Positions 1 to 64,000 of a stretch of 64,000 bases of DNA are shown here, piece after piece. Every line of letters begins with the position of its first letter. Positions within the stretch are counted from its first letter, which is position 1. The notes beneath the pieces were generated by a model. The model was not told where the DNA came from. It ran no database searches and was given only the letters and a program-made list of their open reading frames with translations. Made by a program: the position numbers and the translations under genes. The stretch comes from Paratrimastix pyriformis. Taxonomy: Eukaryota; Preaxostyla; Paratrimastigidae. The stretch spans positions 1,343,821 through 1,407,820 of the forward strand of contig JAPMOS010000001.1 of NCBI GenBank assembly GCA_027972325.1, read 5' to 3'.

Positions 1-1100
1 CGAGGAAGTGCTTGCCCAGGAGCAGCAGCTTGAGGAAGTGCCGCGTGATGAGGGCCGTCAGCAGCAGCTTGAGCACGTCCGCGAACCGCTCGCAGTACTG
101 GATGGCCGGCAGGGCGGCCGGGTCTGCGGAGCGGGGGCGTGGCGGATGGGGTGGGGAGGTGTGTAACCCAGCCTGATTCAGCCCGGGTGGGGCGGGTGAC
201 GGGCGGACGGGGGGACGGGCGGATGGGCCGGACCTTCCTCGCTCTGGATGGTGCCCAGGATGGCGAAGAACTCCTCGATCAGGTCCGGGAAAAACGACCG
301 CTGGAAGAGCAGGTCCTCGTCTAGCGGTGTGTGTGTGGGTGCGACCCGATGGGATGGTCCCAACCGTCAGAGGAGAAACCCGCAGGGTGGGGGTGGGGGT
401 GGGGGGTGGGGAACATGCCGGCCGCAGACCGGGGCAGGAGGGACGGGGGTGGTCCGCCGGGAGGGCAGCAATGGCATCATTGAGGCGAGTCCAGGCCACC
501 TTGAGGTTGGGAGAGGCCCGGAGCTCTGGGGCCCGGACCCTCTCGTCCAGGCACATCCACATGGGAAGGGAGCACACCCTATGAAAATGAAAATGAGCTG
601 CAATTGGTGCGCAACGGTTTTCAACCCACCTCAGCAGCTTGCGACGAATAACATCGTGTTCCATGGCCTCATAAGCTCGATAAAGCAGATGCAGGAACTG
701 CTCGTTCTGTTCAAGCGACAGAGAGCGCTTGGAACGCTTCACATCCAGAAATTTGTCCATAAAGGGGCCGATTTTCTCGAAGTCTTCGCCCTTCCGAACA
801 AAATCTACGGTGGAGAGAAGTGAGCTTCAGAATCGGGCGTGTGCAATGCGCTTCCAAACCAAAAAGCCGATTGCCCATTGGGATTAACTGGGGAATGACG
901 AGCAGAACATCATCACGCTCTGGGACGTAATCCTTCCAGTCGCACATGGCCCGTATGTGTTCAGAAGGGGTGCGGAGACTAGAGCCCCGGCGTGCGAAGA
1001 ATTCGCAGGAATTGCCAGGTCGAGCACAAGCGCTCGGAACCGGCGAGTCTGGAGGCAGGAACCTGTTCGGAAACGATGAAAGCGACAAAATGACAGGCAA
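1..1100 (-). CDS. AQR: Aquarius (intron-binding spliceosomal helicase), N-terminal part, runs off the window start
   Basis: Aquarius is an SF1 RNA helicase of the intron-binding complex that acts in the spliceosome. Spliced minus-strand exons match the N-terminal ARM-repeat region of animal AQR in order. About 950-1,050 corresponds to the stretch before 'NVPAW'. About 640-810 encodes the helix pair ending 'HDVIRRKLLR'. About 475-590 contains 'SLPMWM', identical to human AQR. About 233-322 encodes 'LIEEFFAILGTI'. About 1-122 contains 'YCERFADVL', matching 'YCERFIELM'. The introns are short; the one after about 232 starts GTCCG. The start codon and most of the protein, including the helicase domain, are not resolved or lie beyond base 1. 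The family call is firm; the 5' limit is not, and the sequence between about 1,100 and 1,440 could belong to this gene or its neighbour. Confidence 0.8.
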
Positions 1101-1439
1101 AAGCCCGAAAGAAGAAAGAAGCCGCCCGAAAGGCCCTCAGGCAAATCCCCACCACCACCAATCATCCTCTTGGAGAGCGCGATTTCTTTGTCAGCGAGAA
1201 AATCGCCGAGGACCGGCTGAAATCTGCTACAACAAATTGACGAACAAAAAACATCATCTCCGCCGGCCCGCCTGTTCCCCCTGCGGTCTTCGTCGAAAGC
1301 GGAATTTGTTCTGGTCAGATGCCACCTACAGTGAAGAGAGAGCGGGACGGAGAGGCATGACAACCGAACAAGATGAGAAAAGGAAGAGACGGGAGCGCCA
1401 ACAGGCCTTAATCGGAGGGGGGCGATTGTTGGGATCCAC

Positions 1440-2198
1440 CCTGAGTGTTGTCGTGTAGTTTTGGATCGAGCGGGCATACTCGACCTCGGCCATGGCTACC
1501 AGGAGAAAATGATACCGGCAATGACTGTCATTTGCGGACCTTTTCGCTGAGCGGCTGAGACTCGCTTCTCCGTGCGGGGCTTCGTCTCGTCGTCATCGTC
1601 GCCCTTCTGGATTTTCTCGCCTTTGTCGTCTTTCCTAAAGGGGCGCAGATGTTTGCGTGCTCGGTAGGACTCACCGGCTGGGGGTGGAGCCTGCCAGAGC
1701 GGGACAGGGAGTCCAGATTGCTGTGCAGAAGTCGGGCTGGCTGTGGAAATCACCTGGAAAAAACGGATTATGAATGCAGTACACACGAACAAACCTGACT
1801 CCGGGCCTGCTGAACTGCGGACAGTTCAGGACGGGCAGGATCGCGAATTTTGAGATAGTCCGCATCGATCGGATTGGAGAACGGGTCGAGAAGGGATGAT
1901 GGCAATTTGGATTCTTGAGTTAGTCGAGGAGATGTGGGGGCCTCGACCGCAGGCTCAGCTTCGGCTGACTTGGGTGGCGGCTCTGTCGAGTCGACAATTT
2001 TCGTGTCGCCGCCTAATAAAAAAGGAATGGCAGACCTTTTTCATCATCAGAAGAGCTCCGCTCCCCGTCATCAGATGCATCTTCACCGGCGTATAGTGCT
2101 TGCAGAGAATCCGTCTTTTCTTCGAATGAGTGGACTTTGCGCCCAATTCCGGGGGAATATTCACCAGATCTAAGGTCAGTCTTCTGCTCGAGAACCAC
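1440..2198 (-). CDS. Unknown acidic/Pro-rich protein, several short introns
   Basis: I do not recognise this gene. A start at 2198 opens an acidic, Ser/Asp/Glu-rich N-terminus ('EDASDDGERSSSDDEK'). Splicing joins it to a Pro/Glu-rich segment (about 1,800-2,012), then a short Pro-rich exon (about 1,681-1,756), then a Lys/Asp-rich exon (about 1,550-1,640) and 'AMAEVEYARSIQNY' (about 1,450-1,497). The inferred introns start GTCTG, GTTTG, GTGAG and GTCCG and end in AG. One, at 2013-2035, is only 23 nt. The gene starts 25 bp from the divergent C69 dipeptidase start. The 3' end is not found. It could be a nuclear low-complexity protein, but no domain supports that. Confidence 0.4.
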
Positions 2199-2223
2199 AT
2201 TTTTGGAGACTCTGATGATCTAG

Positions 2224-4983
<2,760 letters not shown>

Positions 4984-5323
4984 ACACCACCCGACCGACC
5001 GACCGACCGACCGACCGACCGACCGACCGACCGGCCCATGTAAGTTCGCCCCGGGGATGGTGGTGCCACCGTCCCCCGCGTAAATAACTGCCCGTTCGAC
5101 TCTGCCCTTCTTTTGCAAGGGGTTGGGGGGGGGGGGGGGGGGGGGGAGCACTCGATGCGTGAAGGGGCCTCAACAAACTGACCGGACCCAACAAGAGAAG
5201 ACAAAGACGACGACACGCCCACTCACTCGGCGACAATTATATACCCGCAAGACAGAGGAAAGAGGTGGTGGTGGTGGCGGCGGCGGCGGCGGCGGCGGGA
5301 GGGTCGCTGGCCTGGCTGGGGCG
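4984..5323. other. Convergent intergenic region with (CCGA)n and poly-G
   Basis: This lies between the C69 stop and the RING/B-box stop on the other strand. It holds an 11-copy CCGA tetranucleotide array at about 4,989-5,032, a G homopolymer at about 5,126-5,146 and a GGC/GGT-rich tract at about 5,265-5,300. No polyadenylation signal or gene is evident. Confidence 0.7.
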
Positions 5324-8229
5324 TCAGTGCGCGTCAGCGAACTGGGCGAACTCGGCCAGAACGGTCATCGACTGCCCCCAACAGAACACCCCACCCAGCC
5401 CATCAGCAGGGAAGGATCAACGGCTGCGGGGAACTGGGGGACGCCGGGGAGGACGGGGGGCGGCGGCCAGGGCGTGGGCGGGGGAGCCGACCTTGCGCTG
5501 GCGCATCTGGAGGGACTGGAAGGACTCGTGCAGCGAGCGGATCTGCTGGTGCAGCTGCTGCTGGTGGTGCTCCTGCTGGGGCGACAGGCGCCACTGGATG
5601 GCGCCCCCAGGCCCCACCCCCCGGGTCGGTGTGGCTGGGTCGCCGGGCTCGGGGCCGGGCTGCTGCAGCGATTCGGAGGCGGCCTTGGGGGCGCTCGGGC
5701 CCTTGAGGGCCGCCCCGTCTCGGGCGGTGAGGGAGGCCGGCGAAGCCAACGGGCTGCCGGTACTGCCGCCGGCCGGCCGGCGGGCGGTGGTGGCGAAGAG
5801 ACTGGGCGGGAAGCGGACCGTCTCGACGGCCAGCCCGAAGGGGTCCTCCTCCTCCTCCTCGGGCGTGCCCCCGGCCGGGACGCTCGCCCCGTCGGGAGAG
5901 GGTGACAGCGGGGCGAGGGCGACGTCACCCTGGCCTGCGGGAAGCTGCGTGGCGCCAGTGCGGAGGGGCAGTGGTGGAACCGCCGGACGGGCCGCCGCCG
6001 GTTTGGGCAATGGGCTGGCCGGGTTCGTGACGACGACGGAGTCTGGCGGCGCGGAGGCGGATGCGGAGGGGGTATTGGGGAGAGTCTGCGTGGCCATGCC
6101 GGCGCCAGCGATGTTGCCCCGGTCGCGCAGCGGACGTGCGAATCTGGCGGGGCTGCCTAAAGGGGAGCCGGCCTCTGCCTCTGCCTCTGCCTCTGTTTCG
6201 GCCTGGTCAGCCGGGTCAGACGGCTCGTCAAGGCCCCAGCGAGCGCCCGCCACCAATGAGGCCAACCCGCCGCGCCTCGGCGGGACTCGCGGGGTCGGGC
6301 GGCCGCTGCCCGGTGATGCGGCGGTGGCCATGTCGCCCCCGGCTGCCGCGGGGGGTACCACCTCGAACGAGGTCGGGAACTCCGGGTCGCCCGAGGGGCC
6401 GCGGGGGGGCGCCATGGAGCTGCGGCGGGCCGAGGGCTGCGGCTGCATGGGGACGGCAGGGGATGCTGGGGGAGGCGAGGCCAGGGGTAGTGGCGGACTG
6501 AGGGCCTGCTGGGGGGTGGAGGAAACCGGCTCGGGTCGGGGTGAGGGCTTTGGGGTGAGGGGTACCGTCGCCGCTGCGGCCGCCTGAAGGAAGGAGGGGG
6601 CCGGATCAGCCACCGGGCACATGTCGGGGATGCCCGAGATGGCCTGGGGTGGCGGGGGTGGGGGTGGGGGAATGTAGGCGGGGAGCTGTTGGGTGGGCGC
6701 CGGCCTGGTCGGCGGCTGGGGGGGTGGGATCACCGGGGAGACCGGGGAGCCCTCGAGATGCGGCCGGAGCCCGAGATTCGGGCTGTTCGGACGGGGGGAG
6801 GCGCTGCGGTGCTTGCTGTGGCTGCGCGCTGCGGGGGGTGGGCGACGGGCATGCGCGGCCACAAAAGCCGCGTCGGCCTCGTTGAGGTCCCCGTCCGCCG
6901 TTCCATCGGCTCCGACTTGCCCCGGGCTCGGCGGCCAGATGCGGGGCGGCGAAGGGGTTGCCAGGGCGGCCGGAGGTGACGAGGACGGGTGATACTGTTC
7001 TGCAGCGGCGCCGAATGCGCGAATGGCCGCCAGGACGGGGTTAGGGTCCAGCGGGCGCGCCTCGGCCAGCTCCCCCAGGGCAGGCGGGGCTGCCGTTCGG
7101 AGGGATTCCTGTCCAGACGCGCCGTCGCTGAGTCCCGAGAGATGGACGGGGAGGGGGAGGGGAGGGGGGAGGGGGAGGGGATGGGGGAGGGGGAGGGGAG
7201 GAGGGAGAGGGTACGAACCTCAATGATGTTGTCGATGCGCTGGGCGCAGCCGAAAAGCAGCACCGGCGAGGGCTGCTCTGTTAGGGCCTCTCCGTACTGC
7301 AGGGCGTGGCCAGCCGAGGCCCGCGCGACCCGGATGGCAACGTGGCGCTCCTGCAGTTGCGCCACTGTCGTGGAGGATGACAAGAGGTGAGCGGAGACGT
7401 ACAATCGCTCGGGTGAGAAGGCGACCAACGGCGGGACAGAAGCCCGTGGGAGGAAGAAGGGGAAGAAGGGGAGGAAGAAGGGGGAGGAAGAAGGAAGGGG
7501 AAGAGGGGCGGGAGATGGTCGCGGACTCTCGCGCTCGTGTTGCTGCTGCATCTGAACGAGCAGCGTGTCCCGGCGCTGTTTGATGGCTCGCATGATCTCG
7601 GCCATCTGCCGGCGCAGCTCGTCCAGGGCCGCCTCGTGCGCCTAAGGAGAGAAAGAAAGAAGAAGCTCACGACAACCGGGCGAAGAACGACGGCCGACCT
7701 TCTCGGCTTCACAGAGACGGGCCGCGCCTTCTTCGACCCGGGGCAAGAGCGTGTCGCGTAGGAGGCCCCCCATCCGCTCGCATCGCATGAGGAGGTCGGC
7801 ACGCACTTTGGGGATGGCCCGATCCATCGAGGCCAGCCGATGATCGGGGTGCTCATCTCCGGACACGCACTCATGGCAAACGGCTTTCTTGCATGTCATG
7901 CAGTAGAAGTGCAATGGCGAGGTCGGATGTTGTGGGCACTCCAAATTTTCCGCTGCGGGATAGCGATAGGGCAGTTTTGCTGCCCGTTCAGCGCCGAAAT
8001 CTTCGAGGCGCGGGTATTCCTCAGTGTGCTGAAAGTGCGTCACCTTCCCATCGATAGGACAGGCGAGGGACGCGCGAGTCACAGCCTCTTCAGCCCAGCA
8101 ATGCGAACAAATCGAATGAAAACAATCGAGGAGACAAGGCCTCCGGCTCTCTGAGTAGGGATTCAAGCAAAGAAGGCAATCGTTCCGTTCCAATGCACGG
8201 AGTTGCCCTTCTAGTATTTTATTTTGCAT
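5324..8229 (-). CDS. RING finger / B-box (TRIM-like) protein with long Pro/Ala-rich tail
   Basis: Probably a TRIM-type E3 ubiquitin ligase: RING domains recruit E2 enzymes and B-boxes mediate assembly. Exon 1 (to about 7,697) has a C3HC4 RING at residues about 19-60 ('CLLC', 'CFHSICSHC', 'CPI') and a B-box at about 95-135 ('CPQH', 'YCMTCKKAVCHEC', 'DHRL'). A coiled coil follows, continuing in the next exons ('ALDELRRQMAEIM', 'RDTLLVQMQQQ'). The rest is a roughly 480-residue Pro/Ala/Ser-rich region with a Gln/His stretch, ending in a small last exon 'MTVLAEFAQFADAH' with TGA at 5324-5326. Donors include GTCGG, GTCCG and GTTCG. No SPRY or NHL domain is visible at the C-terminus. The start at 8229 is 88 bp from the divergent PIG-O start. 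Confidence 0.78.
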
Positions 8230-8317
8230 CTAGCGCATTCCCGCACTGGCCGAATACAATTTCTTCAACCTGAAGGTTCTTTGCCCTATCTGCTCGTCGG
8301 GCGAGCTTCCGGGCTTC
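8230..8317. promoter_or_regulatory. Short divergent promoter, RING/B-box gene and PIG-O
   Basis: Eighty-eight bases separate the two start codons, so both promoters and 5' UTRs must lie here or overlap. The stretch is less GC-rich than the genes. I see no TATA box. Confidence 0.5.
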
Positions 8318-11300
8318 ATGCGCGCCCCGACTCTCTGGATCTTTTGGATCTTTTCTCTATTTATTTGTGGGCTTTATCTCTTTTTGAATGGGTTTTTCCT
8401 GACGCGATTCGAAATTCACACGCGCTCTTCGTGTGACCCGCCTGTGCCCTCCCAGCATCAGCCGATTGGAGGAGAAAAGCTAGAGTGTTGGAACACGCCG
8501 AGCTTTGACCGTGTGATGTTTTTGACGATCGATGCGCTCCGTTACGATATGATTGCTTATGATTCAGACCGGGATCCTGCTGACACGCCCATGCACGTCA
8601 ACAAGATGCCCACGGTCCACCAATTGATGAAACATCGTCCAGATCACTCCATGCTTTATAAATATCGTGCTGACCCACCCACCACCACCACGCAGCGTCT
8701 CAAAGGTCCGTCCGACACGACGATCGGCTCGGTTTGTCCCATCCTGCATGGCGGGGCGGTAGGCATGACCACGGGGGGGCTGCCGACCTTCATGGACATC
8801 GGGTCGAGCCTGACCAGCGAGGCGCTCCTGGAGGACAACATCCTGGACCAGCTGGCCCGCCACGGGCGCCGCCTCTGGCAGATGGGGGACGACACCTGGG
8901 TCCACCTGTTCCCCTCCGCCAACCACAGCGGGGCCGAGCACGGGCCCTCCGTCTGGTGGCGGGAGCAGTCGTCGCCCTCGTTCAACGTGAAGGACATCCA
9001 CTCGGTCGACCGGGACGTGCTCGCCCACCTGGGCCCCGAGCTGGCCGCCATGCGGACCGGGCTGCGGCCCCCCGGCGAGCAGCCCGCCGACCTGGTCATC
9101 GCCCACTTCCTGGGGGTCGACCACATCGGGCACCGCTTCGGCCCGGCGGCCGTGCAGATGAGCTGGAAGCTGCAGCTGATGGACGACCTCGTCCGGGCCG
9201 CCGTCGAGGCCATCGACGCCGAGTATGCCCGCTGTCCGCCCGCCGCACCTGCCCCGGCCGCCCCACCATCTGGGGCTCTGCGCCCGTCTCATCCGTGTGG
9301 CTTGGCACCCTGTATTGCGCAGGCGCCGAGTCGTGGCATCCGGGACAGCCGCCCTGCCGCGGGACGGCCCTGTTCGTCTTCGGGGACCATGGAATGACCC
9401 TCGACGGCAACCACGGGGGCGCATCCCCGGTCCGTCGCTCCCTCCTCCTCCTCCTCCTCCTCCTCCTCCTCCTCCTCCTCCTCCTCCCATCCGTTCCCCC
9501 GTATGCGCAATCCCGCTTCCTCGGTGATCGATGGACGGTCGCCCCCACCTGCGCTGGCCTGCCCCCATGCAGGACGAGCTGGATGCGGGCCTGTTCGTGT
9601 ACAGCCCCCGCCCCTTGGCCGCCCTTCAGGGCCAACGCTCGGCCGACCCGCGCCGGTGCGTGCGGCGGGACCTGTGGCAGCCCCTGGCCGGCGACCGGCT
9701 GGAGAGGTCCTGGTGGGAGGCCCTGCTGCCCGACTGCACCGCCGAGGACCGGGCCCCCGTGGCGCTCTGGCCCCAGATCGACCTGCCGCCCACCCTGGCC
9801 CTGCTCCTCGGGGTGCCCATCCCCTTCGGCAGCCTCGGCACGGCCCACCTCGAGCTCTTCGCCCCACCTCAGCAGCCGCAGGCCCCGGCGCCCATTCCGA
9901 CGCCGCCCGTCTTGCCGCCCCTCGGCCAGGACCCGGCCCTGGTGACCGGCTACCGGCGCCTCCACTCAGGCAGCACCCTCTTCGAGCTGCCCGATGGCCC
10001 CCAGTGGGCATGGGCCACCGGCCCGCGGGACCCGGCCACCGGGCCTGACGCCCCCCAGCGGGCAGCAGCCGCCCGGCTACCCCCCGGCCCCACCGAGCAG
10101 CAGCAGGCCGCCATCCTCCGGAACGGGCTGGCCCTGCTGCGGCTGAACGAGGAGCAGGTCGCCGGCTACCTGCGCGCCTACCGGCGGGGCCACTCGGCCG
10201 CCTTCACCGAGGTGGCGCCTGCCTACGCCCACGTGGCCGCGGCCGGGGGGGCTTCGGCCCCGGGGCCCAAGTCGCTGTTCGAGGCCTTCGAGGCCCTCCA
10301 CCGGGACGCCGCCCGGCGCGCCGCGGCAGCCCTGGGGTCCGACGGGGACCGGCCGGCCGCCCCGGGGGACCTGCAGGAGGCCCTGGAGGCGGCCCGGCGG
10401 CACCTGGGGGCGGTCGTGGACGGGTGCGTGCGGGCGTGGGCCACCTTCGACGAGGCCGCCATGTACCGGGGGGCCTCGCTGCTGACGGGGGCCCTGCTGG
10501 TGGGCATCCTGGAGCCCCTGCTGGCCGCCCGTCTGGCGGCCGTGGGGCGGCTGCTGCGGCCAGCGCACCAGTGGGCGGCGCGGGGCCGGGTGGAGCTCTC
10601 CATGGTCGGGGGCCTGGTGGGGCTGGCCCGCGCGTGGCTCGTGGCCCGGGATGGCGCCTGGCCCACGGCGGGCGGCCTGGCCTGGGCCTACGGGGTGGGG
10701 GCCGCCCTGGGCTACGGCCTGGGCGCGGGGCTGCTGGCGGCCATGTGGCTGCGGGGCCTCCTGCCCGCCCCCGCCCAGCCGCGCCCGCACCCGCACGGGG
10801 CGGCCCCACGGGACGGGGGGCTCAACCCGCTGACGGCCTTTCTGCTGGTGGCGGCGGTGGGCCTCAAGGGGGCGGGGCTCACCTCGAACAGCTTCATCCT
10901 GGCCGAGCAGCACGTCTGCACGTACCTGCTCCTGGCCGCCGCCATGGGGCTCCTCTACCAGGCCGCAGTCGCGGAGGCCTCCCGGGCCTCGTCGGCGCCC
11001 GCCTCTGCGCCCTCGGGGCCCCGGCCCCCTCGTGGGGATGCCCTGTGGGCGCCCTGTCGACGGGTGCTGCGGGGGCCGGTCGGCCTGGCGCTGCTCCTGG
11101 TGCTGGCCACAGCCATCGCCGGTCTGGCGCCCTCCCGCCTGTGCCGTCGCCATGTGGCCGGGGGGGAGAGGGAGGGAGGGGAGGGGGAGGGTGGGAGGGG
11201 AAGGGGAGGGGAGGGAGGGAGTGGAGAGGTCGGTGAGCGCTGCCCACTGATTGCTTGTCGGGTCGGGCCGGGTGTGGTCGGGGTCGGCTGGCTGGGGGCT

Positions 11301-11499
11301 GCAGGGCGGTGCAGCAGCAAGATCACCGACGAGAACTGGGACATCCTCGCCTCCTCTGCCCCCGGGCCCGCGGCCGGCCCGGAGGGACTCGAGGACGCCC
11401 GGCCAGCCGCCCCCAGGCACCAGCGGGTGGCTTCGTGGCGCCGACCGCGCTGCGCATCTGCGTCCAGTTCGCCAAGGTCGGCCGGCCACCATCCCCACA

Positions 11500-11530
<31 letters not shown>

Positions 11531-12791
11531 TCCTCCTCCTCCTCCAATCCTCCTCCGGCCTCTCGGGCTCATCCTGGTCGGTCGGCTCCCGGGTGGGCGC
11601 CATGCAGGGCTACCTGTGCCCCCTCGGGGTGCACTGCTGGGTGCTCTTCCTCTACCACCGCCGCTACGGGGTCTCCCTGCGGGGCTCCCTGGCCAGCCCC
11701 CAGGGGCGCCGCAACGCGGTGGCGCTCTGGGTGACGGGCCCGGTGGGCCTGCTGGGCACCCTGGCCTACTGGTCCCTCCAGGACATCGGTCTGCGGGCCC
11801 GCCCGGCCCATGCCCAGACGCACATTCGGTCCCTGCTGCTCACCGATGGCCGCACGCGGGGCGCGTTGCCCTGATCCCAGGCGGGCTGGACGGGTACCCA
11901 GCCTGGCTGCGCAACCTGCCGCCCCGCCTGGTCTACGCGGCCACCGCCCTGGGGGCCCTCCTCTACCTGGGGGACCTCCTGGGGTCCCTCTGCCGCCGCT
12001 CCTCCTCCTCCTCCCCCTCTGCCCGCTCATCCCCCTCGGGCTCCCGCCCATCCGCCCGCCCCGCTCCGCCGCCGGCGGGGGCAACCCTGCTTGCGGGCCT
12101 CTACGGGACGGTGTGGCTTCTGGCCCAGCTGGCCCTGGGCAGCTCGGCCGCCCCCGTGGGCGCCCTGGCCTGGGTGCAGGCCAGCTGCCTAGTGGCCCTC
12201 TCCCGGCAGGCCCCCCGAGGCGGCTGGGGCTACGGGGTGTGCTGGCTGCTGCTCACCCACCAGGCCTTCTTCACCACCGGCCACCACAACACCTTCGGCA
12301 CCATCCACTACGCGGCCGGCTTCATCGGGCTCGAGGTCTGCCCCCGGCCACCCGCCGCCCGCCCCTGCTCACGGGAGCACCTGGTTTTGGGGGCCTGGCG
12401 GGGTGCGCAGGGCTTCAACCCGGACGAGTCGCTTGCCCTGTCGGCCCTCAGCGGGCTGCTGGTCTTCACCAACACCTTCGCGGCCCACCTCCTGCTGGTC
12501 CCGGGCGCCCTCTTCCTCCTGCCCTCCTTCCAGCCCGGCCGCCCCGCTGCCCCGGCGGAGGGGCCGTCGCGGCCGGTGCAGGGGGTGCTGGTCCTGGTGG
12601 AGCTGCTCTGGATGTGCATCACGACCTGGTTCGTGCGCTACGCCCGGCGGCACCTGATGGTGTGGGCCATCTTCGCCCCCAAGTTCCTCTTCGATGCCGC
12701 CGGAACCTCGCTCCTCCTCGCCCTGGTGGCCTGCTGCGCCGCCTTCGCCCCTGCTCCTCCCCCGGGGCCAACCACACCCCGGTCGGAATGA
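8318..12791 (+). CDS. PIGO: GPI ethanolamine phosphate transferase 3 (PIG-O)
   Basis: PIG-O adds ethanolamine phosphate to the third mannose of the GPI anchor in the ER membrane; this is the link to protein. A signal-anchor helix lies at residues about 5-25. The luminal alkaline-phosphatase-like domain follows: 'FLTIDALRYD', 'RADPPTTTTQRLK' (catalytic Thr), 'TTGGLPTFMDIGSS', 'MGDDTW', 'SPSFNVKD', 'HFLGVDHIGH', 'GDHGM' and 'NHGG', then 'PTLALLLGVPIPFG'. The C-terminal half has many membrane helices and ends in 'HLMVWAIFAPKFLF', a PIG-O hallmark. First exons: 8318-8705, 8763-9233, 9323-9429 and 9573 onward. Later introns lie near 11,140-11,310, 11,467-11,575, 11,850-11,880 and 12,337-12,410. 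Phases agree for the first four exons. The intron at 9430-9572 carries (CTC)n and the one near 11,500 a poly-C run. The first 400 bp are much less GC-rich than the rest. Confidence 0.93.
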
Positions 12792-12856
12792 AACGCCCGC
12801 CACCATCATCAATGTCCATCGGGTCTTGAGGGGTAAAGGGCTCGTTACCCACAGCC

Positions 12857-13327
12857 TCAAGGGTGGGCAGCCTTCAGGCGGTTGATGGTCTCGATGTAAC
12901 CCCGGGCAGCGTCGAGACGAGGCATGCCTAGAGGAGGAGGAGGAGGGAGGGGGGGAAGGGTGAGTGTGTGTGAAACACAAACGGCGTGCACTTTCAGACC
13001 TTTCATGGAGGTCCACTCGTCCCACTTCCGCTTGGCGCGGAACCTAGGCGGGGTGTGTGGAACTCCGTGTTGTTGATCAATGGCGGCAGACCAAATTGCA
13101 GAGGGAGCCGGAGTGTTGTTGTCGCCGCAAACAGCCTGCTTATAATGCCTGTGGCCAAAAAAGAGTTGGGAAATGCGAGACCGAGGCGAACCGCAACCAG
13201 ACCGGTAGGCAACGATGGCCTCCTCATCGGAAATTTTCTTCGCGGTCATGGCATCTCCAAGCCACTGGGCAGCAGCGCGGAACTCCTCCTGCATTGGGGG
13301 AGGCATGAAACTGAGGTCTTCGGCCAT
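12857..13327 (-). CDS. Acyl-CoA-binding protein (ACBP), 4 exons, about 97 aa
   Basis: ACBP is a small cytosolic four-helix protein that binds long-chain acyl-CoA esters. The spliced product has the family pattern: 'EFRAAAQWLGD', 'KKISDEE', 'YRHYKQAVCGDN' (Tyr/Lys ligand contacts), 'AKRKWDEWTSMKG' and 'DAARGYIETINRLK'. Three introns start GTCTG and end in AG; each boundary restores the frame and the family sequence, so the exon model is well supported. The length matches single-domain ACBPs (about 86-100 aa). The gene is divergent from eRF1 with 70 bp between start codons, and ends with TGA at 12857-12859, 65 bp from the PIG-O stop. Confidence 0.92.
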   Translation of the reverse strand: MAEDLSFMPPPMQEEFRAAAQWLGDAMTAKKISDEEAIVAYRSGCGSPRSRISQLFFGHRHYKQAVCGDNNTPAPSAIWSAAIDQQHGVPHTPPRFRAKRKWDEWTSMKGLKVHAVCVSHTLTLPPLPPPPPLGMPRLDAARGYIETINRLKAAHP

Positions 13328-13397
13328 TGCTGGTGCTTGAAAATAACTATCTCGTAAACCGCGGATAAGTCCGACTCAGAAGCAGACCATCCAAAGG
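13328..13397. promoter_or_regulatory. Divergent promoter, ACBP and eRF1
   Basis: Only 70 bases separate the two start codons. The stretch is comparatively A/T-rich, in contrast to the surrounding genes. No recognised core element is seen. Confidence 0.5.
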
Positions 13398-14997
13398 ATG
13401 CAATCGAGCCCGTCTCCTGCTCCATCTCCTGTTCCGACGCAATCTCCCTCAAGCGCGATTGGCGGCTTCCCGGGCGCTGTCGATGAGGAAGATGAGCGCA
13501 ACATCCAGCAGTGGAAGATCAAGAAGCTCATTGAGAACCTCGAGGCTGCCCGTGGGTTTGTATTTTATATTGTGTTTGAAACCCAACTATAATCAAACCC
13601 TCCCTACCTTTTCTTCGCAGTGCGGGTACCTCCATGATTTCGCTCATCGTTCCGCCCCGTGATCAGATTTCCCGCATTTCCAAGATGCTTTCTGAAGAGT
13701 ATGGCACTGCCTCCAACATCAAGAACCGTGTGAACCGTCTTTCCGTTCTTGATGCCATTACCTCGACCCAGCAACGGCTGAAGCTCTACAACCGTGTCCC
13801 TAACAATGGCTTGGTTATGTACTGCGGTACTATCCTGACTGAGCGTGGTGAGAAGAAGGTGACGATCGATTTTGAGCCCTTCAAGCCTGTCAACACCTCG
13901 CTCTACCTCTGCGACAACAAGTTCCACACCGAGGTCTGTTCGAGAGCTACCATTTGGGTCTCATATCGGAGGATCATTTGTCACCTTCAGGATCTCCGGC
14001 ACCTTCTGGAGTCCGAAGACAAGTTTGGGATCATCGTCATGGATGGTAATGGTGCCCTCTTTGCGACCCTCTCTGGCAGCACCCGCACCATTCTTCACCA
14101 ATTCGGTGTCGATCTTCCCAAGAAGCATGGCCGGTCTGTGCCCCGTCACCACACGCACCCTCGCTTATGAATGACTGAACAGTGGTGGCCAGTCTGCCCT
14201 GCGTTTTGCCCGTCTACGTATGGAGAAGCGCCACAACTACGTTCGGAAGGTGGCCGAGACTGCCGTCCAGATGTTCATTGCCCAGGACAAGGTGACCGTT
14301 ACCGGTCTCATCCTTGCCGGTTCGGCCGATTTCAAGACCGAGCTGTCCCAGTCTGATATGTTCGACCAGCGGCTGCAGGCGAAGATCCTCAAGATTGTTG
14401 ATATCTCGTATGGTGGTGAGACCGGTCTCAACCAGGCCATCGAACTCTCGGCCGAATGCCTCCAGAACGTCAAGTTCATCCAGGAGAAGAAGCTGATCAA
14501 CCGGTACTTCGACGAGATCAACCAGGACACCGGCAAGTATTGTTTCGGCATCAAGGATACCCTCCGGGCCCTCGAGGGTGGCGCCTGCGAACACCTCCTT
14601 GTTTGGGAGAACCTCGACATCAGCCGCATCGAACTGAAGACCCCGTCCACTGGTGTCACTAAGGTGGTCTTCCTGAACCCCGAGCAGGAGCGCGATCCCA
14701 AGCACTTCAAGGACGAGACGGGGGCCGATATGGAGGTCCAAACTAAGGAACTCATCACCGATTGGTCTGTCCGGGTTTCTTCTGCTGGGTCCTCATCTGC
14801 TTTCCTCGTCCAGGTTCGTCATCAACTACAAGCGCTTCGGTACCACCCTGCACTTCGTCACCAACCGTTCCCAGGAGGGCGCCCAGTTCTGCCGTGGCTT
14901 TGGTGGCATCGGTGGCACCCTCCGCTACCGTGTCGACTTCGCCGATCACGAGGGGTTCGATGGCGATGAGGAGGACGAAGTCGAGAACCCGTTCTGA
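13398..14997 (+). CDS. ETF1: Eukaryotic peptide chain release factor subunit 1 (eRF1), 5 exons
   Basis: eRF1 recognises all three stop codons in the ribosomal A site and triggers peptide release. Exons: 13398-13555, 13621-13933, 13991-14133, 14183-14764 and 14814-14997 (TGA). Every junction keeps the frame. Domain 1 has 'GTSMISLI', '[15 protein letters not shown]' and 'YLCDNKF' (the YxCxxxF motif). Domain 2 has '[18 protein letters not shown]' with the catalytic GGQ; an intron splits the Arg codon just before it. Domain 3 ends '[13 protein letters not shown]' and an acidic tail. The NIKS motif reads NIKN (codon AAC), a rare change. The N-terminus has an extra Ser/Pro-rich stretch of about 28 residues. 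Donors are GTTTG for the first intron and GTCTG for the other three. Confidence 0.97.
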
Positions 14998-15033
14998 CTT
15001 CCTTCTCCCGACCATGCTGAAACTACTCTTGCA

Positions 15034-15411
15034 GTGAACCAGCCGCTGCTCTCCTCTCCCCCCCTTGTCCCTGCACCATCTTCGCGCATCGTTCCCATCC
15101 CCGCCAGTGTCAAGCCGACTCTCGCTGCCGCCATCGCTCCCCCCAAGCCTGCTTCCATTATTGGTCGTGGCCACCCCGCCCGGCCAGCCGCCGCTGCTGC
15201 CCCTGCGGTGCCGTCACCGTTTGTCATCGTTGCTCGTCCCTGCCCCGTTGCTCCTCTCGAGCCGTCCCTTGAGCTGCCCCGCCCCCGCCCGGCCTTTGAG
15301 CAGCTCCGCCCCTCGGAGCGCGCCATCAAGTACGGCCCCTTGGCACCGGCCCCGCCTCGCCGTCGTCCCTGCGAGGTTCCCTCGGCCCCGACCCTCCCTG
15401 AAGCAGGCTAA
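15034..15411 (+). other. Small Pro/Ala-rich open frame downstream of eRF1, doubtful
   Basis: A 125-codon open frame (Pro/Ala/Val-rich, with 'ASIIGRGHPARP') begins right after a pyrimidine tract and CAG at 15031-15034, so it could be a spliced exon. I could not join it in frame to eRF1 with any donor. It may be an eRF1 3' UTR, a small separate gene or chance. Bases 15,412-15,699 hold a T-rich stretch near 15,480 and no clear gene. Confidence 0.25.
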
Positions 15412-15699
15412 AGGAAGTTACGACGTTGTTTGCGAGTCTCTCGCGCGGGATCCTGCCGCATTCGGAGAGCCGCTGTGCTTTTTTTTTCTTTTCGCGCCCT
15501 TGTTTCCCCGCTGTGGCGATCTTCATTTGCCGCTAAAACGCAAAACAAAGATCAGCCTCATCGACCGAACCCCGGGGGGAGGTGACTCCGCAGCTCTTAT
15601 TCGCGACAAGGGAGGGGGATGATTAACGCGGGCCGGACTTAAACTCCGTCCCGTCCCGTCCCGCCGATCGCGGCGGTTCGTCGAACCCGATTTCGGCAT

Positions 15700-18188
15700 T
15701 CACTTTGGCGTTGGTGCAGAAGTTGGAGCGTCCCCTGTGGGCTGGGCGCCAAGCGCCGGCCCTTCCGGGGGGACTGCGGTGGTGGCGGCGGGCCCGGGTG
15801 TCCTGCCCAGCATGCGGGCGACGACCTTGAGAGTGCTCGTCAGGATGACGCTCCGCTCGACCTCCGCCTCCTGCAGCTGGTTGCTCAGGACCCGCACCTG
15901 CCCCAGCAGCTGCTGCCGCTCCCGGCCCAGGGCTGCACAGACACAGACACAGACACAGACACGAGGCCGTCAGTCCTGTGGGGGGAGGCGGTTGCAGGCG
16001 GACCTTCGTACTCCTGGCGGAGGGTGCGGTAGTGGGCCAGGGTGGTATCCTTCGAGGCGCGCGACTGGGCAAGCTCCTCCACCAGGGCTGCACCCACCAG
16101 CCCACCCGGCCAGCCGCCATTCCCCCCGAGGAGAGCACGTGAACGGTTGCTCAATGGGGGCCGCCGACTCCCACCGCCACCTCGATGCGGGGGGGCAGGG
16201 CGGGGGTGCGGACCGTGCTTGCCCGAGACGGAGGTGACCGACTCGGAGAGGAGGCTGTCGGTGGCCATGGCCAGCTCGCCCAGCTCGGCCACGGCCACCT
16301 TGAGCAGCCCCCGCAGGGCCGCGTTCTCCCGGGTCAGCTGGGCCCCCGGGTCGGGCTCGGCGGCGGGGGCGCCCCCGCTCCCCATGGCCGCCTTGCGGAT
16401 CCCCGAGAGCAGCGCCCAGGCGCTGGGGATCCCCAGCCCCGACGAGGGTGACTGCGAGGGGGTCGGCGAGGGGGCCGGCTGAGGCCGTGGGCCGGCCGTG
16501 GCCAGGATGTCCCGCAGGACGCCGTCAAAGGTGCACGGCTGGGCGACGACGGGGGACGCAGCAGGATGTGTGAGGCGCGACGGGCACGGGTCGCGGGGCA
16601 GGTGGCTGAGCGGGGCGGAATGGGGGCGCAGACCAGAGCACCCTCGGGGGCCGGTGATTGGCGGCTCATGGCGGGGCTTATGGCGAGCAGCCGCGACAGC
16701 TGGCGGCCCTGGACCCCTACAAAAACCAACCCAACCCAACCCAACCCAACCCAAGGCGCATTATTGTGGAAAGCCGGCAGCAAGTCGGTGCATGTGGGTG
16801 GGCCGCATCGCCAAGAAGATTGCGAGGCCAAGGCCGAGGCGAAGGACAAGGACAAGAGATGGACCGTAGCGCTTCTCGAGTTGGGCCAGGTAGGCCGCCG
16901 CCCCGAACTGGGGCTCCTCGGCCCCGGCCGGTGCAGGTTGGGTGGCGGCCGCGGGGGCGGGGGCGGCCGTGGTGGCTGCTGTTGCGGCGACGGGCAGGGT
17001 GGCGGCGGGTGCTGGCAGAGGGCGGGCGGCGGCCTTGGCGGCGGGGCGGGGGCGAGGCTGCTCCGGCTCGGCCATATCGGCGCTGTCCCACGGGATGGCC
17101 ACAAAGTCCCGGCTGGCCCCGGGGGCGTCGCTCCCCGGGGGCGGGATGGCCGGGGCGGGCACGCCCTGGAACTCGGCGGGCAGGGTGGCAATACCCTGCG
17201 GCGGCATCCCCCAGAGCAATTCCGGTGGTTTTCGCAGGGATTTCCACGCGCCCATGAGCCCGCCCAGCAACATGGGGCCACAGGGGGCAGACCTGGTGAT
17301 CGGACTGGCCCGTGATGATGGCCACCGTCTGGCGGGCAACCCGCGATTGGCTAACGGCCGACGGGTCAGCCACAAAAGCGCAGAGAAAGGACGCGAATGA
17401 GAGATGAGAGGGCCGGGCCAGGGGCGCGGGGCGGCTGACCTGTCGAGCTCGGTCTGGTCCCGGGTCGGCTCCCGGGCGGCCGCGGCCCGGGCGGCGGCAG
17501 GGTCGTTCGTGCACAGGGAGGCAAACTGCAGCTCGAAGTGATCCCCATCTTTTGGGGGACGCGGAATCATGGGGCTCGCACCGCCGGAGGAGTTGGTCCG
17601 GTGGGGGGCCCCGGGGGGGCCACCCGGGATGGGCGAGGCGGATGGCCCCCGGGAGATGGAGGGCCGGCGCATGGAGAAAATGTCGGCGGCGGGCCCCGAC
17701 GAACTCCCAGCGCCGCCTTCTCCATCGGCCGGCCGGTTAGCCCGGGCCACCAGTTGCAGGCCAACACTAATCCCAGGTGGGGAGGCGACGAGCAGAAAGC
17801 AACAAACCTGCCCATATTGAGGGGGGTCTTGCCCTGGTTGTTGAGGATAGCCAATGACGCGCCATTGTCGACAAGTAGTTCAGCAACCCTCTCATGGCCC
17901 CCTGAAACGGCACCGTGGAGCGCCGTGGAAAGGCACTCATCTTGAAGATTGACGTCAGCTCCGGCGCTGATCAAGAATTGCGTCGCTATCAAGGGGAAAA
18001 GTGTCAACAAAACAAAGAAACAATGGGAGACCATCATAATGCCCATTTCGCGCAGCTCGATGGAGGGCGGTTTTTTGTTGTTTGTTTTTGATATTTACAT
18101 CAAAGCCCGGATGGGCGCGCATAAAAGCCGTAAGACCAGCAACATCCCCATTGGCGGCGAAGGTATGAAACTCCTCCAGCCTGGAGGC
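15700..18188 (-). CDS. Ankyrin-repeat / coiled-coil protein of unknown function
   Basis: Spliced exons give two ankyrin-type repeats near the N-terminus: 'EEFHTFAANGDVAGL', 'KTALHRAARNGHYD', then 'LISAGADVNLQDE', 'STALHGAVSGGHERV' and 'NNQGKTPLNMG'. A Pro/Gly-rich segment follows, then 'FVAIPWDSADM', an Ala/Pro-rich linker and C-terminal coiled coils ('TRENAALRGLLKVAVAELGELA', 'RERQQLLGQVRVLSNQLQEAE'), ending with TGA at 15700-15702. Introns carry (CACAGA)n near 15,941-15,962 and (CCAAC)n near 16,725-16,755. The first exon and start codon are not resolved; an acceptor AG lies just upstream of the first ankyrin repeat, about 18,189. The protein is likely a scaffold. I do not recognise a named family. 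Confidence 0.6.
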
Positions 18189-18272
18189 ACAAAAATCTGA
18201 CGGAAAAAATAGAGGAAAACTCCCAAGAGGTCATAGTTCCAAACCTTGTGGGGGCTCTTGTTTGTGGATCAG

Positions 18273-19749
18273 ATGGAGGACCCAAATTCGGCGGAAACTT
18301 ACGCGAAGGTCTCGCGAACGGCACATTTTTTTTTAAAATTTTATTTTTTTGTCGCTAGATCAAGTCGCTGGCCGAGCTTCTCTCAAGTACACCCAGGAAA
18401 CGCGCCATAGCCTTCACAGGAGCCGGGATTTCTGCATCTGCTGGGATCAATGAGCAGGAATTCCCGGAACATTTCGAGACAACAACGGCCCCTCTCCCGA
18501 CCAACCAATTTGCACTGGAGCAGGTTTGTGTGAGGCAATTGAACGAAACGTCCCCAACAGAGTTTGTTCGGTACGAAAGGCCATTCCAACTCAAGCGCAT
18601 ATGTCCCTTGCCAAGCTTGCGGACGAGGGTCTTTTATCATCATCACGCATTCCTTCTCCACAGTTTCCCCCCTGCCAGGCTATTTGTCATATGTTGCGAC
18701 ATGCAACATCGATGGTCTGCACAGACGGAGTGGAGTCCAGCCGGCCCGGCTTGGCGAGCTCTACGGGAACGTCTTCCTGGAGACCTGCCCCAAGTGCCGC
18801 GCCGAGTACCTGCGGGATTACGACGTGGCCATGCACCGGTCCGTGGCCTTGGCGATGGGAACCCCGGGGGCACTGCCACAATTCGTGCTCGAATGACACC
18901 CCATCTGGTCTATTTCCGCCCCCTAGCAACCGGGCCGCCCTGGCCGAGCTGGCCGACGTCCACGCCACCGGCCGCCAGTGCACAACCCCAGGCTGCGACG
19001 GTCCGCCTGCCCGCCCCTGCCTGCACCCCCTGCCTGCATCCGGCCCGACCGTGTCTGATGGGGCCCCTCCTGGGCGGGCAGGGATGCTCCGGGACACCCT
19101 GGTCCGCAATGAGGAGACCCTGGCCGAGCCCGTCATCACCCGGGCCCTCCAGGAGGCCCTCCAGGTCCGACCTCGTCTCCCTGCCTCCCTCTGCCTCTGC
19201 CCTCTGCCTCTGCCCTCTGCCTCTGCCCCCTCTGCCTCTGCCCCCTCTTCCCCTGCCCCCTCTGCCCCTGCCCCCTGCCCCTCCGCCGATGCACTGGGGA
19301 CTCATGCGGCTGGCGGCACTGTGGGCGCGCAGGCCGAGGTCGTCTTCTGCCTGGGCAGCAACCTCGAGAGCAGCCCCTTTTGCGAGCTCCCCGTGGCCGC
19401 CAAGGAGCGGGGCGCCCAGCTGATCATCGTGGGCCCCGAGCGGTCCGCCCCCCTGCCCTCCGCCCCGCCCCCACCGCCTCACTTCCCTCGGCCCCGGCTC
19501 GGCTCAGGACGATGCTGGACGGGGTTGCGGACGTGCGGCTGCGGATGAGCCCCGACCGGTTCGCGGAGATGCTCATGAAGAGCCTGGGCAAGGCCATCCC
19601 CAAGTTCGCCCTGCGGAAGCCCATCTGGATCGGCAACACCCACGAGATGGTCACCCCCGAGAAGGGATTCGACACAGAGAACAGGTCCCGGGCCCCACCC
19701 GCCACGCTCCCGCTCCCGCTCCCGCTCCCGCTCCCGCTCCCGCTCCCAG

Positions 19750-19785
<36 letters not shown>

Positions 19786-20252
19786 AGCCCGTGCTGCCGG
19801 ATCACCCCCTCTCGCCCGGGCCCCTCGGGACCGACCAGGCACAAGTGGACGGTCTTCGTGCGGGGGGACAACAACAGCCCGCTGAACTTCATCGACCGGG
19901 TCGAGTTCCGCCTGGCGCCCAGCTTCGACCCGGCCCTCATCGTCCTCGAGGCCCGTCCCACACCCCGCCCCACGCCCCCGCCCGCGGCCCTCATCCCGCC
20001 CCTCCTCTCCTTGCTCCCTGGTACATCCGACCCGTCTCACGTTCCCGGGTTCCCTCCCGCGCGGCGCCCCGTCTGGGCGGACAGGAGCCGCCCTTCGAGC
20101 TGACCCGTGTGGGGCGGGGGCCCTTCGAGGTGCTGATCACCATCCACCTGACGCACAACTTCCGCCGGGGCAGCCTCACCTTCCGCCACATGCTGCTCTT
20201 CCAGGACATCGGCGAGCAGAAGTGCGTCCAGATCGACCTGACGGGCGTCTGA
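18273..20252 (+). CDS. SIRT6-like sirtuin fused to a YEATS domain, both with lost active-site residues
   Basis: Inferred exons: 18273-18308, 18359-18523, 18580-18628, 18679-18838, 18927-19000, 19082-19164, 19333-19442, 19508-19684, 19839-~19954 and ~20095-20252 (TGA). The sirtuin part shows 'AFTGAGISASAG', 'PTQAHMSLAKL', 'NIDGLHRRSG', zinc Cys pairs ('CPKC', then 'C-x4-C') and 'FCLGSNL'. The usual GIPDFRG segment is replaced by 'GINEQEF'. The catalytic His of 'ELHGN' is Tyr ('ELYGN'). The C-terminal part is YEATS: 'HKWTVFVRG', 'FIDRVEFRLAPSF', 'PPFELTRVGRGPFEV'. The aromatic cage residue usually at 'GWG'/'GYA' is Arg. The last junction does not keep phase by eye, so one boundary or a base is uncertain. 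Sirtuins deacylate lysines and YEATS domains read acyl-lysine; this protein probably binds chromatin without deacylating. Introns carry (GCTCCC)n and poly-C. Confidence 0.85.
19700..19785 (+). repeat. (GCTCCC)n followed by poly-C in an intron
   Basis: The intron 19685-19838 of the sirtuin-YEATS gene holds about six copies of a 6-bp unit and then a C run of more than 30 bases on the sense strand. Confidence 0.9.
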
Positions 20253-20580
20253 CCGCAGACAGGCAGACAGGCAGACAACCCCCCCTCCCCCTCCCCCCCC
20301 CTCCCCCTGCGTCTCCCGATCCGCGCGCCCCGCAAGTGGACGAGCCACCAAAACCGGAGGATGCGTCTCTTCGTCTCACTATACATGTCGCCGCCCAGAC
20401 TGGCAGCTCACGTCCGCAACCGCAGCCCCGAGAAGCCCCGCGCGCAGGCCAACCTCGGCCCAGGGAAGATGAAGAGGAAGAGGAAGAGAAAGAGAAAGAG
20501 GAGGAAGAGCCGGCGGGGAACGGGGTGGGAATGGCCGGGGCGGCCAATTAAACGAACCGAGGCAAGGCCCCCATGAGGCC
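20253..20580. other. Convergent intergenic region
   Basis: This lies between the sirtuin-YEATS stop and the hydrolase stop. It contains (AGGC)n and CCCT-rich tracts (20,258-20,310) and a purine-rich GAGGAAGA tract (20,466-20,510). I see no gene. Confidence 0.6.
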
Positions 20581-21669
20581 TCATGGGGCGTCGGCGGGGG
20601 GGCACAGCTCCCGGGTGCGGAGGGCGACCAGGTTGAGCAGCACGGGCAGCTCGCCCAGGTCGCCCATGTGGCCGGCACCCCCCGGGACCACCGTCAGCCG
20701 GGCCCCCCGCAGGGCCGCCACCCGGGCCCGCAGGACGGCCAGATCGAGGGCCGGGTCCTGGGCGGCCCCGACGAAGTGCAGCCGGTGGGCGGCGGGCTGC
20801 AGGGCGCCCCACTCGGGCAGCTGGAAGAAGGACACGTAGTCGGGCAGGGCGCTCGAGACCGGGTCGCCCAGCAGCGGGGGCGCCACCAGGTAGCAGGCCA
20901 GCAGCCGGTGGGGCGAGAAGTAGCTGGCCAGGCCGGCCCCCGCGGCCAGGCCGAAGATGGCGTTGGCGTTGAGGAGCGACTCGTCGCCCATCCAGCCGGC
21001 CACGTTCTCGGCCAGGGCCTTGAGCACCAGCAGGGCGCCCACCCCGTGGCCCACCAGCACCAGGGGCAGCTGGGTGCCCTCCAGCACCCGCAGCAGGTGC
21101 TCCTTCCAGAGGGCGTACGTGGGGAACATGGGGCTGGGCATCTCGGGGATGGCCACCCGGTAGTAGTGCAACACCCGGAGCTTGTTGGCCAGCCACTCGT
21201 ACCACAGCGGGGGCGCCGAGCTGGGGTGCGCGTCCCCGATGATGACCACGTCGACTTGCGGTTCCCCGAAAATCTCCCGTGCGAATTGGGCCTCCTGCGA
21301 GGGCTGCCCGAGGGGTATCACGGGCATGTCGACAAGCTCGGTCCGTGTGGTGAGGATTTCAGAACGTGCCGAAGGGAGATAAGAACGTGCCGAAAAAAGT
21401 CCAGCCATTTTTGACATTGCTGTTGCCGACAAGGTGGGCGGGGGAATCGGTGGGATGGGAGGCCGGGATATCACAGTAGGAGCTGTTCCGGCTAACTCGT
21501 CATTTTCTTCGTCTTCTTCTCCTCCGGAGCGATCGGATACTTCAGGCTCGCCAGTGCGTGGAGTTTCCTCGGGTCGCTCCAGTTGTGTTATCTTGTTGCT
21601 GTAGGTTGGTCCCCGGCAAGAGAGCCTCGTCTATCATCCCCTGGCAATGGAGTACCATTGGTCTGCCAT
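20581..21669 (-). CDS. RBBP9-like alpha/beta hydrolase with Ser-to-Gly nucleophile
   Basis: The protein resembles the RBBP9/YdeN serine hydrolase family: 'VDVVIIGDAHPSSAP' then 'LWYEWLANKL', a central 'LVGHGVGALLVLKALAE', 'LHFVGAAQDPALDL' and 'GGAGHMGDLGEL' (the catalytic His region). The family nucleophile elbow is GHSxG; here the DNA reads GHGVG, so Ser is Gly and the protein may be inactive. The best start is a 14-nt exon (21669-21656) joined over a 57-nt intron (21655-21599, GTACT...CTACAG) to exon 21598-20581. This gives an acidic N-terminus ('GGEEDEENDE'). The C-terminal 220 residues are extremely GC-rich while the N-terminal 100 are not. The stop is TGA. Confidence 0.75.
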
Positions 21670-21838
21670 TGTGCTCGCTCACCCAACCCCCCACCCCCCC
21701 ACCCCCCCACCGAATCTGATGGCGGCATTGCCACCCACTCAATCTTCCTCTTCAACCTTCTCCGGCAACCATCCCATTATCCCCCGGCCAACCCTTTCCG
21801 TATGCCCATTGATGTCGCCAGAGGGTGCTGTCCCCTTC

Positions 21839-21874
<36 letters not shown>

Positions 21875-22188
21875 AGGCAGCCCACTGTTGCTGGTCGGTC
21901 GTGGCAGGTGACAGAGAAGAAGAGAACGAACGATTTGTGGCACTCGCAGTTCCGCAAATTACGAGGAAAAGACAAAAAGCAGATCAAAGGAAGGGAAAAA
22001 GGAAAACCATACCGCTGTCGGGGGCAGCGAGATGAAAGGAGCGAATCAGAGAGGGGAGGGGAGGGGAGGGGAGGGGAGGGGAGGATGAATTGGGAAGGGG
22101 AGGAGGAGGAAGAAGATTGGGAAGGAGCCCAAAACCACAAATGAGTGGACAAAGACGCACCGTGGCAGTGCGGCTGCGCGGCGACGGG
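21670..22188. other. Gene-free stretch with poly-C and GGGGA repeats
   Basis: This lies upstream of the hydrolase gene and downstream of the next minus-strand gene. It has C-rich tracts (21,690-21,712), a C run of about 30 (21,841-21,872) and a (GGGGA)n tract (22,055-22,083). It must hold the hydrolase promoter. No gene is seen. Confidence 0.6.
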
Positions 22189-23590
22189 TCACGTCCGCCC
22201 CGGCTCGTGGGGCGCCTCGGCGGTGACGGTCAACCGGAGCGGGTCCTCGTCCTCGTCGTCGTCCTCCTCGTCGTTGTCGTTGTCGTCATCCTGGATTCGG
22301 GTCGCGGCCGACCCGAACTGGGCCCCCGGCTGCTCGAGGAAATCCTCGGGCATCCCCATCCCCATCCCCGGCGCTGGCCCACCCGAGACGCCCCACCGTG
22401 GGCTGCCCGCGGGGGGGCCGAGCCCGTCACCCGGGGCGAAGGGGTCGCGGAAGGGGTCCGGGGGGCTGGTCGGGGGCAGCGGGTCGGCAGGGGGCAGCCC
22501 CATCCCGCCGAAGAGGGCCCCCAGCATGGGGTTCTCGGCCCCGGGCAGCGGGCAAGGGGCCGGCGGCACCGGACCGTCCACTTTGTGGGCCGGTGGCGGG
22601 GCGGGGTGCCCAGCCGGGCAGGTCGTCGCCAAGGGGGAGTGCCCGGAGGTGGGCAGAGGCGCGAAGGGGTTTGTGGGAGGGGCCGACCCGGACGGGGTGG
22701 TGGTGGGAGCGGCGGCGGGGATGGGGACCAGGAAGGGGCCGCTATTCGCCCGGGGGATGCCGCCCATCGCGCCGGGAACGGACGGGAGCCGAGGCAGCGG
22801 GACAGGCGATAGGGGCACGGGTGGAAAGGGCATCGGGGCAGGGGGCAGGGCGACTTGCGCAGGAGGGCAGGTCGTCGTCACGCTCGACGTGGCCATGACG
22901 AAGGAGGGCGAGATCGCCGTGAAGGGGGGCGTGCTCACCTGGGCCCAGGGCTGCGTCGGGTAGGAGGGCGGGGGGATGGTGGATGGGGGCTGCATGGAGG
23001 ACGGCGAGACGGGAGCCGGCGACGTGGCCACGGAGCCCAGCGAGTCGCAGGAGCCATAAATGGGCGTCCCGAGGAAGCCCATGCTGTGCGAAACCGGGAA
23101 CCCGACCCCTGGAAACGGCTGCGGGGGCGGGAATTGAGGGGGCGTGGAATAGAGGGGAACGGGGACCCAGGCGACGGCAGTCGGGGTCGGCGGCATGATT
23201 CCGCCATGTGCCGTATGCGATACAAAGCCCGGGCAGGAGAACGTGCGTGGAGGGAACGGAGAATACAACCCCGGACCCACGGGGGTCAAGGCAGGGGGAG
23301 CGCACTTAATCGGGGGCCTTCGATAATACCACTTCCTGCGCGTTGAGGGTTCGGTGCGAGTCAGTGAAAAAGACCGACCAGAGCCAACCAGACCCATTTT
23401 TCTTCCTCTTGCTCAAGGCATCGACTTCCCCGAGTGAACCACAAGAGAAGGCAGCCATTTTTGTGGTGTCCGGGTTTCTTTTTCTCCACCAATCCTTGAA
23501 TGATGCCCGAAATTCGGTGGCAGGAATCTCGTCGCCTTTGCCTTCCATTCCGATTTCATCATCGTGTCTTGCCATCCTAAAGCAGCGCAA
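22189..23590 (-). CDS. Pro-rich protein with NPF/DPF motifs and acidic C-terminus, unknown
   Basis: I do not recognise the family. The N-terminal exon (about 23,350-23,590) encodes a basic, aromatic segment ('FKDWWRKRNP', 'VDALSKRKK'). It splices (GTCTG...GCGCAG) to 'KWYYRRPPIKC' and a roughly 330-residue Pro/Ser/Thr-rich region. That region contains one NPF and two DPF tripeptides close together ('NPFAPLP', 'DPFRDPFAP'); these bind EH domains and AP-2 in endocytic adaptors. The end is a poly-Asp/Glu stretch and 'EPGRT' with TGA at 22189-22191. An endocytic adaptor role is only a guess from short motifs, which occur by chance in Pro-rich proteins. The start codon is uncertain; an open frame extends a little further upstream. 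Confidence 0.5.
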
Positions 23591-23744
23591 CTCTTTACCG
23601 GAATGCGAATCGTCTTCCTCCAGACCATAGTTTCACAAACTCAAGTGCCATAACACAGTAGATGGCGCTCCGGGGAAGTTCGAGACCCCTCGAAGAGCTT
23701 CGGTCTCCTGGGGAAATTGAGATTCGGCTTTATTTCTGAGCGAA
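23591..23744. promoter_or_regulatory. Divergent promoter region, NPF-rich gene and PRMT5
   Basis: About 150 bases, comparatively A/T-rich, separate two divergent genes. No TATA box is evident. The sequence around 23,725-23,744 directly precedes the PRMT5 ATG. Confidence 0.4.
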
Positions 23745-26700
23745 ATGAGTGATCGTATTTCTTGTGGTATTTTATTCGACGATGCCGACCATCCAGTCTT
23801 CCATGGAGCAGCTCATTTGGAGCGTGCAGTGGAGGAGGTCCGAGAGATGGACTACGAGTTCGGAATTATCCCACTGCCCCGCCCCGCCTATTCAACACTC
23901 CCTGAGGGACCTGCCCCTCAGCCTGAATTTATTCTTCTGCCTTCCACTTGGAACACTCAACTTCTGGTTCAGGTGCCGTCCTCGATCATCCAACAGCTGG
24001 AGTGGTCTGTGCCTCCATCCCCGCGCTTTCTGGGCATCTCGACCCGGACCCTCCCCCACGCAGCGATGAGGCCCCAGTTCGAGTGGCAGCCCAGAAACGC
24101 TTCCAGGAATTGGCCGCCTGGGCCTCGCACCTCTCGATGCCGGCCCTCTACCTCCCCCCGCCCACGGTACACCCCGCGGCCAACTACGCTCAGGCCATTC
24201 GGGAGGCCTTGGCTGCGAGCAGCACCCTGGCCATTTGGATGGAGATCCCCATGTCTTCCGAGGATGGCGCCGGGGCCGTGGACACCTGGGCCTGGTGGGA
24301 CTTTGTCCGCACGGCCTGCGAGGAGAATCCGCTGCTGAAGGTCGCCCTCCGGCTGGGCGCAGCCGACCGGCCGCCAGCCTCGGCCCTTGTGGAGCGCTGG
24401 CTGGCCGAACCCCTGGCGGCTGTGGTCTTCCCCACGGCCGTGTTCAGCACCAACGTCAAGGGGTACCCCTGCCTCCGCAAGGACCAGCAGGACCTCTTCG
24501 GCCAGCTCCTCCGCAGGGGAGGGATGCAGGTCTGCCCCCAGAGGCTGCCTCTGTGTGCGCGGGGAGTTGTTTTAGCATATCGGCCACTTGGTCTAGGGGC
24601 ATGATTCTCGGTTCGGGTCCGAGAGGTCGGGGGTTCGATTCCCCCAGTGGCCCAATTTTCTTAAATTCGTTTCCCCTCCTTTTTACCCAGTTTATCATGT
24701 CGGGGGCGCCGAAGCACACCCCTGCGCCGCTCTCGCAAAAGTCGGCCCACGGGGTGACCTCGGATCAGGTGCAGCCTGTCGGTGCCGCCCCCAAGGCCGA
24801 TGAGGCGGTCCGGGCCCTCGCCCCCCACCTCACCTCGCCTCGCCTCGCCTCACCTCGCCTCACCTCGCCTCACCTCACCTCACCTCACCTCACCTCACCT
24901 CACCTCACCTCACCTCACCTCACCTCACCTCACCTCACCTCACCTCACCTCACCTCACCTCACCTCGCTCACCGCCGTCGGGGCCGGTCCCTCTGGGGTG
25001 TGCAGGTGATCGAGGAGGAGCCCCTCGTCCGGTACCGGCGCTGGCTGACCCTGTACAAGAACTACCTACACTTCCTCGCCAAGAGCCACGCCCCGACCCT
25101 CTCGCAAGGTCCGCCCCGCCCCCCCAAACCACGCCCGCACGCCTTGCCCCTCTGCGGTCGTCGTCACAGTTGGGATGGGATGGGGGCTGTCCGGCGGTGG
25201 GCGGGGGGGCTGGCGTGGCGGGGGCAGGGGAGACCTACGTGGCGCCGTACCGGGACTACCTGCAGAGCCCCCTGCAGCCGCTGCAGGACCACCTCGAGAG
25301 CACAACCTACGAGACCTTCGAGCGGGACCCCGTCAAGTACGCCACATACGAGGAGGTCCCCTCCATCCCTCCCGCCCTCCATCCCTCCCGCCCGCCCCGC
25401 CTGCAGCCCTGTGGGTGAGTGTGAGAGCGAACCATTCGGCGCCTCACCAACCACCGTCGGTCCTCCCCTGCCCTGCCCTTGTGTGGCCTCCTGGCCGGTT
25501 GGCCGCCCTGTGGCGCAGGCGCTCTTCGAGGCCTTCTGCCGGGACGCGGCCCTGCTGGCCAACCCGCGGCCCCTGGTGATGATCATGGGGGCCGGTCGGG
25601 GGCCCCTGATCCGCTCCGTCTACCGGGCCTTCGTCAGGGCCCAGCAGGCCCGCGGTGCCGCCGCCACGGGTCCGTCCGAATCGCCCGCGTTGCCCCCCAG
25701 TCCCCGCCGACACCCACGGCCGCCACGACTGGCCCGTGCTCACGGACGGCCATCCGCCCGATGGCGATGCTCCCCCACGGATGGCGATGCATCCCCCACG
25801 GATGGCGATGCTCACTCACGGCTGGCTCACCCGCGGATGGCGATGGGGATCGTGGGGGCATCCATGTGCAGCCGACCAGGAGGCCGTCACCTCGCCCCCC
25901 GAGGACAACGTCCCGGGCGTCCTCATGAAGTGTCCGCCCCCGGCCCCGGCCGCCCCTTCCCGCCCTTCCTGCCCCATCGCCCGCCCTCCGCGCCCAGCCC
26001 AGCCCAGCCCAGCCCAGCCCAGCCCAGCCCAGCCCAGCCCAGCCCAGCCCAGCCCAGCCCAGCCCAGCCCAGCCCAGCCCAGCCCAGCCCAGCCCAGCCC
26101 AGCCCAGCCCAGCCCAGCCCAGCCCAGCCCAGCCCAGCCCAGCCCAGCCCAGCCAGGCCCGCAAACACCCAGCCTGCCTTGGGTGGGGCCGCTTGTCTGA
26201 TGCCGGTGCGCAGCGCCCGCCCCGACCGGGTCTGGGCTGCTTGAGGGGCTGCGCGTGGTGGCGCTGGAGAAGAACCCCAACGCGGCGATCACCCTGCGGG
26301 CCATGGGCGGCACCGAGTGGCCCGCCCAGGTCGAGGTCATCCAGGCCAACATGCGCGACCCCGCCCCGCACCCCCTCCACGGGTCTGCCCGCACAGCCCC
26401 CTGCCACCGCCACAGCCCCCTGCCACAGCCACTCATGGGACGGGCACCCGTCCCCTGCCACCGCCACTCATGGGACGGGCACCCGTCCCCTGCCACCGCC
26501 ACTCATGGGACGGGCACCCGTCCCCTGCCACCGCCACTCATGGGACGGGCACCCGTCCCCTGCCACAGCCACTCATGGGACGGGCACCCGTCCCCTGCCA
26601 CAGCCACTCATGGGACGGGCACCCGTCCCCTGCCACAGCCACTCATGGGACGGGCACCCGTCCCCTGCCACAGCCACTCATGGGACGGGCACCCGTCCCC

Positions 26701-28704
26701 TGCCACAGCCACTCATGGGACGGGCACCCGTGTTTGGTTGGCCCCGGGGGGGGCGCTGTTGGGCTGGGCCGGGGCCGGGGCCGGGGTGCAGCCAAGCGGA
26801 CGTGATCGTGTCGGAGCTTCTGGGCAGCTTCGGGGACAACGAGCTCTCGCCCGAGTGCCTCGACGGGGCCCAGCGCTGGATGAAGCCCCGTCCGCCCCGC
26901 CGGCCACACGCCCCCTCCTCGCGCGCCTCGCGCGCCCCTCGCGCGCCCCCACTCCATCATGTGCCGCACCCCGCCCTGCCGCTGGGTGGCCATGGGGCGG
27001 GCGCAGGGACGGGGATCCGCACACGCGCACACGCGCACACGCATACACTCCTCACCTTCCCTTGTCTGGGCGGGCGCAGGGACGGGGATCTGCATCCCGC
27101 GGCGGAGCACCAGCTTCCTGCAGCCCGTGGCCTGCGTGGCCCTCCACCAGGAACTCCTCCACAACCGCGGTCCGCCAACCACGTCCCAGCCCCCAGCCCC
27201 AGCCCCACCGCCCACGGGATGATGTGCCCATCGTCCGAGGCCTGAGACACCCTGGCTGAACGATCGCCTCTCCGTCCCTTGGCGGGTGGATGGGTGGGTC
27301 CCTTGGCGGGTGGGGTCGCAGCGCTTGACGTGACCCGGGCCCCGGGTGCGGGTGTCACCGAGAACTGGGCCGTCTTCGAGACGCCCTACGTGGTGCAGTT
27401 CCACAAGTACGCCGCCCTGGCCCAGCCCCAGCAGGGTCCGTCCGCGGCCCATCATCCATCATCCGCCATCCGTCGTCATCCGCCATCCGCCATCCGCCAT
27501 CCTCCCGGATGGGCCTTGGAGGGGGTTGGCGCCTTCGCCCGTACGGCCCGCGCCCGTGCCCGCGGCGGGGACATGCTCACAGGGCGGGGGGGGGCTATGC
27601 AGTGTTCTCCTTCGAGCACCCCTCACTGGAGGCCCGGGGGCCGCACGACCCCGAGGGCGAGGGCGAGGCGGCTGCCCCGATCGCGAAGGAGCAGCCCGAC
27701 GTGGGGCGGGCCGGGTACCCCATGCCCCCCGCCAACGACCACAACCGCCGCTACACCAGGCTCCGGTTTCCCATCACCGCCGTCCGCCCGGCCCTCCGCC
27801 CGGCCCTCCGCCCGGCCCTCCGCCCGGCCCTCCGCCCGGCCCTCCGCCCGGCCCTCCGCCCGGCCCTCCGCCCCGCCCCGCCCCGCCCCGCCCCGCCCCG
27901 CCCCGCCCCGCCCCGCCCCGCCCCGCCCTGCCCCGCCCTGCCCCGCTCTCCCTCCCGCCCGACGGTTGCTGCTGGCACGGCTGTGGGCTGGGGGGCCATC
28001 TGCAGGCGGGCCGGTGCCACGGGTTTGCGGGCTACTTCGACTGCGACCTGTACGGGGCGGCCCGGCTGTCGACCCACCCCGAGACCCACACGGCCGACAT
28101 GTACTCCTGGTTCCCCATCTACTTCCCCCTCCACGTCCGCCGGTCCCCGTCCCCCTCGCCCCTGCCCGCCCGCCCTCCCGCCCGCCCTCCCACGCTCCCT
28201 CCCGCCGCCCAAGCAGGCTCACTCACCGAGCCCGTCTGGCCGGCCGGACCGTGGGTGCTGATGTGGGTGCTGGTGTGGGTGCTGGTGTGGGTGCTGGTGT
28301 GGGTGCTGGTGTGGGTGCTGGTGTGGGTGCTGGTGTGGGTGCTGGTGTGGGTGCTGGTGTGGGTGCTGGTGTGGGTGCTGGTGTGGGTGCTGGTGTGGGT
28401 TCGCACGCGCAGACGCCCATCGAGGTGCGCGAGGGGACGTCATGGAGGTGCACTTCTGGCGCAACGTGGGGCAGCACAAGGTCCGCACGCCGCCCCTTCT
28501 GCCTCGGCCCGGGGCCCGGGGACGATGGGCTCGTCCGGCTGGGCCCCCGCCGACTCACCGACTCACCGACGGCTCCCGGCCTTGCCCCCCCCCCCCCCCC
28601 CCCCCCCCCCCCGGCTGCAGGTTTGGTACGAGTGGGTGGTCTCGTCGCCCGTGGCGTCGCCCATCCACAACCCGGGGGGCCGCTCCTACTCGGTGGGCAT
28701 GTGA
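23745..28704 (+). CDS. PRMT5: Protein arginine methyltransferase 5 (PRMT5), 14 exons
   Basis: PRMT5 makes symmetric dimethylarginine on histones and Sm proteins. Exons: 23745-24004, 24064-24529, 24691-24807, 25006-25108, 25228-25355, 25519-25669, 26214-26382, 26792-26889, 27080-27169, 27322-27435, 27603-27781, 28006-28134, 28413-28480 and 28621-28704 (TGA). Twelve of 13 introns start GTCTG or GTCCG, the other GTCCC. The TIM-barrel part has 'GLPAFLLPL'-like 'SMPALYLPP' and '[17 protein letters not shown]'. Rossmann motif I is 'IMGAGRGPL'. The double-E loop is '[15 protein letters not shown]', intact. '[14 protein letters not shown]' keeps the substrate-loop region and Phe ('YETFERDP'). The C-terminus is '[11 protein letters not shown]', '[13 protein letters not shown]'. 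Exon 13 is one base short in a G run near 28,431 (the frame of 'VREG' against 'DVMEVHFW'), probably an assembly error. Intron 2 holds a tRNA gene; other introns are satellite-filled. Confidence 0.96.
24582..24653 (+). tRNA. tRNA-Pro (anticodon CGG)
   Basis: A 72-nt cloverleaf: acceptor stem GGCCACT paired with AGTGGCC, discriminator C; D-arm with TTGGTCTAGGGGCATGA (A-box like); anticodon stem CTCGG/CCGAG with loop TTCGGGT, giving CGG at positions 34-36; T-arm GGGGG-TTCGATT-CCCCC (B-box). There is no intron. A T-rich pol III terminator follows (TTTTC about 5 nt after, TTTTT near 24,680). The gene lies in the sense orientation inside PRMT5 intron 2 (24530-24690). Confidence 0.96.
24831..24965 (+). 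repeat. (CACCT/CGCCT)n pentamer array in PRMT5 intron 3
   Basis: About 27 copies of a 5-bp unit, with a few CGCCT variants at the left end and pure CACCT to the right, inside intron 24808-25005. Confidence 0.95.
25993..26152 (+). repeat. (CCCAG)n pentamer array in PRMT5 intron 6
   Basis: About 32 pure copies of a 5-bp unit inside the 544-nt intron 25670-26213. The same intron has a diverged tandem motif (GGATGGCGATG-type, about 25,760-25,845). It produces long repetitive open frames on both strands that are not genes. Confidence 0.95.
26430..26744 (+). repeat. 35-bp minisatellite, 9 copies, PRMT5 intron 7
   Basis: Copies start at 26430, 26465, 26500 and so on to 26710. Each starts CACTCATGGGACGGGCACCC and carries the palindrome ACGGGCACCCGT. 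Copies differ mainly by CCACCG against CCACAG. It fills most of intron 26383-26791. Confidence 0.95.
27784..27950 (+). repeat. 12-bp array passing into (CCCCG)n, PRMT5 intron 11
   Basis: About seven copies of a 12-bp unit (CGCCCGGCCCTC) are followed by about 15 copies of a CCCCG pentamer, in intron 27782-28005. Confidence 0.92.
28258..28400 (+). repeat. 12-bp array (GGGTGCTGGTGT)n, PRMT5 intron 12
   Basis: About 12 copies of a 12-bp unit in intron 28135-28412. Unlike the other intron arrays, it is G/T-rich on the sense strand. Confidence 0.94.
28585..28612 (+). repeat. Poly-C run next to the last PRMT5 acceptor
   Basis: About 28 C residues lie just before the GGCTGCAG acceptor at 28613-28620. 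It could serve as the polypyrimidine tract. Confidence 0.9.
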
Positions 28705-29046
28705 GGTGAGCGGCCCCCCGGGCCGGGCCGAAGGCGCCCCTGGGCCCCGGCACCATCCTCTTCCCCTTCCCCTTCCCCTTCCCCTTCGCCTCCCTTCGCC
28801 CAACAAGGACGAGAGAGGGCATCTTTCTCTGGGGGAGGAGCGCTGGTCTTGCGGCGGCAGGAATCAAGCAAACACGAAGGGTGCGGGGGTGGGCCGATGA
28901 GGATGGGGGGTCGGGTTCCCACACGGGGGGGATGTCGGCGCGGGGCGGGCGGGCGGGCGGGGTGGGTGAGCGGTCCAGCCGCTCATCGGTCTGAGCCGCC
29001 CGGGCGGCCCGGCTTGCCGCCCCAGAGACCCAGGGGCCCGGCCAGC
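28705..29046. other. Convergent intergenic region, PRMT5 and GTPase
   Basis: It holds a (CCCCTT)n tract at about 28,757-28,785 and a (GGGC)n tract near 28,940-28,960. No gene is seen. Confidence 0.6.
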
Positions 29047-31178
29047 TCACGAGAGGCAGGTGTGGGCGGGGTCCTTGGACTGGGCCAGGTAGGTGGCGAA
29101 GAGCTCGGCGTGGGCCGGGTGCAGGGTCGTCTCGGCGTGGGCCAGGAAGGACCGCAGCCGGGCCCCATCCGAGCGGGTCATCACGGCCCGGCGCCGACCC
29201 AGAAGCTGCGCCCCCAGCGATGCAAAACCAGAGAAGAGAGGGCCGCGGGATCCAGGTGGGTGGCGTGGCGTGGCGTGGCGTGGCGTGGCGTGGCGTGGCG
29301 TGGCGTGGCGTGGCGTGACCATCAGCTGCGGAGCAAAGCAGAGAGGGGCGAGGGGGGCGCAGGAACACCGGGGGGGTCGAGGCGGGGGCCGGGGGGGTCG
29401 AGGCGGGGGCCGGGGGGGCGGACCATGCCGAGGATGAGGACCAGCAGCAGCCCCAGCACCGCGCCGCCCCAGAGGGCCGCCATGGTGTGGTGGGGGGCCT
29501 TGGCGTGGGCCATCTCGGCCACCCAGTACCACAGCGGGCAGGCGTAGTGCTGCACCGGCTCGGGCACAAACTCCGAGCTGGGCCATCCCCAACCAAGGAA
29601 GAAAAGAGAATGAAACGGGCTGCCCACCAGGGGGGCGAAGGCAGGGCGCAAACGGGGCGGGGGGCGGGCAGGGGCCTGACCATCCCTTGGAGAGCAGGGA
29701 CATGGCGAGGCAGGCGAGGCAGAAGAGCGGCAGAGGCAGCATAAGCAGCATCCAGAGGGCCGCCCGCATGGTGGCCTTGATGTTGTCGCACCGGGTGGTC
29801 TTCTCCCGCCGCAGCCGCTGGGTCGACACGTCCCCGAGGCTCTTCGTGTCCTCCTTCAGCTGCACCAGGGCCGCCTGCACTCGCGTGTCCACCACGTCTG
29901 CGGGGCAGCAGGGCGGGCGCTGAGCGACGGGCCGGGGGGGGGGGGGGGAGGGGAGGGGAGGGGAGGGAGGGAGGGAGATGACGGACGGGCGATGTCCTTG
30001 CAGACGTCCTCGATGGCGTTGGGGCAGTTATCGTTCTCGGCCTCGGTGGGGATGTAGATAGCCGGCAGGTCGAAGACCTTGTCCCGGATGTGCACCGCCA
30101 GGTTCTGGGTGATCTGGATCAGCACCCGGTCGTGGTCCCGCGAGTGGCGGCACTGGATCCCACGGCAGCCCCACCGGAGTTCCATCCGGAACGGGTGAGC
30201 GGATGTGTGAGCGTGGAGACCGGAGGCGGAGGGTCGGCGGGGGAGACGGGTGAGCGAGGGAGGCGCCGACCTGGTCGGCCTTGGTGAGGTAGTAGCGCAC
30301 CTTGTGGCCGTGGCGGGCGTGCAGGCTCTGGACGATGTCCATGGTGCGCTTGCACAGGGACTGCCCGATGGGGTCCAGGAAGACCAGCACAAGGTCCGCC
30401 AGGTCCGCGAACCAGAGCAGGGTCTGGTCCACGTCGAAGGGGTACTCCAGCTTGCCGTCCACCAGCCCGGGGGTGTCCACGAAAGTCACCATCGGGAACC
30501 GGCGCGCCCGGGAGGCGCACACGTGGGTCTTCAGGTAGGGGAGCAGGCCGGGCTGCTGGCGGAGGGGAGCCAGCCGGGGGAAGAGCTGAATGGTGGCATC
30601 ACCCAGCAGCGTATCGTTTCGCAGCCCGCAGGTGATCACATCAAACCCCTGGGTCTCTGATGAAAGAGAATGATGATGGCCGGACGCGAACGATTTGACA
30701 GACCCATGGCCACACCAGTCGCCTGGATGTGCTCGCCAATGTACCAATTAATGAAGGAACTGGGGGAGGAAAGGTTGCAGGATTTGTGGACGTTGAAGAA
30801 AAGACCTCTTGCCCGAAGAATGATTGCCGAGAACAAGAACGGTAATCGTTGGGCTTGGAGAATTGACACCCTTTTATAAGCAAGTGAGACCGTGAAACGG
30901 TGGAAGAAAGAACAAACCTTAACCCCAAGTGAGTTCGCATACGGGACAAGGCCGAAGGGATCTGCTGTATAAAGATCCTGGACCGAACGCATAATCCGCT
31001 CGTTGGGAGTGAGGAGGGAGTCAAGCTCTGCGTCCCGACTTTTCCCCCAAGACTCAGAAGCAGCAATCTTTGTGGTGGCAGCGCTCTTGGCCGAGGCAGG
31101 GCTTGCTGTAGGGGGCGGTGTGGCGGCACTCTTCGAAGACGGAGCAGGCGAAGGAGACTTCTTTGCAGTCCGCGGCAT
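29047..31178 (-). CDS. Dynamin-superfamily-like GTPase with two C-terminal membrane helices
   Basis: A large GTPase. Exon 1 (31178-30918) has a Lys/Ser/Pro/Ala-rich N-terminus and 'ELDSLLTPNERIM'. The next exon ends inside the P-loop 'LGNHSSGKS', whose Ser codon is split by a short intron starting GTCTT. Then come 'FINWYIGEHIQATGVAM' (switch I region), 'ETQGFDVITCG', 'TFVDTPGLVDG' (the G3 motif DxxG) and 'YYLTKADQV' (the G4 motif TKxD). Helical sequence follows ('STQRLRREKTTRCDNI'), then membrane helices 'LWMLLMLPLPLFCLACLAM' and 'GAVLGLLLVLILGMV', ending 'FLAHAETTLHPAHAEL' and TGA at 29047-29049. The P-loop style resembles the EHD/sarcalumenin branch; the paired helices suggest a membrane-remodelling or organelle-anchored GTPase. 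The substrate membrane is unknown. One intron holds (TGGCG)n at 29,261-29,317. Confidence 0.8.
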
Positions 31179-31333
31179 TCAGAAACTCAAAGACCCGATT
31201 GGGAAAAGAACCCCACACGAGAAATTTAATCTGCCGCACTCGTGCACGATATCGTGTCACCGAGGCGAACCCCAGGTCAAAATTCGACTCACTGTACATC
31301 ATCGTTCTTCGAGATCTGACACCGACAACGAAC

Positions 31334-34158
31334 CTACAAAGCAGGGTCCATCGTGGACTCAGCAACCCCCATCGACACATCGGGTCGGCTGTCCTCCTTG
31401 GTGGAGGAGGCAGAAGAGGTCGGAACCGCCTCGGCGACAGGGGGAAGCGAAGCCAGGTTTGGCTCGCTGCCGCTGCTGCTGGGGGCCTCGCGAATCTCCT
31501 TGAAGGGGGACGGGGGCGGCGTGCGGGGGGCCACAGGCGGCGGCTTCCGAGCAGCAGCGGGGGGAGGAGGTGGCGGCGGGGTCGGCGGGGGCGGGGGCGG
31601 GGGTGTTGGCGCACCGCGCGAGGGGGGCCGAGCCGTGGCCGCTGGGCCCTGGGGGGTGGGCGGCCGCATCTGGCCGGGGGGTGGGGGCGGCGGGGAGATG
31701 CGCGGGCGTGCCGATGGAGGGTGCCCGCTTGTGGGGCGGGCGGAGCGGATGCGGCGGGGGGACAGGCGGCGGGGCTTTGCGGGGGTGCACCACCTCGGAC
31801 AGGGGGCCTGTGGGAAAGAGCGGAGGGCTCACCACGGCGGGGACCTCGGCGCCCGGGGCGGGCACGATGACCACGGACGAGGTCGAGGGGGTGGGGGAGG
31901 GGGTCCGGGGCTGGCCGCCCATGGGGGGCAGGGTGCCCTCGGGGAAGAGCACCGAGCCGGCCATGGTGGCGGCCGCGACCTCTTCGCCCAGCGAGGAGGC
32001 CATCGACGTGTCCCCGGCCGCGGTGGCGGCCCCCAGGATCAGGGCCGCATCATCGGCCGAGGTGTTGAGCAGCTCCCGGGGCGCATCGGGGCGGATGGCC
32101 CGCAGGATGGAGCCGCGGGGCATCTCGGGCCCCTGCTGCGAGTGGAGGTGGGTCGGCGTCGACCGGTCACGGGGCGGCGGGGGAGGGGCGGCCTTGTGCG
32201 AGGACGGCGGCCGGGCTGGGGGGACGGGGAAGGCCGCGGACGGGCCGAGGGAGGGCGAGACGGGAGGGGGCGGGGGTTTGCGAGGGGAGACGGGAGGCAG
32301 CCAACGAAGGGCCTGGACGGTCTCGGGGGGTGGCGTCGAGACGGGGCTTGGGAATGGGAGAGGGGAGATTAGGAAGGGGAATATGAGACCGTGGTGGCAG
32401 TTGAGGGATGGGGTGGGTGGGGGGGTGGATGGGGGGTGACACAGACTTCAGGGGCGGGGTGGTGAAGAGGGTGGGGGTGGCCTCGGCGCGGGGGGTGGCC
32501 GGCTCTGCCGCCGTCAGTTGTGGCGCCGCATCTCCGGGCGGCGGCGGCTCCGCAGGGGCAGCGGACTCAGCCAGGCCCGGGGCAAGGGCACTCGCGCCCA
32601 CCAACGTCCCAAGCTGGCCGACCGCGAAGCCGTCCGCAGGCAGCTGCTCCGGGGCGGGCTGCTGGTCGAGGGACATGAGGCTCGCCAGGGAGGCCGTCAC
32701 GAAGGGCGGGGTCGCTTGAGGGTTCCCGGGCACAGAGACGGGAGGCGCAAGGGCAGGGGCGGCCACGACGTCCGCTGTCGGGGGGCCAGCGACCTGAGGG
32801 CCGGCCAGCTCAGCAACGGTAACGCCAGAGGGCGGCTGGGGCTGATCGGCCGGGATCCCAATGAGGCCACTCAAATCGCCAATGGCAAAAGCAGGCTGTG
32901 CCTCCGAGGGGGTGTCGCTCGGACCGAGTGTGTTCGCAGGGGGGCCGGTGAGGTGTTCAGAGGCAGGAGTGAGGACGGGGACGGGGACGGGGGCAGGGGC
33001 GGCATTGACGGCGGTGGGCTGGGCGGGAGCGGCGCCGAGGGGGGCGGTCACAGGAGCACTTACAAGGATTGGGACGGAAGGAGGTGAAGGAGCCATGGGA
33101 TAGAGCTGGCTCAAAACCCGAGGGGATGGAGGGCTGGGAAGACGAGCCGGGGAACTGTCGACCATGGACCGCCTCAGGGACAGGGGCGGGGTGGAGGGGC
33201 ATGCCGCGGCGGCCGTGATGCGCTCCTCCTCCAGGATCCACATCGCCTGTGTGGTCGTTGTGCGGGCATCCCATCGTCGAACCGTCGTATTTTCCTGCTG
33301 GGCCAGCGATGCCCGGGCCTGCCCAGCCGCGGCAGCCTTAACCAGGGAGGAAAAGGCGCATTCGAAAAGAGCAGAGTGTGACCGCAGACCCTCGCTTCTT
33401 CGTGCAACTCGATCTGGGAAACCATCGTCTGTACGGAGGTGAGCATTGCCGGCGTGGCAGATTCGAGTGGCTGTGCAATCCGATTCAATGTGACTTTCAG
33501 GAAATCCATAGATTCACGCAGCAGAGAAAGAGTTTGTTCATCCCGGTCAACACGCCCCTGGAAGAACAAAGAGGGAGTCATTCATAAAAAGGGTTGGGTG
33601 GGCAGACATCATGAAAAGTCTCAAAATGAAATTTCATCCCTCTGTACACCTCTTTGGTGTTGCTATGAAGAGCTAACTTGATGATATCGACAAGATTTTG
33701 GCTCGTCTCCGCCACTCCAGAGGCACTCACCAACGATTCAGGAACAGCTCGGTCATTTCCGAGGCCTGGAATGGCAGGGAGCCGAAAAGGGAGACTAGAA
33801 CTACCCAAGGCCTTTTTCGTGGGGTTGTCGGTCGGTTGTGGGGTCGTCCCTGCTTGTTGAGGGACGAGGAATCGCTCCATCGACCAGCGGTTACGCGATA
33901 AATTTCTCAAACCGGGTGGAGAGGGCTCGTCCGGAGGCCAGTTTCTTGGGATGACAGTGCGAATGGGTGTCCAAGGGTTTGGAAGGAGCCAGAGAATCCC
34001 CTGAACGGGGAACACAATGCTGATGACATATTGAAGGTTGGAGAAGACGATTTGCCAGCCTCGCCGATGATGCGTCGTCCAAAGCCAACTGCCTGCGCCG
34101 GCCCCACAGGAGGTGGCACCTCCCCCAGCAGGCGGCCCCCATGAGTTTCCGAGGCCAC
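31334..34158 (-). CDS. Unknown Pro/Ala-rich protein with a short coiled coil and repeated leucine motifs
   Basis: I do not recognise this gene. Near the 5' end, exons encode 'GFGRRIIGEAGKS', then Ser/Pro-rich sequence, then a helical stretch ('SQNLVDIIKLALHSNTKE' spliced to 'DEQTLSLLRESMDFLKVTL'). The largest part is Pro/Ala-rich with spaced hydrophobic motifs: 'FAIGDLSGLIGIP', 'FVTASLASLMSLD', 'FAVGQLGTLVGAS', 'GVTVAELAG'. The C-terminal exons run to 'STMDPAL' with TAG at 31334-31336. Exon joins at the 5' end are uncertain and the start at about 34,158 is a guess. Regular spacing of the hydrophobic motifs suggests repeated docking sites. The stop lies about 155 bp upstream of the GTPase start in the same orientation. 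Confidence 0.45.
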
Positions 34159-34333
34159 AAAACGTCCCCCCTCACCGTCCTGCCTGTCCTCACCTTTCTC
34201 CTTATGTGACCCCCCACAGACGACTTGGTCTTCAGGGGTGGAATTTCCAGCCGAAAGAAATACAACGAGCGGTGAGATAAAAAGAGGATGGGGAGGAGGA
34301 GGAGGAGGAAGAGGAGGAGGGGAGGGATCACGA

Positions 34334-36629
34334 TTATTGGATCGCCTGGTAGCCCTGCATGGGGGGTGTGAGATCAGGGATGGACCTCATTCGGTCATCG
34401 GTGGGCGTGGCCCGATCCGGGTCGATCTGTCGGGTTTGGGTGACCCCGGGGGGCGCAGCAGCCCCGGGCACAGCCACAACGGGGGGCTCGGCGATGAGCG
34501 GGGCCAGGATCTCGTCGGGCGAGGGGTCCTGCGCGCTGCGGTGGTGGTGGTGGTGGCGGTGCTTCTTGGGCCTGGGGCTGGGCGACTGGCCCGACTCGAG
34601 GGCGTCCAGGGCGCTCGACGCGGCCGGCGAGGCGGCGGGTTTCGACGAAGCTTTGGCGGGCTGGCCCTCGCTGTGGGCTCGCACAATGCACACGATCAGC
34701 ACGCCCTGCGCCCACGTGTTGTGGTGGTGGTGGTGGGTGCGGGTGGAGAAAGAGCGCCGGCGGGTCGGCGGGTCGGCGGGTCGGCATGAACGAAGGGCCT
34801 GCGAGCGGGGCCATGATGGGAGAGGCCGATGGAGGAGGGCAGAGTAGGGCGGGCGGAGTGGCGGACCAGGCAGATGCAAAACGCGCCCACGCCCTGGACG
34901 AGGGTCACTGTGGCTCCCAAGAACAGGGCAGCCAGCCCCTGCAACCCAACGGACATCCAACGAGAAAAGGGGGGCGGACCGCGGTGAGCATCGCCGAGCA
35001 TCTCGCTCCATCACCAGACTCCCACCGCTGCCACTGCCACTGCCACTGCCACTGCGCCGCCACTGCCACCCCGCCGCCACTGCCACCCCGCCGCCACTGC
35101 CACCCCGCCGCCACTGCGCCGCCACTGCGCCGCCACCGCCACTGCGCCGCCACCGCCACCGCCACCGCCACCGCCACCGCCACCGCCACCGCCACCGCCA
35201 CCGCCACCGCCACCGCCACCGCCACCACCCAACCCCGGGGCAGACCGCAGCGGCGACGGGCTGAATGGCGGTGTACGAGGCGACGATGGATACGCGCTGC
35301 ATGCGGGCGAGGGCCCAGGCCTGCATGCAGAGGACCAGCGACGTGCTGACCAGGCCCGAGTAGAGGACCCCGCCCCAGGCGCTGGCCGAGACTCGGTTCC
35401 AGTCGATCGAGGGCATGAAGAAGACCCCCACCAGGATGTTGATCGACCCCCCGAACAGGAACGACCAGGCCGTGGTCGTCAGCGGGGGCACCCGCTGCGG
35501 GCCATCAAAGTGCGCCGCCAAAAAGCGGGCAAGCAGGCCGGTGAGAGGTGGTGAGGGGGGCGGTGGCGGGGTGTGGGTGGGGCAGCGCCCAGGGGGGCGG
35601 ACCAGCAGGACGGGCTTGGCGAGGATCACGTAGAAGGCGTCGCAGAGGCACGACCCGAAGAGGAGCAGCATCCCGTAGGCCGTGTTGGGGTTGAAGGAGA
35701 AGCTCGACGGGTCGCCCATCACCACGGCCGCGATGGTGCAGATGAGGGCCCCGATCATGGTCAGCCAGTGGAAGGGCTCCATCCTGCGAGCGGCGGGGGG
35801 CCCGCAAACCCCAGGCCGTCAGTCGGCGAGTAACCGCCCGATTGGGCCACACGGGCGGCCGCATTGGCATCCGTTGGCCACGTACATCGCCCCCCCACCC
35901 CCCACCCCCCTCCCACCCCACCCTCCAACGAATGAGGCTGACCGGAAGATGATGGCCACCAGGGCTGCGATGACGGGCACGAAGGGCTGCATGATGGCCG
36001 CGTCCAGGGCGGTCGTCAGGGTCAAGGCCCACGAAAGCAGCATGTGGTGCCCCTGGCGCCCGCCATCAAAGGGCAGAGAGCAGAGAGTGCAGGGCGGTCG
36101 AACGGTGAAGGGAGGGTGTTTGAGCGTAGGGCAGATAGAGCAGAGCGTTTGAGCGAAGGGCCTCCCGGCCGACGGACCGAGACGCCGAGGGCGCCCAGCA
36201 AAGCAAACCAGGGCATTTCCCGCAGCGAGGGGAACTTCTTCTCCACCAGCCATGAGATGAGAAAGAGGGGAGGGATGGCCACAGCGGCTGGAAGAAAGGG
36301 TCATGAACCCGGGAGGTGTCGGACGGCGACAGAGACAGACCCCAGAGAGCAGAAAAAACAAAGCCGTTTTTCAATTGCGAGAGAGACATTTGCGCGTACA
36401 CCTTGGCACCGGCGAGAGCCACTTGACCAACAAGGAGAAGGAAATGGGGGAAAAGTCGGACGCACAACTCCTTGAATCGGGTCCAACATGTCGGAAGGTC
36501 AGGAGGGAAACAATTTCGGATACAGTCTTTGCAATTAATATGGGGGCAACTAAACTCGACCGGTGGCTCCGTTGAGACTGGAGGTGGTGGGGGGGCTGGC
36601 TTCTTTTCTTTTGACTTGCCACACCCCAT
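34334..36629 (-). CDS. EamA/DMT-family membrane transporter with cytosolic tails
   Basis: A drug/metabolite-transporter superfamily protein (two EamA halves of five helices each). The N-terminus 'MGCGKSKEKK' is a candidate myristoylation/palmitoylation signal. Exons then give helices 'FPHFLLLVGQVALAGAKVY', 'ALTLTTALDAAIMQPFVPVIAA', 'MIGALICTIAAVVMGD', 'AYGMLLLFGSCLCDAFYVIL', 'SFLFGGSINILVGVFFMP', 'GGVLYSGLVSTSLVLCMQAWAL', 'VSIVASYTAIQPVAAAV', 'ALFLGATVTLVQGVGAF' and 'VLIVCIV'. The order and the 'SYTAIQPV' motif fit EamA. The tail of about 100 residues has a His run ('HRHHHHHR') and 'PDEILAPLIAEPP', ending with TAA at 34334-34336. Substrate unknown. One intron contains a 190-bp (GCCACC)-type array. 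Confidence 0.8.
35030..35226 (-). repeat. (CCACCG/CCACTG)n hexamer array in a transporter intron
   Basis: Pure on the right (about 35,143-35,226) and mixed with GCCACTGCCAC-type variants on the left. It lies within an intron of the EamA gene, which is on the minus strand, so the sense strand here is G-rich. Confidence 0.92.
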
Positions 36630-36850
36630 GCGGCGGATTGGCCAAACTGGCGACTTTGCTTAGAACACCCCGGGGGTTCAAAAATCTCTGCCGGCACCCT
36701 CAGTCAGTCAGTCTCGTGTTAATGCAGCCTCGTAGGAGGCTAACTAGATAATCGCAATCGAGAAGAGTTCACAAAAGGTTTTACTCCCATTTCCCCCATT
36801 TCCCAACCCGATTTCACAAAATATCACCTCATCCCCAGCCACTTCAGCGC
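36630..36850. other. Intergenic, less GC-rich, transporter promoter side
   Basis: This lies between the transporter start and the presumed LINE 3' end. It is A/T-richer than its surroundings, with T/C runs at 36,780-36,800. The LINE 3' junction probably lies near 36,830-36,850, but no poly-A tail or target-site duplication could be fixed. Confidence 0.45.
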
Positions 36851-37295
36851 TTGAGGCCCAGCGTCAGGCCCAGATGTAGTCCCGCTTGGGCAGTGCCGCC
36901 ATCCTGGCGAAAGCAAAGCAGGAAGAGAAGGAGACGGGAAGAGCAGCGACCTGAGACCCCACCCCCCTCCCTGCAGGTTTTGAGGACGAGCCCATCCGGC
37001 GAGCCTGACGCTGCCGTCGTCCACCCGCAAAGGAGAGGGGTTCAGTCCATTGTTATGTAGAGGAGGCCTCGTTGTGGTGGCCACTAGTCTGCTGGATGGG
37101 CACAGCAGGCAGCCGTCTCCGTCGCCGCGACGTAGCCTCCCGCCGGGCCCCCGCTCGCTGGCCACTGGCGGTGGTCCTGCCCGACGCTCCCGGAGCAGTT
37201 GAAGCCGGAGCGCATGGGCCTGAGCCAGGAAGTCCCCGCAATCCTGTTGACGGCCCCGATGGTCGGCCGTCCCCAGCCTGCCGCAGGCCTCCCGA

Positions 37296-40200
37296 TCATG
37301 ATCTGCCACTTGTCGGCGCCCAGGGCCTCCAGCCGGGCCCAGTCCGGGGCCCCAAAGCGGCATGGAGGCGGTCCCAGGCCTTCTTGCGCAACTCCTCATA
37401 GGCGGGGCACTGCTGGATGATGTGCTGGGCATCCTCGAGCGGTCCCGCGCTGCAGCACACGCAGGCTCCTCCGCGCTCCGCCTCAGGTCTGCCCTTCCAG
37501 GTTCGGAGGAACTCACCATCGAGGTACATCCCTGCGCGCAGTTGGGCCGCAATTCGGCGCCCAGCCGGGCTCATGTCGTCCAGGTAGGCCTCGCTGCGGC
37601 CATAGTCCTGCTTGACCTGCCGCAGGAGCGCCAGCCTCGGGTGTGAGTGGGCATCCTCCACCTTCGCGCGCCACTGGGCCTCGACGTGCTCACGCACCTT
37701 CTTCCGGACCATGTCCTTCCAGGCGGCAATGCCAATGGACCGGATCGTCTCGTCTCCAGGCCGGGCCCCTCTGCCCAGGCCATAGTCCCTCAGGACCGCC
37801 TCGGCGGCACCGGCCCATTCGCCAATGCGCTGGTGCCCCTCCCTTGTCTCTGGGAGCTTCTCGCCCAGCTCCACCAGCTCACGGACGAGGCGGCCCTGCG
37901 GCAGCAGCTTGATCCGGCCCCACTCGATCATGACCTCCTGGGCCCGCAAAGCAGCGACCGGTGTCAGCCCCAGGTCCGCCTCGACAGCGGCAGACGATGC
38001 TTGTCCCATGCACTGGAGGGCAAAACAGGCGAAGATGCGCTGCACCGTATCCATGGCCCGCTCCGCCTTCTTGTCGCGCAGATTAGGGAAAGCTGCCGCA
38101 GCCCAGAGCAACCTCGGGAGGCCAAAGGTGCGCCACAGTGCTCCGAGCAGCCTCGGAGGAGAGCACCCACCCTGCCCAACAGCCGGCTGATGGAGCCCCT
38201 CATCGCGCAGGCCGCCCGGACACGGCCACTCGTGTAGGCCTTCGTGCTCGCATCGTCCTCAAGCTCCGCCCCCAGGAAGCGGAAGCTCCGGGTCTGCGTC
38301 ATCTCCCTGCCGCTAAGGCTCACTGACCACGGCTTCTGCTCGCCCTCAGCCTGCTTGTCGTTGGCCGACTCCTTCCTGCGCCTGGCCGCCCAGCACTCGA
38401 AGACCATTGCACGACACTTGTCGGGTGACCACTCAAAGCGCCTCTCCAGGGCCACCGCCCCGCACTCGTCCAGGGCCTGCTGGAGTTCCTCGGGGCTCTC
38501 GGCCAAGACGGACACATCATCCGCAAAGAGGAGCCCGGGAATGCGCTCCCTCCGCCCTGGCACCTGGACGCCAAGGTTCAGTGCCCGGAGTCTCCTGATG
38601 AGGCCATCAATGAAGAACAGGTAAAGGCCTGGGGACGCAGGGCACCCCTGACGGAGGCCCCGTTCGACTTGAAAGATGGGCCCCGCATGCCTCGCACCAC
38701 GACCGCTGCCTCGGTTGTACTGTACATGGCCGTCAGCAGGAGCATGAGGCATCCCCTGCAACCCCGCGCTCTCATGATCGCCCACAAGGTCGGCCGGCTG
38801 ACGGTGTCGTACGCCGCCTTTATATCGAGAAAGGCGGCGTACGTGCTCTTCTTGGCCTTGCGGCGGAGGGCCACGATCTGCTTCAGGGCAACGATTTGTT
38901 GTACAGCTGAGAAGTTTTCCGGAAGCCTCCTTGCTCGTCGCAAAGGCTCGGCTCCATGAAGAAACGCAGCCGCCGGTCCAGGGCCAACGCCAAGACCTTG
39001 GAGGCCACCGGCAGTAGGGCAATGGGTCTGTACGATGATTCTTGGTGCCTGTCACCCTTGTTCTTGTAGACCGGGACCAGATGGGAGAGGCGCCATTGCT
39101 GAGGCCAGAGGCTCCATCGCCAGGCAAGCTGGAACAGCAGGCAGAGGGCCTCTGTAAACGTTGAGCCCGCTCGCTTCAGGAACAGTGGAGGGATACCATC
39201 GGGCCCCGGGGCCCCACCGCTCCGCAGTGCTCCGAGAGCCATCTCAACTTCCTCCTGGGAGAGTGGCCTATCCATCGTCTCGGTTGCCTTGCGGTCCGCA
39301 GGCGGGGCTCAAACTCGAGGCTGAGGGGAGGCGGGGGATCCGACTCGGGCGGCAGCTTGCCGACCTGACGGAAATGGGCCGTGAGGGCCTTAACGCCCCC
39401 TCCAATCTGCTGGCCAGGGTCTCCACCGTTGACTTGGTCCTCCCCCAGGAGTCGGGTGAGGGTCCACCATGAGCGCTCCCCAGAGAGGCGGAACTCAGCC
39501 ATCATGTCATTCCGGGCTGCGCGGGCCTCCCGCCTGAAGGCACTGCGCGCCGTCTTTGCCCCAGGACCCCGCCTCTGGGCCATCTTGGCTCGCCATAGCT
39601 CAGCCAGTCGGGGAGTCCACCAGGCCCGGGAGGCGGCCGTGACTCTCTTTCGTCCAACCGCGCGTCGCCCGGCCTCGCGGAGGATGCCCAGCAGTTGCTC
39701 CCACCGGCCCTCGAGCACTTCAGGGGAGGCCAGGCTCCTGGTGTCCTCCTCGAGCAGCGGCAGCATTTCGGCTGCCAAGAGGGATGCCTCCTCCTCGAAC
39801 CTGGCCCAGTCAGCTTGGTCAAGGCACCAGGCCCATCGCGGCTTGGGACGGTACTTGTGCCTGGGACTGGGGGGTGGCGCGACTCGTATGGACCCTTCCA
39901 GCAACAGGGCTCTGTGTTCGCACGCCGACTTCAGGACCTCATGCCCACCACGGTCCAGGAGGTTTCGGTTGGCGGCCCGGAGCATGACCCACTCCCGCGG
40001 TGTCTCCACTCCGTCCACCAAGAAAAGTCAACCTCAGTGGCGACTGGGCGCGCACCGCCGGGGTCGTAGGTCGGTCGCTGGTCCTCGCTCTGCTCAACGA
40101 TCAGGAGGCCTGCCTGTTCGGCGAGTAACCTGAGGTGTTCGCCCGCAGCATTCCCCTTGGCCCCGGCGAAGCGACCCCGGACGTGCGCATTGAAGTCACC

Positions 40201-40650
40201 ACCAATGATGATGGGGGCTCCCTGGGGACGCAGTTCCACAAGGCATTCGGCCAGCTCGCCAGCCGAGGTGAGATCGATCCCGGGGGGTCTGAGGTACACA
40301 GCGACAAATAGGACCCCCCGGGAGAGCACCCAGACGCTCTGATCTGCCAGGTATGGTGGGAGAGGCGTTCCGCGCAGAGCGCCCAAGGCCCAGCGAGGCC
40401 AAGCGCGACCCCACCAGAGGGGCGGGAGCCTTCCACGCATGGATGGCCAGTCCCGAACCAACGGAAACCTGGGATGAGGGGTAACCTCTGCGCAGAGCCA
40501 GGTCTCCGTGAGGAAGACAGCCTGTGAGCCGCGGGAAGAGAGCCCACAGCTGCCGCTCGTTTGTAGATGCTGGAGACGTTCCAGCAGAGGGCCCTGATGG
40601 ATTCTGGCGGCGCTGGCCCAGTCGGGATGGCAGGAGGGGCGAGATCAGCC
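37296..40650 (-). pseudogene. LINE ORF2: APE endonuclease, reverse transcriptase, C-terminal Cys/His motif (frames broken)
   Basis: Endonuclease: 'IRALCWNVSSI' near 40,580, 'LFVAVYLRPPG' near 40,300 and 'IIIGGDFNAHVRG' near 40,190. Reverse transcriptase: 'GGAPGPDGIPPLFLKR' near 39,200, 'YRPIALLPVASKVL' near 39,010, 'AAFLDIKAAYDTVSR' near 38,820 (motif A), 'GLRQGCPASPGLYLF' near 38,630 and 'GLLFADDVSVLAES' near 38,520 (catalytic FADD intact). C-terminal zinc-type motif 'CVCC'...'HIIQQC' near 37,430. The frame changes at least near 40,030, 38,940 and 38,660, and the 'QGGFR' region has lost a few residues. The 37,296-38,111 block is one clean frame. There is no RNase H domain that I can see. Confidence 0.88.
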
Positions 40651-41049
40651 GGCCCAGCTTGAGCCACCGGGTTCGTCCGCGGCAAGGCCTTCGAGGGCAG
40701 CTCAGGTCCGGTCAAGCCCCCCATCAGCGGGGATCCCGGTGTCAAGCAACCTTGCAGCGGCCTATGCGGGGCCGGCAGGGAAGGGCCCAGCGCCACCGCA
40801 GGGCATACTGGCCCAGGTGCCTGACCCGGAGCCAGGGTGAGCGGGGACGCACTGGGCCATCCCGCCCACAGTGTCCCAGCAATCCCTCCCCCGGGGGGCG
40901 CTGGCCAGCGTCTGGGCCAGGACCACAGGCCAGGCGAAAAGCCAGGGAAACAGCCAGGGACGGGCCTCGTGGTCGGGTGATGCCAGTTCGGGGGCAACAT
41001 CACAGGCCACCACGGGCAGAGCAGTGCCGCCGGGGCGGGACAGAGAGCA

Positions 41050-42230
41050 CAGGCGGCAACGGCGACCCCACCCGCAGGAGCCCCGGGGACAGCATGGACC
41101 CGGGCGGGCCCACGGCTGCCCCGGCAGACGACGGCCCCGGCAGCGGCGGACCACCTGGCAGTCCCGGCAGCAGTCCCGGTAGCGACAAACGACGGGCCGG
41201 CGGCGCAGCGAGGGCCCGGCCCGCTGTTGGCCCCAGCGCAGCCCCGGGCCCCAGCAAGGCGGACGGCGGCGCAGTCTCAGCGGCCCCGGCGGCTCCGGCG
41301 GCCACGGCGACCCCGGCGGTCACGGCGGCCGGCGCAGGAAGCACCGGTGGGGCGGCCAGCACTCGCGCCACCGGCGGCCACGGCGACACCACCCGCAGGA
41401 GCCCCGGGGACAGCCTGGACCCGGGCGGGCCCACGGCTGCCCCGCAGACGACGGCCCCGGCGGCGGCGGACCACCTGGCAGTCCCGGCAGCGACAAACGA
41501 CGGGCCGGCGGCGCAGCGAGGGCCCGGCCCGCGGTTGGCCCCAGCGCAGCCCCGGGCCCCAGCAAGGCGGACGGCGGCGCAGTCTCGGCGGCCCCGGCGG
41601 CCCCGGCGGCCCCGGCGGCCACGGCGGCCGGCGCAGGAAGCACCGGTGGGGCGGCCAGCACTCGCGCCACCGGCGGCCACGGCGACACCACCCGCAGGAG
41701 CCCCGGGGACAGCCTGGACCCGGGCGGGCCCACGGCTGCCCCGCAGACGACGGCCCCGGCGGCGGCGGACCACCTGGCAGTCCCGGCAGCGACAAACGAC
41801 GGGCCGGCGGCGCAGCGAGGGCCCGGCCCGCGGTTGGCCCCAGCGCAGCCCCGGGCCCCAGCAAGGCGGACGGCGGCGCAGTCTCGGCGGCCCCGGCGGC
41901 CCCGGCGGCCCCGGCGGCCACGGCGGCCGGCGCAGGAAGCACCGGTGGGGCGGCCAGCACTCGCGCCACCGGCGGCCACGGCGACACCACCCGCAGGAGC
42001 CCCGGGGACAGCCTGGACCCGGGCGGGCCCACGGCTGCCCCCCGCAGACGACGGCCCCGGCGGCAGCGGACCACCTGGCAGTCCCGGCAGCGACAAACGA
42101 CGGGCCGGCGGCGCAGCGAGGGCCCGGCCCGCGGTTGGCCCCAGCGCAGCCCCGGGCCCCAGCAAGGCGGTCGGCGGCGCAGTCTCAGCGGCCCCGGCGG
42201 CCCCGGCGGCCACAGCGGATAGAGCAGATT
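41050..42230 (-). repeat. Tandem repeat of 299-bp units, about 4 copies
   Basis: The landmark ACCCGCAGGA (plus strand) recurs at 41070, 41391, 41690 and 41989, so the last spacings are exactly 299 bp and the first 321 bp with an extra segment. Copies are nearly identical, so expansion is recent. 299 is not a multiple of three: each copy shifts frame, and long stop-free frames on both strands simply reflect the GC content. Confidence 0.95.
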
Positions 42231-42370
42231 CCAGCGCCGGTGGTACGCCTGTGCGGACCAGTGCATGCGAGTCTCGCTCCAGCTCCCACACCCGTCTCAT
42301 CAGCCGTACAGCTCGGCAAGCCGGCGGACTCCCCAGTGCCGCGGGCTCTTCGCGCTCTTCCAGGTGAGTC

Positions 42371-42982
42371 TTAGTTGCAGCCAGCACCTCCCACCGGGAC
42401 AGCATAGCACTGCTCCCCCACTTGAACGACGGTGTACAGGGGGGCCCCTTCGGCAGGCCAGACGGGTCGCGCACAGTTCCCTCGGTTGCGCCGGTGAAAT
42501 CGCCGATCCGGCTGGGGTATCACCACCACCGGCTGGGGCTCGGCATCGGGCTGCAGCCCTGTGCAGGCTGCCGCGGCCACCCCCCCTTGCCGTCGCCCCT
42601 CCTGCTGGCGCCACTGCTGCCGCACTTGCTGCTGCTGTTGCGGCTGCAACTGCAGCTGCCGCCGCCTCGGATCTTGCGGCTGCTGCCGCTCCTGCTGCAG
42701 TGGCTGCTGCTGCTGCTGCTGTCGCTCGAGCTGCAGCTGCAGCTGTGGCTGCTGGTCCCGTGGCCACCGCCGCTGCTGCTGCCCTGGTCGCCGCTGCTGC
42801 TGCCCAGGCTGCTGCCCAGGCTGCTGCCGCTGCCCTGACTGCTGCCGCGGTTGCTGCTGCTGCTGCCGCGGTTGCTGCTGCTGCCGCGGTTGCTGCTGCT
42901 GCTGCCGCGGATGTTGCTGTTGCTGCCGAGGCTGCGGTTGCTGCTGCGGCTGCTGTTGCTGTTGCTGTTGCGGCTGCTGTTG

Positions 42983-43016
<34 letters not shown>

Positions 43017-44900
43017 GGCAGAGGCTGCTGCTGCGGCAGAGGCTGCTTTCCCTGCGGGACCCCCCGCAAGGCGGGGGCCCCCATCACACATGACCCAGAT
43101 TGCTCCACTGGGCGGGAGGGCCACCATTCGACGAGGGCCACATCAATCGGCTGTCTCCGGGCCAATTCCCCGGGCACGCTCCTGGCCCGCTGGACCAGGA
43201 AGCCCTCTGGCGGGCACCGCTCCAGGCGCAGCGCCTCTTCTCGGTCAGACAGGAGAGCCACACGAAGCGGCGGTGCGGCCCCAGATCAGGTCTCCTGCCA
43301 GGCCCCCAGGGCCCGCCAGTCCCCCCCCTTCTCCGCTTGACAAATAGGTGGAGGTCCCCCGCCCGTGGGCGGGGTGCAGGAGGTCCCTCCACCTGGGGCC
43401 AGGTACTGGAGAGGGCGGGCAGCTCCCAGAGCAGCGACTCCGGCCGGCTGCGGCAACGGCAAGCCACCTCCTGCTGCGCCCCTGAGGGGGCCTCTGTGGG
43501 GCATGGGCCGCCCAAGAAGGCCCTCCAACGCACGGCAAAGGCGCGGCGGGGGGGCCCCACCGTGATATCCAGCCCAGGAAACCTTCCACAGCTCGGATGG
43601 TCTGGGGGTTTGAGAAGGATGGTCCGGAAGCACCGCCTCAAGGATCCCAGCAAGGGCCTCGCAAACTCCCACGAAGATACAGGGGTCCTGGGGCCTCTGA
43701 TCGGGGTGCGGCCAGCACGGGCGCCAACTGAGCAGGCTGGGGCACGGGCTGCGGCACAGTCGCGGTCACGGGCTGGGGCACTGGCTGGAGCGCGAGCGCG
43801 GCCTGGGGCGCGGGTTGTGGAGGAGCAGACGCCGGCTGGGGCACAGGCACAGGCGCGGGGCAGGCAGACGGGGGACGGGCGCAGGAGCTGGCGCAGGCGA
43901 CGGCGACGGCTTCAGCACAGGTCTGGGTGCCGGCATAGGCGCAGGCACCGGTACCTCCGGGGCGCAAGCAGGGGCCCCAGGCCCAAGCGCAAGCACACGC
44001 TCCGCAGTTGGGGCACGGGCAGGTGAAGACAGGGTTCGAGCCCACTCGGGTTGAGGCGACGCAGCCCGGGCAGGCGTACCAGCAGGGCCGGGGCCGAGGG
44101 GGGCCGTGGTGGAGGCGGGTCAGCACGGGGTTGCACCTGCCGGTCAGGCATGGGCGGGGTGGGGCAAGGTCAGGCAGACGTCGGGCCGCCACCCGCAGTA
44201 GCGGGGTTGCTGCGCCGGGGAACGGAGTGGGGAGAAGGGGACGAAGGACACAGCGAGTCCCCCCGTGGCGACTCGGCCAGGGCCAAGGGCGACCCTCACC
44301 GGAGGGTGGGACCAGGGATGTGAGCTCGTTCCCAGGCAGACTGGACGGCGGGCTCCGAGGGGGCGGGGGTCGCGGAGGGGTGGACGGCGTGTCCACGGCA
44401 TCAGGGGAAGCGGGGATCTCAATAGGAGAGGATGGCCCATCCCTGACCCTGAGCAGCTGGGGAGCAGCTTCCCCAGAGTTCAGGATCGGCCGCGGTGAAG
44501 GCCCGATCGAGGACCTCCCCATAGTGAGGGAGGGGTGAGCACTGGAGGACCTCAGCCAACATCACCACCAGCTGCTCACGCGGTCCCTTGCCGACCAGCG
44601 CCACAGCCCAGTCAGTCCCTTCCCACTTCGATATTGCGCTCTTCACCGCCTCCAGCTGGGGACTGTCATCACCCCCAGTGCCTCCGCCCAGCTCCTCGGA
44701 CGCCCAAGGGTGCACGCTGGATTCTTCTCCAGGCGGGTTCTGCTGCCACGGCCGGTCCCATCACCGGTCCGGACAGGGGGTGGTGCCGCTGGGCTCACTC
44801 GAGTAGCCGTTGTGGCAGCCCCAGGGAGTCGCACCCCGCTCCCCAGGGCATCATCTTCCCCTTCCAGACACGGCGGGAAGGACTCAGCGCGTGACCTGGA
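42371..44900 (-). pseudogene. Probable LINE ORF1 zone, Gln-rich, frames broken
   Basis: Pieces of open frame on the minus strand upstream of ORF2: 'ISKWEGTDWAVALVGKGPRE' near 44,620, 'VGVCEALAGILEAVLPDH' near 43,640, 'PIDVALVEWWPSRPVE' near 43,120, then a Gln-rich block (about 43,060-42,600) and an end at 42371 ('QVGEQCYAVPVG'). The pieces lie in different frames. The position upstream of ORF2 suggests ORF1, but I see no clear RRM or CCHC knuckle, so a host Gln-rich gene broken by the element is an alternative. Confidence 0.4.
42600..43060 (-). repeat. Imperfect CAG-rich (poly-Gln) tract
   Basis: About 450 bp of CAG/CCG-type codons on the minus strand, reading Gln with Arg/Pro interruptions. 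The opposite strand reads as CTG repeats (Leu/Ala/Cys), which explains several long spurious frames. Confidence 0.9.
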
Positions 44901-44984
44901 CGGAGAGCTCCCCAGAGGTTGGGGCCCAGGGGGATGCACCAGTTTTTGGGGGGTAATGGTCCGAGATGCACGACGGGCAGATTC

Positions 44985-45173
44985 CATCGCCAGTTGAGTA
45001 CAAGTCGGAACACAGAGAGGGTGGTTCACTTGGCTTGGAGTCAAGGGAGAACGTTGAGGCGATGACCGCTCAGATGAGGCAACGATATCATCAATCGAAT
45101 CCAAATTCCGCTCTTCTGAGGGCTCGGGCAGGGTTTCGATAGCGCTAGACGCTTGCGAAGATGGTGCTTGCAT
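44985..45173 (-). CDS. Possible first exon of an unknown host gene
   Basis: A start at 45173 opens an ordinary-looking, less GC-rich sequence: 'IETLPEPSEERNLDSIDD', 'SERSSPQRSPLTPSQ'. A donor-like GTGAAC follows at about 45,028. It lies 77 bp from the divergent archaemetzincin start. Downstream sequence on this strand becomes LINE-like, so either the element's 5' end begins here or it was inserted into this gene. Confidence 0.35.
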
Positions 45174-45250
45174 CAGAAAATCAACCGATCGTTCGCGAAT
45201 TCAACCAACAGAACAAAAGCAGCGAGTAGCCGCTATAACCTCCTTTCGGG
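45174..45250. promoter_or_regulatory. Divergent promoter region upstream of archaemetzincin
   Basis: A 77-bp A/T-richer interval between two opposite start codons. No core element is recognised. Confidence 0.4.
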
Positions 45251-46213
45251 ATGCCGTTTCGTCCTCCGACCGCTCGTGAAATAGTTGCGGCTTTGGGATC
45301 TCAGTCAAAATTCTCGCCGAAATTCAGGTCCCTCGTGGACATTCTCATGTCGCGCTCGCCACCCATCTCACGCCCTGGACCCGACGACTGGCTCGCCCAG
45401 ATCAAGGAAACACCACAAACAGTAGCAGACTATGTATTACATCGAAAATTCGCCCCCAGCCCAGAACGTTCCATCATCTACATACTACCTCTCGCTCCGT
45501 TCGCCCCACCATTCCCGCCCGTGGCGACGCTGAGAGAGTATTTGGAGGCGTTCTATTTCCCCAATCGAGTGGCTGTTCTACCGGCGGTGCCTTTGGAAGG
45601 GCTGGGACTGACGACCAGAATTTTCGAGGGCCGCCTCCAGATTCACGCGGGGAGCGTGGTCGCCCGGGTGGCACCGACGCTCCCACCGGACGGGTTTTGC
45701 CTCTGCGCCATTACACAGGAGGATTTATACCCACGTGATTCCTGGAGCTTTGTCTTCGGACACACCGAGCCGTCCAAACGGTGCGGCGTCTTCAGCTTCG
45801 CGAGGTACAACCCTGGCTTCCCCGGAACACCGTCGGGGTCGCTCCTTCGGCGGTCTTGCAAAGTTCTCGCCCACGAAACAGGGCACCTCTTTGGGCTGAA
45901 GCACTGCCTGCACTATCGATGCGCAATGAATGGCTCCAATTCGCTCGAGGAGAGCGAGGGTCCGTCGGCCGACTGCCCTCCACCGCCCCCTGACTCTTTT
46001 CTCGGGGCTGTCAAAGGGAGGCCAGTCTTTTTGTGTCCGGTCTGCCTGGGGAAAATGTATCGGTGCGTGCCCTTCGATCCGCTGCTCCGATATCGGGTTC
46101 TGGGAGCCTTTTTTGATGCCCATCGGACCGACTTCCCCGAGGAGCTCGAGGAGGTCCGCCACCGCCTGGAGATGATCAACGCTCCTCCTCGAGGCGACCC
46201 GAAGAGACGATAA
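45251..46213 (+). CDS. Archaemetzincin (peptidase family M54), single exon, 320 aa
   Basis: A zinc metallopeptidase of the archaemetzincin (AMZ) family. The full motif is present: 'AHETGHLFGLKHC' (HExxHxxGxxHC), 'CAMNGSNSLEE' (the CxMNGSNSxEE continuation) and a Cys pair 'LCPVCLGK' followed by 'RC'. The N-terminal half has 'YILPLAPFAPPFPP', 'YLEAFYF' and 'DLYPRDSWSFVFG', as in the family. The frame is intact from ATG to TAA with no intron, unusual here, where neighbours have 3 to 29 introns. Codon use is milder than the GC-extreme genes. Length fits AMZ proteins (about 200-500 aa). The natural substrate of the family is unclear. Confidence 0.93.
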   Translation: MPFRPPTAREIVAALGSQSKFSPKFRSLVDILMSRSPPISRPGPDDWLAQIKETPQTVADYVLHRKFAPSPERSIIYILPLAPFAPPFPPVATLREYLEAFYFPNRVAVLPAVPLEGLGLTTRIFEGRLQIHAGSVVARVAPTLPPDGFCLCAITQEDLYPRDSWSFVFGHTEPSKRCGVFSFARYNPGFPGTPSGSLLRRSCKVLAHETGHLFGLKHCLHYRCAMNGSNSLEESEGPSADCPPPPPDSFLGAVKGRPVFLCPVCLGKMYRCVPFDPLLRYRVLGAFFDAHRTDFPEELEEVRHRLEMINAPPRGDPKRR

Positions 46214-46332
46214 ATCATATTTTCCCACTGACCCAACGGGAAACAGGAAAGGATCCAGCAGCGTGCGAGCCGAGGTCAAGACAAAAAGACATCTCGCCTC
46301 CTCATGGCACAGGTGGCTCGGAGGGGACGGGC

Positions 46333-47592
46333 TCAGAGAGGGGCGACCAGCAGGGGGGCGGCATCAGTAGCAGGTACGGGCGCCTCAGGCACGGGAGCCG
46401 ACGGGGGCAAGGGAGCCGTGCCGGGTGCCGGGTCAGCAGCCGCGGTGGCTGCAGCGGACGGAGGCAGTTGCGTGGCCTCGGGAGTCCCCGTCAGGAGGCA
46501 GCTGAGCGCGTAGAAGTCCTGCTGCCGTTTGACCTCACGCGATGGGGCGGACGATGCCACAGGATCTCCGCTCGAGTCGGTGTAGATGCCGCCTGAAGGA
46601 GTGCGGGTTTGGGGGATGGCCGGTAAGTGAGGCAGAGCAGAGGCAGAGGTCGCGCGGACCGCGACCCTCGAACTCGGGCGAAGTGGCCAGCCGAAGGGAA
46701 GCCTTCGCCCCACGCTTGGTGGTCTTCATCCAGGGTGCCATGAAGGGGTAAGCCATCGGCCAGAGCCAGCATGCGACCCAGGCGGGGACGAACTCTGCGA
46801 GAGATAGACGGGTCAACCATCCGTCTCAGACCTGTGAAGATATTCGAGCGGATGATCCCCGGGTGGCAACAATTCACGGTAACTCCGTGCGGCGAGAGGC
46901 GCCGATTGAGCTCGTAAGTGGCCAAGACCTTGAGGACGGCGCAACAGGGAGGAGCAATGGTTGCGGATGACGATCCGAGAGATAGGCACTGCAGACAACG
47001 GCAAACTTTGAGTGCGCGTACGCTCGCATCATGCCGTATTTGGTTTCGGGCTTGGTGAAGTTGTAATCTTCGAACCCGATGTGCCCACTCGAATGAATGC
47101 GGGACGCAGTGATGACCACACGCGCCGGAGCGCTCGCGATCAGGAGACCCTCCAATTCGCGGATCAAAAGAAAGTGAGAAAGGTAGTTGCACTATGCGAG
47201 GAAGTCGTCAGCTGGAGAGAGAGGGGGGGGACCTGGAAGTGCATCTCGAACTTGTCCTGAGTGAGCTGAGGTTTCGATCCCATGACCATCAAACCAGCAT
47301 TGGCAACGAGCAAATGAACCGCAGAAAATGTGGCCTTGATGTGCCGCGCTGCTTCTCGCACGGAAGAGAATGAGTTGAGATCGAGCCGAACAACCGAAAT
47401 AGTTGCCATCGGGCAGCTTTTGTGAATTGTCTTCACAACATCGTCGGCTTTGGAGATTGAACGCGCTGCGATGATAAGGTTTGCGCCCATGGCTGCCAAC
47501 GAAATGGCCATTTGAAGCCCGATTCCGGAAGTTGCGCCTGTGATCAGTGCATTCTTTCCATGAACAAATGATACCGAACGCTTGCTCTCCAT
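46333..47592 (-). CDS. Short-chain dehydrogenase/reductase, retinol-dehydrogenase-like
   Basis: A classical SDR with an NAD(P)-binding Rossmann fold. Exon 1 (from 47592): 'NALITGATSGIGLQMAISLA' (TGxxxGIG) and 'AARSISKAD' (Arg after the second strand suggests NADP preference), then 'VRLDLNSFSSVRE' and 'HLLVANAGLM' (NAG). The next exons give 'RVVITASRIHSSG' (catalytic Ser), 'YAHSKFA' (YxxxK) and 'VTVNCCHPGIIRSNIF'. The C-terminal exon 'GGIYTDSSGDPV', 'QQDFYALSCLLTG' matches the RDH11-14 pattern. A short Ala/Pro tail ends with TGA at 46333-46335. Introns include one starting near 47,235. The gene is convergent with archaemetzincin and divergent from the WW gene (104 bp). Confidence 0.85.
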
Positions 47593-47696
47593 TGACTCAG
47601 GATGTCAAAGCCGCGGGTGTGCGGAAATCCCTGCAATCAATACAACCTTTTGGGGAATAGTATTAGTCCGGAGAATCCTACGGCGGTCCTTGCCGA
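47593..47696. promoter_or_regulatory. Divergent promoter, SDR and WW-array gene
   Basis: A 104-bp A/T-richer interval between opposite start codons. No TATA box is recognised. Confidence 0.45.
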
Positions 47697-50600
47697 ATGG
47701 AATCGGACCATGCCGCTGATTCGACCCTTCAATCAGAATCAGATGAGGCAGTCCGTCGAAGAATATTGGAGTTTGTTGACTATCTGGACATTGACCCTGC
47801 TGATACTGAACTCTACTGGATCGCGAAGGAATGTTCAGAAGCTCAACTCCCTGAGGGTTGGGTTGAAGAGTCTGAAATATATCTCTGTTTATGGGGCAAA
47901 ATTCTCATTTTTGTTCATCGTTGTCGGGTCTCAGCACCACGGAGGAAGGATTTCGCTTTTTTTTCAACGTGGTCACCGAAGAGACCAGTTGGGAGTCCCC
48001 TGTCGATCAGTATTATCGGCAACTTTACGCATACGAGAAGGAGAAGAAGATCCGTCGCGCGAGTGGACAATCCGAGATCGATCTCTCTCCTCCCTTGGTC
48101 TGGCCACAACCCCCCCTGGATGGGTCAATCTTCACCTTGTGTCTGGCTCCCTGCTGATCCTTTAGAATCCGCTTATCCGTCCTGCCAGCGCCCAGTCGCT
48201 GGAAGTCCGGAGCGGGCCTCCGTCACCACTTTCGATGCGCACCCCCAGTCCCACCCCCTCGCAGCCCTCCAGCACGCCCCCGCTCTTGGCCCTCTCCAAG
48301 ATGGCCGCTGCCGCCAGGGCCACCGGACAGGTTGCGGGGTCGCGTCCACTGGTCGTCGTCTTCTCGCACCGCACCATCCGGGCTCGTCACCGGCGGCTGG
48401 TCAAGCGGGCCCAGGCCCAGGCCCGACGCAGACTGCGCCAGCCCGGCCAGGGAGCGCCTCCCGATCGGAGAGAGAGGAATCCCTCTGCTGGCCTCGTGAC
48501 GGCGACCGCCACAGAGACCATCACTCCATCTCCGGCGGGAAACTCTGCTACAGCAACGGCCGCCCTACCACAGCCGCACAGGCCCTCCACAGCCAAGCCG
48601 TCCCATATGCGGCCTGAGTCCCGCTTGGGCACACCCAACAGTCCTAACCGGCCCCGCCGCGCTTCTTCCCGAGCCAATACGCCACAAATGGCGCCACCAG
48701 CCCCAGACCTTGAGACCGTGGCGCCGCTGGGGCCCCCGACAGCGCCGCCTGTGGAACCTTCAGGTTCACCAGCAGCGTCGCCCGCGGGGATGGCGAGTGC
48801 CTTGCCAATGCCGGCAACCCCGCACTCCTCTGCAGAGCCCCCGCCGCCGGCCCCCACCATGCCCGGCCCAAGCGCTCCCTTGGTGGGTGCCCCAGAAGGG
48901 GTTGAGACGGACGAGCAGAAGCAAGGTCTGCCAGCCTCAGGGGCCGGATGGACGGGTGTTCATCGCGCTTCTGCCGACAGAAACCCTTCAGTTCGTGGAG
49001 TACCTGGAGATGGACCCGGCCGACAGGGACCTGTACTGGATCGCCCGGCAGTGCTCCCAGGCAGACCTGCCCGAGGGCTGGATCGAAGGGTCTGCCCCCA
49101 CCGTCGCCCTGGACATCCACGCCTCATCACTCCTTGCCACCCACCCCGGGTGCAGTGTCGACGCCGCCGGGACGCGCTTCTTCACCAACGTTGCCACGGG
49201 GCAGACCAGCTGGGAGTCGCCCGTCGACCAGTACTACCGCCAGCTGTACGCCTTCGAGAAGCAGAAGAAGCAACGCCGTGCGGCGGGCCTCCCCGAAGAC
49301 CCCGCGGCCAAGCCACCAACGGTCCGCATTGAGGATATCGTTGTCCATCCCACTCATTGCCACCGTGCAGAATCCCTTCCGAGGTGGCGCGCCCGTCGAG
49401 CGGAAAGAGAAGCCCGACCCCTCCAGCACCCCTGCCGAAACGGCGACCGATGGGCCTTCCCAACCTCAAGCAGTGTCATCTGGTGTCCCTGCCCCCAGTC
49501 AGCCACAGCCACAGCCACAGCCACAGCCACAGCCACAGCGCACCGGACAGCAAAACGACAGCGTCGTGGCCATGGGCGGCTCGGCGGCCGATGTTGCTGC
49601 CCTCTTCGCTGGTGCGGCGGCTACCGTCAAGCTGATCATCGACATTCAGCGGCCCGCAGAGCAGCGGTCGCATCCAGGGCTCGTTTTGGGGCCTCCGGGT
49701 ACCACTTTGTCGGGGCTCCCGCAATCCGTCCCGCCCGTGGCTGCGGCCCCCATACAGCCCAAGACGCCACGCGCTGGTGAGCGGGGCAGGGCCGGGAGCG
49801 TATCACCCGCCGGATCCGAGGCGGCCCCCCGGGTGCAGGAGGCCCCCGCAGAGGGCCGCGACTCGAAGAACGGTCTGCCCCCACCCACCACCACCATTTC
49901 TGAGATCGAGGTGCGATCCATTCCCGCGGGCGGGCGGGCGGGCGGGCTGGGAATGGTGGTGGTGGTGTGTGTGTATGTGTGTATGCGTGTGTGGCCGGCT
50001 GCTGGGCATTGGCTCCAAAACCCTCTCCACCTCGATCTCTGACACTGTCCTGCGCTGCAGTTACTGGATCTTCCTGTCCCGGGGCGACCAAGTGTGGACC
50101 CCATGGGCGATCCATCTGTAACTCAGCTGCCTGTCCTGACCCGTGTCCCTTGTCCCCTGTCCTGTCCTGTCCCGTCCCCATGCTCGTCCCGTCCCTTGGC
50201 TTTGCTCGTCCCGTCCTGTGGTGGTGTGTGGCCGGGGGGGATCCCCCGGAGGTGGTGGCACTGCCCCTAGCGCTCCGATCAGTAGGCTCATTCTGGGTGC
50301 CACTACACTTTCCGGATCCACTCCCCGTCTCGTGGGGATGGACCGTTTTCTTTCTTCTTCCTGTCCCTACTTCTGCTCCCCCCCACACTCTCCACACCCC
50401 GGCCCCGCCCCGTCCCGTCCCGTCCCGTCCGTCCCGTTCTTCACCGTGCCCCTCTGTGCTACGTGCGGCCTGTCCTGGTCGTGCTGCCCCTACGTCCCGT
50501 CCCTGGTGCGCCGTCCCGTCCCGACCCGTCCCGTTCGTTGCCGTCCCGTCCCGTCCGTCGTCGATGCTCGCCATCGACATTCTACTTGCGCACCCAATCG

Positions 50601-53600
50601 AAAAGGTCTGTGTCATATGCTCCGATTGCCCCTTGTCTTGCCTGTGTCGGGGACCCCCTTTGGCGCGACACATGCTGCTGCCGTGCGATGTGGTGAGAGC
50701 GTGAGCTGTCCATCCACACCATGTGACGGATCCCTTGTGGGTCCTGATTTCCGGTCTCGGATGTTGACGTGCTCTTCCGCCTGAGCGCTTTGCCGTTGAC
50801 TGACCCTTGTTCGCTGCCGCCTGCTTGCGTATGTTGGCTTGGTGGACACTGCTTGACTATGGCGCTTCCCTCGTGGACTGTGCCTACATTTCTTGCGGTG
50901 TCTCTCTTCCCTCTTTGTGTGTGGGTGGGGGGGCGGGTCTGTCACCGGGTCTCAACGCGACGTCTCCTCGACAGAGGACATGCTGGACTTTGTCGAGTAC
51001 CTCGAGATGGACCCGGCCGACACGGACCTGTACTGGATCGCCCGCGAGTGCGCCGAGTCCGACCTACCGCCAGGCTGGGTCGAAGAGTCCGTCTGGCGGC
51101 CCGCACGACTCCACTCCCACCATTTTTTCTGTCTGCCGCAGGACGACAACCACGGGGGCACGCTTCTTCACCCATGCGGCCACGGGGCAGACCAGCTGGG
51201 AGTCGCCCGTCGACCAGTACTACCGCCAGCTGTACGCCTTCGAGAAGCAGAAGAAGCAACGCCGTGCGGCGGGCCTCCCCATGGGCAGCCTGACCGCGCC
51301 CCAAAATCCCTTCGTTATCAAGGAACCCGGGGCGGAGGAGACGGTCACCAAGCCGCCGCCGCCGGACAGCCCCCAGCCCTCCAGAAACTCGCTCGTGCAG
51401 CCAAGCTCGGCCTCCACCACTAGGACAGGAGGCACAGCCTCGGGGGTGGCCTCGTTGCCCCCGCTGGCCCCGGCAGGGGGCGAGCAGACCGGACGCACAG
51501 GGGATGCCCCAGCCGCGCCTCCTGTGACCCACCAGCCACTCTCCCCGAGCGGTCAGCCGAGTGGGCAGCCAGCCGCTGGGGCGCCCGTTGGCTTGGCAGG
51601 AGACCGGCAGGAGCAGGAGCAGGAGCAGGATGACCGTCTGTCGGGACGGCGGTCTTCCTGACTCATCGGCCCTTCGCCCCGAGTTGCTGTTTGGCCCTCG
51701 GCGGTATTGTACTTGCTGCTCACTCCTCCCTCCCGCCCGTCCCATGTCCCTCTGTTCCCACCCGCACAGACACGCTGGAGTTTGTCGAGTACCTGGAGAT
51801 GGACCCGGCCGACAGGGACCTGTACTGGATCGCCCGGCGGTGCTCCCAGGCTGAATTACCAGACGGCTGGGAGGAGGGCGCGACCGAGGACGGGACGCGC
51901 TTCTTCACCCATGCGGCCACGGGGCAGACCAGCTGGGAGTCGCCCGTCGACCAGTACTACCGCCAGCTGTACGCCTTCGAGAAGCAGAAGAAGCAACGCC
52001 GTGCGGCGGGCCTCCCCGAGGACTCCACCGCCAGGCCGCCCGCGGTCTGCCTGCCTCCGCGCTGTCACCAAAAAGCCCACCCACGGGCCGCTCCCTTGTG
52101 CAGGACATTTTCCACGTGGTGTCCGCTGCCGCGCCGCCTGCCTCGGCCCCGTTGCCGGTTGCTGAGGCGCCACCTGGTGCCGCCGTTCTGGTGGCCCCGG
52201 CGAGCGCGACCAGTCCTTCCGGCGCTGCTGCTACTGCTGCTGCTGCTGCTCCCACTGAGGCGGCTTCTTCCTCGGCGGCCATCGCCCCTCCTGTAGAGGC
52301 TCCGGTGGCTGTAGCCTCCATCCCTGCCCCCTCTCTCGCCCCCACATCGGCATCAGCAGCCCCAGTGGCGGCCAGTAGCCCCACAGACGCGGCCGCTGCT
52401 TTGTCCGGTGCCACTTCTGCTCCGGTCCCTGCCGCCGCAGGCACTGCCACTGTCAACGCCGTCATCCCTTCTGCCGCCGCCGTCGCTACCACTGTCATTG
52501 CTGCCGCCACAGGCAGCGGAGCCGTCGGGCTGCGGGAAGTGGAGGCAGGGCCCGCGGGTACACAGGCCACAACAAGTGCAGCCACTGTGGGGCCGTCCGG
52601 GGCGCCGCGACCCGAAGACGAGCCGCCCGAAGACGACGAGCAGCGCAAACGTCCGTGGGTGCCACCTGGTTTCGTTTCGACTTCATCGTGTTCTCATCTC
52701 CCGACCCGCCATTCGACCGCCCGCCCGCCACGCACACCTCTTTTGCCGGTTGCAGACACGCTGGAGTTTGTCGAGTACCTGGAGATGGACCCGGCCGACA
52801 AGGACCTGTATTGGATCGCCCGGCAGTGCTCCCAGGCCGAGCTGCCGGCCGGGTGGGAGGAGGGCACGACCGAGGACGGGACGCGCTTCTTCACCCAGGC
52901 GGCCACGGGGCAGACCAGCTGGGAGTCGCCCGTCGACCAGTACTACCGCCAGTTGTACGCCTTCGAGAAGCAGAAGAAGCAACGCCGTGCGGCGGGCCTC
53001 CCCGAGGACCCCGCGGCCCAACCACCTGCGGTCTGCCTCCCTCCCACTTCACCAGCAACCCCCCCACTCACGGGCCGCTCCCTTGTGCAGGACATTTTCC
53101 ACGTGGGACCCACTGCTGCGCCGCCTGCCCCGGCCCCGTTGCCGATTGCTGAGGCGCCACCTGGTGCCATTGCCTTCGTCGCCCCTGCAAGCGCGGCCGA
53201 CCTTCCCGCCGGGGCCGCCACGGTTGGTGCAGCTGCTGGCGTGGCGGCTTCTTCCTCGGCAGCCGTCGCCCCTTCGGTCGAGGCTCCGGTGGCTGTCGCC
53301 TCCGTCCCTGCCCCCTCGACCACCTTTGCAGTGGCAGCAGCAGCAGCCCCATCAGTCACCCTGTCGGCTACCGAAACGCCCGCTGCTCCGGCCGGCGCCA
53401 CTCCTGCAGCCACCACCACTGTCACTGCCCCCGCGGCCGTCATCTCCACAGGCAGTGGCGCTATTGGGCTGCCCGACATGCGAGCAGGGCCCGCAACTGC
53501 ACAGGCTGCCGCAGCGGCTGCCCCCGTGACCGTCGGGCCGGTCGGGGCGCCGCGACTCGAGGACGAGCCGCCCGAGGACGATGAGCAGCGCAAACGTCCG

Positions 53601-56600
53601 TGCCTTCTCGCTCGCTGCCCGAACCCTGCCTGGTTTCGCTTCGGTATCTTCTCGGCTTCCCTGGTGCTCATCGACCCTCTCGCCCGCCCGCCTCTCACAT
53701 CGCGCCGACAGACACACTGGAGTTTGTCGAGTACCTGGAGATGGACCCGGCCGACAAGGACCTGTACTGGATCGCCCGGCAGTGCTCCCAGGCCGAGCTG
53801 CGGGCCGGCTGGGAGGAGGGCGCGACCGAGGACGGGACGCGCTTCTTCACCCATGCGGCCACGGGGCAGACCAGCTGGGAGTCGCCCGTCGACCAGTACT
53901 ACCGCCAGCTGTACGCCTTCGAGAAGCAGAAGAAGCAACGCCGTGCGGCGGGCCTCCCCGAGGACTCCACCGCCAGGCCTCCCGCGGTCTGTCCGGCAGA
54001 GTTTTCTGTGTACGACGGTCTGCCGCTTTGACTGTAGGACATTTTCCATGTGGCATCTTTGCCCGCCGCTCCCACGGCCACGGCCACCCCCGCCACGGCC
54101 ACCCCCGCCATTGCCACTCCCGCCACCGCCACTCCTGCAACCGCCACTCCCGCCACTCCTGCAACCGCCACTCCTGCAACCGCCACTCCTGCAACGGCTA
54201 CCGCCACTCCTGACGCTGCCTCCGTTCCCAACGCGCCCCTTGAGATTTGCCCTGCTGTCTCGCCAGACTCGGGGCAGCCCCAGCCCCCTGTGCCGCCCGC
54301 CCAGAGTGGCGCCGCCCTTCCGGATGCGGAGCAGCGCAAACGTCTGCCGCCTGCCTGAAGTCCCCCGCTTTCCGCTCACTGGGCGGCACCGCTGTCACCG
54401 CTTTCTCCAATCGCTGCGGCGAGGCTCATGTGCTACCCTTCCCCCTTCTCCCTTCCACCTCCCCTCTGCTCCTTCAGGCATGCTGGACTTTGTCGAGTAC
54501 CTGGAGATGGACCCGGCTGACACGGACTTGTACTGGATCGCCCAGCAGTGCTCCCAAACCGACCTGCCCGAGGGCTGGGTCGAAAAGTCCGGCAGGCGCA
54601 ACCCAGCAGTGCTTCCTTCCGCCCTCTCCCCCTCCTCCTCCAAGACGTCATGACGTGCAACAAGGTCTTCCTTCATGGTCCCACTCCATCTCCCTTCTCT
54701 CTCGTCGCAGCGGGGCCGGGGACGGGACGCACTACTTCTACAACGCGGTCACCGAGGAGACCAGCTGGGAGTCGCCCGTCGACCAGTACTACCGCCAGCT
54801 GTACGCCTTCGAGAAGCAGAAGAAGCAACGCCGTGCAGCGGGCCTCCCCGAGGACCCCGCCGCGCACCCGCCAAAGAATCCCTTCAATGGCAACCACGCA
54901 CGTTCCCCTCATGCCCCTGGCGCGGGCAGCCCCCCACCCGCACCGGCCCCACAGGCTGTGCCCACCCAGGAGGCGACCCCGCCCCCAGTGGCCGACAGCC
55001 CCCGTGCGGTTTCCGAGGCCACCAAACGTCTGTTTGGGCCTGACAGCCGCCCCCCGCACCGTCCTGCATGTACTCACCTTTCGTCTCCATCTGCGGCCCC
55101 ACAGACACCCTCGAGTTCGTCGAGTACCTGGAGATGGATCCGGCCGACACGGATCTGTACTGGATCGCCCGCTCGTGCGCCGAGGCGGAGCTGCCGCCTG
55201 GATGGGAGGAGGAGTCCGTCTGCTTGGGTGGCCGTTCGCCCCCATCCATTCGTTGCCTTGCCATGGTCATGGGCGGCCATTCTGACGGTCTCCTTGTGCC
55301 GGTGCTGTCTGGGCCACTCTGCGGGCGGGTAGGATGTCCAAGGACGGGACGCGCTTCTTCACCCATGCGGCCACAGGGCAGACCAGCTGGGAGTCGCCCG
55401 TCGATCAGTACTACCGCCAGCTGTACGCCTTCGAGAAGCAGAAGAAGCAACGCCTTGCGATGGGCCTCCCCGAAGACCCCGCGGCCAAGCCACCGAAGGT
55501 CCGTCTCGCGCCCCGCCAAGTTGCTTGCGATTGCCGCGTCCTGATGATGGTTGGTATGGGCGCTCCCGTTCTCACGACGCCGCCTTCACTTGTTCGCGCA
55601 GAGTCCCTACGACCCAGTCCCGACGACCAGCCCGGTTGGGCTGCAGCCGCAACCCGAGGGGCCCCAGCCCGCCCGCCAGCCTGAGGCGGTGATGGCCCAG
55701 CCCGAGGTCCCCATGCCAACCCGGACCTCTCCGGTCGTCGCCGCCCCACGGTCGGGGGCGTCGTCTCGGGTCGGAGGCGGTCTCCCGATGGAAGCGGGGG
55801 TTTTGGGACAGCTGAGCCCGGCCGCCGTGACGGCTGCCTGCACGCCGGGGGCCGTGGTGCCGCTCTTCGCGGGGGCCGTGGCCGCTGTCCGGGTGCCACC
55901 CGCACTCCTGCCGGCACCCTCGCAGCAGCCCCAGCACACAGTCCAGACTCAACCGCCCATTCCTCCCGGAGCCATGCCGCCCCTCGCCGCCGCCGCGGAC
56001 ATCTCGGCGCAGCCGGCACAGCCCCCGCTCCATCCGCCAGGCTCGGCGTCACCTGCGGGGTGGCAGCGGGCAGAGGACGGGGAGGACGAGAACCAGAGGA
56101 AACGTCTGCCGACGCCCGGCTCACCTGCATGATCCCCCATGTCCCGCCGCCGGTCCCACGCAGGTCCCATGCAGTGAGACATGAGCTCATCCTGTTTGTT
56201 TCCCGGTTTTACCGGTTGCAGACACGCTGGAGTTTGTCGAGTACCTGGAGATGGACCCGGCCGACAGGGACCTGTACTGGATCGCCCGGCGGTGCTCCCA
56301 GGCTGAATTACCAGACGGCTGGGAGGAGGGCGCGACCGAGGACGGGACGCGCTTCTTCACCCAGGCGGCCACGGGGCAGACCAGCTGGGAGTCGCCCGTC
56401 GACCAGTACTACCGCCAGCTGTACGCCTTCGAGAAGCAGAAGAAGCAACGCCGTGCGGCGGGCCTCCCCGAGGACCCCGCGGCCCAACCACCTGCGGTCT
56501 GCCTCCCTCCGCGCTGTCACCAGCAACCCCCCCACTCACGGGCCGCTCCCTTGTGCAGGACATTTTCCACGTGGGACCCACTGCTGCGCCGCCTGCCCCG

Positions 56601-59600
56601 GCCCCGTCGCCGGTTGCTGAGGCGCCACCTAGTCCCATTGCCTTCGTTGCCCCTGCAAGCGCGGCCGACCTTCCCGCCGGGGCCGCCTCGGTTGCTGGGT
56701 CGCCATTTGCCACCACCTCTGCGTCCCTCCTCGCCCCTGCAAGCTCGGCCAGTCTGCCCGTCGGGGCCGCCACGATTGGTGCTGCTGCTGTTGGTGGCGA
56801 GGCGGCCTGTCCCTCGGCCACTATTCCAACTATTCCAATCGGGTCTCCGACGGCTGTGGATCCCGCCTCCTTCGTCGCCGGAGTGACATCACCAGTTGCC
56901 CTCCGCTCGGCCAGCGCCCACACAGACACGACCGTGGCTCCGGTCGTCAGCTCTTCCACCATCGGCACCTCAGGCACTGTCGAGCTGCCGGCGGAGGCCG
57001 GGCCCGCAAGAACGCAGACTGCAGCAGCGGCAACAGCTATCGCCGGGCCAGTCGGGGCGGTCGGGGTGGCGCCGCAACCCGAGGACGAGCCGCCCGAGGA
57101 CGAGGAGCAGCGCAAACGTCTGTGCGACCCCTGCCTGGCTCGGTTCTTCGTGTTTTCCATCTTCCCTCCGGTCGACGACCCTCCCGCCACACACCGTTCG
57201 TTTCTCCTTTGTCTGCTTTAGACACGCTGGAGTTTGTCGAGTACCTGGAGATGGACCCGGCCGACAGGGACCTGTACTGGATCGCCCGGCAGTGCTCCCA
57301 GGCCGAGCTGCCGGCCGGGTGGGAGGAGGGCGCGACCGAGGACGGGACGCGCTTCTTCACCCAGGCGGCCACGGGGCAGACCAGCTGGGAGTCGCCCGTC
57401 GACCAGTACTACCGCCAGCTGTACGCCTTCGAGAAGCAGAAGAAGCAACGCCGTGCAGCGGGCCTCCCCGAGGACTCCACCGCCAGGCCGCCCGCGGTCT
57501 GTCAGCTGCCAGAGGAGCGCGCCTTCATCCGGCTGCTCACATTGTTTTTGTTCTTTCTGTCCTCCCTTCCCCGTTCAGGACATTTTCCACGTGGGCCCCG
57601 CTGACTTGCCGGTCGCATCCGTCTCGGCCCTTGGTGCGGCGCCCCCTGCCTCGGTTCCTGCTTCTGGTGCTGCCGCTCCTCCACCTGCTGCTCCCGGCGC
57701 GCCCCTTTCACTTGTTGCCCGTCCCGACACGGCCGGGCCCGGCGCCACGTCTGCGAGCGCCAGTGCCACCACCAACGTCACCACGGCCTCCGGAGGCGCG
57801 ACGGCGGGCGCAGCGGTTGTGATGGGGGCCGTTGGGGCTCCGCACCCCGAGGACGAGCCCGAGGACGAAGAGCAGCGCAAACGTCTGTGTCCCGTTTGGT
57901 CGAGGTGTGGTCTCCACATCACTCCCGTCCTCGTCCCGCTCCCCATCGATGACCTTTCTGTTGTGCCTCTCACACGCCACACACCCCGTTGTTCCCACCC
58001 GCACAGACACGCTGGCGTTTGTCGAGTACCTGGAGATGGACCCGGCCGACAGGGACCTGTACTGGATCGCCCGGCGGTGCTCCCAGGCTGAATTACCAGA
58101 CGGCTGGGAGGAGGGCGCGACCGAGGACGGGACGCGCTTCTTCACCCAGGCGGCCACGGGGCAGACCAGCTGGGAGTCGCCCGTCGACCAGTACTACCGC
58201 CAGTTGTACGCCTTCGAGAAGCAGAAGAAGCAACGCCGTGCGGCGGGCCTCCCCGAGGACCCCGCGGCCCAACCACCTGCGGTCTGCCTGCCTCCCCACT
58301 TCACCAGCAACCCCACTCACGCGCCCTCCTTCTTTCCCCGTCCATTGACATTGGCGCCTGCCCAGGACATTTTCCATGTGGTGTCCGCCGCTGCGCCGCT
58401 TGTCTTGGGCCCGTCACCGGCCGCCGGGCAGCCACCTGTCGTTATCCCTGCGCCCCTCGTCGCCCCGTCAACCGCGATCAGTCATTCCGTCGTTGCTGCT
58501 GCTGCTCCGACTGAAGCGGCTTCTCCCTCGGCGGCCATCACTGCTCCTGTCGAGGCTCCGGTGGCAGTAGCCTCCATCCCTGCCCCCTCGGTCACCGCCG
58601 CACCGGCAACAGCAGCCTCAGTGGCGGCCAGCCACACAGCCACGACCGCTGCTTTGGCCGGTGCCACTTCTGCCACCACCACCTCCCTGATTCCGGTCCC
58701 TGCCGCTGCTGACATCACCATCGTCAATGCCGCTGCTGCCCCCGCTGCCATATCCGCCGTGGCAACCGCCGTCACTCCCACGACCACTGTCACTGCCTCA
58801 GCAGCGGTTGCTCTTGTGGGGCCGGTCGAGACGCGCCCCGAGGACGAGCCGCCCGAGGACGAGGAGCAGCGCAAACGTCTGTGGGTCCCACTCGCGCCTG
58901 GGTTCCCTTCCGTGTTCTCATCTTCCCTTTTGTCGTATCTACCGCCCGCCCGCCCGCCAAACACCGTTCGTTTCTCCTTTGCCGGTTGCAGACACGCTGG
59001 AGTTTGTCGAGTACCTGGAGATGGACCCGGCCGACAGGGACCTGTACTGGATCGCCCGGCAGTGCTCCCAGGCTGAATTACCAGACGGCTGGGAGGAGGG
59101 CGCGACCGAGGACGGGACGCGCTTCTTCACCCAGGCGGCCACGGGACAGACCAGCTGGGAGTCGCCCGTCGACCAGTACTACCGCCAGCTGTACGCCTTC
59201 GAGAAGCAGAAGAAGCAACGCCTTGCGGCGGGCCTCCCCGAGGACCCCGCGGCCCAACCACCTGCGGTCTGCCTTTCTCGCCTCCCTCTCGGCTGATCCC
59301 TTCATTCTCTGACCGCGTCACGTAGGACATCTTCCACCCTGTGGCCCCCGCCCAGCCCGCCTTGGCGTCGTCATCGATTCCCGTCCAGCCCGCCCCCGCC
59401 CCCGCCTCACCGACCTCCCCTCAGTCGTCGTCCTTGGCTGCGCCCACTGGCGGCGCCATTCACTTGACTCCCCTGCCGCCTCTTCTCGGGCCCGCCATCC
59501 CCACACCCGCCGCCCCTTCGCTTGCTCTGGCCCGCTCCCCGCCGAGCCCCGGCCCATCGACCCGGACGGCAGCCGGGATGGGCCTCGACAGCACCGAGGG

Positions 59601-62600
59601 TGGCAGTCCGGCCCCCCCGCCACAGGTCCCCGAGCGGCCCCAGTTCTTCTTCCGGGCCGACCTCCCCCGCCCCGGCGCCCGGCTCATCCAGCTGGAGACC
59701 CTCGACCCCGAGTCCCGCAACCGTCCGTGCCACCCCATCATGCGTCCACCCTTCCTGCCTTCTGCCTTCGTCCTTCCTCCACCCACTCATGGCATCGCCG
59801 CCTCGGATGGTCTCGCTTGGCCTGAGCAGAGATCCTGCAGTTTGTCGAGTACCTGGACATGGACCCGGCCGACACGGACCTGTACTGGATCGCCCAGCAG
59901 TGCTCCCAGGCCGACATGCCGCCCGGATGGGTCGAAGAGTCCGCCAAGCCGCCCCTCCGCTGCCTCTCTGCCTGCCTGGGCCTGGGCCCGGGCCTGGCAT
60001 GGTGGGTCTCACCGCATCTTCTCTTCTGCCTGCCGCTCGGTCGGGATCTTCTAGCGAGGGCCCCGATGGGACGCGCTTCTTCTGCCACATCCTCACCGGG
60101 CAGACCAGCTGGGAGTCGCCCGTCGACCAGTACTACCGCCAGCTGTACGCCTTCGAGAAGCAGAAGAAGCAACGCCTTGCGGCGGGCCTCCCCGAAGACC
60201 CCGCGGCCCGTCCGCCCACGGTCCGCCCTCCTCGCCGCCCCCCACCAGAGCAGTGCCAGAAGATCCGCTCACCTCATCCCGGCGTGCCCACGGACATGCG
60301 CAGGACCCGATGGGCCGCTCCTCGAGCACCCAGTCGCTCTTCTCCGGGCGCCATACTGCCGCCGGGGTGGAGGCGCCCCCGAGCCCGACACCATCGGAGC
60401 CGGGCCCGCCCCCGGCCCTGCTGGACGAGGGCGCGGGAAACACCGGAGAGCCGGTCCGGCAGCACCGTGCCGTGGGGGTCCGCCGCCGTGCGCTGGTGGC
60501 CCGGGTCCAGACCCAGGCCCTCCGCGAGCGCCGCCGGGCCGCCCAGGCACGCGCTGCGGGCGGTCCCGCCTGGCTCGCGATGGCCATCCCTCCCCCCCGC
60601 TCACGCAGCGCCATCCTGCCCTCAGCCACTGCCACCGCAAGCGCACCGGCTGTCCCGCCTGCCGCAACGTTTGCCGCCCTGCCTCCGTCGGCCTCTCCGC
60701 CGGCCGTCGCCCAAGCCCAACAGGCGGACCAGACGGCCAACCCGTTTTGGGGCGCCCTTGCTTCTGTGGGCCCTCCCCGCCACTCGCCCCGCCGCCTCCC
60801 CGCGGCGCCAGCCACCGCTTCCCCCTGCCCACAGCCCCCACCCTCCGTGGTCTCTCCTCCCGCTGCCAGTGGCTGCGTCCCGGCCGAGGTCCCTTCTCCC
60901 ACCCCCCCGGCCCCCGGCGCGGCGCTCACGACGCCACCCCAACCCCCATCCACCCCGGCCCCATTGGCGCCACCGCCATTACTCCCATCCCCGCCTGCAC
61001 TGGCCGGGGGTGCGCGCCTTCTTCCCCCGCCGCCGACGGGCGCCCCATCCGCAGCCGGTACCGACCTGCCCTTGGTCCTCGCAGCCGCGCCCGCCAGCCC
61101 CTCGGCTGCAGCTGCCGTCCTTGCAGATGCGGCCCCGTCGCCCCCCGCCACCCCCCCGCCTCCCACTGTCCTCCTTGCTGCACCCGCACCCTCGGTTGCC
61201 AGGCCGGGCCCGCAATCACAGGAGGCGACGCCCCCGCAGACCTCCCCGTCCGCGCTTCTCGCGACTCCGGCGGCCCAAGGCCCCCTCGAACTCCCTGCCC
61301 GCACGGAGGCGGCCCTCACCTCAGCCCCCGAGGCGGCAGCAGTCACATCGGTCCCCGCGCCCCAGGCCCCGGCGCCCCAGGCCCCCGCGCCCCAGGCCCC
61401 CGCGCCGGCCGCCCTCCTGCTGGAGCCGCCCGCCCATGCGGCGGATGCTGCCCTGACTGGAACTGGCACCCTGATCGTGTTGGCTGCCCCAACGGCCGTC
61501 CCCTCGACCTATTCACCGGTCACCCAAACTGCTGCTGCGCCGGTCGGGGCAGCGGCCGTGGTGGAGGCCATCCCGGCAACCACCATGCCAGTCGGCGCCA
61601 CAACGGAGACACTGGCAGCTGTCCCCGCCGTCGGCGCCCCGGATGTCACTGCGGAGGGCGCGGCCACCCCCGCGGCTCCCACGCTGGCGGATGCCTCCCC
61701 GCTCTCCATTGCGCAGGCCACCCCGCCGACAGTCACCACCGCACCGGCAGGCACGGCCAGCCCAGCAACGACAGTCACCCCAACAGAGGCTCGCGCGACA
61801 AGCGCCGCCGCAGCAGTTGCTGTTGAGGCATCCTCCCCGCCTGGCGTAGCCACCCCCCTGGAGGCGACAACTTCGGCAGCAGCCACCCCGGCAGCCGCAA
61901 CAACGACGCTGGCCCTCGACGCCGGGGCCGCAGTTTCTGCAGCTGCAGAGGCAGCCACCCCGGCAGAAGCCACCGTGGAGATCACGGCTGCAGAAGTTGT
62001 TGAGGCAGCGGCAGCCCCGATCGCAGCGGTTGGAATCACCACGGCAGCGATCACTGCGGCAACAAAACCCCCGGATTTCACCGCTCCGGCGGCAGCAGCC
62101 AGCTCGGTGGCAGCCAGCTCGGTGGCAGCCAGCTCGGTGGCAGCCAGCTCGGTGGCAGCCAGCTCGGTGGCAGCCAGCTCGGCGGCAGCAACCCCAGCAG
62201 CAGTGGTTGCAGAGGTCGCCACCCTGGCGGTAGTAACCACCGTGACGGCACCAACCCGGGCGCCAGTGGAGATCGCCCAGGCACCAGCGGAGGTCGCCCA
62301 GGCACCAGCGGAGGTCGCCCAGGCACCAGCGGAGATCGCCCAGGCACCAGCGGAGGTCGCCCAGGCACCAGCGGAGGTCGCCCAGGCACCAGCGGAGGTC
62401 GCCCAGGCACCAGCGGAGGTCGCCCAGGCACCAGCGGAGGTCGCCCAGGCACCAGCGGAGGTCGCGCCGGTACCCGCGAAAGTCGCCACCACACCAGCGG
62501 AGGTCGCCCCGGCACCAACCACGGCAGGCACCATAACAACCACGGGAGCAGCCGCGACCACCACAACGGCAGCAACAGAGGTCGCCCTGGCGGCAGTGGT

Positions 62601-64000
62601 AGCCGCCCCGGCACCAGCGGAGGTTGTCATAGCAGCAGTCGAGATCGCCCCTGCTGCAGCCACCATGGCAGCAATGGAGGTTGCCTCGGCAGGAGCAGCA
62701 GCCACGGCGGCATCGGATACAGCAGCCGCCCCGGCGCCAGCCGCCCCGGCGCCAGCCGCCCCGGCGCCAGCCGCCCCGGCGCCAGCCGCCCCGGCGCCAG
62801 CCGCCCCGGCGCCAGCCGCCCCGGCGCCAGCCGCCCCGGCGCCAGCCGCCCCGGCGCCAGCCGCCCCGGCGCCAGCCGCCCCGGCGCCAGCCGCCCAGCC
62901 GCCGTTCACCTCCCAGGCGCCGCCAGCCACCCAGGCGCCAGCCTCCCAGGCGCCAGCCGCCCCGGCGCCAGCCTCCCAGGCGCCAGCCGCCCCGGCGCCA
63001 CCCTCCCAGGCGCCACCCTCCCAGGCGCCACCCTCCCAGGCGCCACCCTCCCAGGCGCCAGTGGATGTCGCCCCGGCAACAGCCGCTATGCCAGCAATGG
63101 GGTCCCTGTCCGGATTGGCTGTCACCCCAGTGGTTGCGGCTGTCAGCCCGGACGCCGCATCGGCGGCCCAAGCGATCGCTCTGGAGGCCACCCCAACAGT
63201 CGCGGCCCCCCCGGCCGCAGCAGCAGGCTGGCTCCCGCCGGCCGCTTCCAGGACCCAGTGCGGGCCGGCCGTGGTCGAGGCAGCGAGTGCACCCGTCCAG
63301 GTTGCTGCCCAATCTGAGACGCAGGGGCCCGCCGAGGCTGCCCCCATCTCGGCTGGCGCGCCAGCCAGGGCCACCCAAACTTGGGCCGCAGCAGAGGTGC
63401 TGGCGGCTGACATGTCCGCGCTGCCGCCCCAGCCGGACCCAGGTGCCTCCGCCCCCGCTGTCGGGGCCCCGGCCCCGTGCCCAAGTCCTGCCCCGCCTCC
63501 CGCTCGCACCCCTGCGCTGACTCTGGCCCCGAGCGAGGCCGCCCTGCCCCCCGAGACCCTCGTCGGGCCGGCCGTCGCCCCCGAGGTGGCCTCGGTGGGC
63601 TCTCTCGGCCCAGCCGCCGGGACCTTGGGAATCTCCCCCCGTGGACCGGTGGTACCCGCGCTCGCCCCCTCCCTGAAGATGGCCGCCCTGCAGACGGTGA
63701 CGGAGGTGGCGGCGCCTGTCCCTGCCGCGCCGCTTCCCGCCAAACTCATCTGCGGGGAGCTCGAGGACACCACACCCAGCACCCAATCTGCCGGCACCCG
63801 GGGGCCGCTCCTCTTCGCTGGCCCCGTCGGTGCTGCTCTGGCATCCTCGGCCCCCGCCCTGGCCTGCCCCGCTGATGGCCCCTGTTGCGGCCCCTGTTGC
63901 GGCCCCTGTTGCGGCCCCTGTTGCGGCCCCTGCCACGGCCCCTGCCACGCCGCCCGTATCTGCCACTCTCCCGGCTCTCCCTCTTGTGTCCGCTGGGGCT
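47697..64000 (+). CDS. Giant protein with 13 CEP164-type WW modules, at least 30 exons, runs off the window end
   Basis: Exon ends: 47697-47869, 47935-48097, 48166-48925, 48981-49089, 49156-49321, 49371-49872, 50974-51086, 51142-51635, 51770-52044, 52104-52650, 52756-53030, 53091-53595, 53712-53986, 54038-54341, 54478-54586, 54711-55027, 55105-55213, 55333-55498, 55602-56103, 56222-56496, 56559-57117, 57222-57496, 57579-57882, 58007-58281, 58366-58876, 58992-59266, 59326-59722, 59830-59938, 60055-60219, 60304->64000. All 29 donors are GTCTG or GTCCG. Exons 1-29 sum to 9,009 nt (3,003 codons) and stay open throughout. Each module has a helical part '[18 protein letters not shown]', a WW domain 'LPxGWEE' to 'TSWESPV', and '[16 protein letters not shown]'. 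The closest family I know is the CEP164 N-terminal WW region (distal appendages of basal bodies). Linkers are Pro/Ala/Thr-rich. The last exon is a 1,200-residue low-complexity tail. Confidence 0.88.
47763..48080 (+). repeat. WW module 1 (split, most diverged)
   Basis: Split by intron 47870-47934. It has '[18 protein letters not shown]' and '[16 protein letters not shown]'. It sits in the less GC-rich 5' part of the gene and differs most from the others, so it may be the oldest. Confidence 0.85.
48981..49321 (+). repeat. WW module 2 (split, 109 + 166 nt)
   Basis: Intron 49090-49155 separates the helical half from the WW half. The following exon starts with 'NPF' and includes a (PQ)n run from (CACAGC)n near 49,503. 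Confidence 0.88.
49873..50973 (+). other. Longest intron of the WW gene (1.1 kb), no nested gene seen
   Basis: This intron lies between exons 6 and 7. It contains a GT-rich stretch (49,955-49,995) and long tracts of CGTCC/TGTCC pentamers (50,150-50,215 and 50,400-50,560). Open frames on both strands are repeat-derived. No tRNA or other RNA gene is recognised. Confidence 0.6.
50974..51280 (+). repeat. WW module 3 (split)
   Basis: Intron 51087-51141 splits it. It continues without an intron into an 'NPFVIKEPG' linker that ends in a Gln/Glu/Asp run. Confidence 0.88.
51770..52044 (+). repeat. WW module 4 (unsplit, 275 nt)
   Basis: One 275-nt exon. Reads '[17 protein letters not shown]'. The upstream intron end CCCACCCGCACAG is shared with module 11. 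Confidence 0.9.
52756..53030 (+). repeat. WW module 5 (unsplit, 275 nt)
   Basis: Reads '[14 protein letters not shown]' and 'LPAGWEEGT'. The linker exon before it ends '[13 protein letters not shown]', a signature repeated before modules 5, 6, 10 and 12. Confidence 0.9.
53712..53986 (+). repeat. WW module 6 (unsplit, 275 nt)
   Basis: Near-identical to module 5, but 'LRAGWEEG' replaces the Pro of 'LPxGW'. The next linker is short, with (CCGCCAC)-type Ala/Thr repeats. Confidence 0.9.
54478..54880 (+). repeat. WW module 7 (split)
   Basis: Intron 54587-54710 splits it. The WW half reads '[19 protein letters not shown]', closer to module 1 than to the unsplit copies. Confidence 0.88.
55105..55498 (+). 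repeat. WW module 8 (split, 109 + 166 nt)
   Basis: Intron 55214-55332 splits it. Reads '[18 protein letters not shown]'. Sequence after the WW is '[13 protein letters not shown]'. Confidence 0.88.
56222..56496 (+). repeat. WW module 9 (unsplit, 275 nt)
   Basis: Nearly identical at DNA level to modules 4 and 11 ('[16 protein letters not shown]'). The following intron and '[11 protein letters not shown]' linker copy those after module 5. Confidence 0.9.
57222..57496 (+). repeat. WW module 10 (unsplit, 275 nt)
   Basis: Reads '[16 protein letters not shown]', like module 5. Confidence 0.9.
58007..58281 (+). repeat. WW module 11 (unsplit, 275 nt)
   Basis: As module 4 except 'LAFVEYL' for 'LEFVEYL'. 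Confidence 0.9.
58992..59266 (+). repeat. WW module 12 (unsplit, 275 nt)
   Basis: Mixed type: '[16 protein letters not shown]' and '[13 protein letters not shown]'. The upstream intron ends TTTGCCGGTTGCAG, as before module 5. Confidence 0.9.
59830..60219 (+). repeat. WW module 13 (split, 109 + 165 nt)
   Basis: Intron 59939-60054 splits it. Reads '[20 protein letters not shown]' and '[15 protein letters not shown]'. It is the last module; only low-complexity sequence follows. Confidence 0.88.
62094..62180 (+). repeat. 15-bp coding repeat (AASSV)n
   Basis: About six copies of a 15-bp unit in the last exon of the WW gene, in frame, encoding Ala-Ala-Ser-Ser-Val. Confidence 0.9.
62269..62465 (+). 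repeat. 21-bp coding repeat (EVAQAPA)n
   Basis: About nine copies of a 21-bp unit encoding seven residues, with Val/Ile variation. All copies stay in the exon frame. Confidence 0.9.
62728..62892 (+). repeat. 15-bp coding repeat (AAPAP)n
   Basis: About 11 near-pure copies, then related [10 protein letters not shown] units to about 63,060. The period is a multiple of three, unlike the intron arrays. Confidence 0.9.
63867..63950 (+). repeat. 12-bp repeat at the window end, reading frame doubtful
   Basis: Units of CCCCTGTTGCGG read Gly-Pro-Cys-Cys in the exon frame but Ala-Pro-Val-Ala one frame over, which fits the rest of the tail better. A one-base error in the CCCC at about 63,867 would explain this. 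Confidence 0.7.

What the first reader, a model, noticed from the sequence alone, without database searches (positions are those of the whole stretch)
47697..64000. Thirteen tandem CEP164-type WW modules in one giant gene
Seen: thirteen copies of a roughly 90-residue module joining a helical segment, a WW domain and 'YYRQLYAFEKQKK', separated by Pro/Ala linkers, in one frame open through 30 exons (more than 4,000 residues in the window). Known: CEP164 of animals has one such N-terminal module, which recruits TTBK2 at distal appendages. Inference: a multivalent basal-body or other scaffold. I know of no described protein with this architecture.
Basis: partly seen in the sequence, partly recalled or inferred. 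Interest (0 to 1): 0.82.

Follow-up and report, generated by a model that had tools for sequence, protein, structure and literature searches.

The report
Giant protein with thirteen CEP164-type modules
A giant gene of an unidentified eukaryote appears to encode a mostly proline- and alanine-rich protein carrying thirteen copies of the peptide-binding module that the cilium-assembly protein CEP164 carries once, which suggests a multivalent scaffold whose location and partners are still unknown.

Summary
Thirteen gapless copies of an 82-91-residue module lie on the + strand at 47,772-60,169, none on the other strand. A manual 30-exon model from the ATG at 47,697 to 63,825 reads 4,177 residues without a stop. 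No transcript was seen, and a home-made predictor split the region into three genes. The module is CEP164's N-terminal domain: among the PDB rows shown only CEP164 chains match along its whole length, and the predicted fold's top five Foldseek hits are all CEP164. Three other loci of the genome encode a single such module; one continues into a coiled-coil-like stretch and is the better candidate for ordinary CEP164. The giant gene is thus a lineage-specific expansion by exon-pair duplication. It has no coiled coil in the part read. The first proline groove is kept in 13 of 13 modules; the second is not. Best reading: a multivalent proline-peptide-binding scaffold. Basal-body location and TTBK2 recruitment are untested. 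No relative with this architecture was found, within limited searches.

The parts
47697..48097 (+). M1, N-terminal module: exons 47697-47869 and 47935-48097, intron inside the WW domain; the most divergent copy (GC3 0.55 against 0.88-0.95)
48166..48925 (+). linker exon 3, Pro/Ser/Ala-rich, begins NPL
48981..49321 (+). M2: exons 48981-49089 and 49156-49321 (split WW)
49371..49872 (+). linker exon 6, begins NPF; followed by a 1,102-nt intron, the weakest join of the model
50975..51635 (+). M3: exons 50975-51086 and 51142-51635 (split WW; linker in the same exon, with NPF)
51770..52044 (+). M4: single 275-nt exon (helix and WW exons fused)
52104..52650 (+). linker exon 10 (DIFHV...EDEPPEDDEQRK)
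52756..53030 (+). M5: 275-nt exon; its translation was folded
53091..53595 (+). linker exon 12
53712..53986 (+). M6: 275-nt exon
54038..54341 (+). linker exon 14 (Ala-Thr-Pro repeats)
54478..55027 (+). M7: exons 54478-54586 and 54711-55027 (split WW; linker in the same exon, with NPF)
55105..55498 (+). M8: exons 55105-55213 and 55333-55498 (split WW)
55602..56103 (+). linker exon 19
56222..56496 (+). M9: 275-nt exon
56559..57117 (+). linker exon 21
57222..57496 (+). M10: 275-nt exon
57579..57882 (+). linker exon 23
58007..58281 (+). M11: 275-nt exon
58366..58876 (+). linker exon 25
58992..59266 (+). M12: 275-nt exon
59326..59722 (+). linker exon 27 (DIFHPVAPAQ...)
59830..60220 (+). M13: exons 59830-59938 and 60055-60220 (split WW)
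60304..63825 (+). exon 30: 1,174 residues, 32% Ala and 19% Pro, with short tandem peptide repeats; 3' end uncertain, coding continues past the window

Best explanation
A single giant gene encodes a mostly disordered Ala/Pro-rich protein carrying 13 CEP164-type N-terminal domains (a WW domain inserted in a three-helix bundle). It arose from a CEP164-family paralogue by repeated duplication of an exon pair (module exon plus linker exon) with splice phases kept. Each module still has the residues of the first proline-binding groove, so I infer a flexible multivalent scaffold: many weak modules, each perhaps binding proline-rich peptides at tens of micromolar as human CEP164 does, together hold one partner with repeated motifs or many copies of a partner, perhaps at a basal body or other microtubule centre. 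Shown: the modules, the fold (predicted), a stop-free spliced frame, homology to CEP164, three other loci with such a module. Inferred: one mRNA, ligand binding, scaffold role. Guessed: location.
Confidence: 0.58

Rival explanations
1. The modules have lost ligand binding and serve only as folded beads or spacers in a long structural protein; the high identity is kept by gene conversion.
For: Second groove changed: residue 75 in 11 of 13 modules, 77 in 13 of 13. Among M2, M3, M7, M8 and M13 the third-helix part is 95% identical in DNA (96% at third codon positions), the helix part 83% and the WW middle 64%: the mark of local homogenisation, with the ligand-facing middle the least conserved.
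Against: The XP pair (F/Y73 and W84) is intact in 13 of 13. M1 keeps median dN 0.235 to the other twelve while dS is mostly saturated.
Confidence: 0.2
2. Two or more adjacent genes (for instance M1-M2 and M3-M13), or a partly dead tandem array, rather than one gene.
For: No cDNA. The gap before M3 is 1,102 nt, while the other 28 introns are 49-136 nt. One search placed gene ends at 50,121 and 62,602 and a gene start at an ATG at 50,980. M1's codon usage differs (GC3 0.55) and M1 is missed. I raised this rival from 0.12 after rechecking.
Against: No stop in 30 exons and matching phases at 29 junctions in the manual model. Linker 6 has a GTCTG donor and M3 an acceptor in matching phase. Even if split here, 11 modules would remain in one gene.
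Confidence: 0.16
3. A generic WW-repeat protein of the NEDD4, KIBRA or YAP kind, not a CEP164 relative.
Against: In the rows shown (60 of 96) their best stretch covers at most about 45 of 76 positions, while CEP164 covers 2-71. CEP164 takes Foldseek ranks 1-5. The 13 modules align end to end with human CEP164 (26-33% identity) and with three other loci of the genome (38-54%).
Confidence: 0.04
4. An assembly artefact that multiplied one module.
For: Tandem repeats can be mis-assembled; no reads were seen.
Against: The units differ: the 23 duplicated blocks listed (282-574 bp) are 79-99% identical, with distinct linkers and introns, and M1, M2, M3, M7, M8 and M13 differ at many residues.
Confidence: 0.02

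Closest known systems
CEP164 (human; N-terminal domain PDB 7nwj, 7o06, 7o0s, 7o3b)
   Same: Module order helix-helix-WW-helix; W48, W62, W84, P87, Y92 and R93 equivalents in all 13 modules; 26-33% identity over the domain.
   Different: One module in CEP164, thirteen here. Second groove (F75, F77) not kept; no coiled coil in the 4,177 residues read; Ala/Pro-rich linkers instead.
CEP164A/B/C of Trypanosoma brucei (PMC7833213, one passage read)
   Same: Several non-identical CEP164 proteins in one flagellate, as here (four loci with CEP164-type modules).
   Different: [quoted passage not shown] it mentions no arrays.
Own-genome CEP164-type loci on C38 (L011), C457 (L012) and C146 (L013)
   Same: Same module, 38-54% identical to the 13. 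C146 has an intron in the WW domain at the same place and phase and is followed by a Pro/Ala/Thr-rich open frame.
   Different: One module found in each. C38 goes on into a 291-residue Pro-free heptad-like stretch; C38 and C457 lack the WW intron.
Tandem-WW proteins (NEDD4, Itch, KIBRA, MAGI, YAP)
   Same: Several WW domains in one chain.
   Different: Best stretches cover the WW region and not the first two helices; here the modules are 60-262 residues apart.

Membership tests
CEP164 | N-terminal domain: WW inserted in a three-helix bundle | tested here: met
   Sequence, predicted order H2-8, H15-26, E33-37, E43-47, E52-54, H58-78, Foldseek ranks 1-5.
CEP164 | WW domain by Pfam (PF00397) | tested here: met
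   7 of 7 modules scanned in A2 match at E <= 1, M1 with 36.1 bits; of four frames, three pass the cut-off of 26.9 and one scores 26.8.
CEP164 | XP groove (Y73 and W84, numbering of PMC8752127) | tested here: met
   F or Y at 73 and W at 84 in 13 of 13.
CEP164 | XP2 groove (F75 and F77) | tested here: not met
   75 is T or C in 11 of 13, F in M1, Y in M7; 77 is A, V or I in 13 of 13. Residue 77 is H, A, T and H in C38, C457, C146 and Palpitomonas, so it is not general among protist relatives.
CEP164 | N-terminal beta-hairpin that completes the pocket (D10, Q11) | tested here: inconclusive
   M1 has a 24-residue tail before the aligned domain; it was not aligned to that of human CEP164.
CEP164 | long C-terminal coiled coil | tested here: not met
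   No Pro-free run of 60 or more in the 4,177 residues read; C38 has one of 291. The end of the gene lies outside the window and was not tested.
CEP164 | single N-terminal module | tested here: not met
   Thirteen modules.
CEP164 | location at distal appendages or transition fibres; binding of TTBK2 | not testable with these tools
   Needs cell biology. A request to look for a cilium gene family in the genome did not complete (and later).
Tandem-WW scaffold (NEDD4/KIBRA/YAP type) | WW alone is the conserved unit, without a helical bundle | tested here: not met
   The conserved unit is 82-91 residues and includes both helical parts.

The most novel reading that the evidence does not exclude
A protist has turned the distal-appendage adaptor CEP164 into a 13-valent giant hub by shuffling one exon pair: a proline-peptide 'velcro' of the flagellar base or another microtubule centre, working beside a conventional CEP164 and with changed ligand specificity. 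As far as my searches show, it would be the first natural array of the CEP164 domain.
Probability: 0.3. Interest if true: 0.75.

Novelty: new variant of a known kind. Interest (0 to 1): 0.6.

Why it matters
Human CEP164's domain binds its TTBK2 peptide weakly, and the authors suggest that self-interaction helps by avidity (PMC8752127, passages). A natural 13-copy version would be a ready-made test of that idea and a probe for proline-rich partners of CEP164 outside animals, where TTBK2 may be absent (PMC7833213 found no orthologue in T. brucei). The array also shows evolution by exon-pair duplication with kept phase, fusion of two exons, and local homogenisation.

Tried and rejected
Automatic gene prediction with a home-made model split the region, skipped M1 and spliced out Ala-rich linkers; I replaced it by a manual model anchored on the modules, which is my choice of boundaries and not an independent prediction. 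Protein searches found no relative of the array: (91 aa, so only proteins of about 50-160 aa) had no candidate; (1,360-aa query scored on M2, so only about 750-2,380 aa) had 52 candidates, none at E <= 0.01. A giant orthologue above that would have been missed. with the C38 frame gave 3 hits among 202 candidates: a Palpitomonas bilix WW protein, and two proteins with several WW domains (and ankyrin repeats, by Pfam numbers named from memory) covered over 31% and 21% of the query only. NCBIfam gave one sub-threshold match, to a bacterial ferredoxin-subunit model. Binding of the protein's own linkers by PPxY or PPLP was dropped: 0 of each in 12 linkers. Whether the kelch repeats past the window belong to this gene was not settled. 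The organism was not identified; paper searches did not help. Novelty in print rests, of which I read listings only, apart from passages of PMC8752127 and PMC7833213. In Foldseek some lower multi-domain rows span 51-90 columns, but at rmsd 4-18 (50 of 472 rows shown). In the tree the split between the 13 modules and five outside sequences has support 100, but branches inside the array range from 33 to 92, and gene conversion may mislead it. The heptad figures for C38 take the best of seven registers and had no control.

Full report
What is there. One search looked in six frames for three fuzzy motifs (helix, WW, third helix) and found 13 of each on the + strand and none on the - strand. The 13 modules, M1 to M13, align over 82 residues without a gap. 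The window lies in an assembly of 56.06 Mb in 495 contigs. A search of it with one typed module gave 22 matches, which the tool calls a lower bound: 19 in this array (7 whole modules plus 12 halves) and 3 elsewhere.

Gene model. Taking boundaries from the modules, I built 30 exons from the ATG at 47,697 to 63,825: 4,177 residues with no internal stop. The 29 donors read GTCTG (19) or GTCCG (10), while 50 of 625 GT in the region read GTCYG; acceptors are CAG (23) or TAG (6). The phases repeat: helix exon enters at phase 1, WW exon at phase 2, linker exon at phase 0. I chose boundaries knowing phase and GTCYG, so these agreements show consistency rather than prove it. Seven modules (M4-M6, M9-M12) are single exons of 275 nt. 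Six (M1, M2, M3, M7, M8, M13) have an intron inside the WW domain at the same phase-2 place. Ten free-standing linker exons of 304 to 760 nt all have length 1 mod 3; in six of them (exons 10, 12, 14, 21, 23, 25) both ends are set by copies of the same flanks. Against the model: a home-made predictor gave three genes here, 48,808-50,121, 50,980-62,602 and 62,674-66,726, and no M1. When forced to read one gene it again skipped most of M1. M1's codon usage is less GC-rich (GC3 0.55 against 0.88-0.95). The intron before M3 is 1,102 nt, the others 49-136 nt. The single gene therefore rests on homology and phase, not on transcripts, and a break between M2 and M3 is the likeliest error.

What follows the array. 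Exon 30 is 32% Ala and 19% Pro. The coding signal passes to another + frame between about 63.7 and 64.0 kb and lasts to about 65.9 kb, outside the window. Kelch repeats (PF24681, E 1.6e-43) follow in an open frame 2.8-5.6 kb past the window on the same strand. I could not decide whether they are the C-terminus of this protein or the next gene.

Kin in the same genome. C38 (L011) has one module followed by a 291-residue Pro-free stretch with heptad-like spacing, and its frame matches CEP164 at 54.3 bits. It is the better candidate for the conventional CEP164. C457 (L012) has one module (45.5 bits). C146 (L013) has a weak first match (E 9e-5); joined over an intron at the same place and phase as the split modules here, it gives a full module, and a Pro/Ala/Thr-rich open frame follows. 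Several CEP164 paralogues in one cell are known: T. [quoted passage not shown] In a small tree the 13 modules separate from C38, C457, C146, Palpitomonas and human CEP164 with support 100, so they expanded within this lineage.

How it grew. DNA comparison lists 23 duplicated blocks of 282-574 bp, 79-99% identical, some including introns and linker starts, for example 488 bp at 95.5% between the M5 and M9 units. Among M2, M3, M7, M8 and M13 the third-helix part is 95% identical in DNA (96% at third codon positions), the helix part 83% and the WW middle 64%. I infer exon-pair duplication, one fusion of the two module exons before the 275-nt exon spread, and local gene conversion. Median dN and dS are 0.016 and 0.10 among the seven fused modules (ratio 0.16), 0.123 and 0.252 between fused and split (0.49), and 0.144 and 0.313 among split ones (0.46). 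M1 against the others has median dN 0.235 with dS mostly saturated. Constraint is thus clear for the fused copies and M1, and moderate for the rest.

What it may do. In human CEP164, Y73 and W84 form the first proline groove and F75 and F77 the second; Y73A, F77A and W84A strongly reduce TTBK2 binding, F75A moderately, and KD is about 60 uM (PMC8752127). Here 73 is F or Y and 84 is W in 13 of 13; 75 is T or C in 11 of 13; 77 is A, V or I in all. So a proline-binding groove is probably there, but the TTBK2-type second pocket is not. The 12 linkers, of 60-262 residues, hold no PPxY and no PPLP. Three NPF motifs lie at the starts of linkers and one in exon 30; NPF as an EH-domain ligand is recalled and untested. 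The best reading is a long flexible chain with 13 weak peptide-binding heads, working by avidity. Location at the basal body is a guess from kinship; a request to look for a cilium gene family in this genome did not complete (and later).

Novelty. No protein with an array was found among proteins of about 50-160 aa and 750-2,380 aa, and no paper in the listings. Larger proteins, and papers outside the library, were not searched. I call it a new variant of a known kind. On rechecking, I lowered the best explanation from 0.60 to 0.58 and raised the several-genes rival from 0.12 to 0.16 because, and lowered the artefact rival from 0.04 to 0.02 so that the odds add up.

Noticed in passing
window 47697-60303 and fetched loci: Introns of this genome seem to start GTCYG rather than the usual GTRAG: 29 of 29 in the manual model (boundaries chosen by me); 105 of 178 introns in a self-trained run begun with uniform donors, though with a codon table from a GTCYG-seeded run. 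The U1 RNA of this organism would be worth reading.
   Followed up: partly
L009:2787-5594 (2.8-5.6 kb past the window's end): Kelch repeats (PF24681, E 1.6e-43) on the same strand as the giant gene; C-terminal domain or next gene.
   Followed up: partly
window 41048-42218: Tandem repeat of 299 bp, 3.8 copies, 95% matches; 299 is not a multiple of three.
   Followed up: no
window 45239-46210 +: Open frame with a peptidase M54 (archaemetzincin) match, E 1.6e-9.
   Followed up: no
window 47164-47601 -: Short-chain dehydrogenase match (PF00106, E 1.7e-20) on the opposite strand, divergent from the giant gene's start.
   Followed up: no
window 3531-3720, 25992-26154, 26417-26731: Near-perfect arrays of CTCTG (38 copies), GCCCA (33 copies) and a 35-mer (9 copies, 99% matches).
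   Followed up: no
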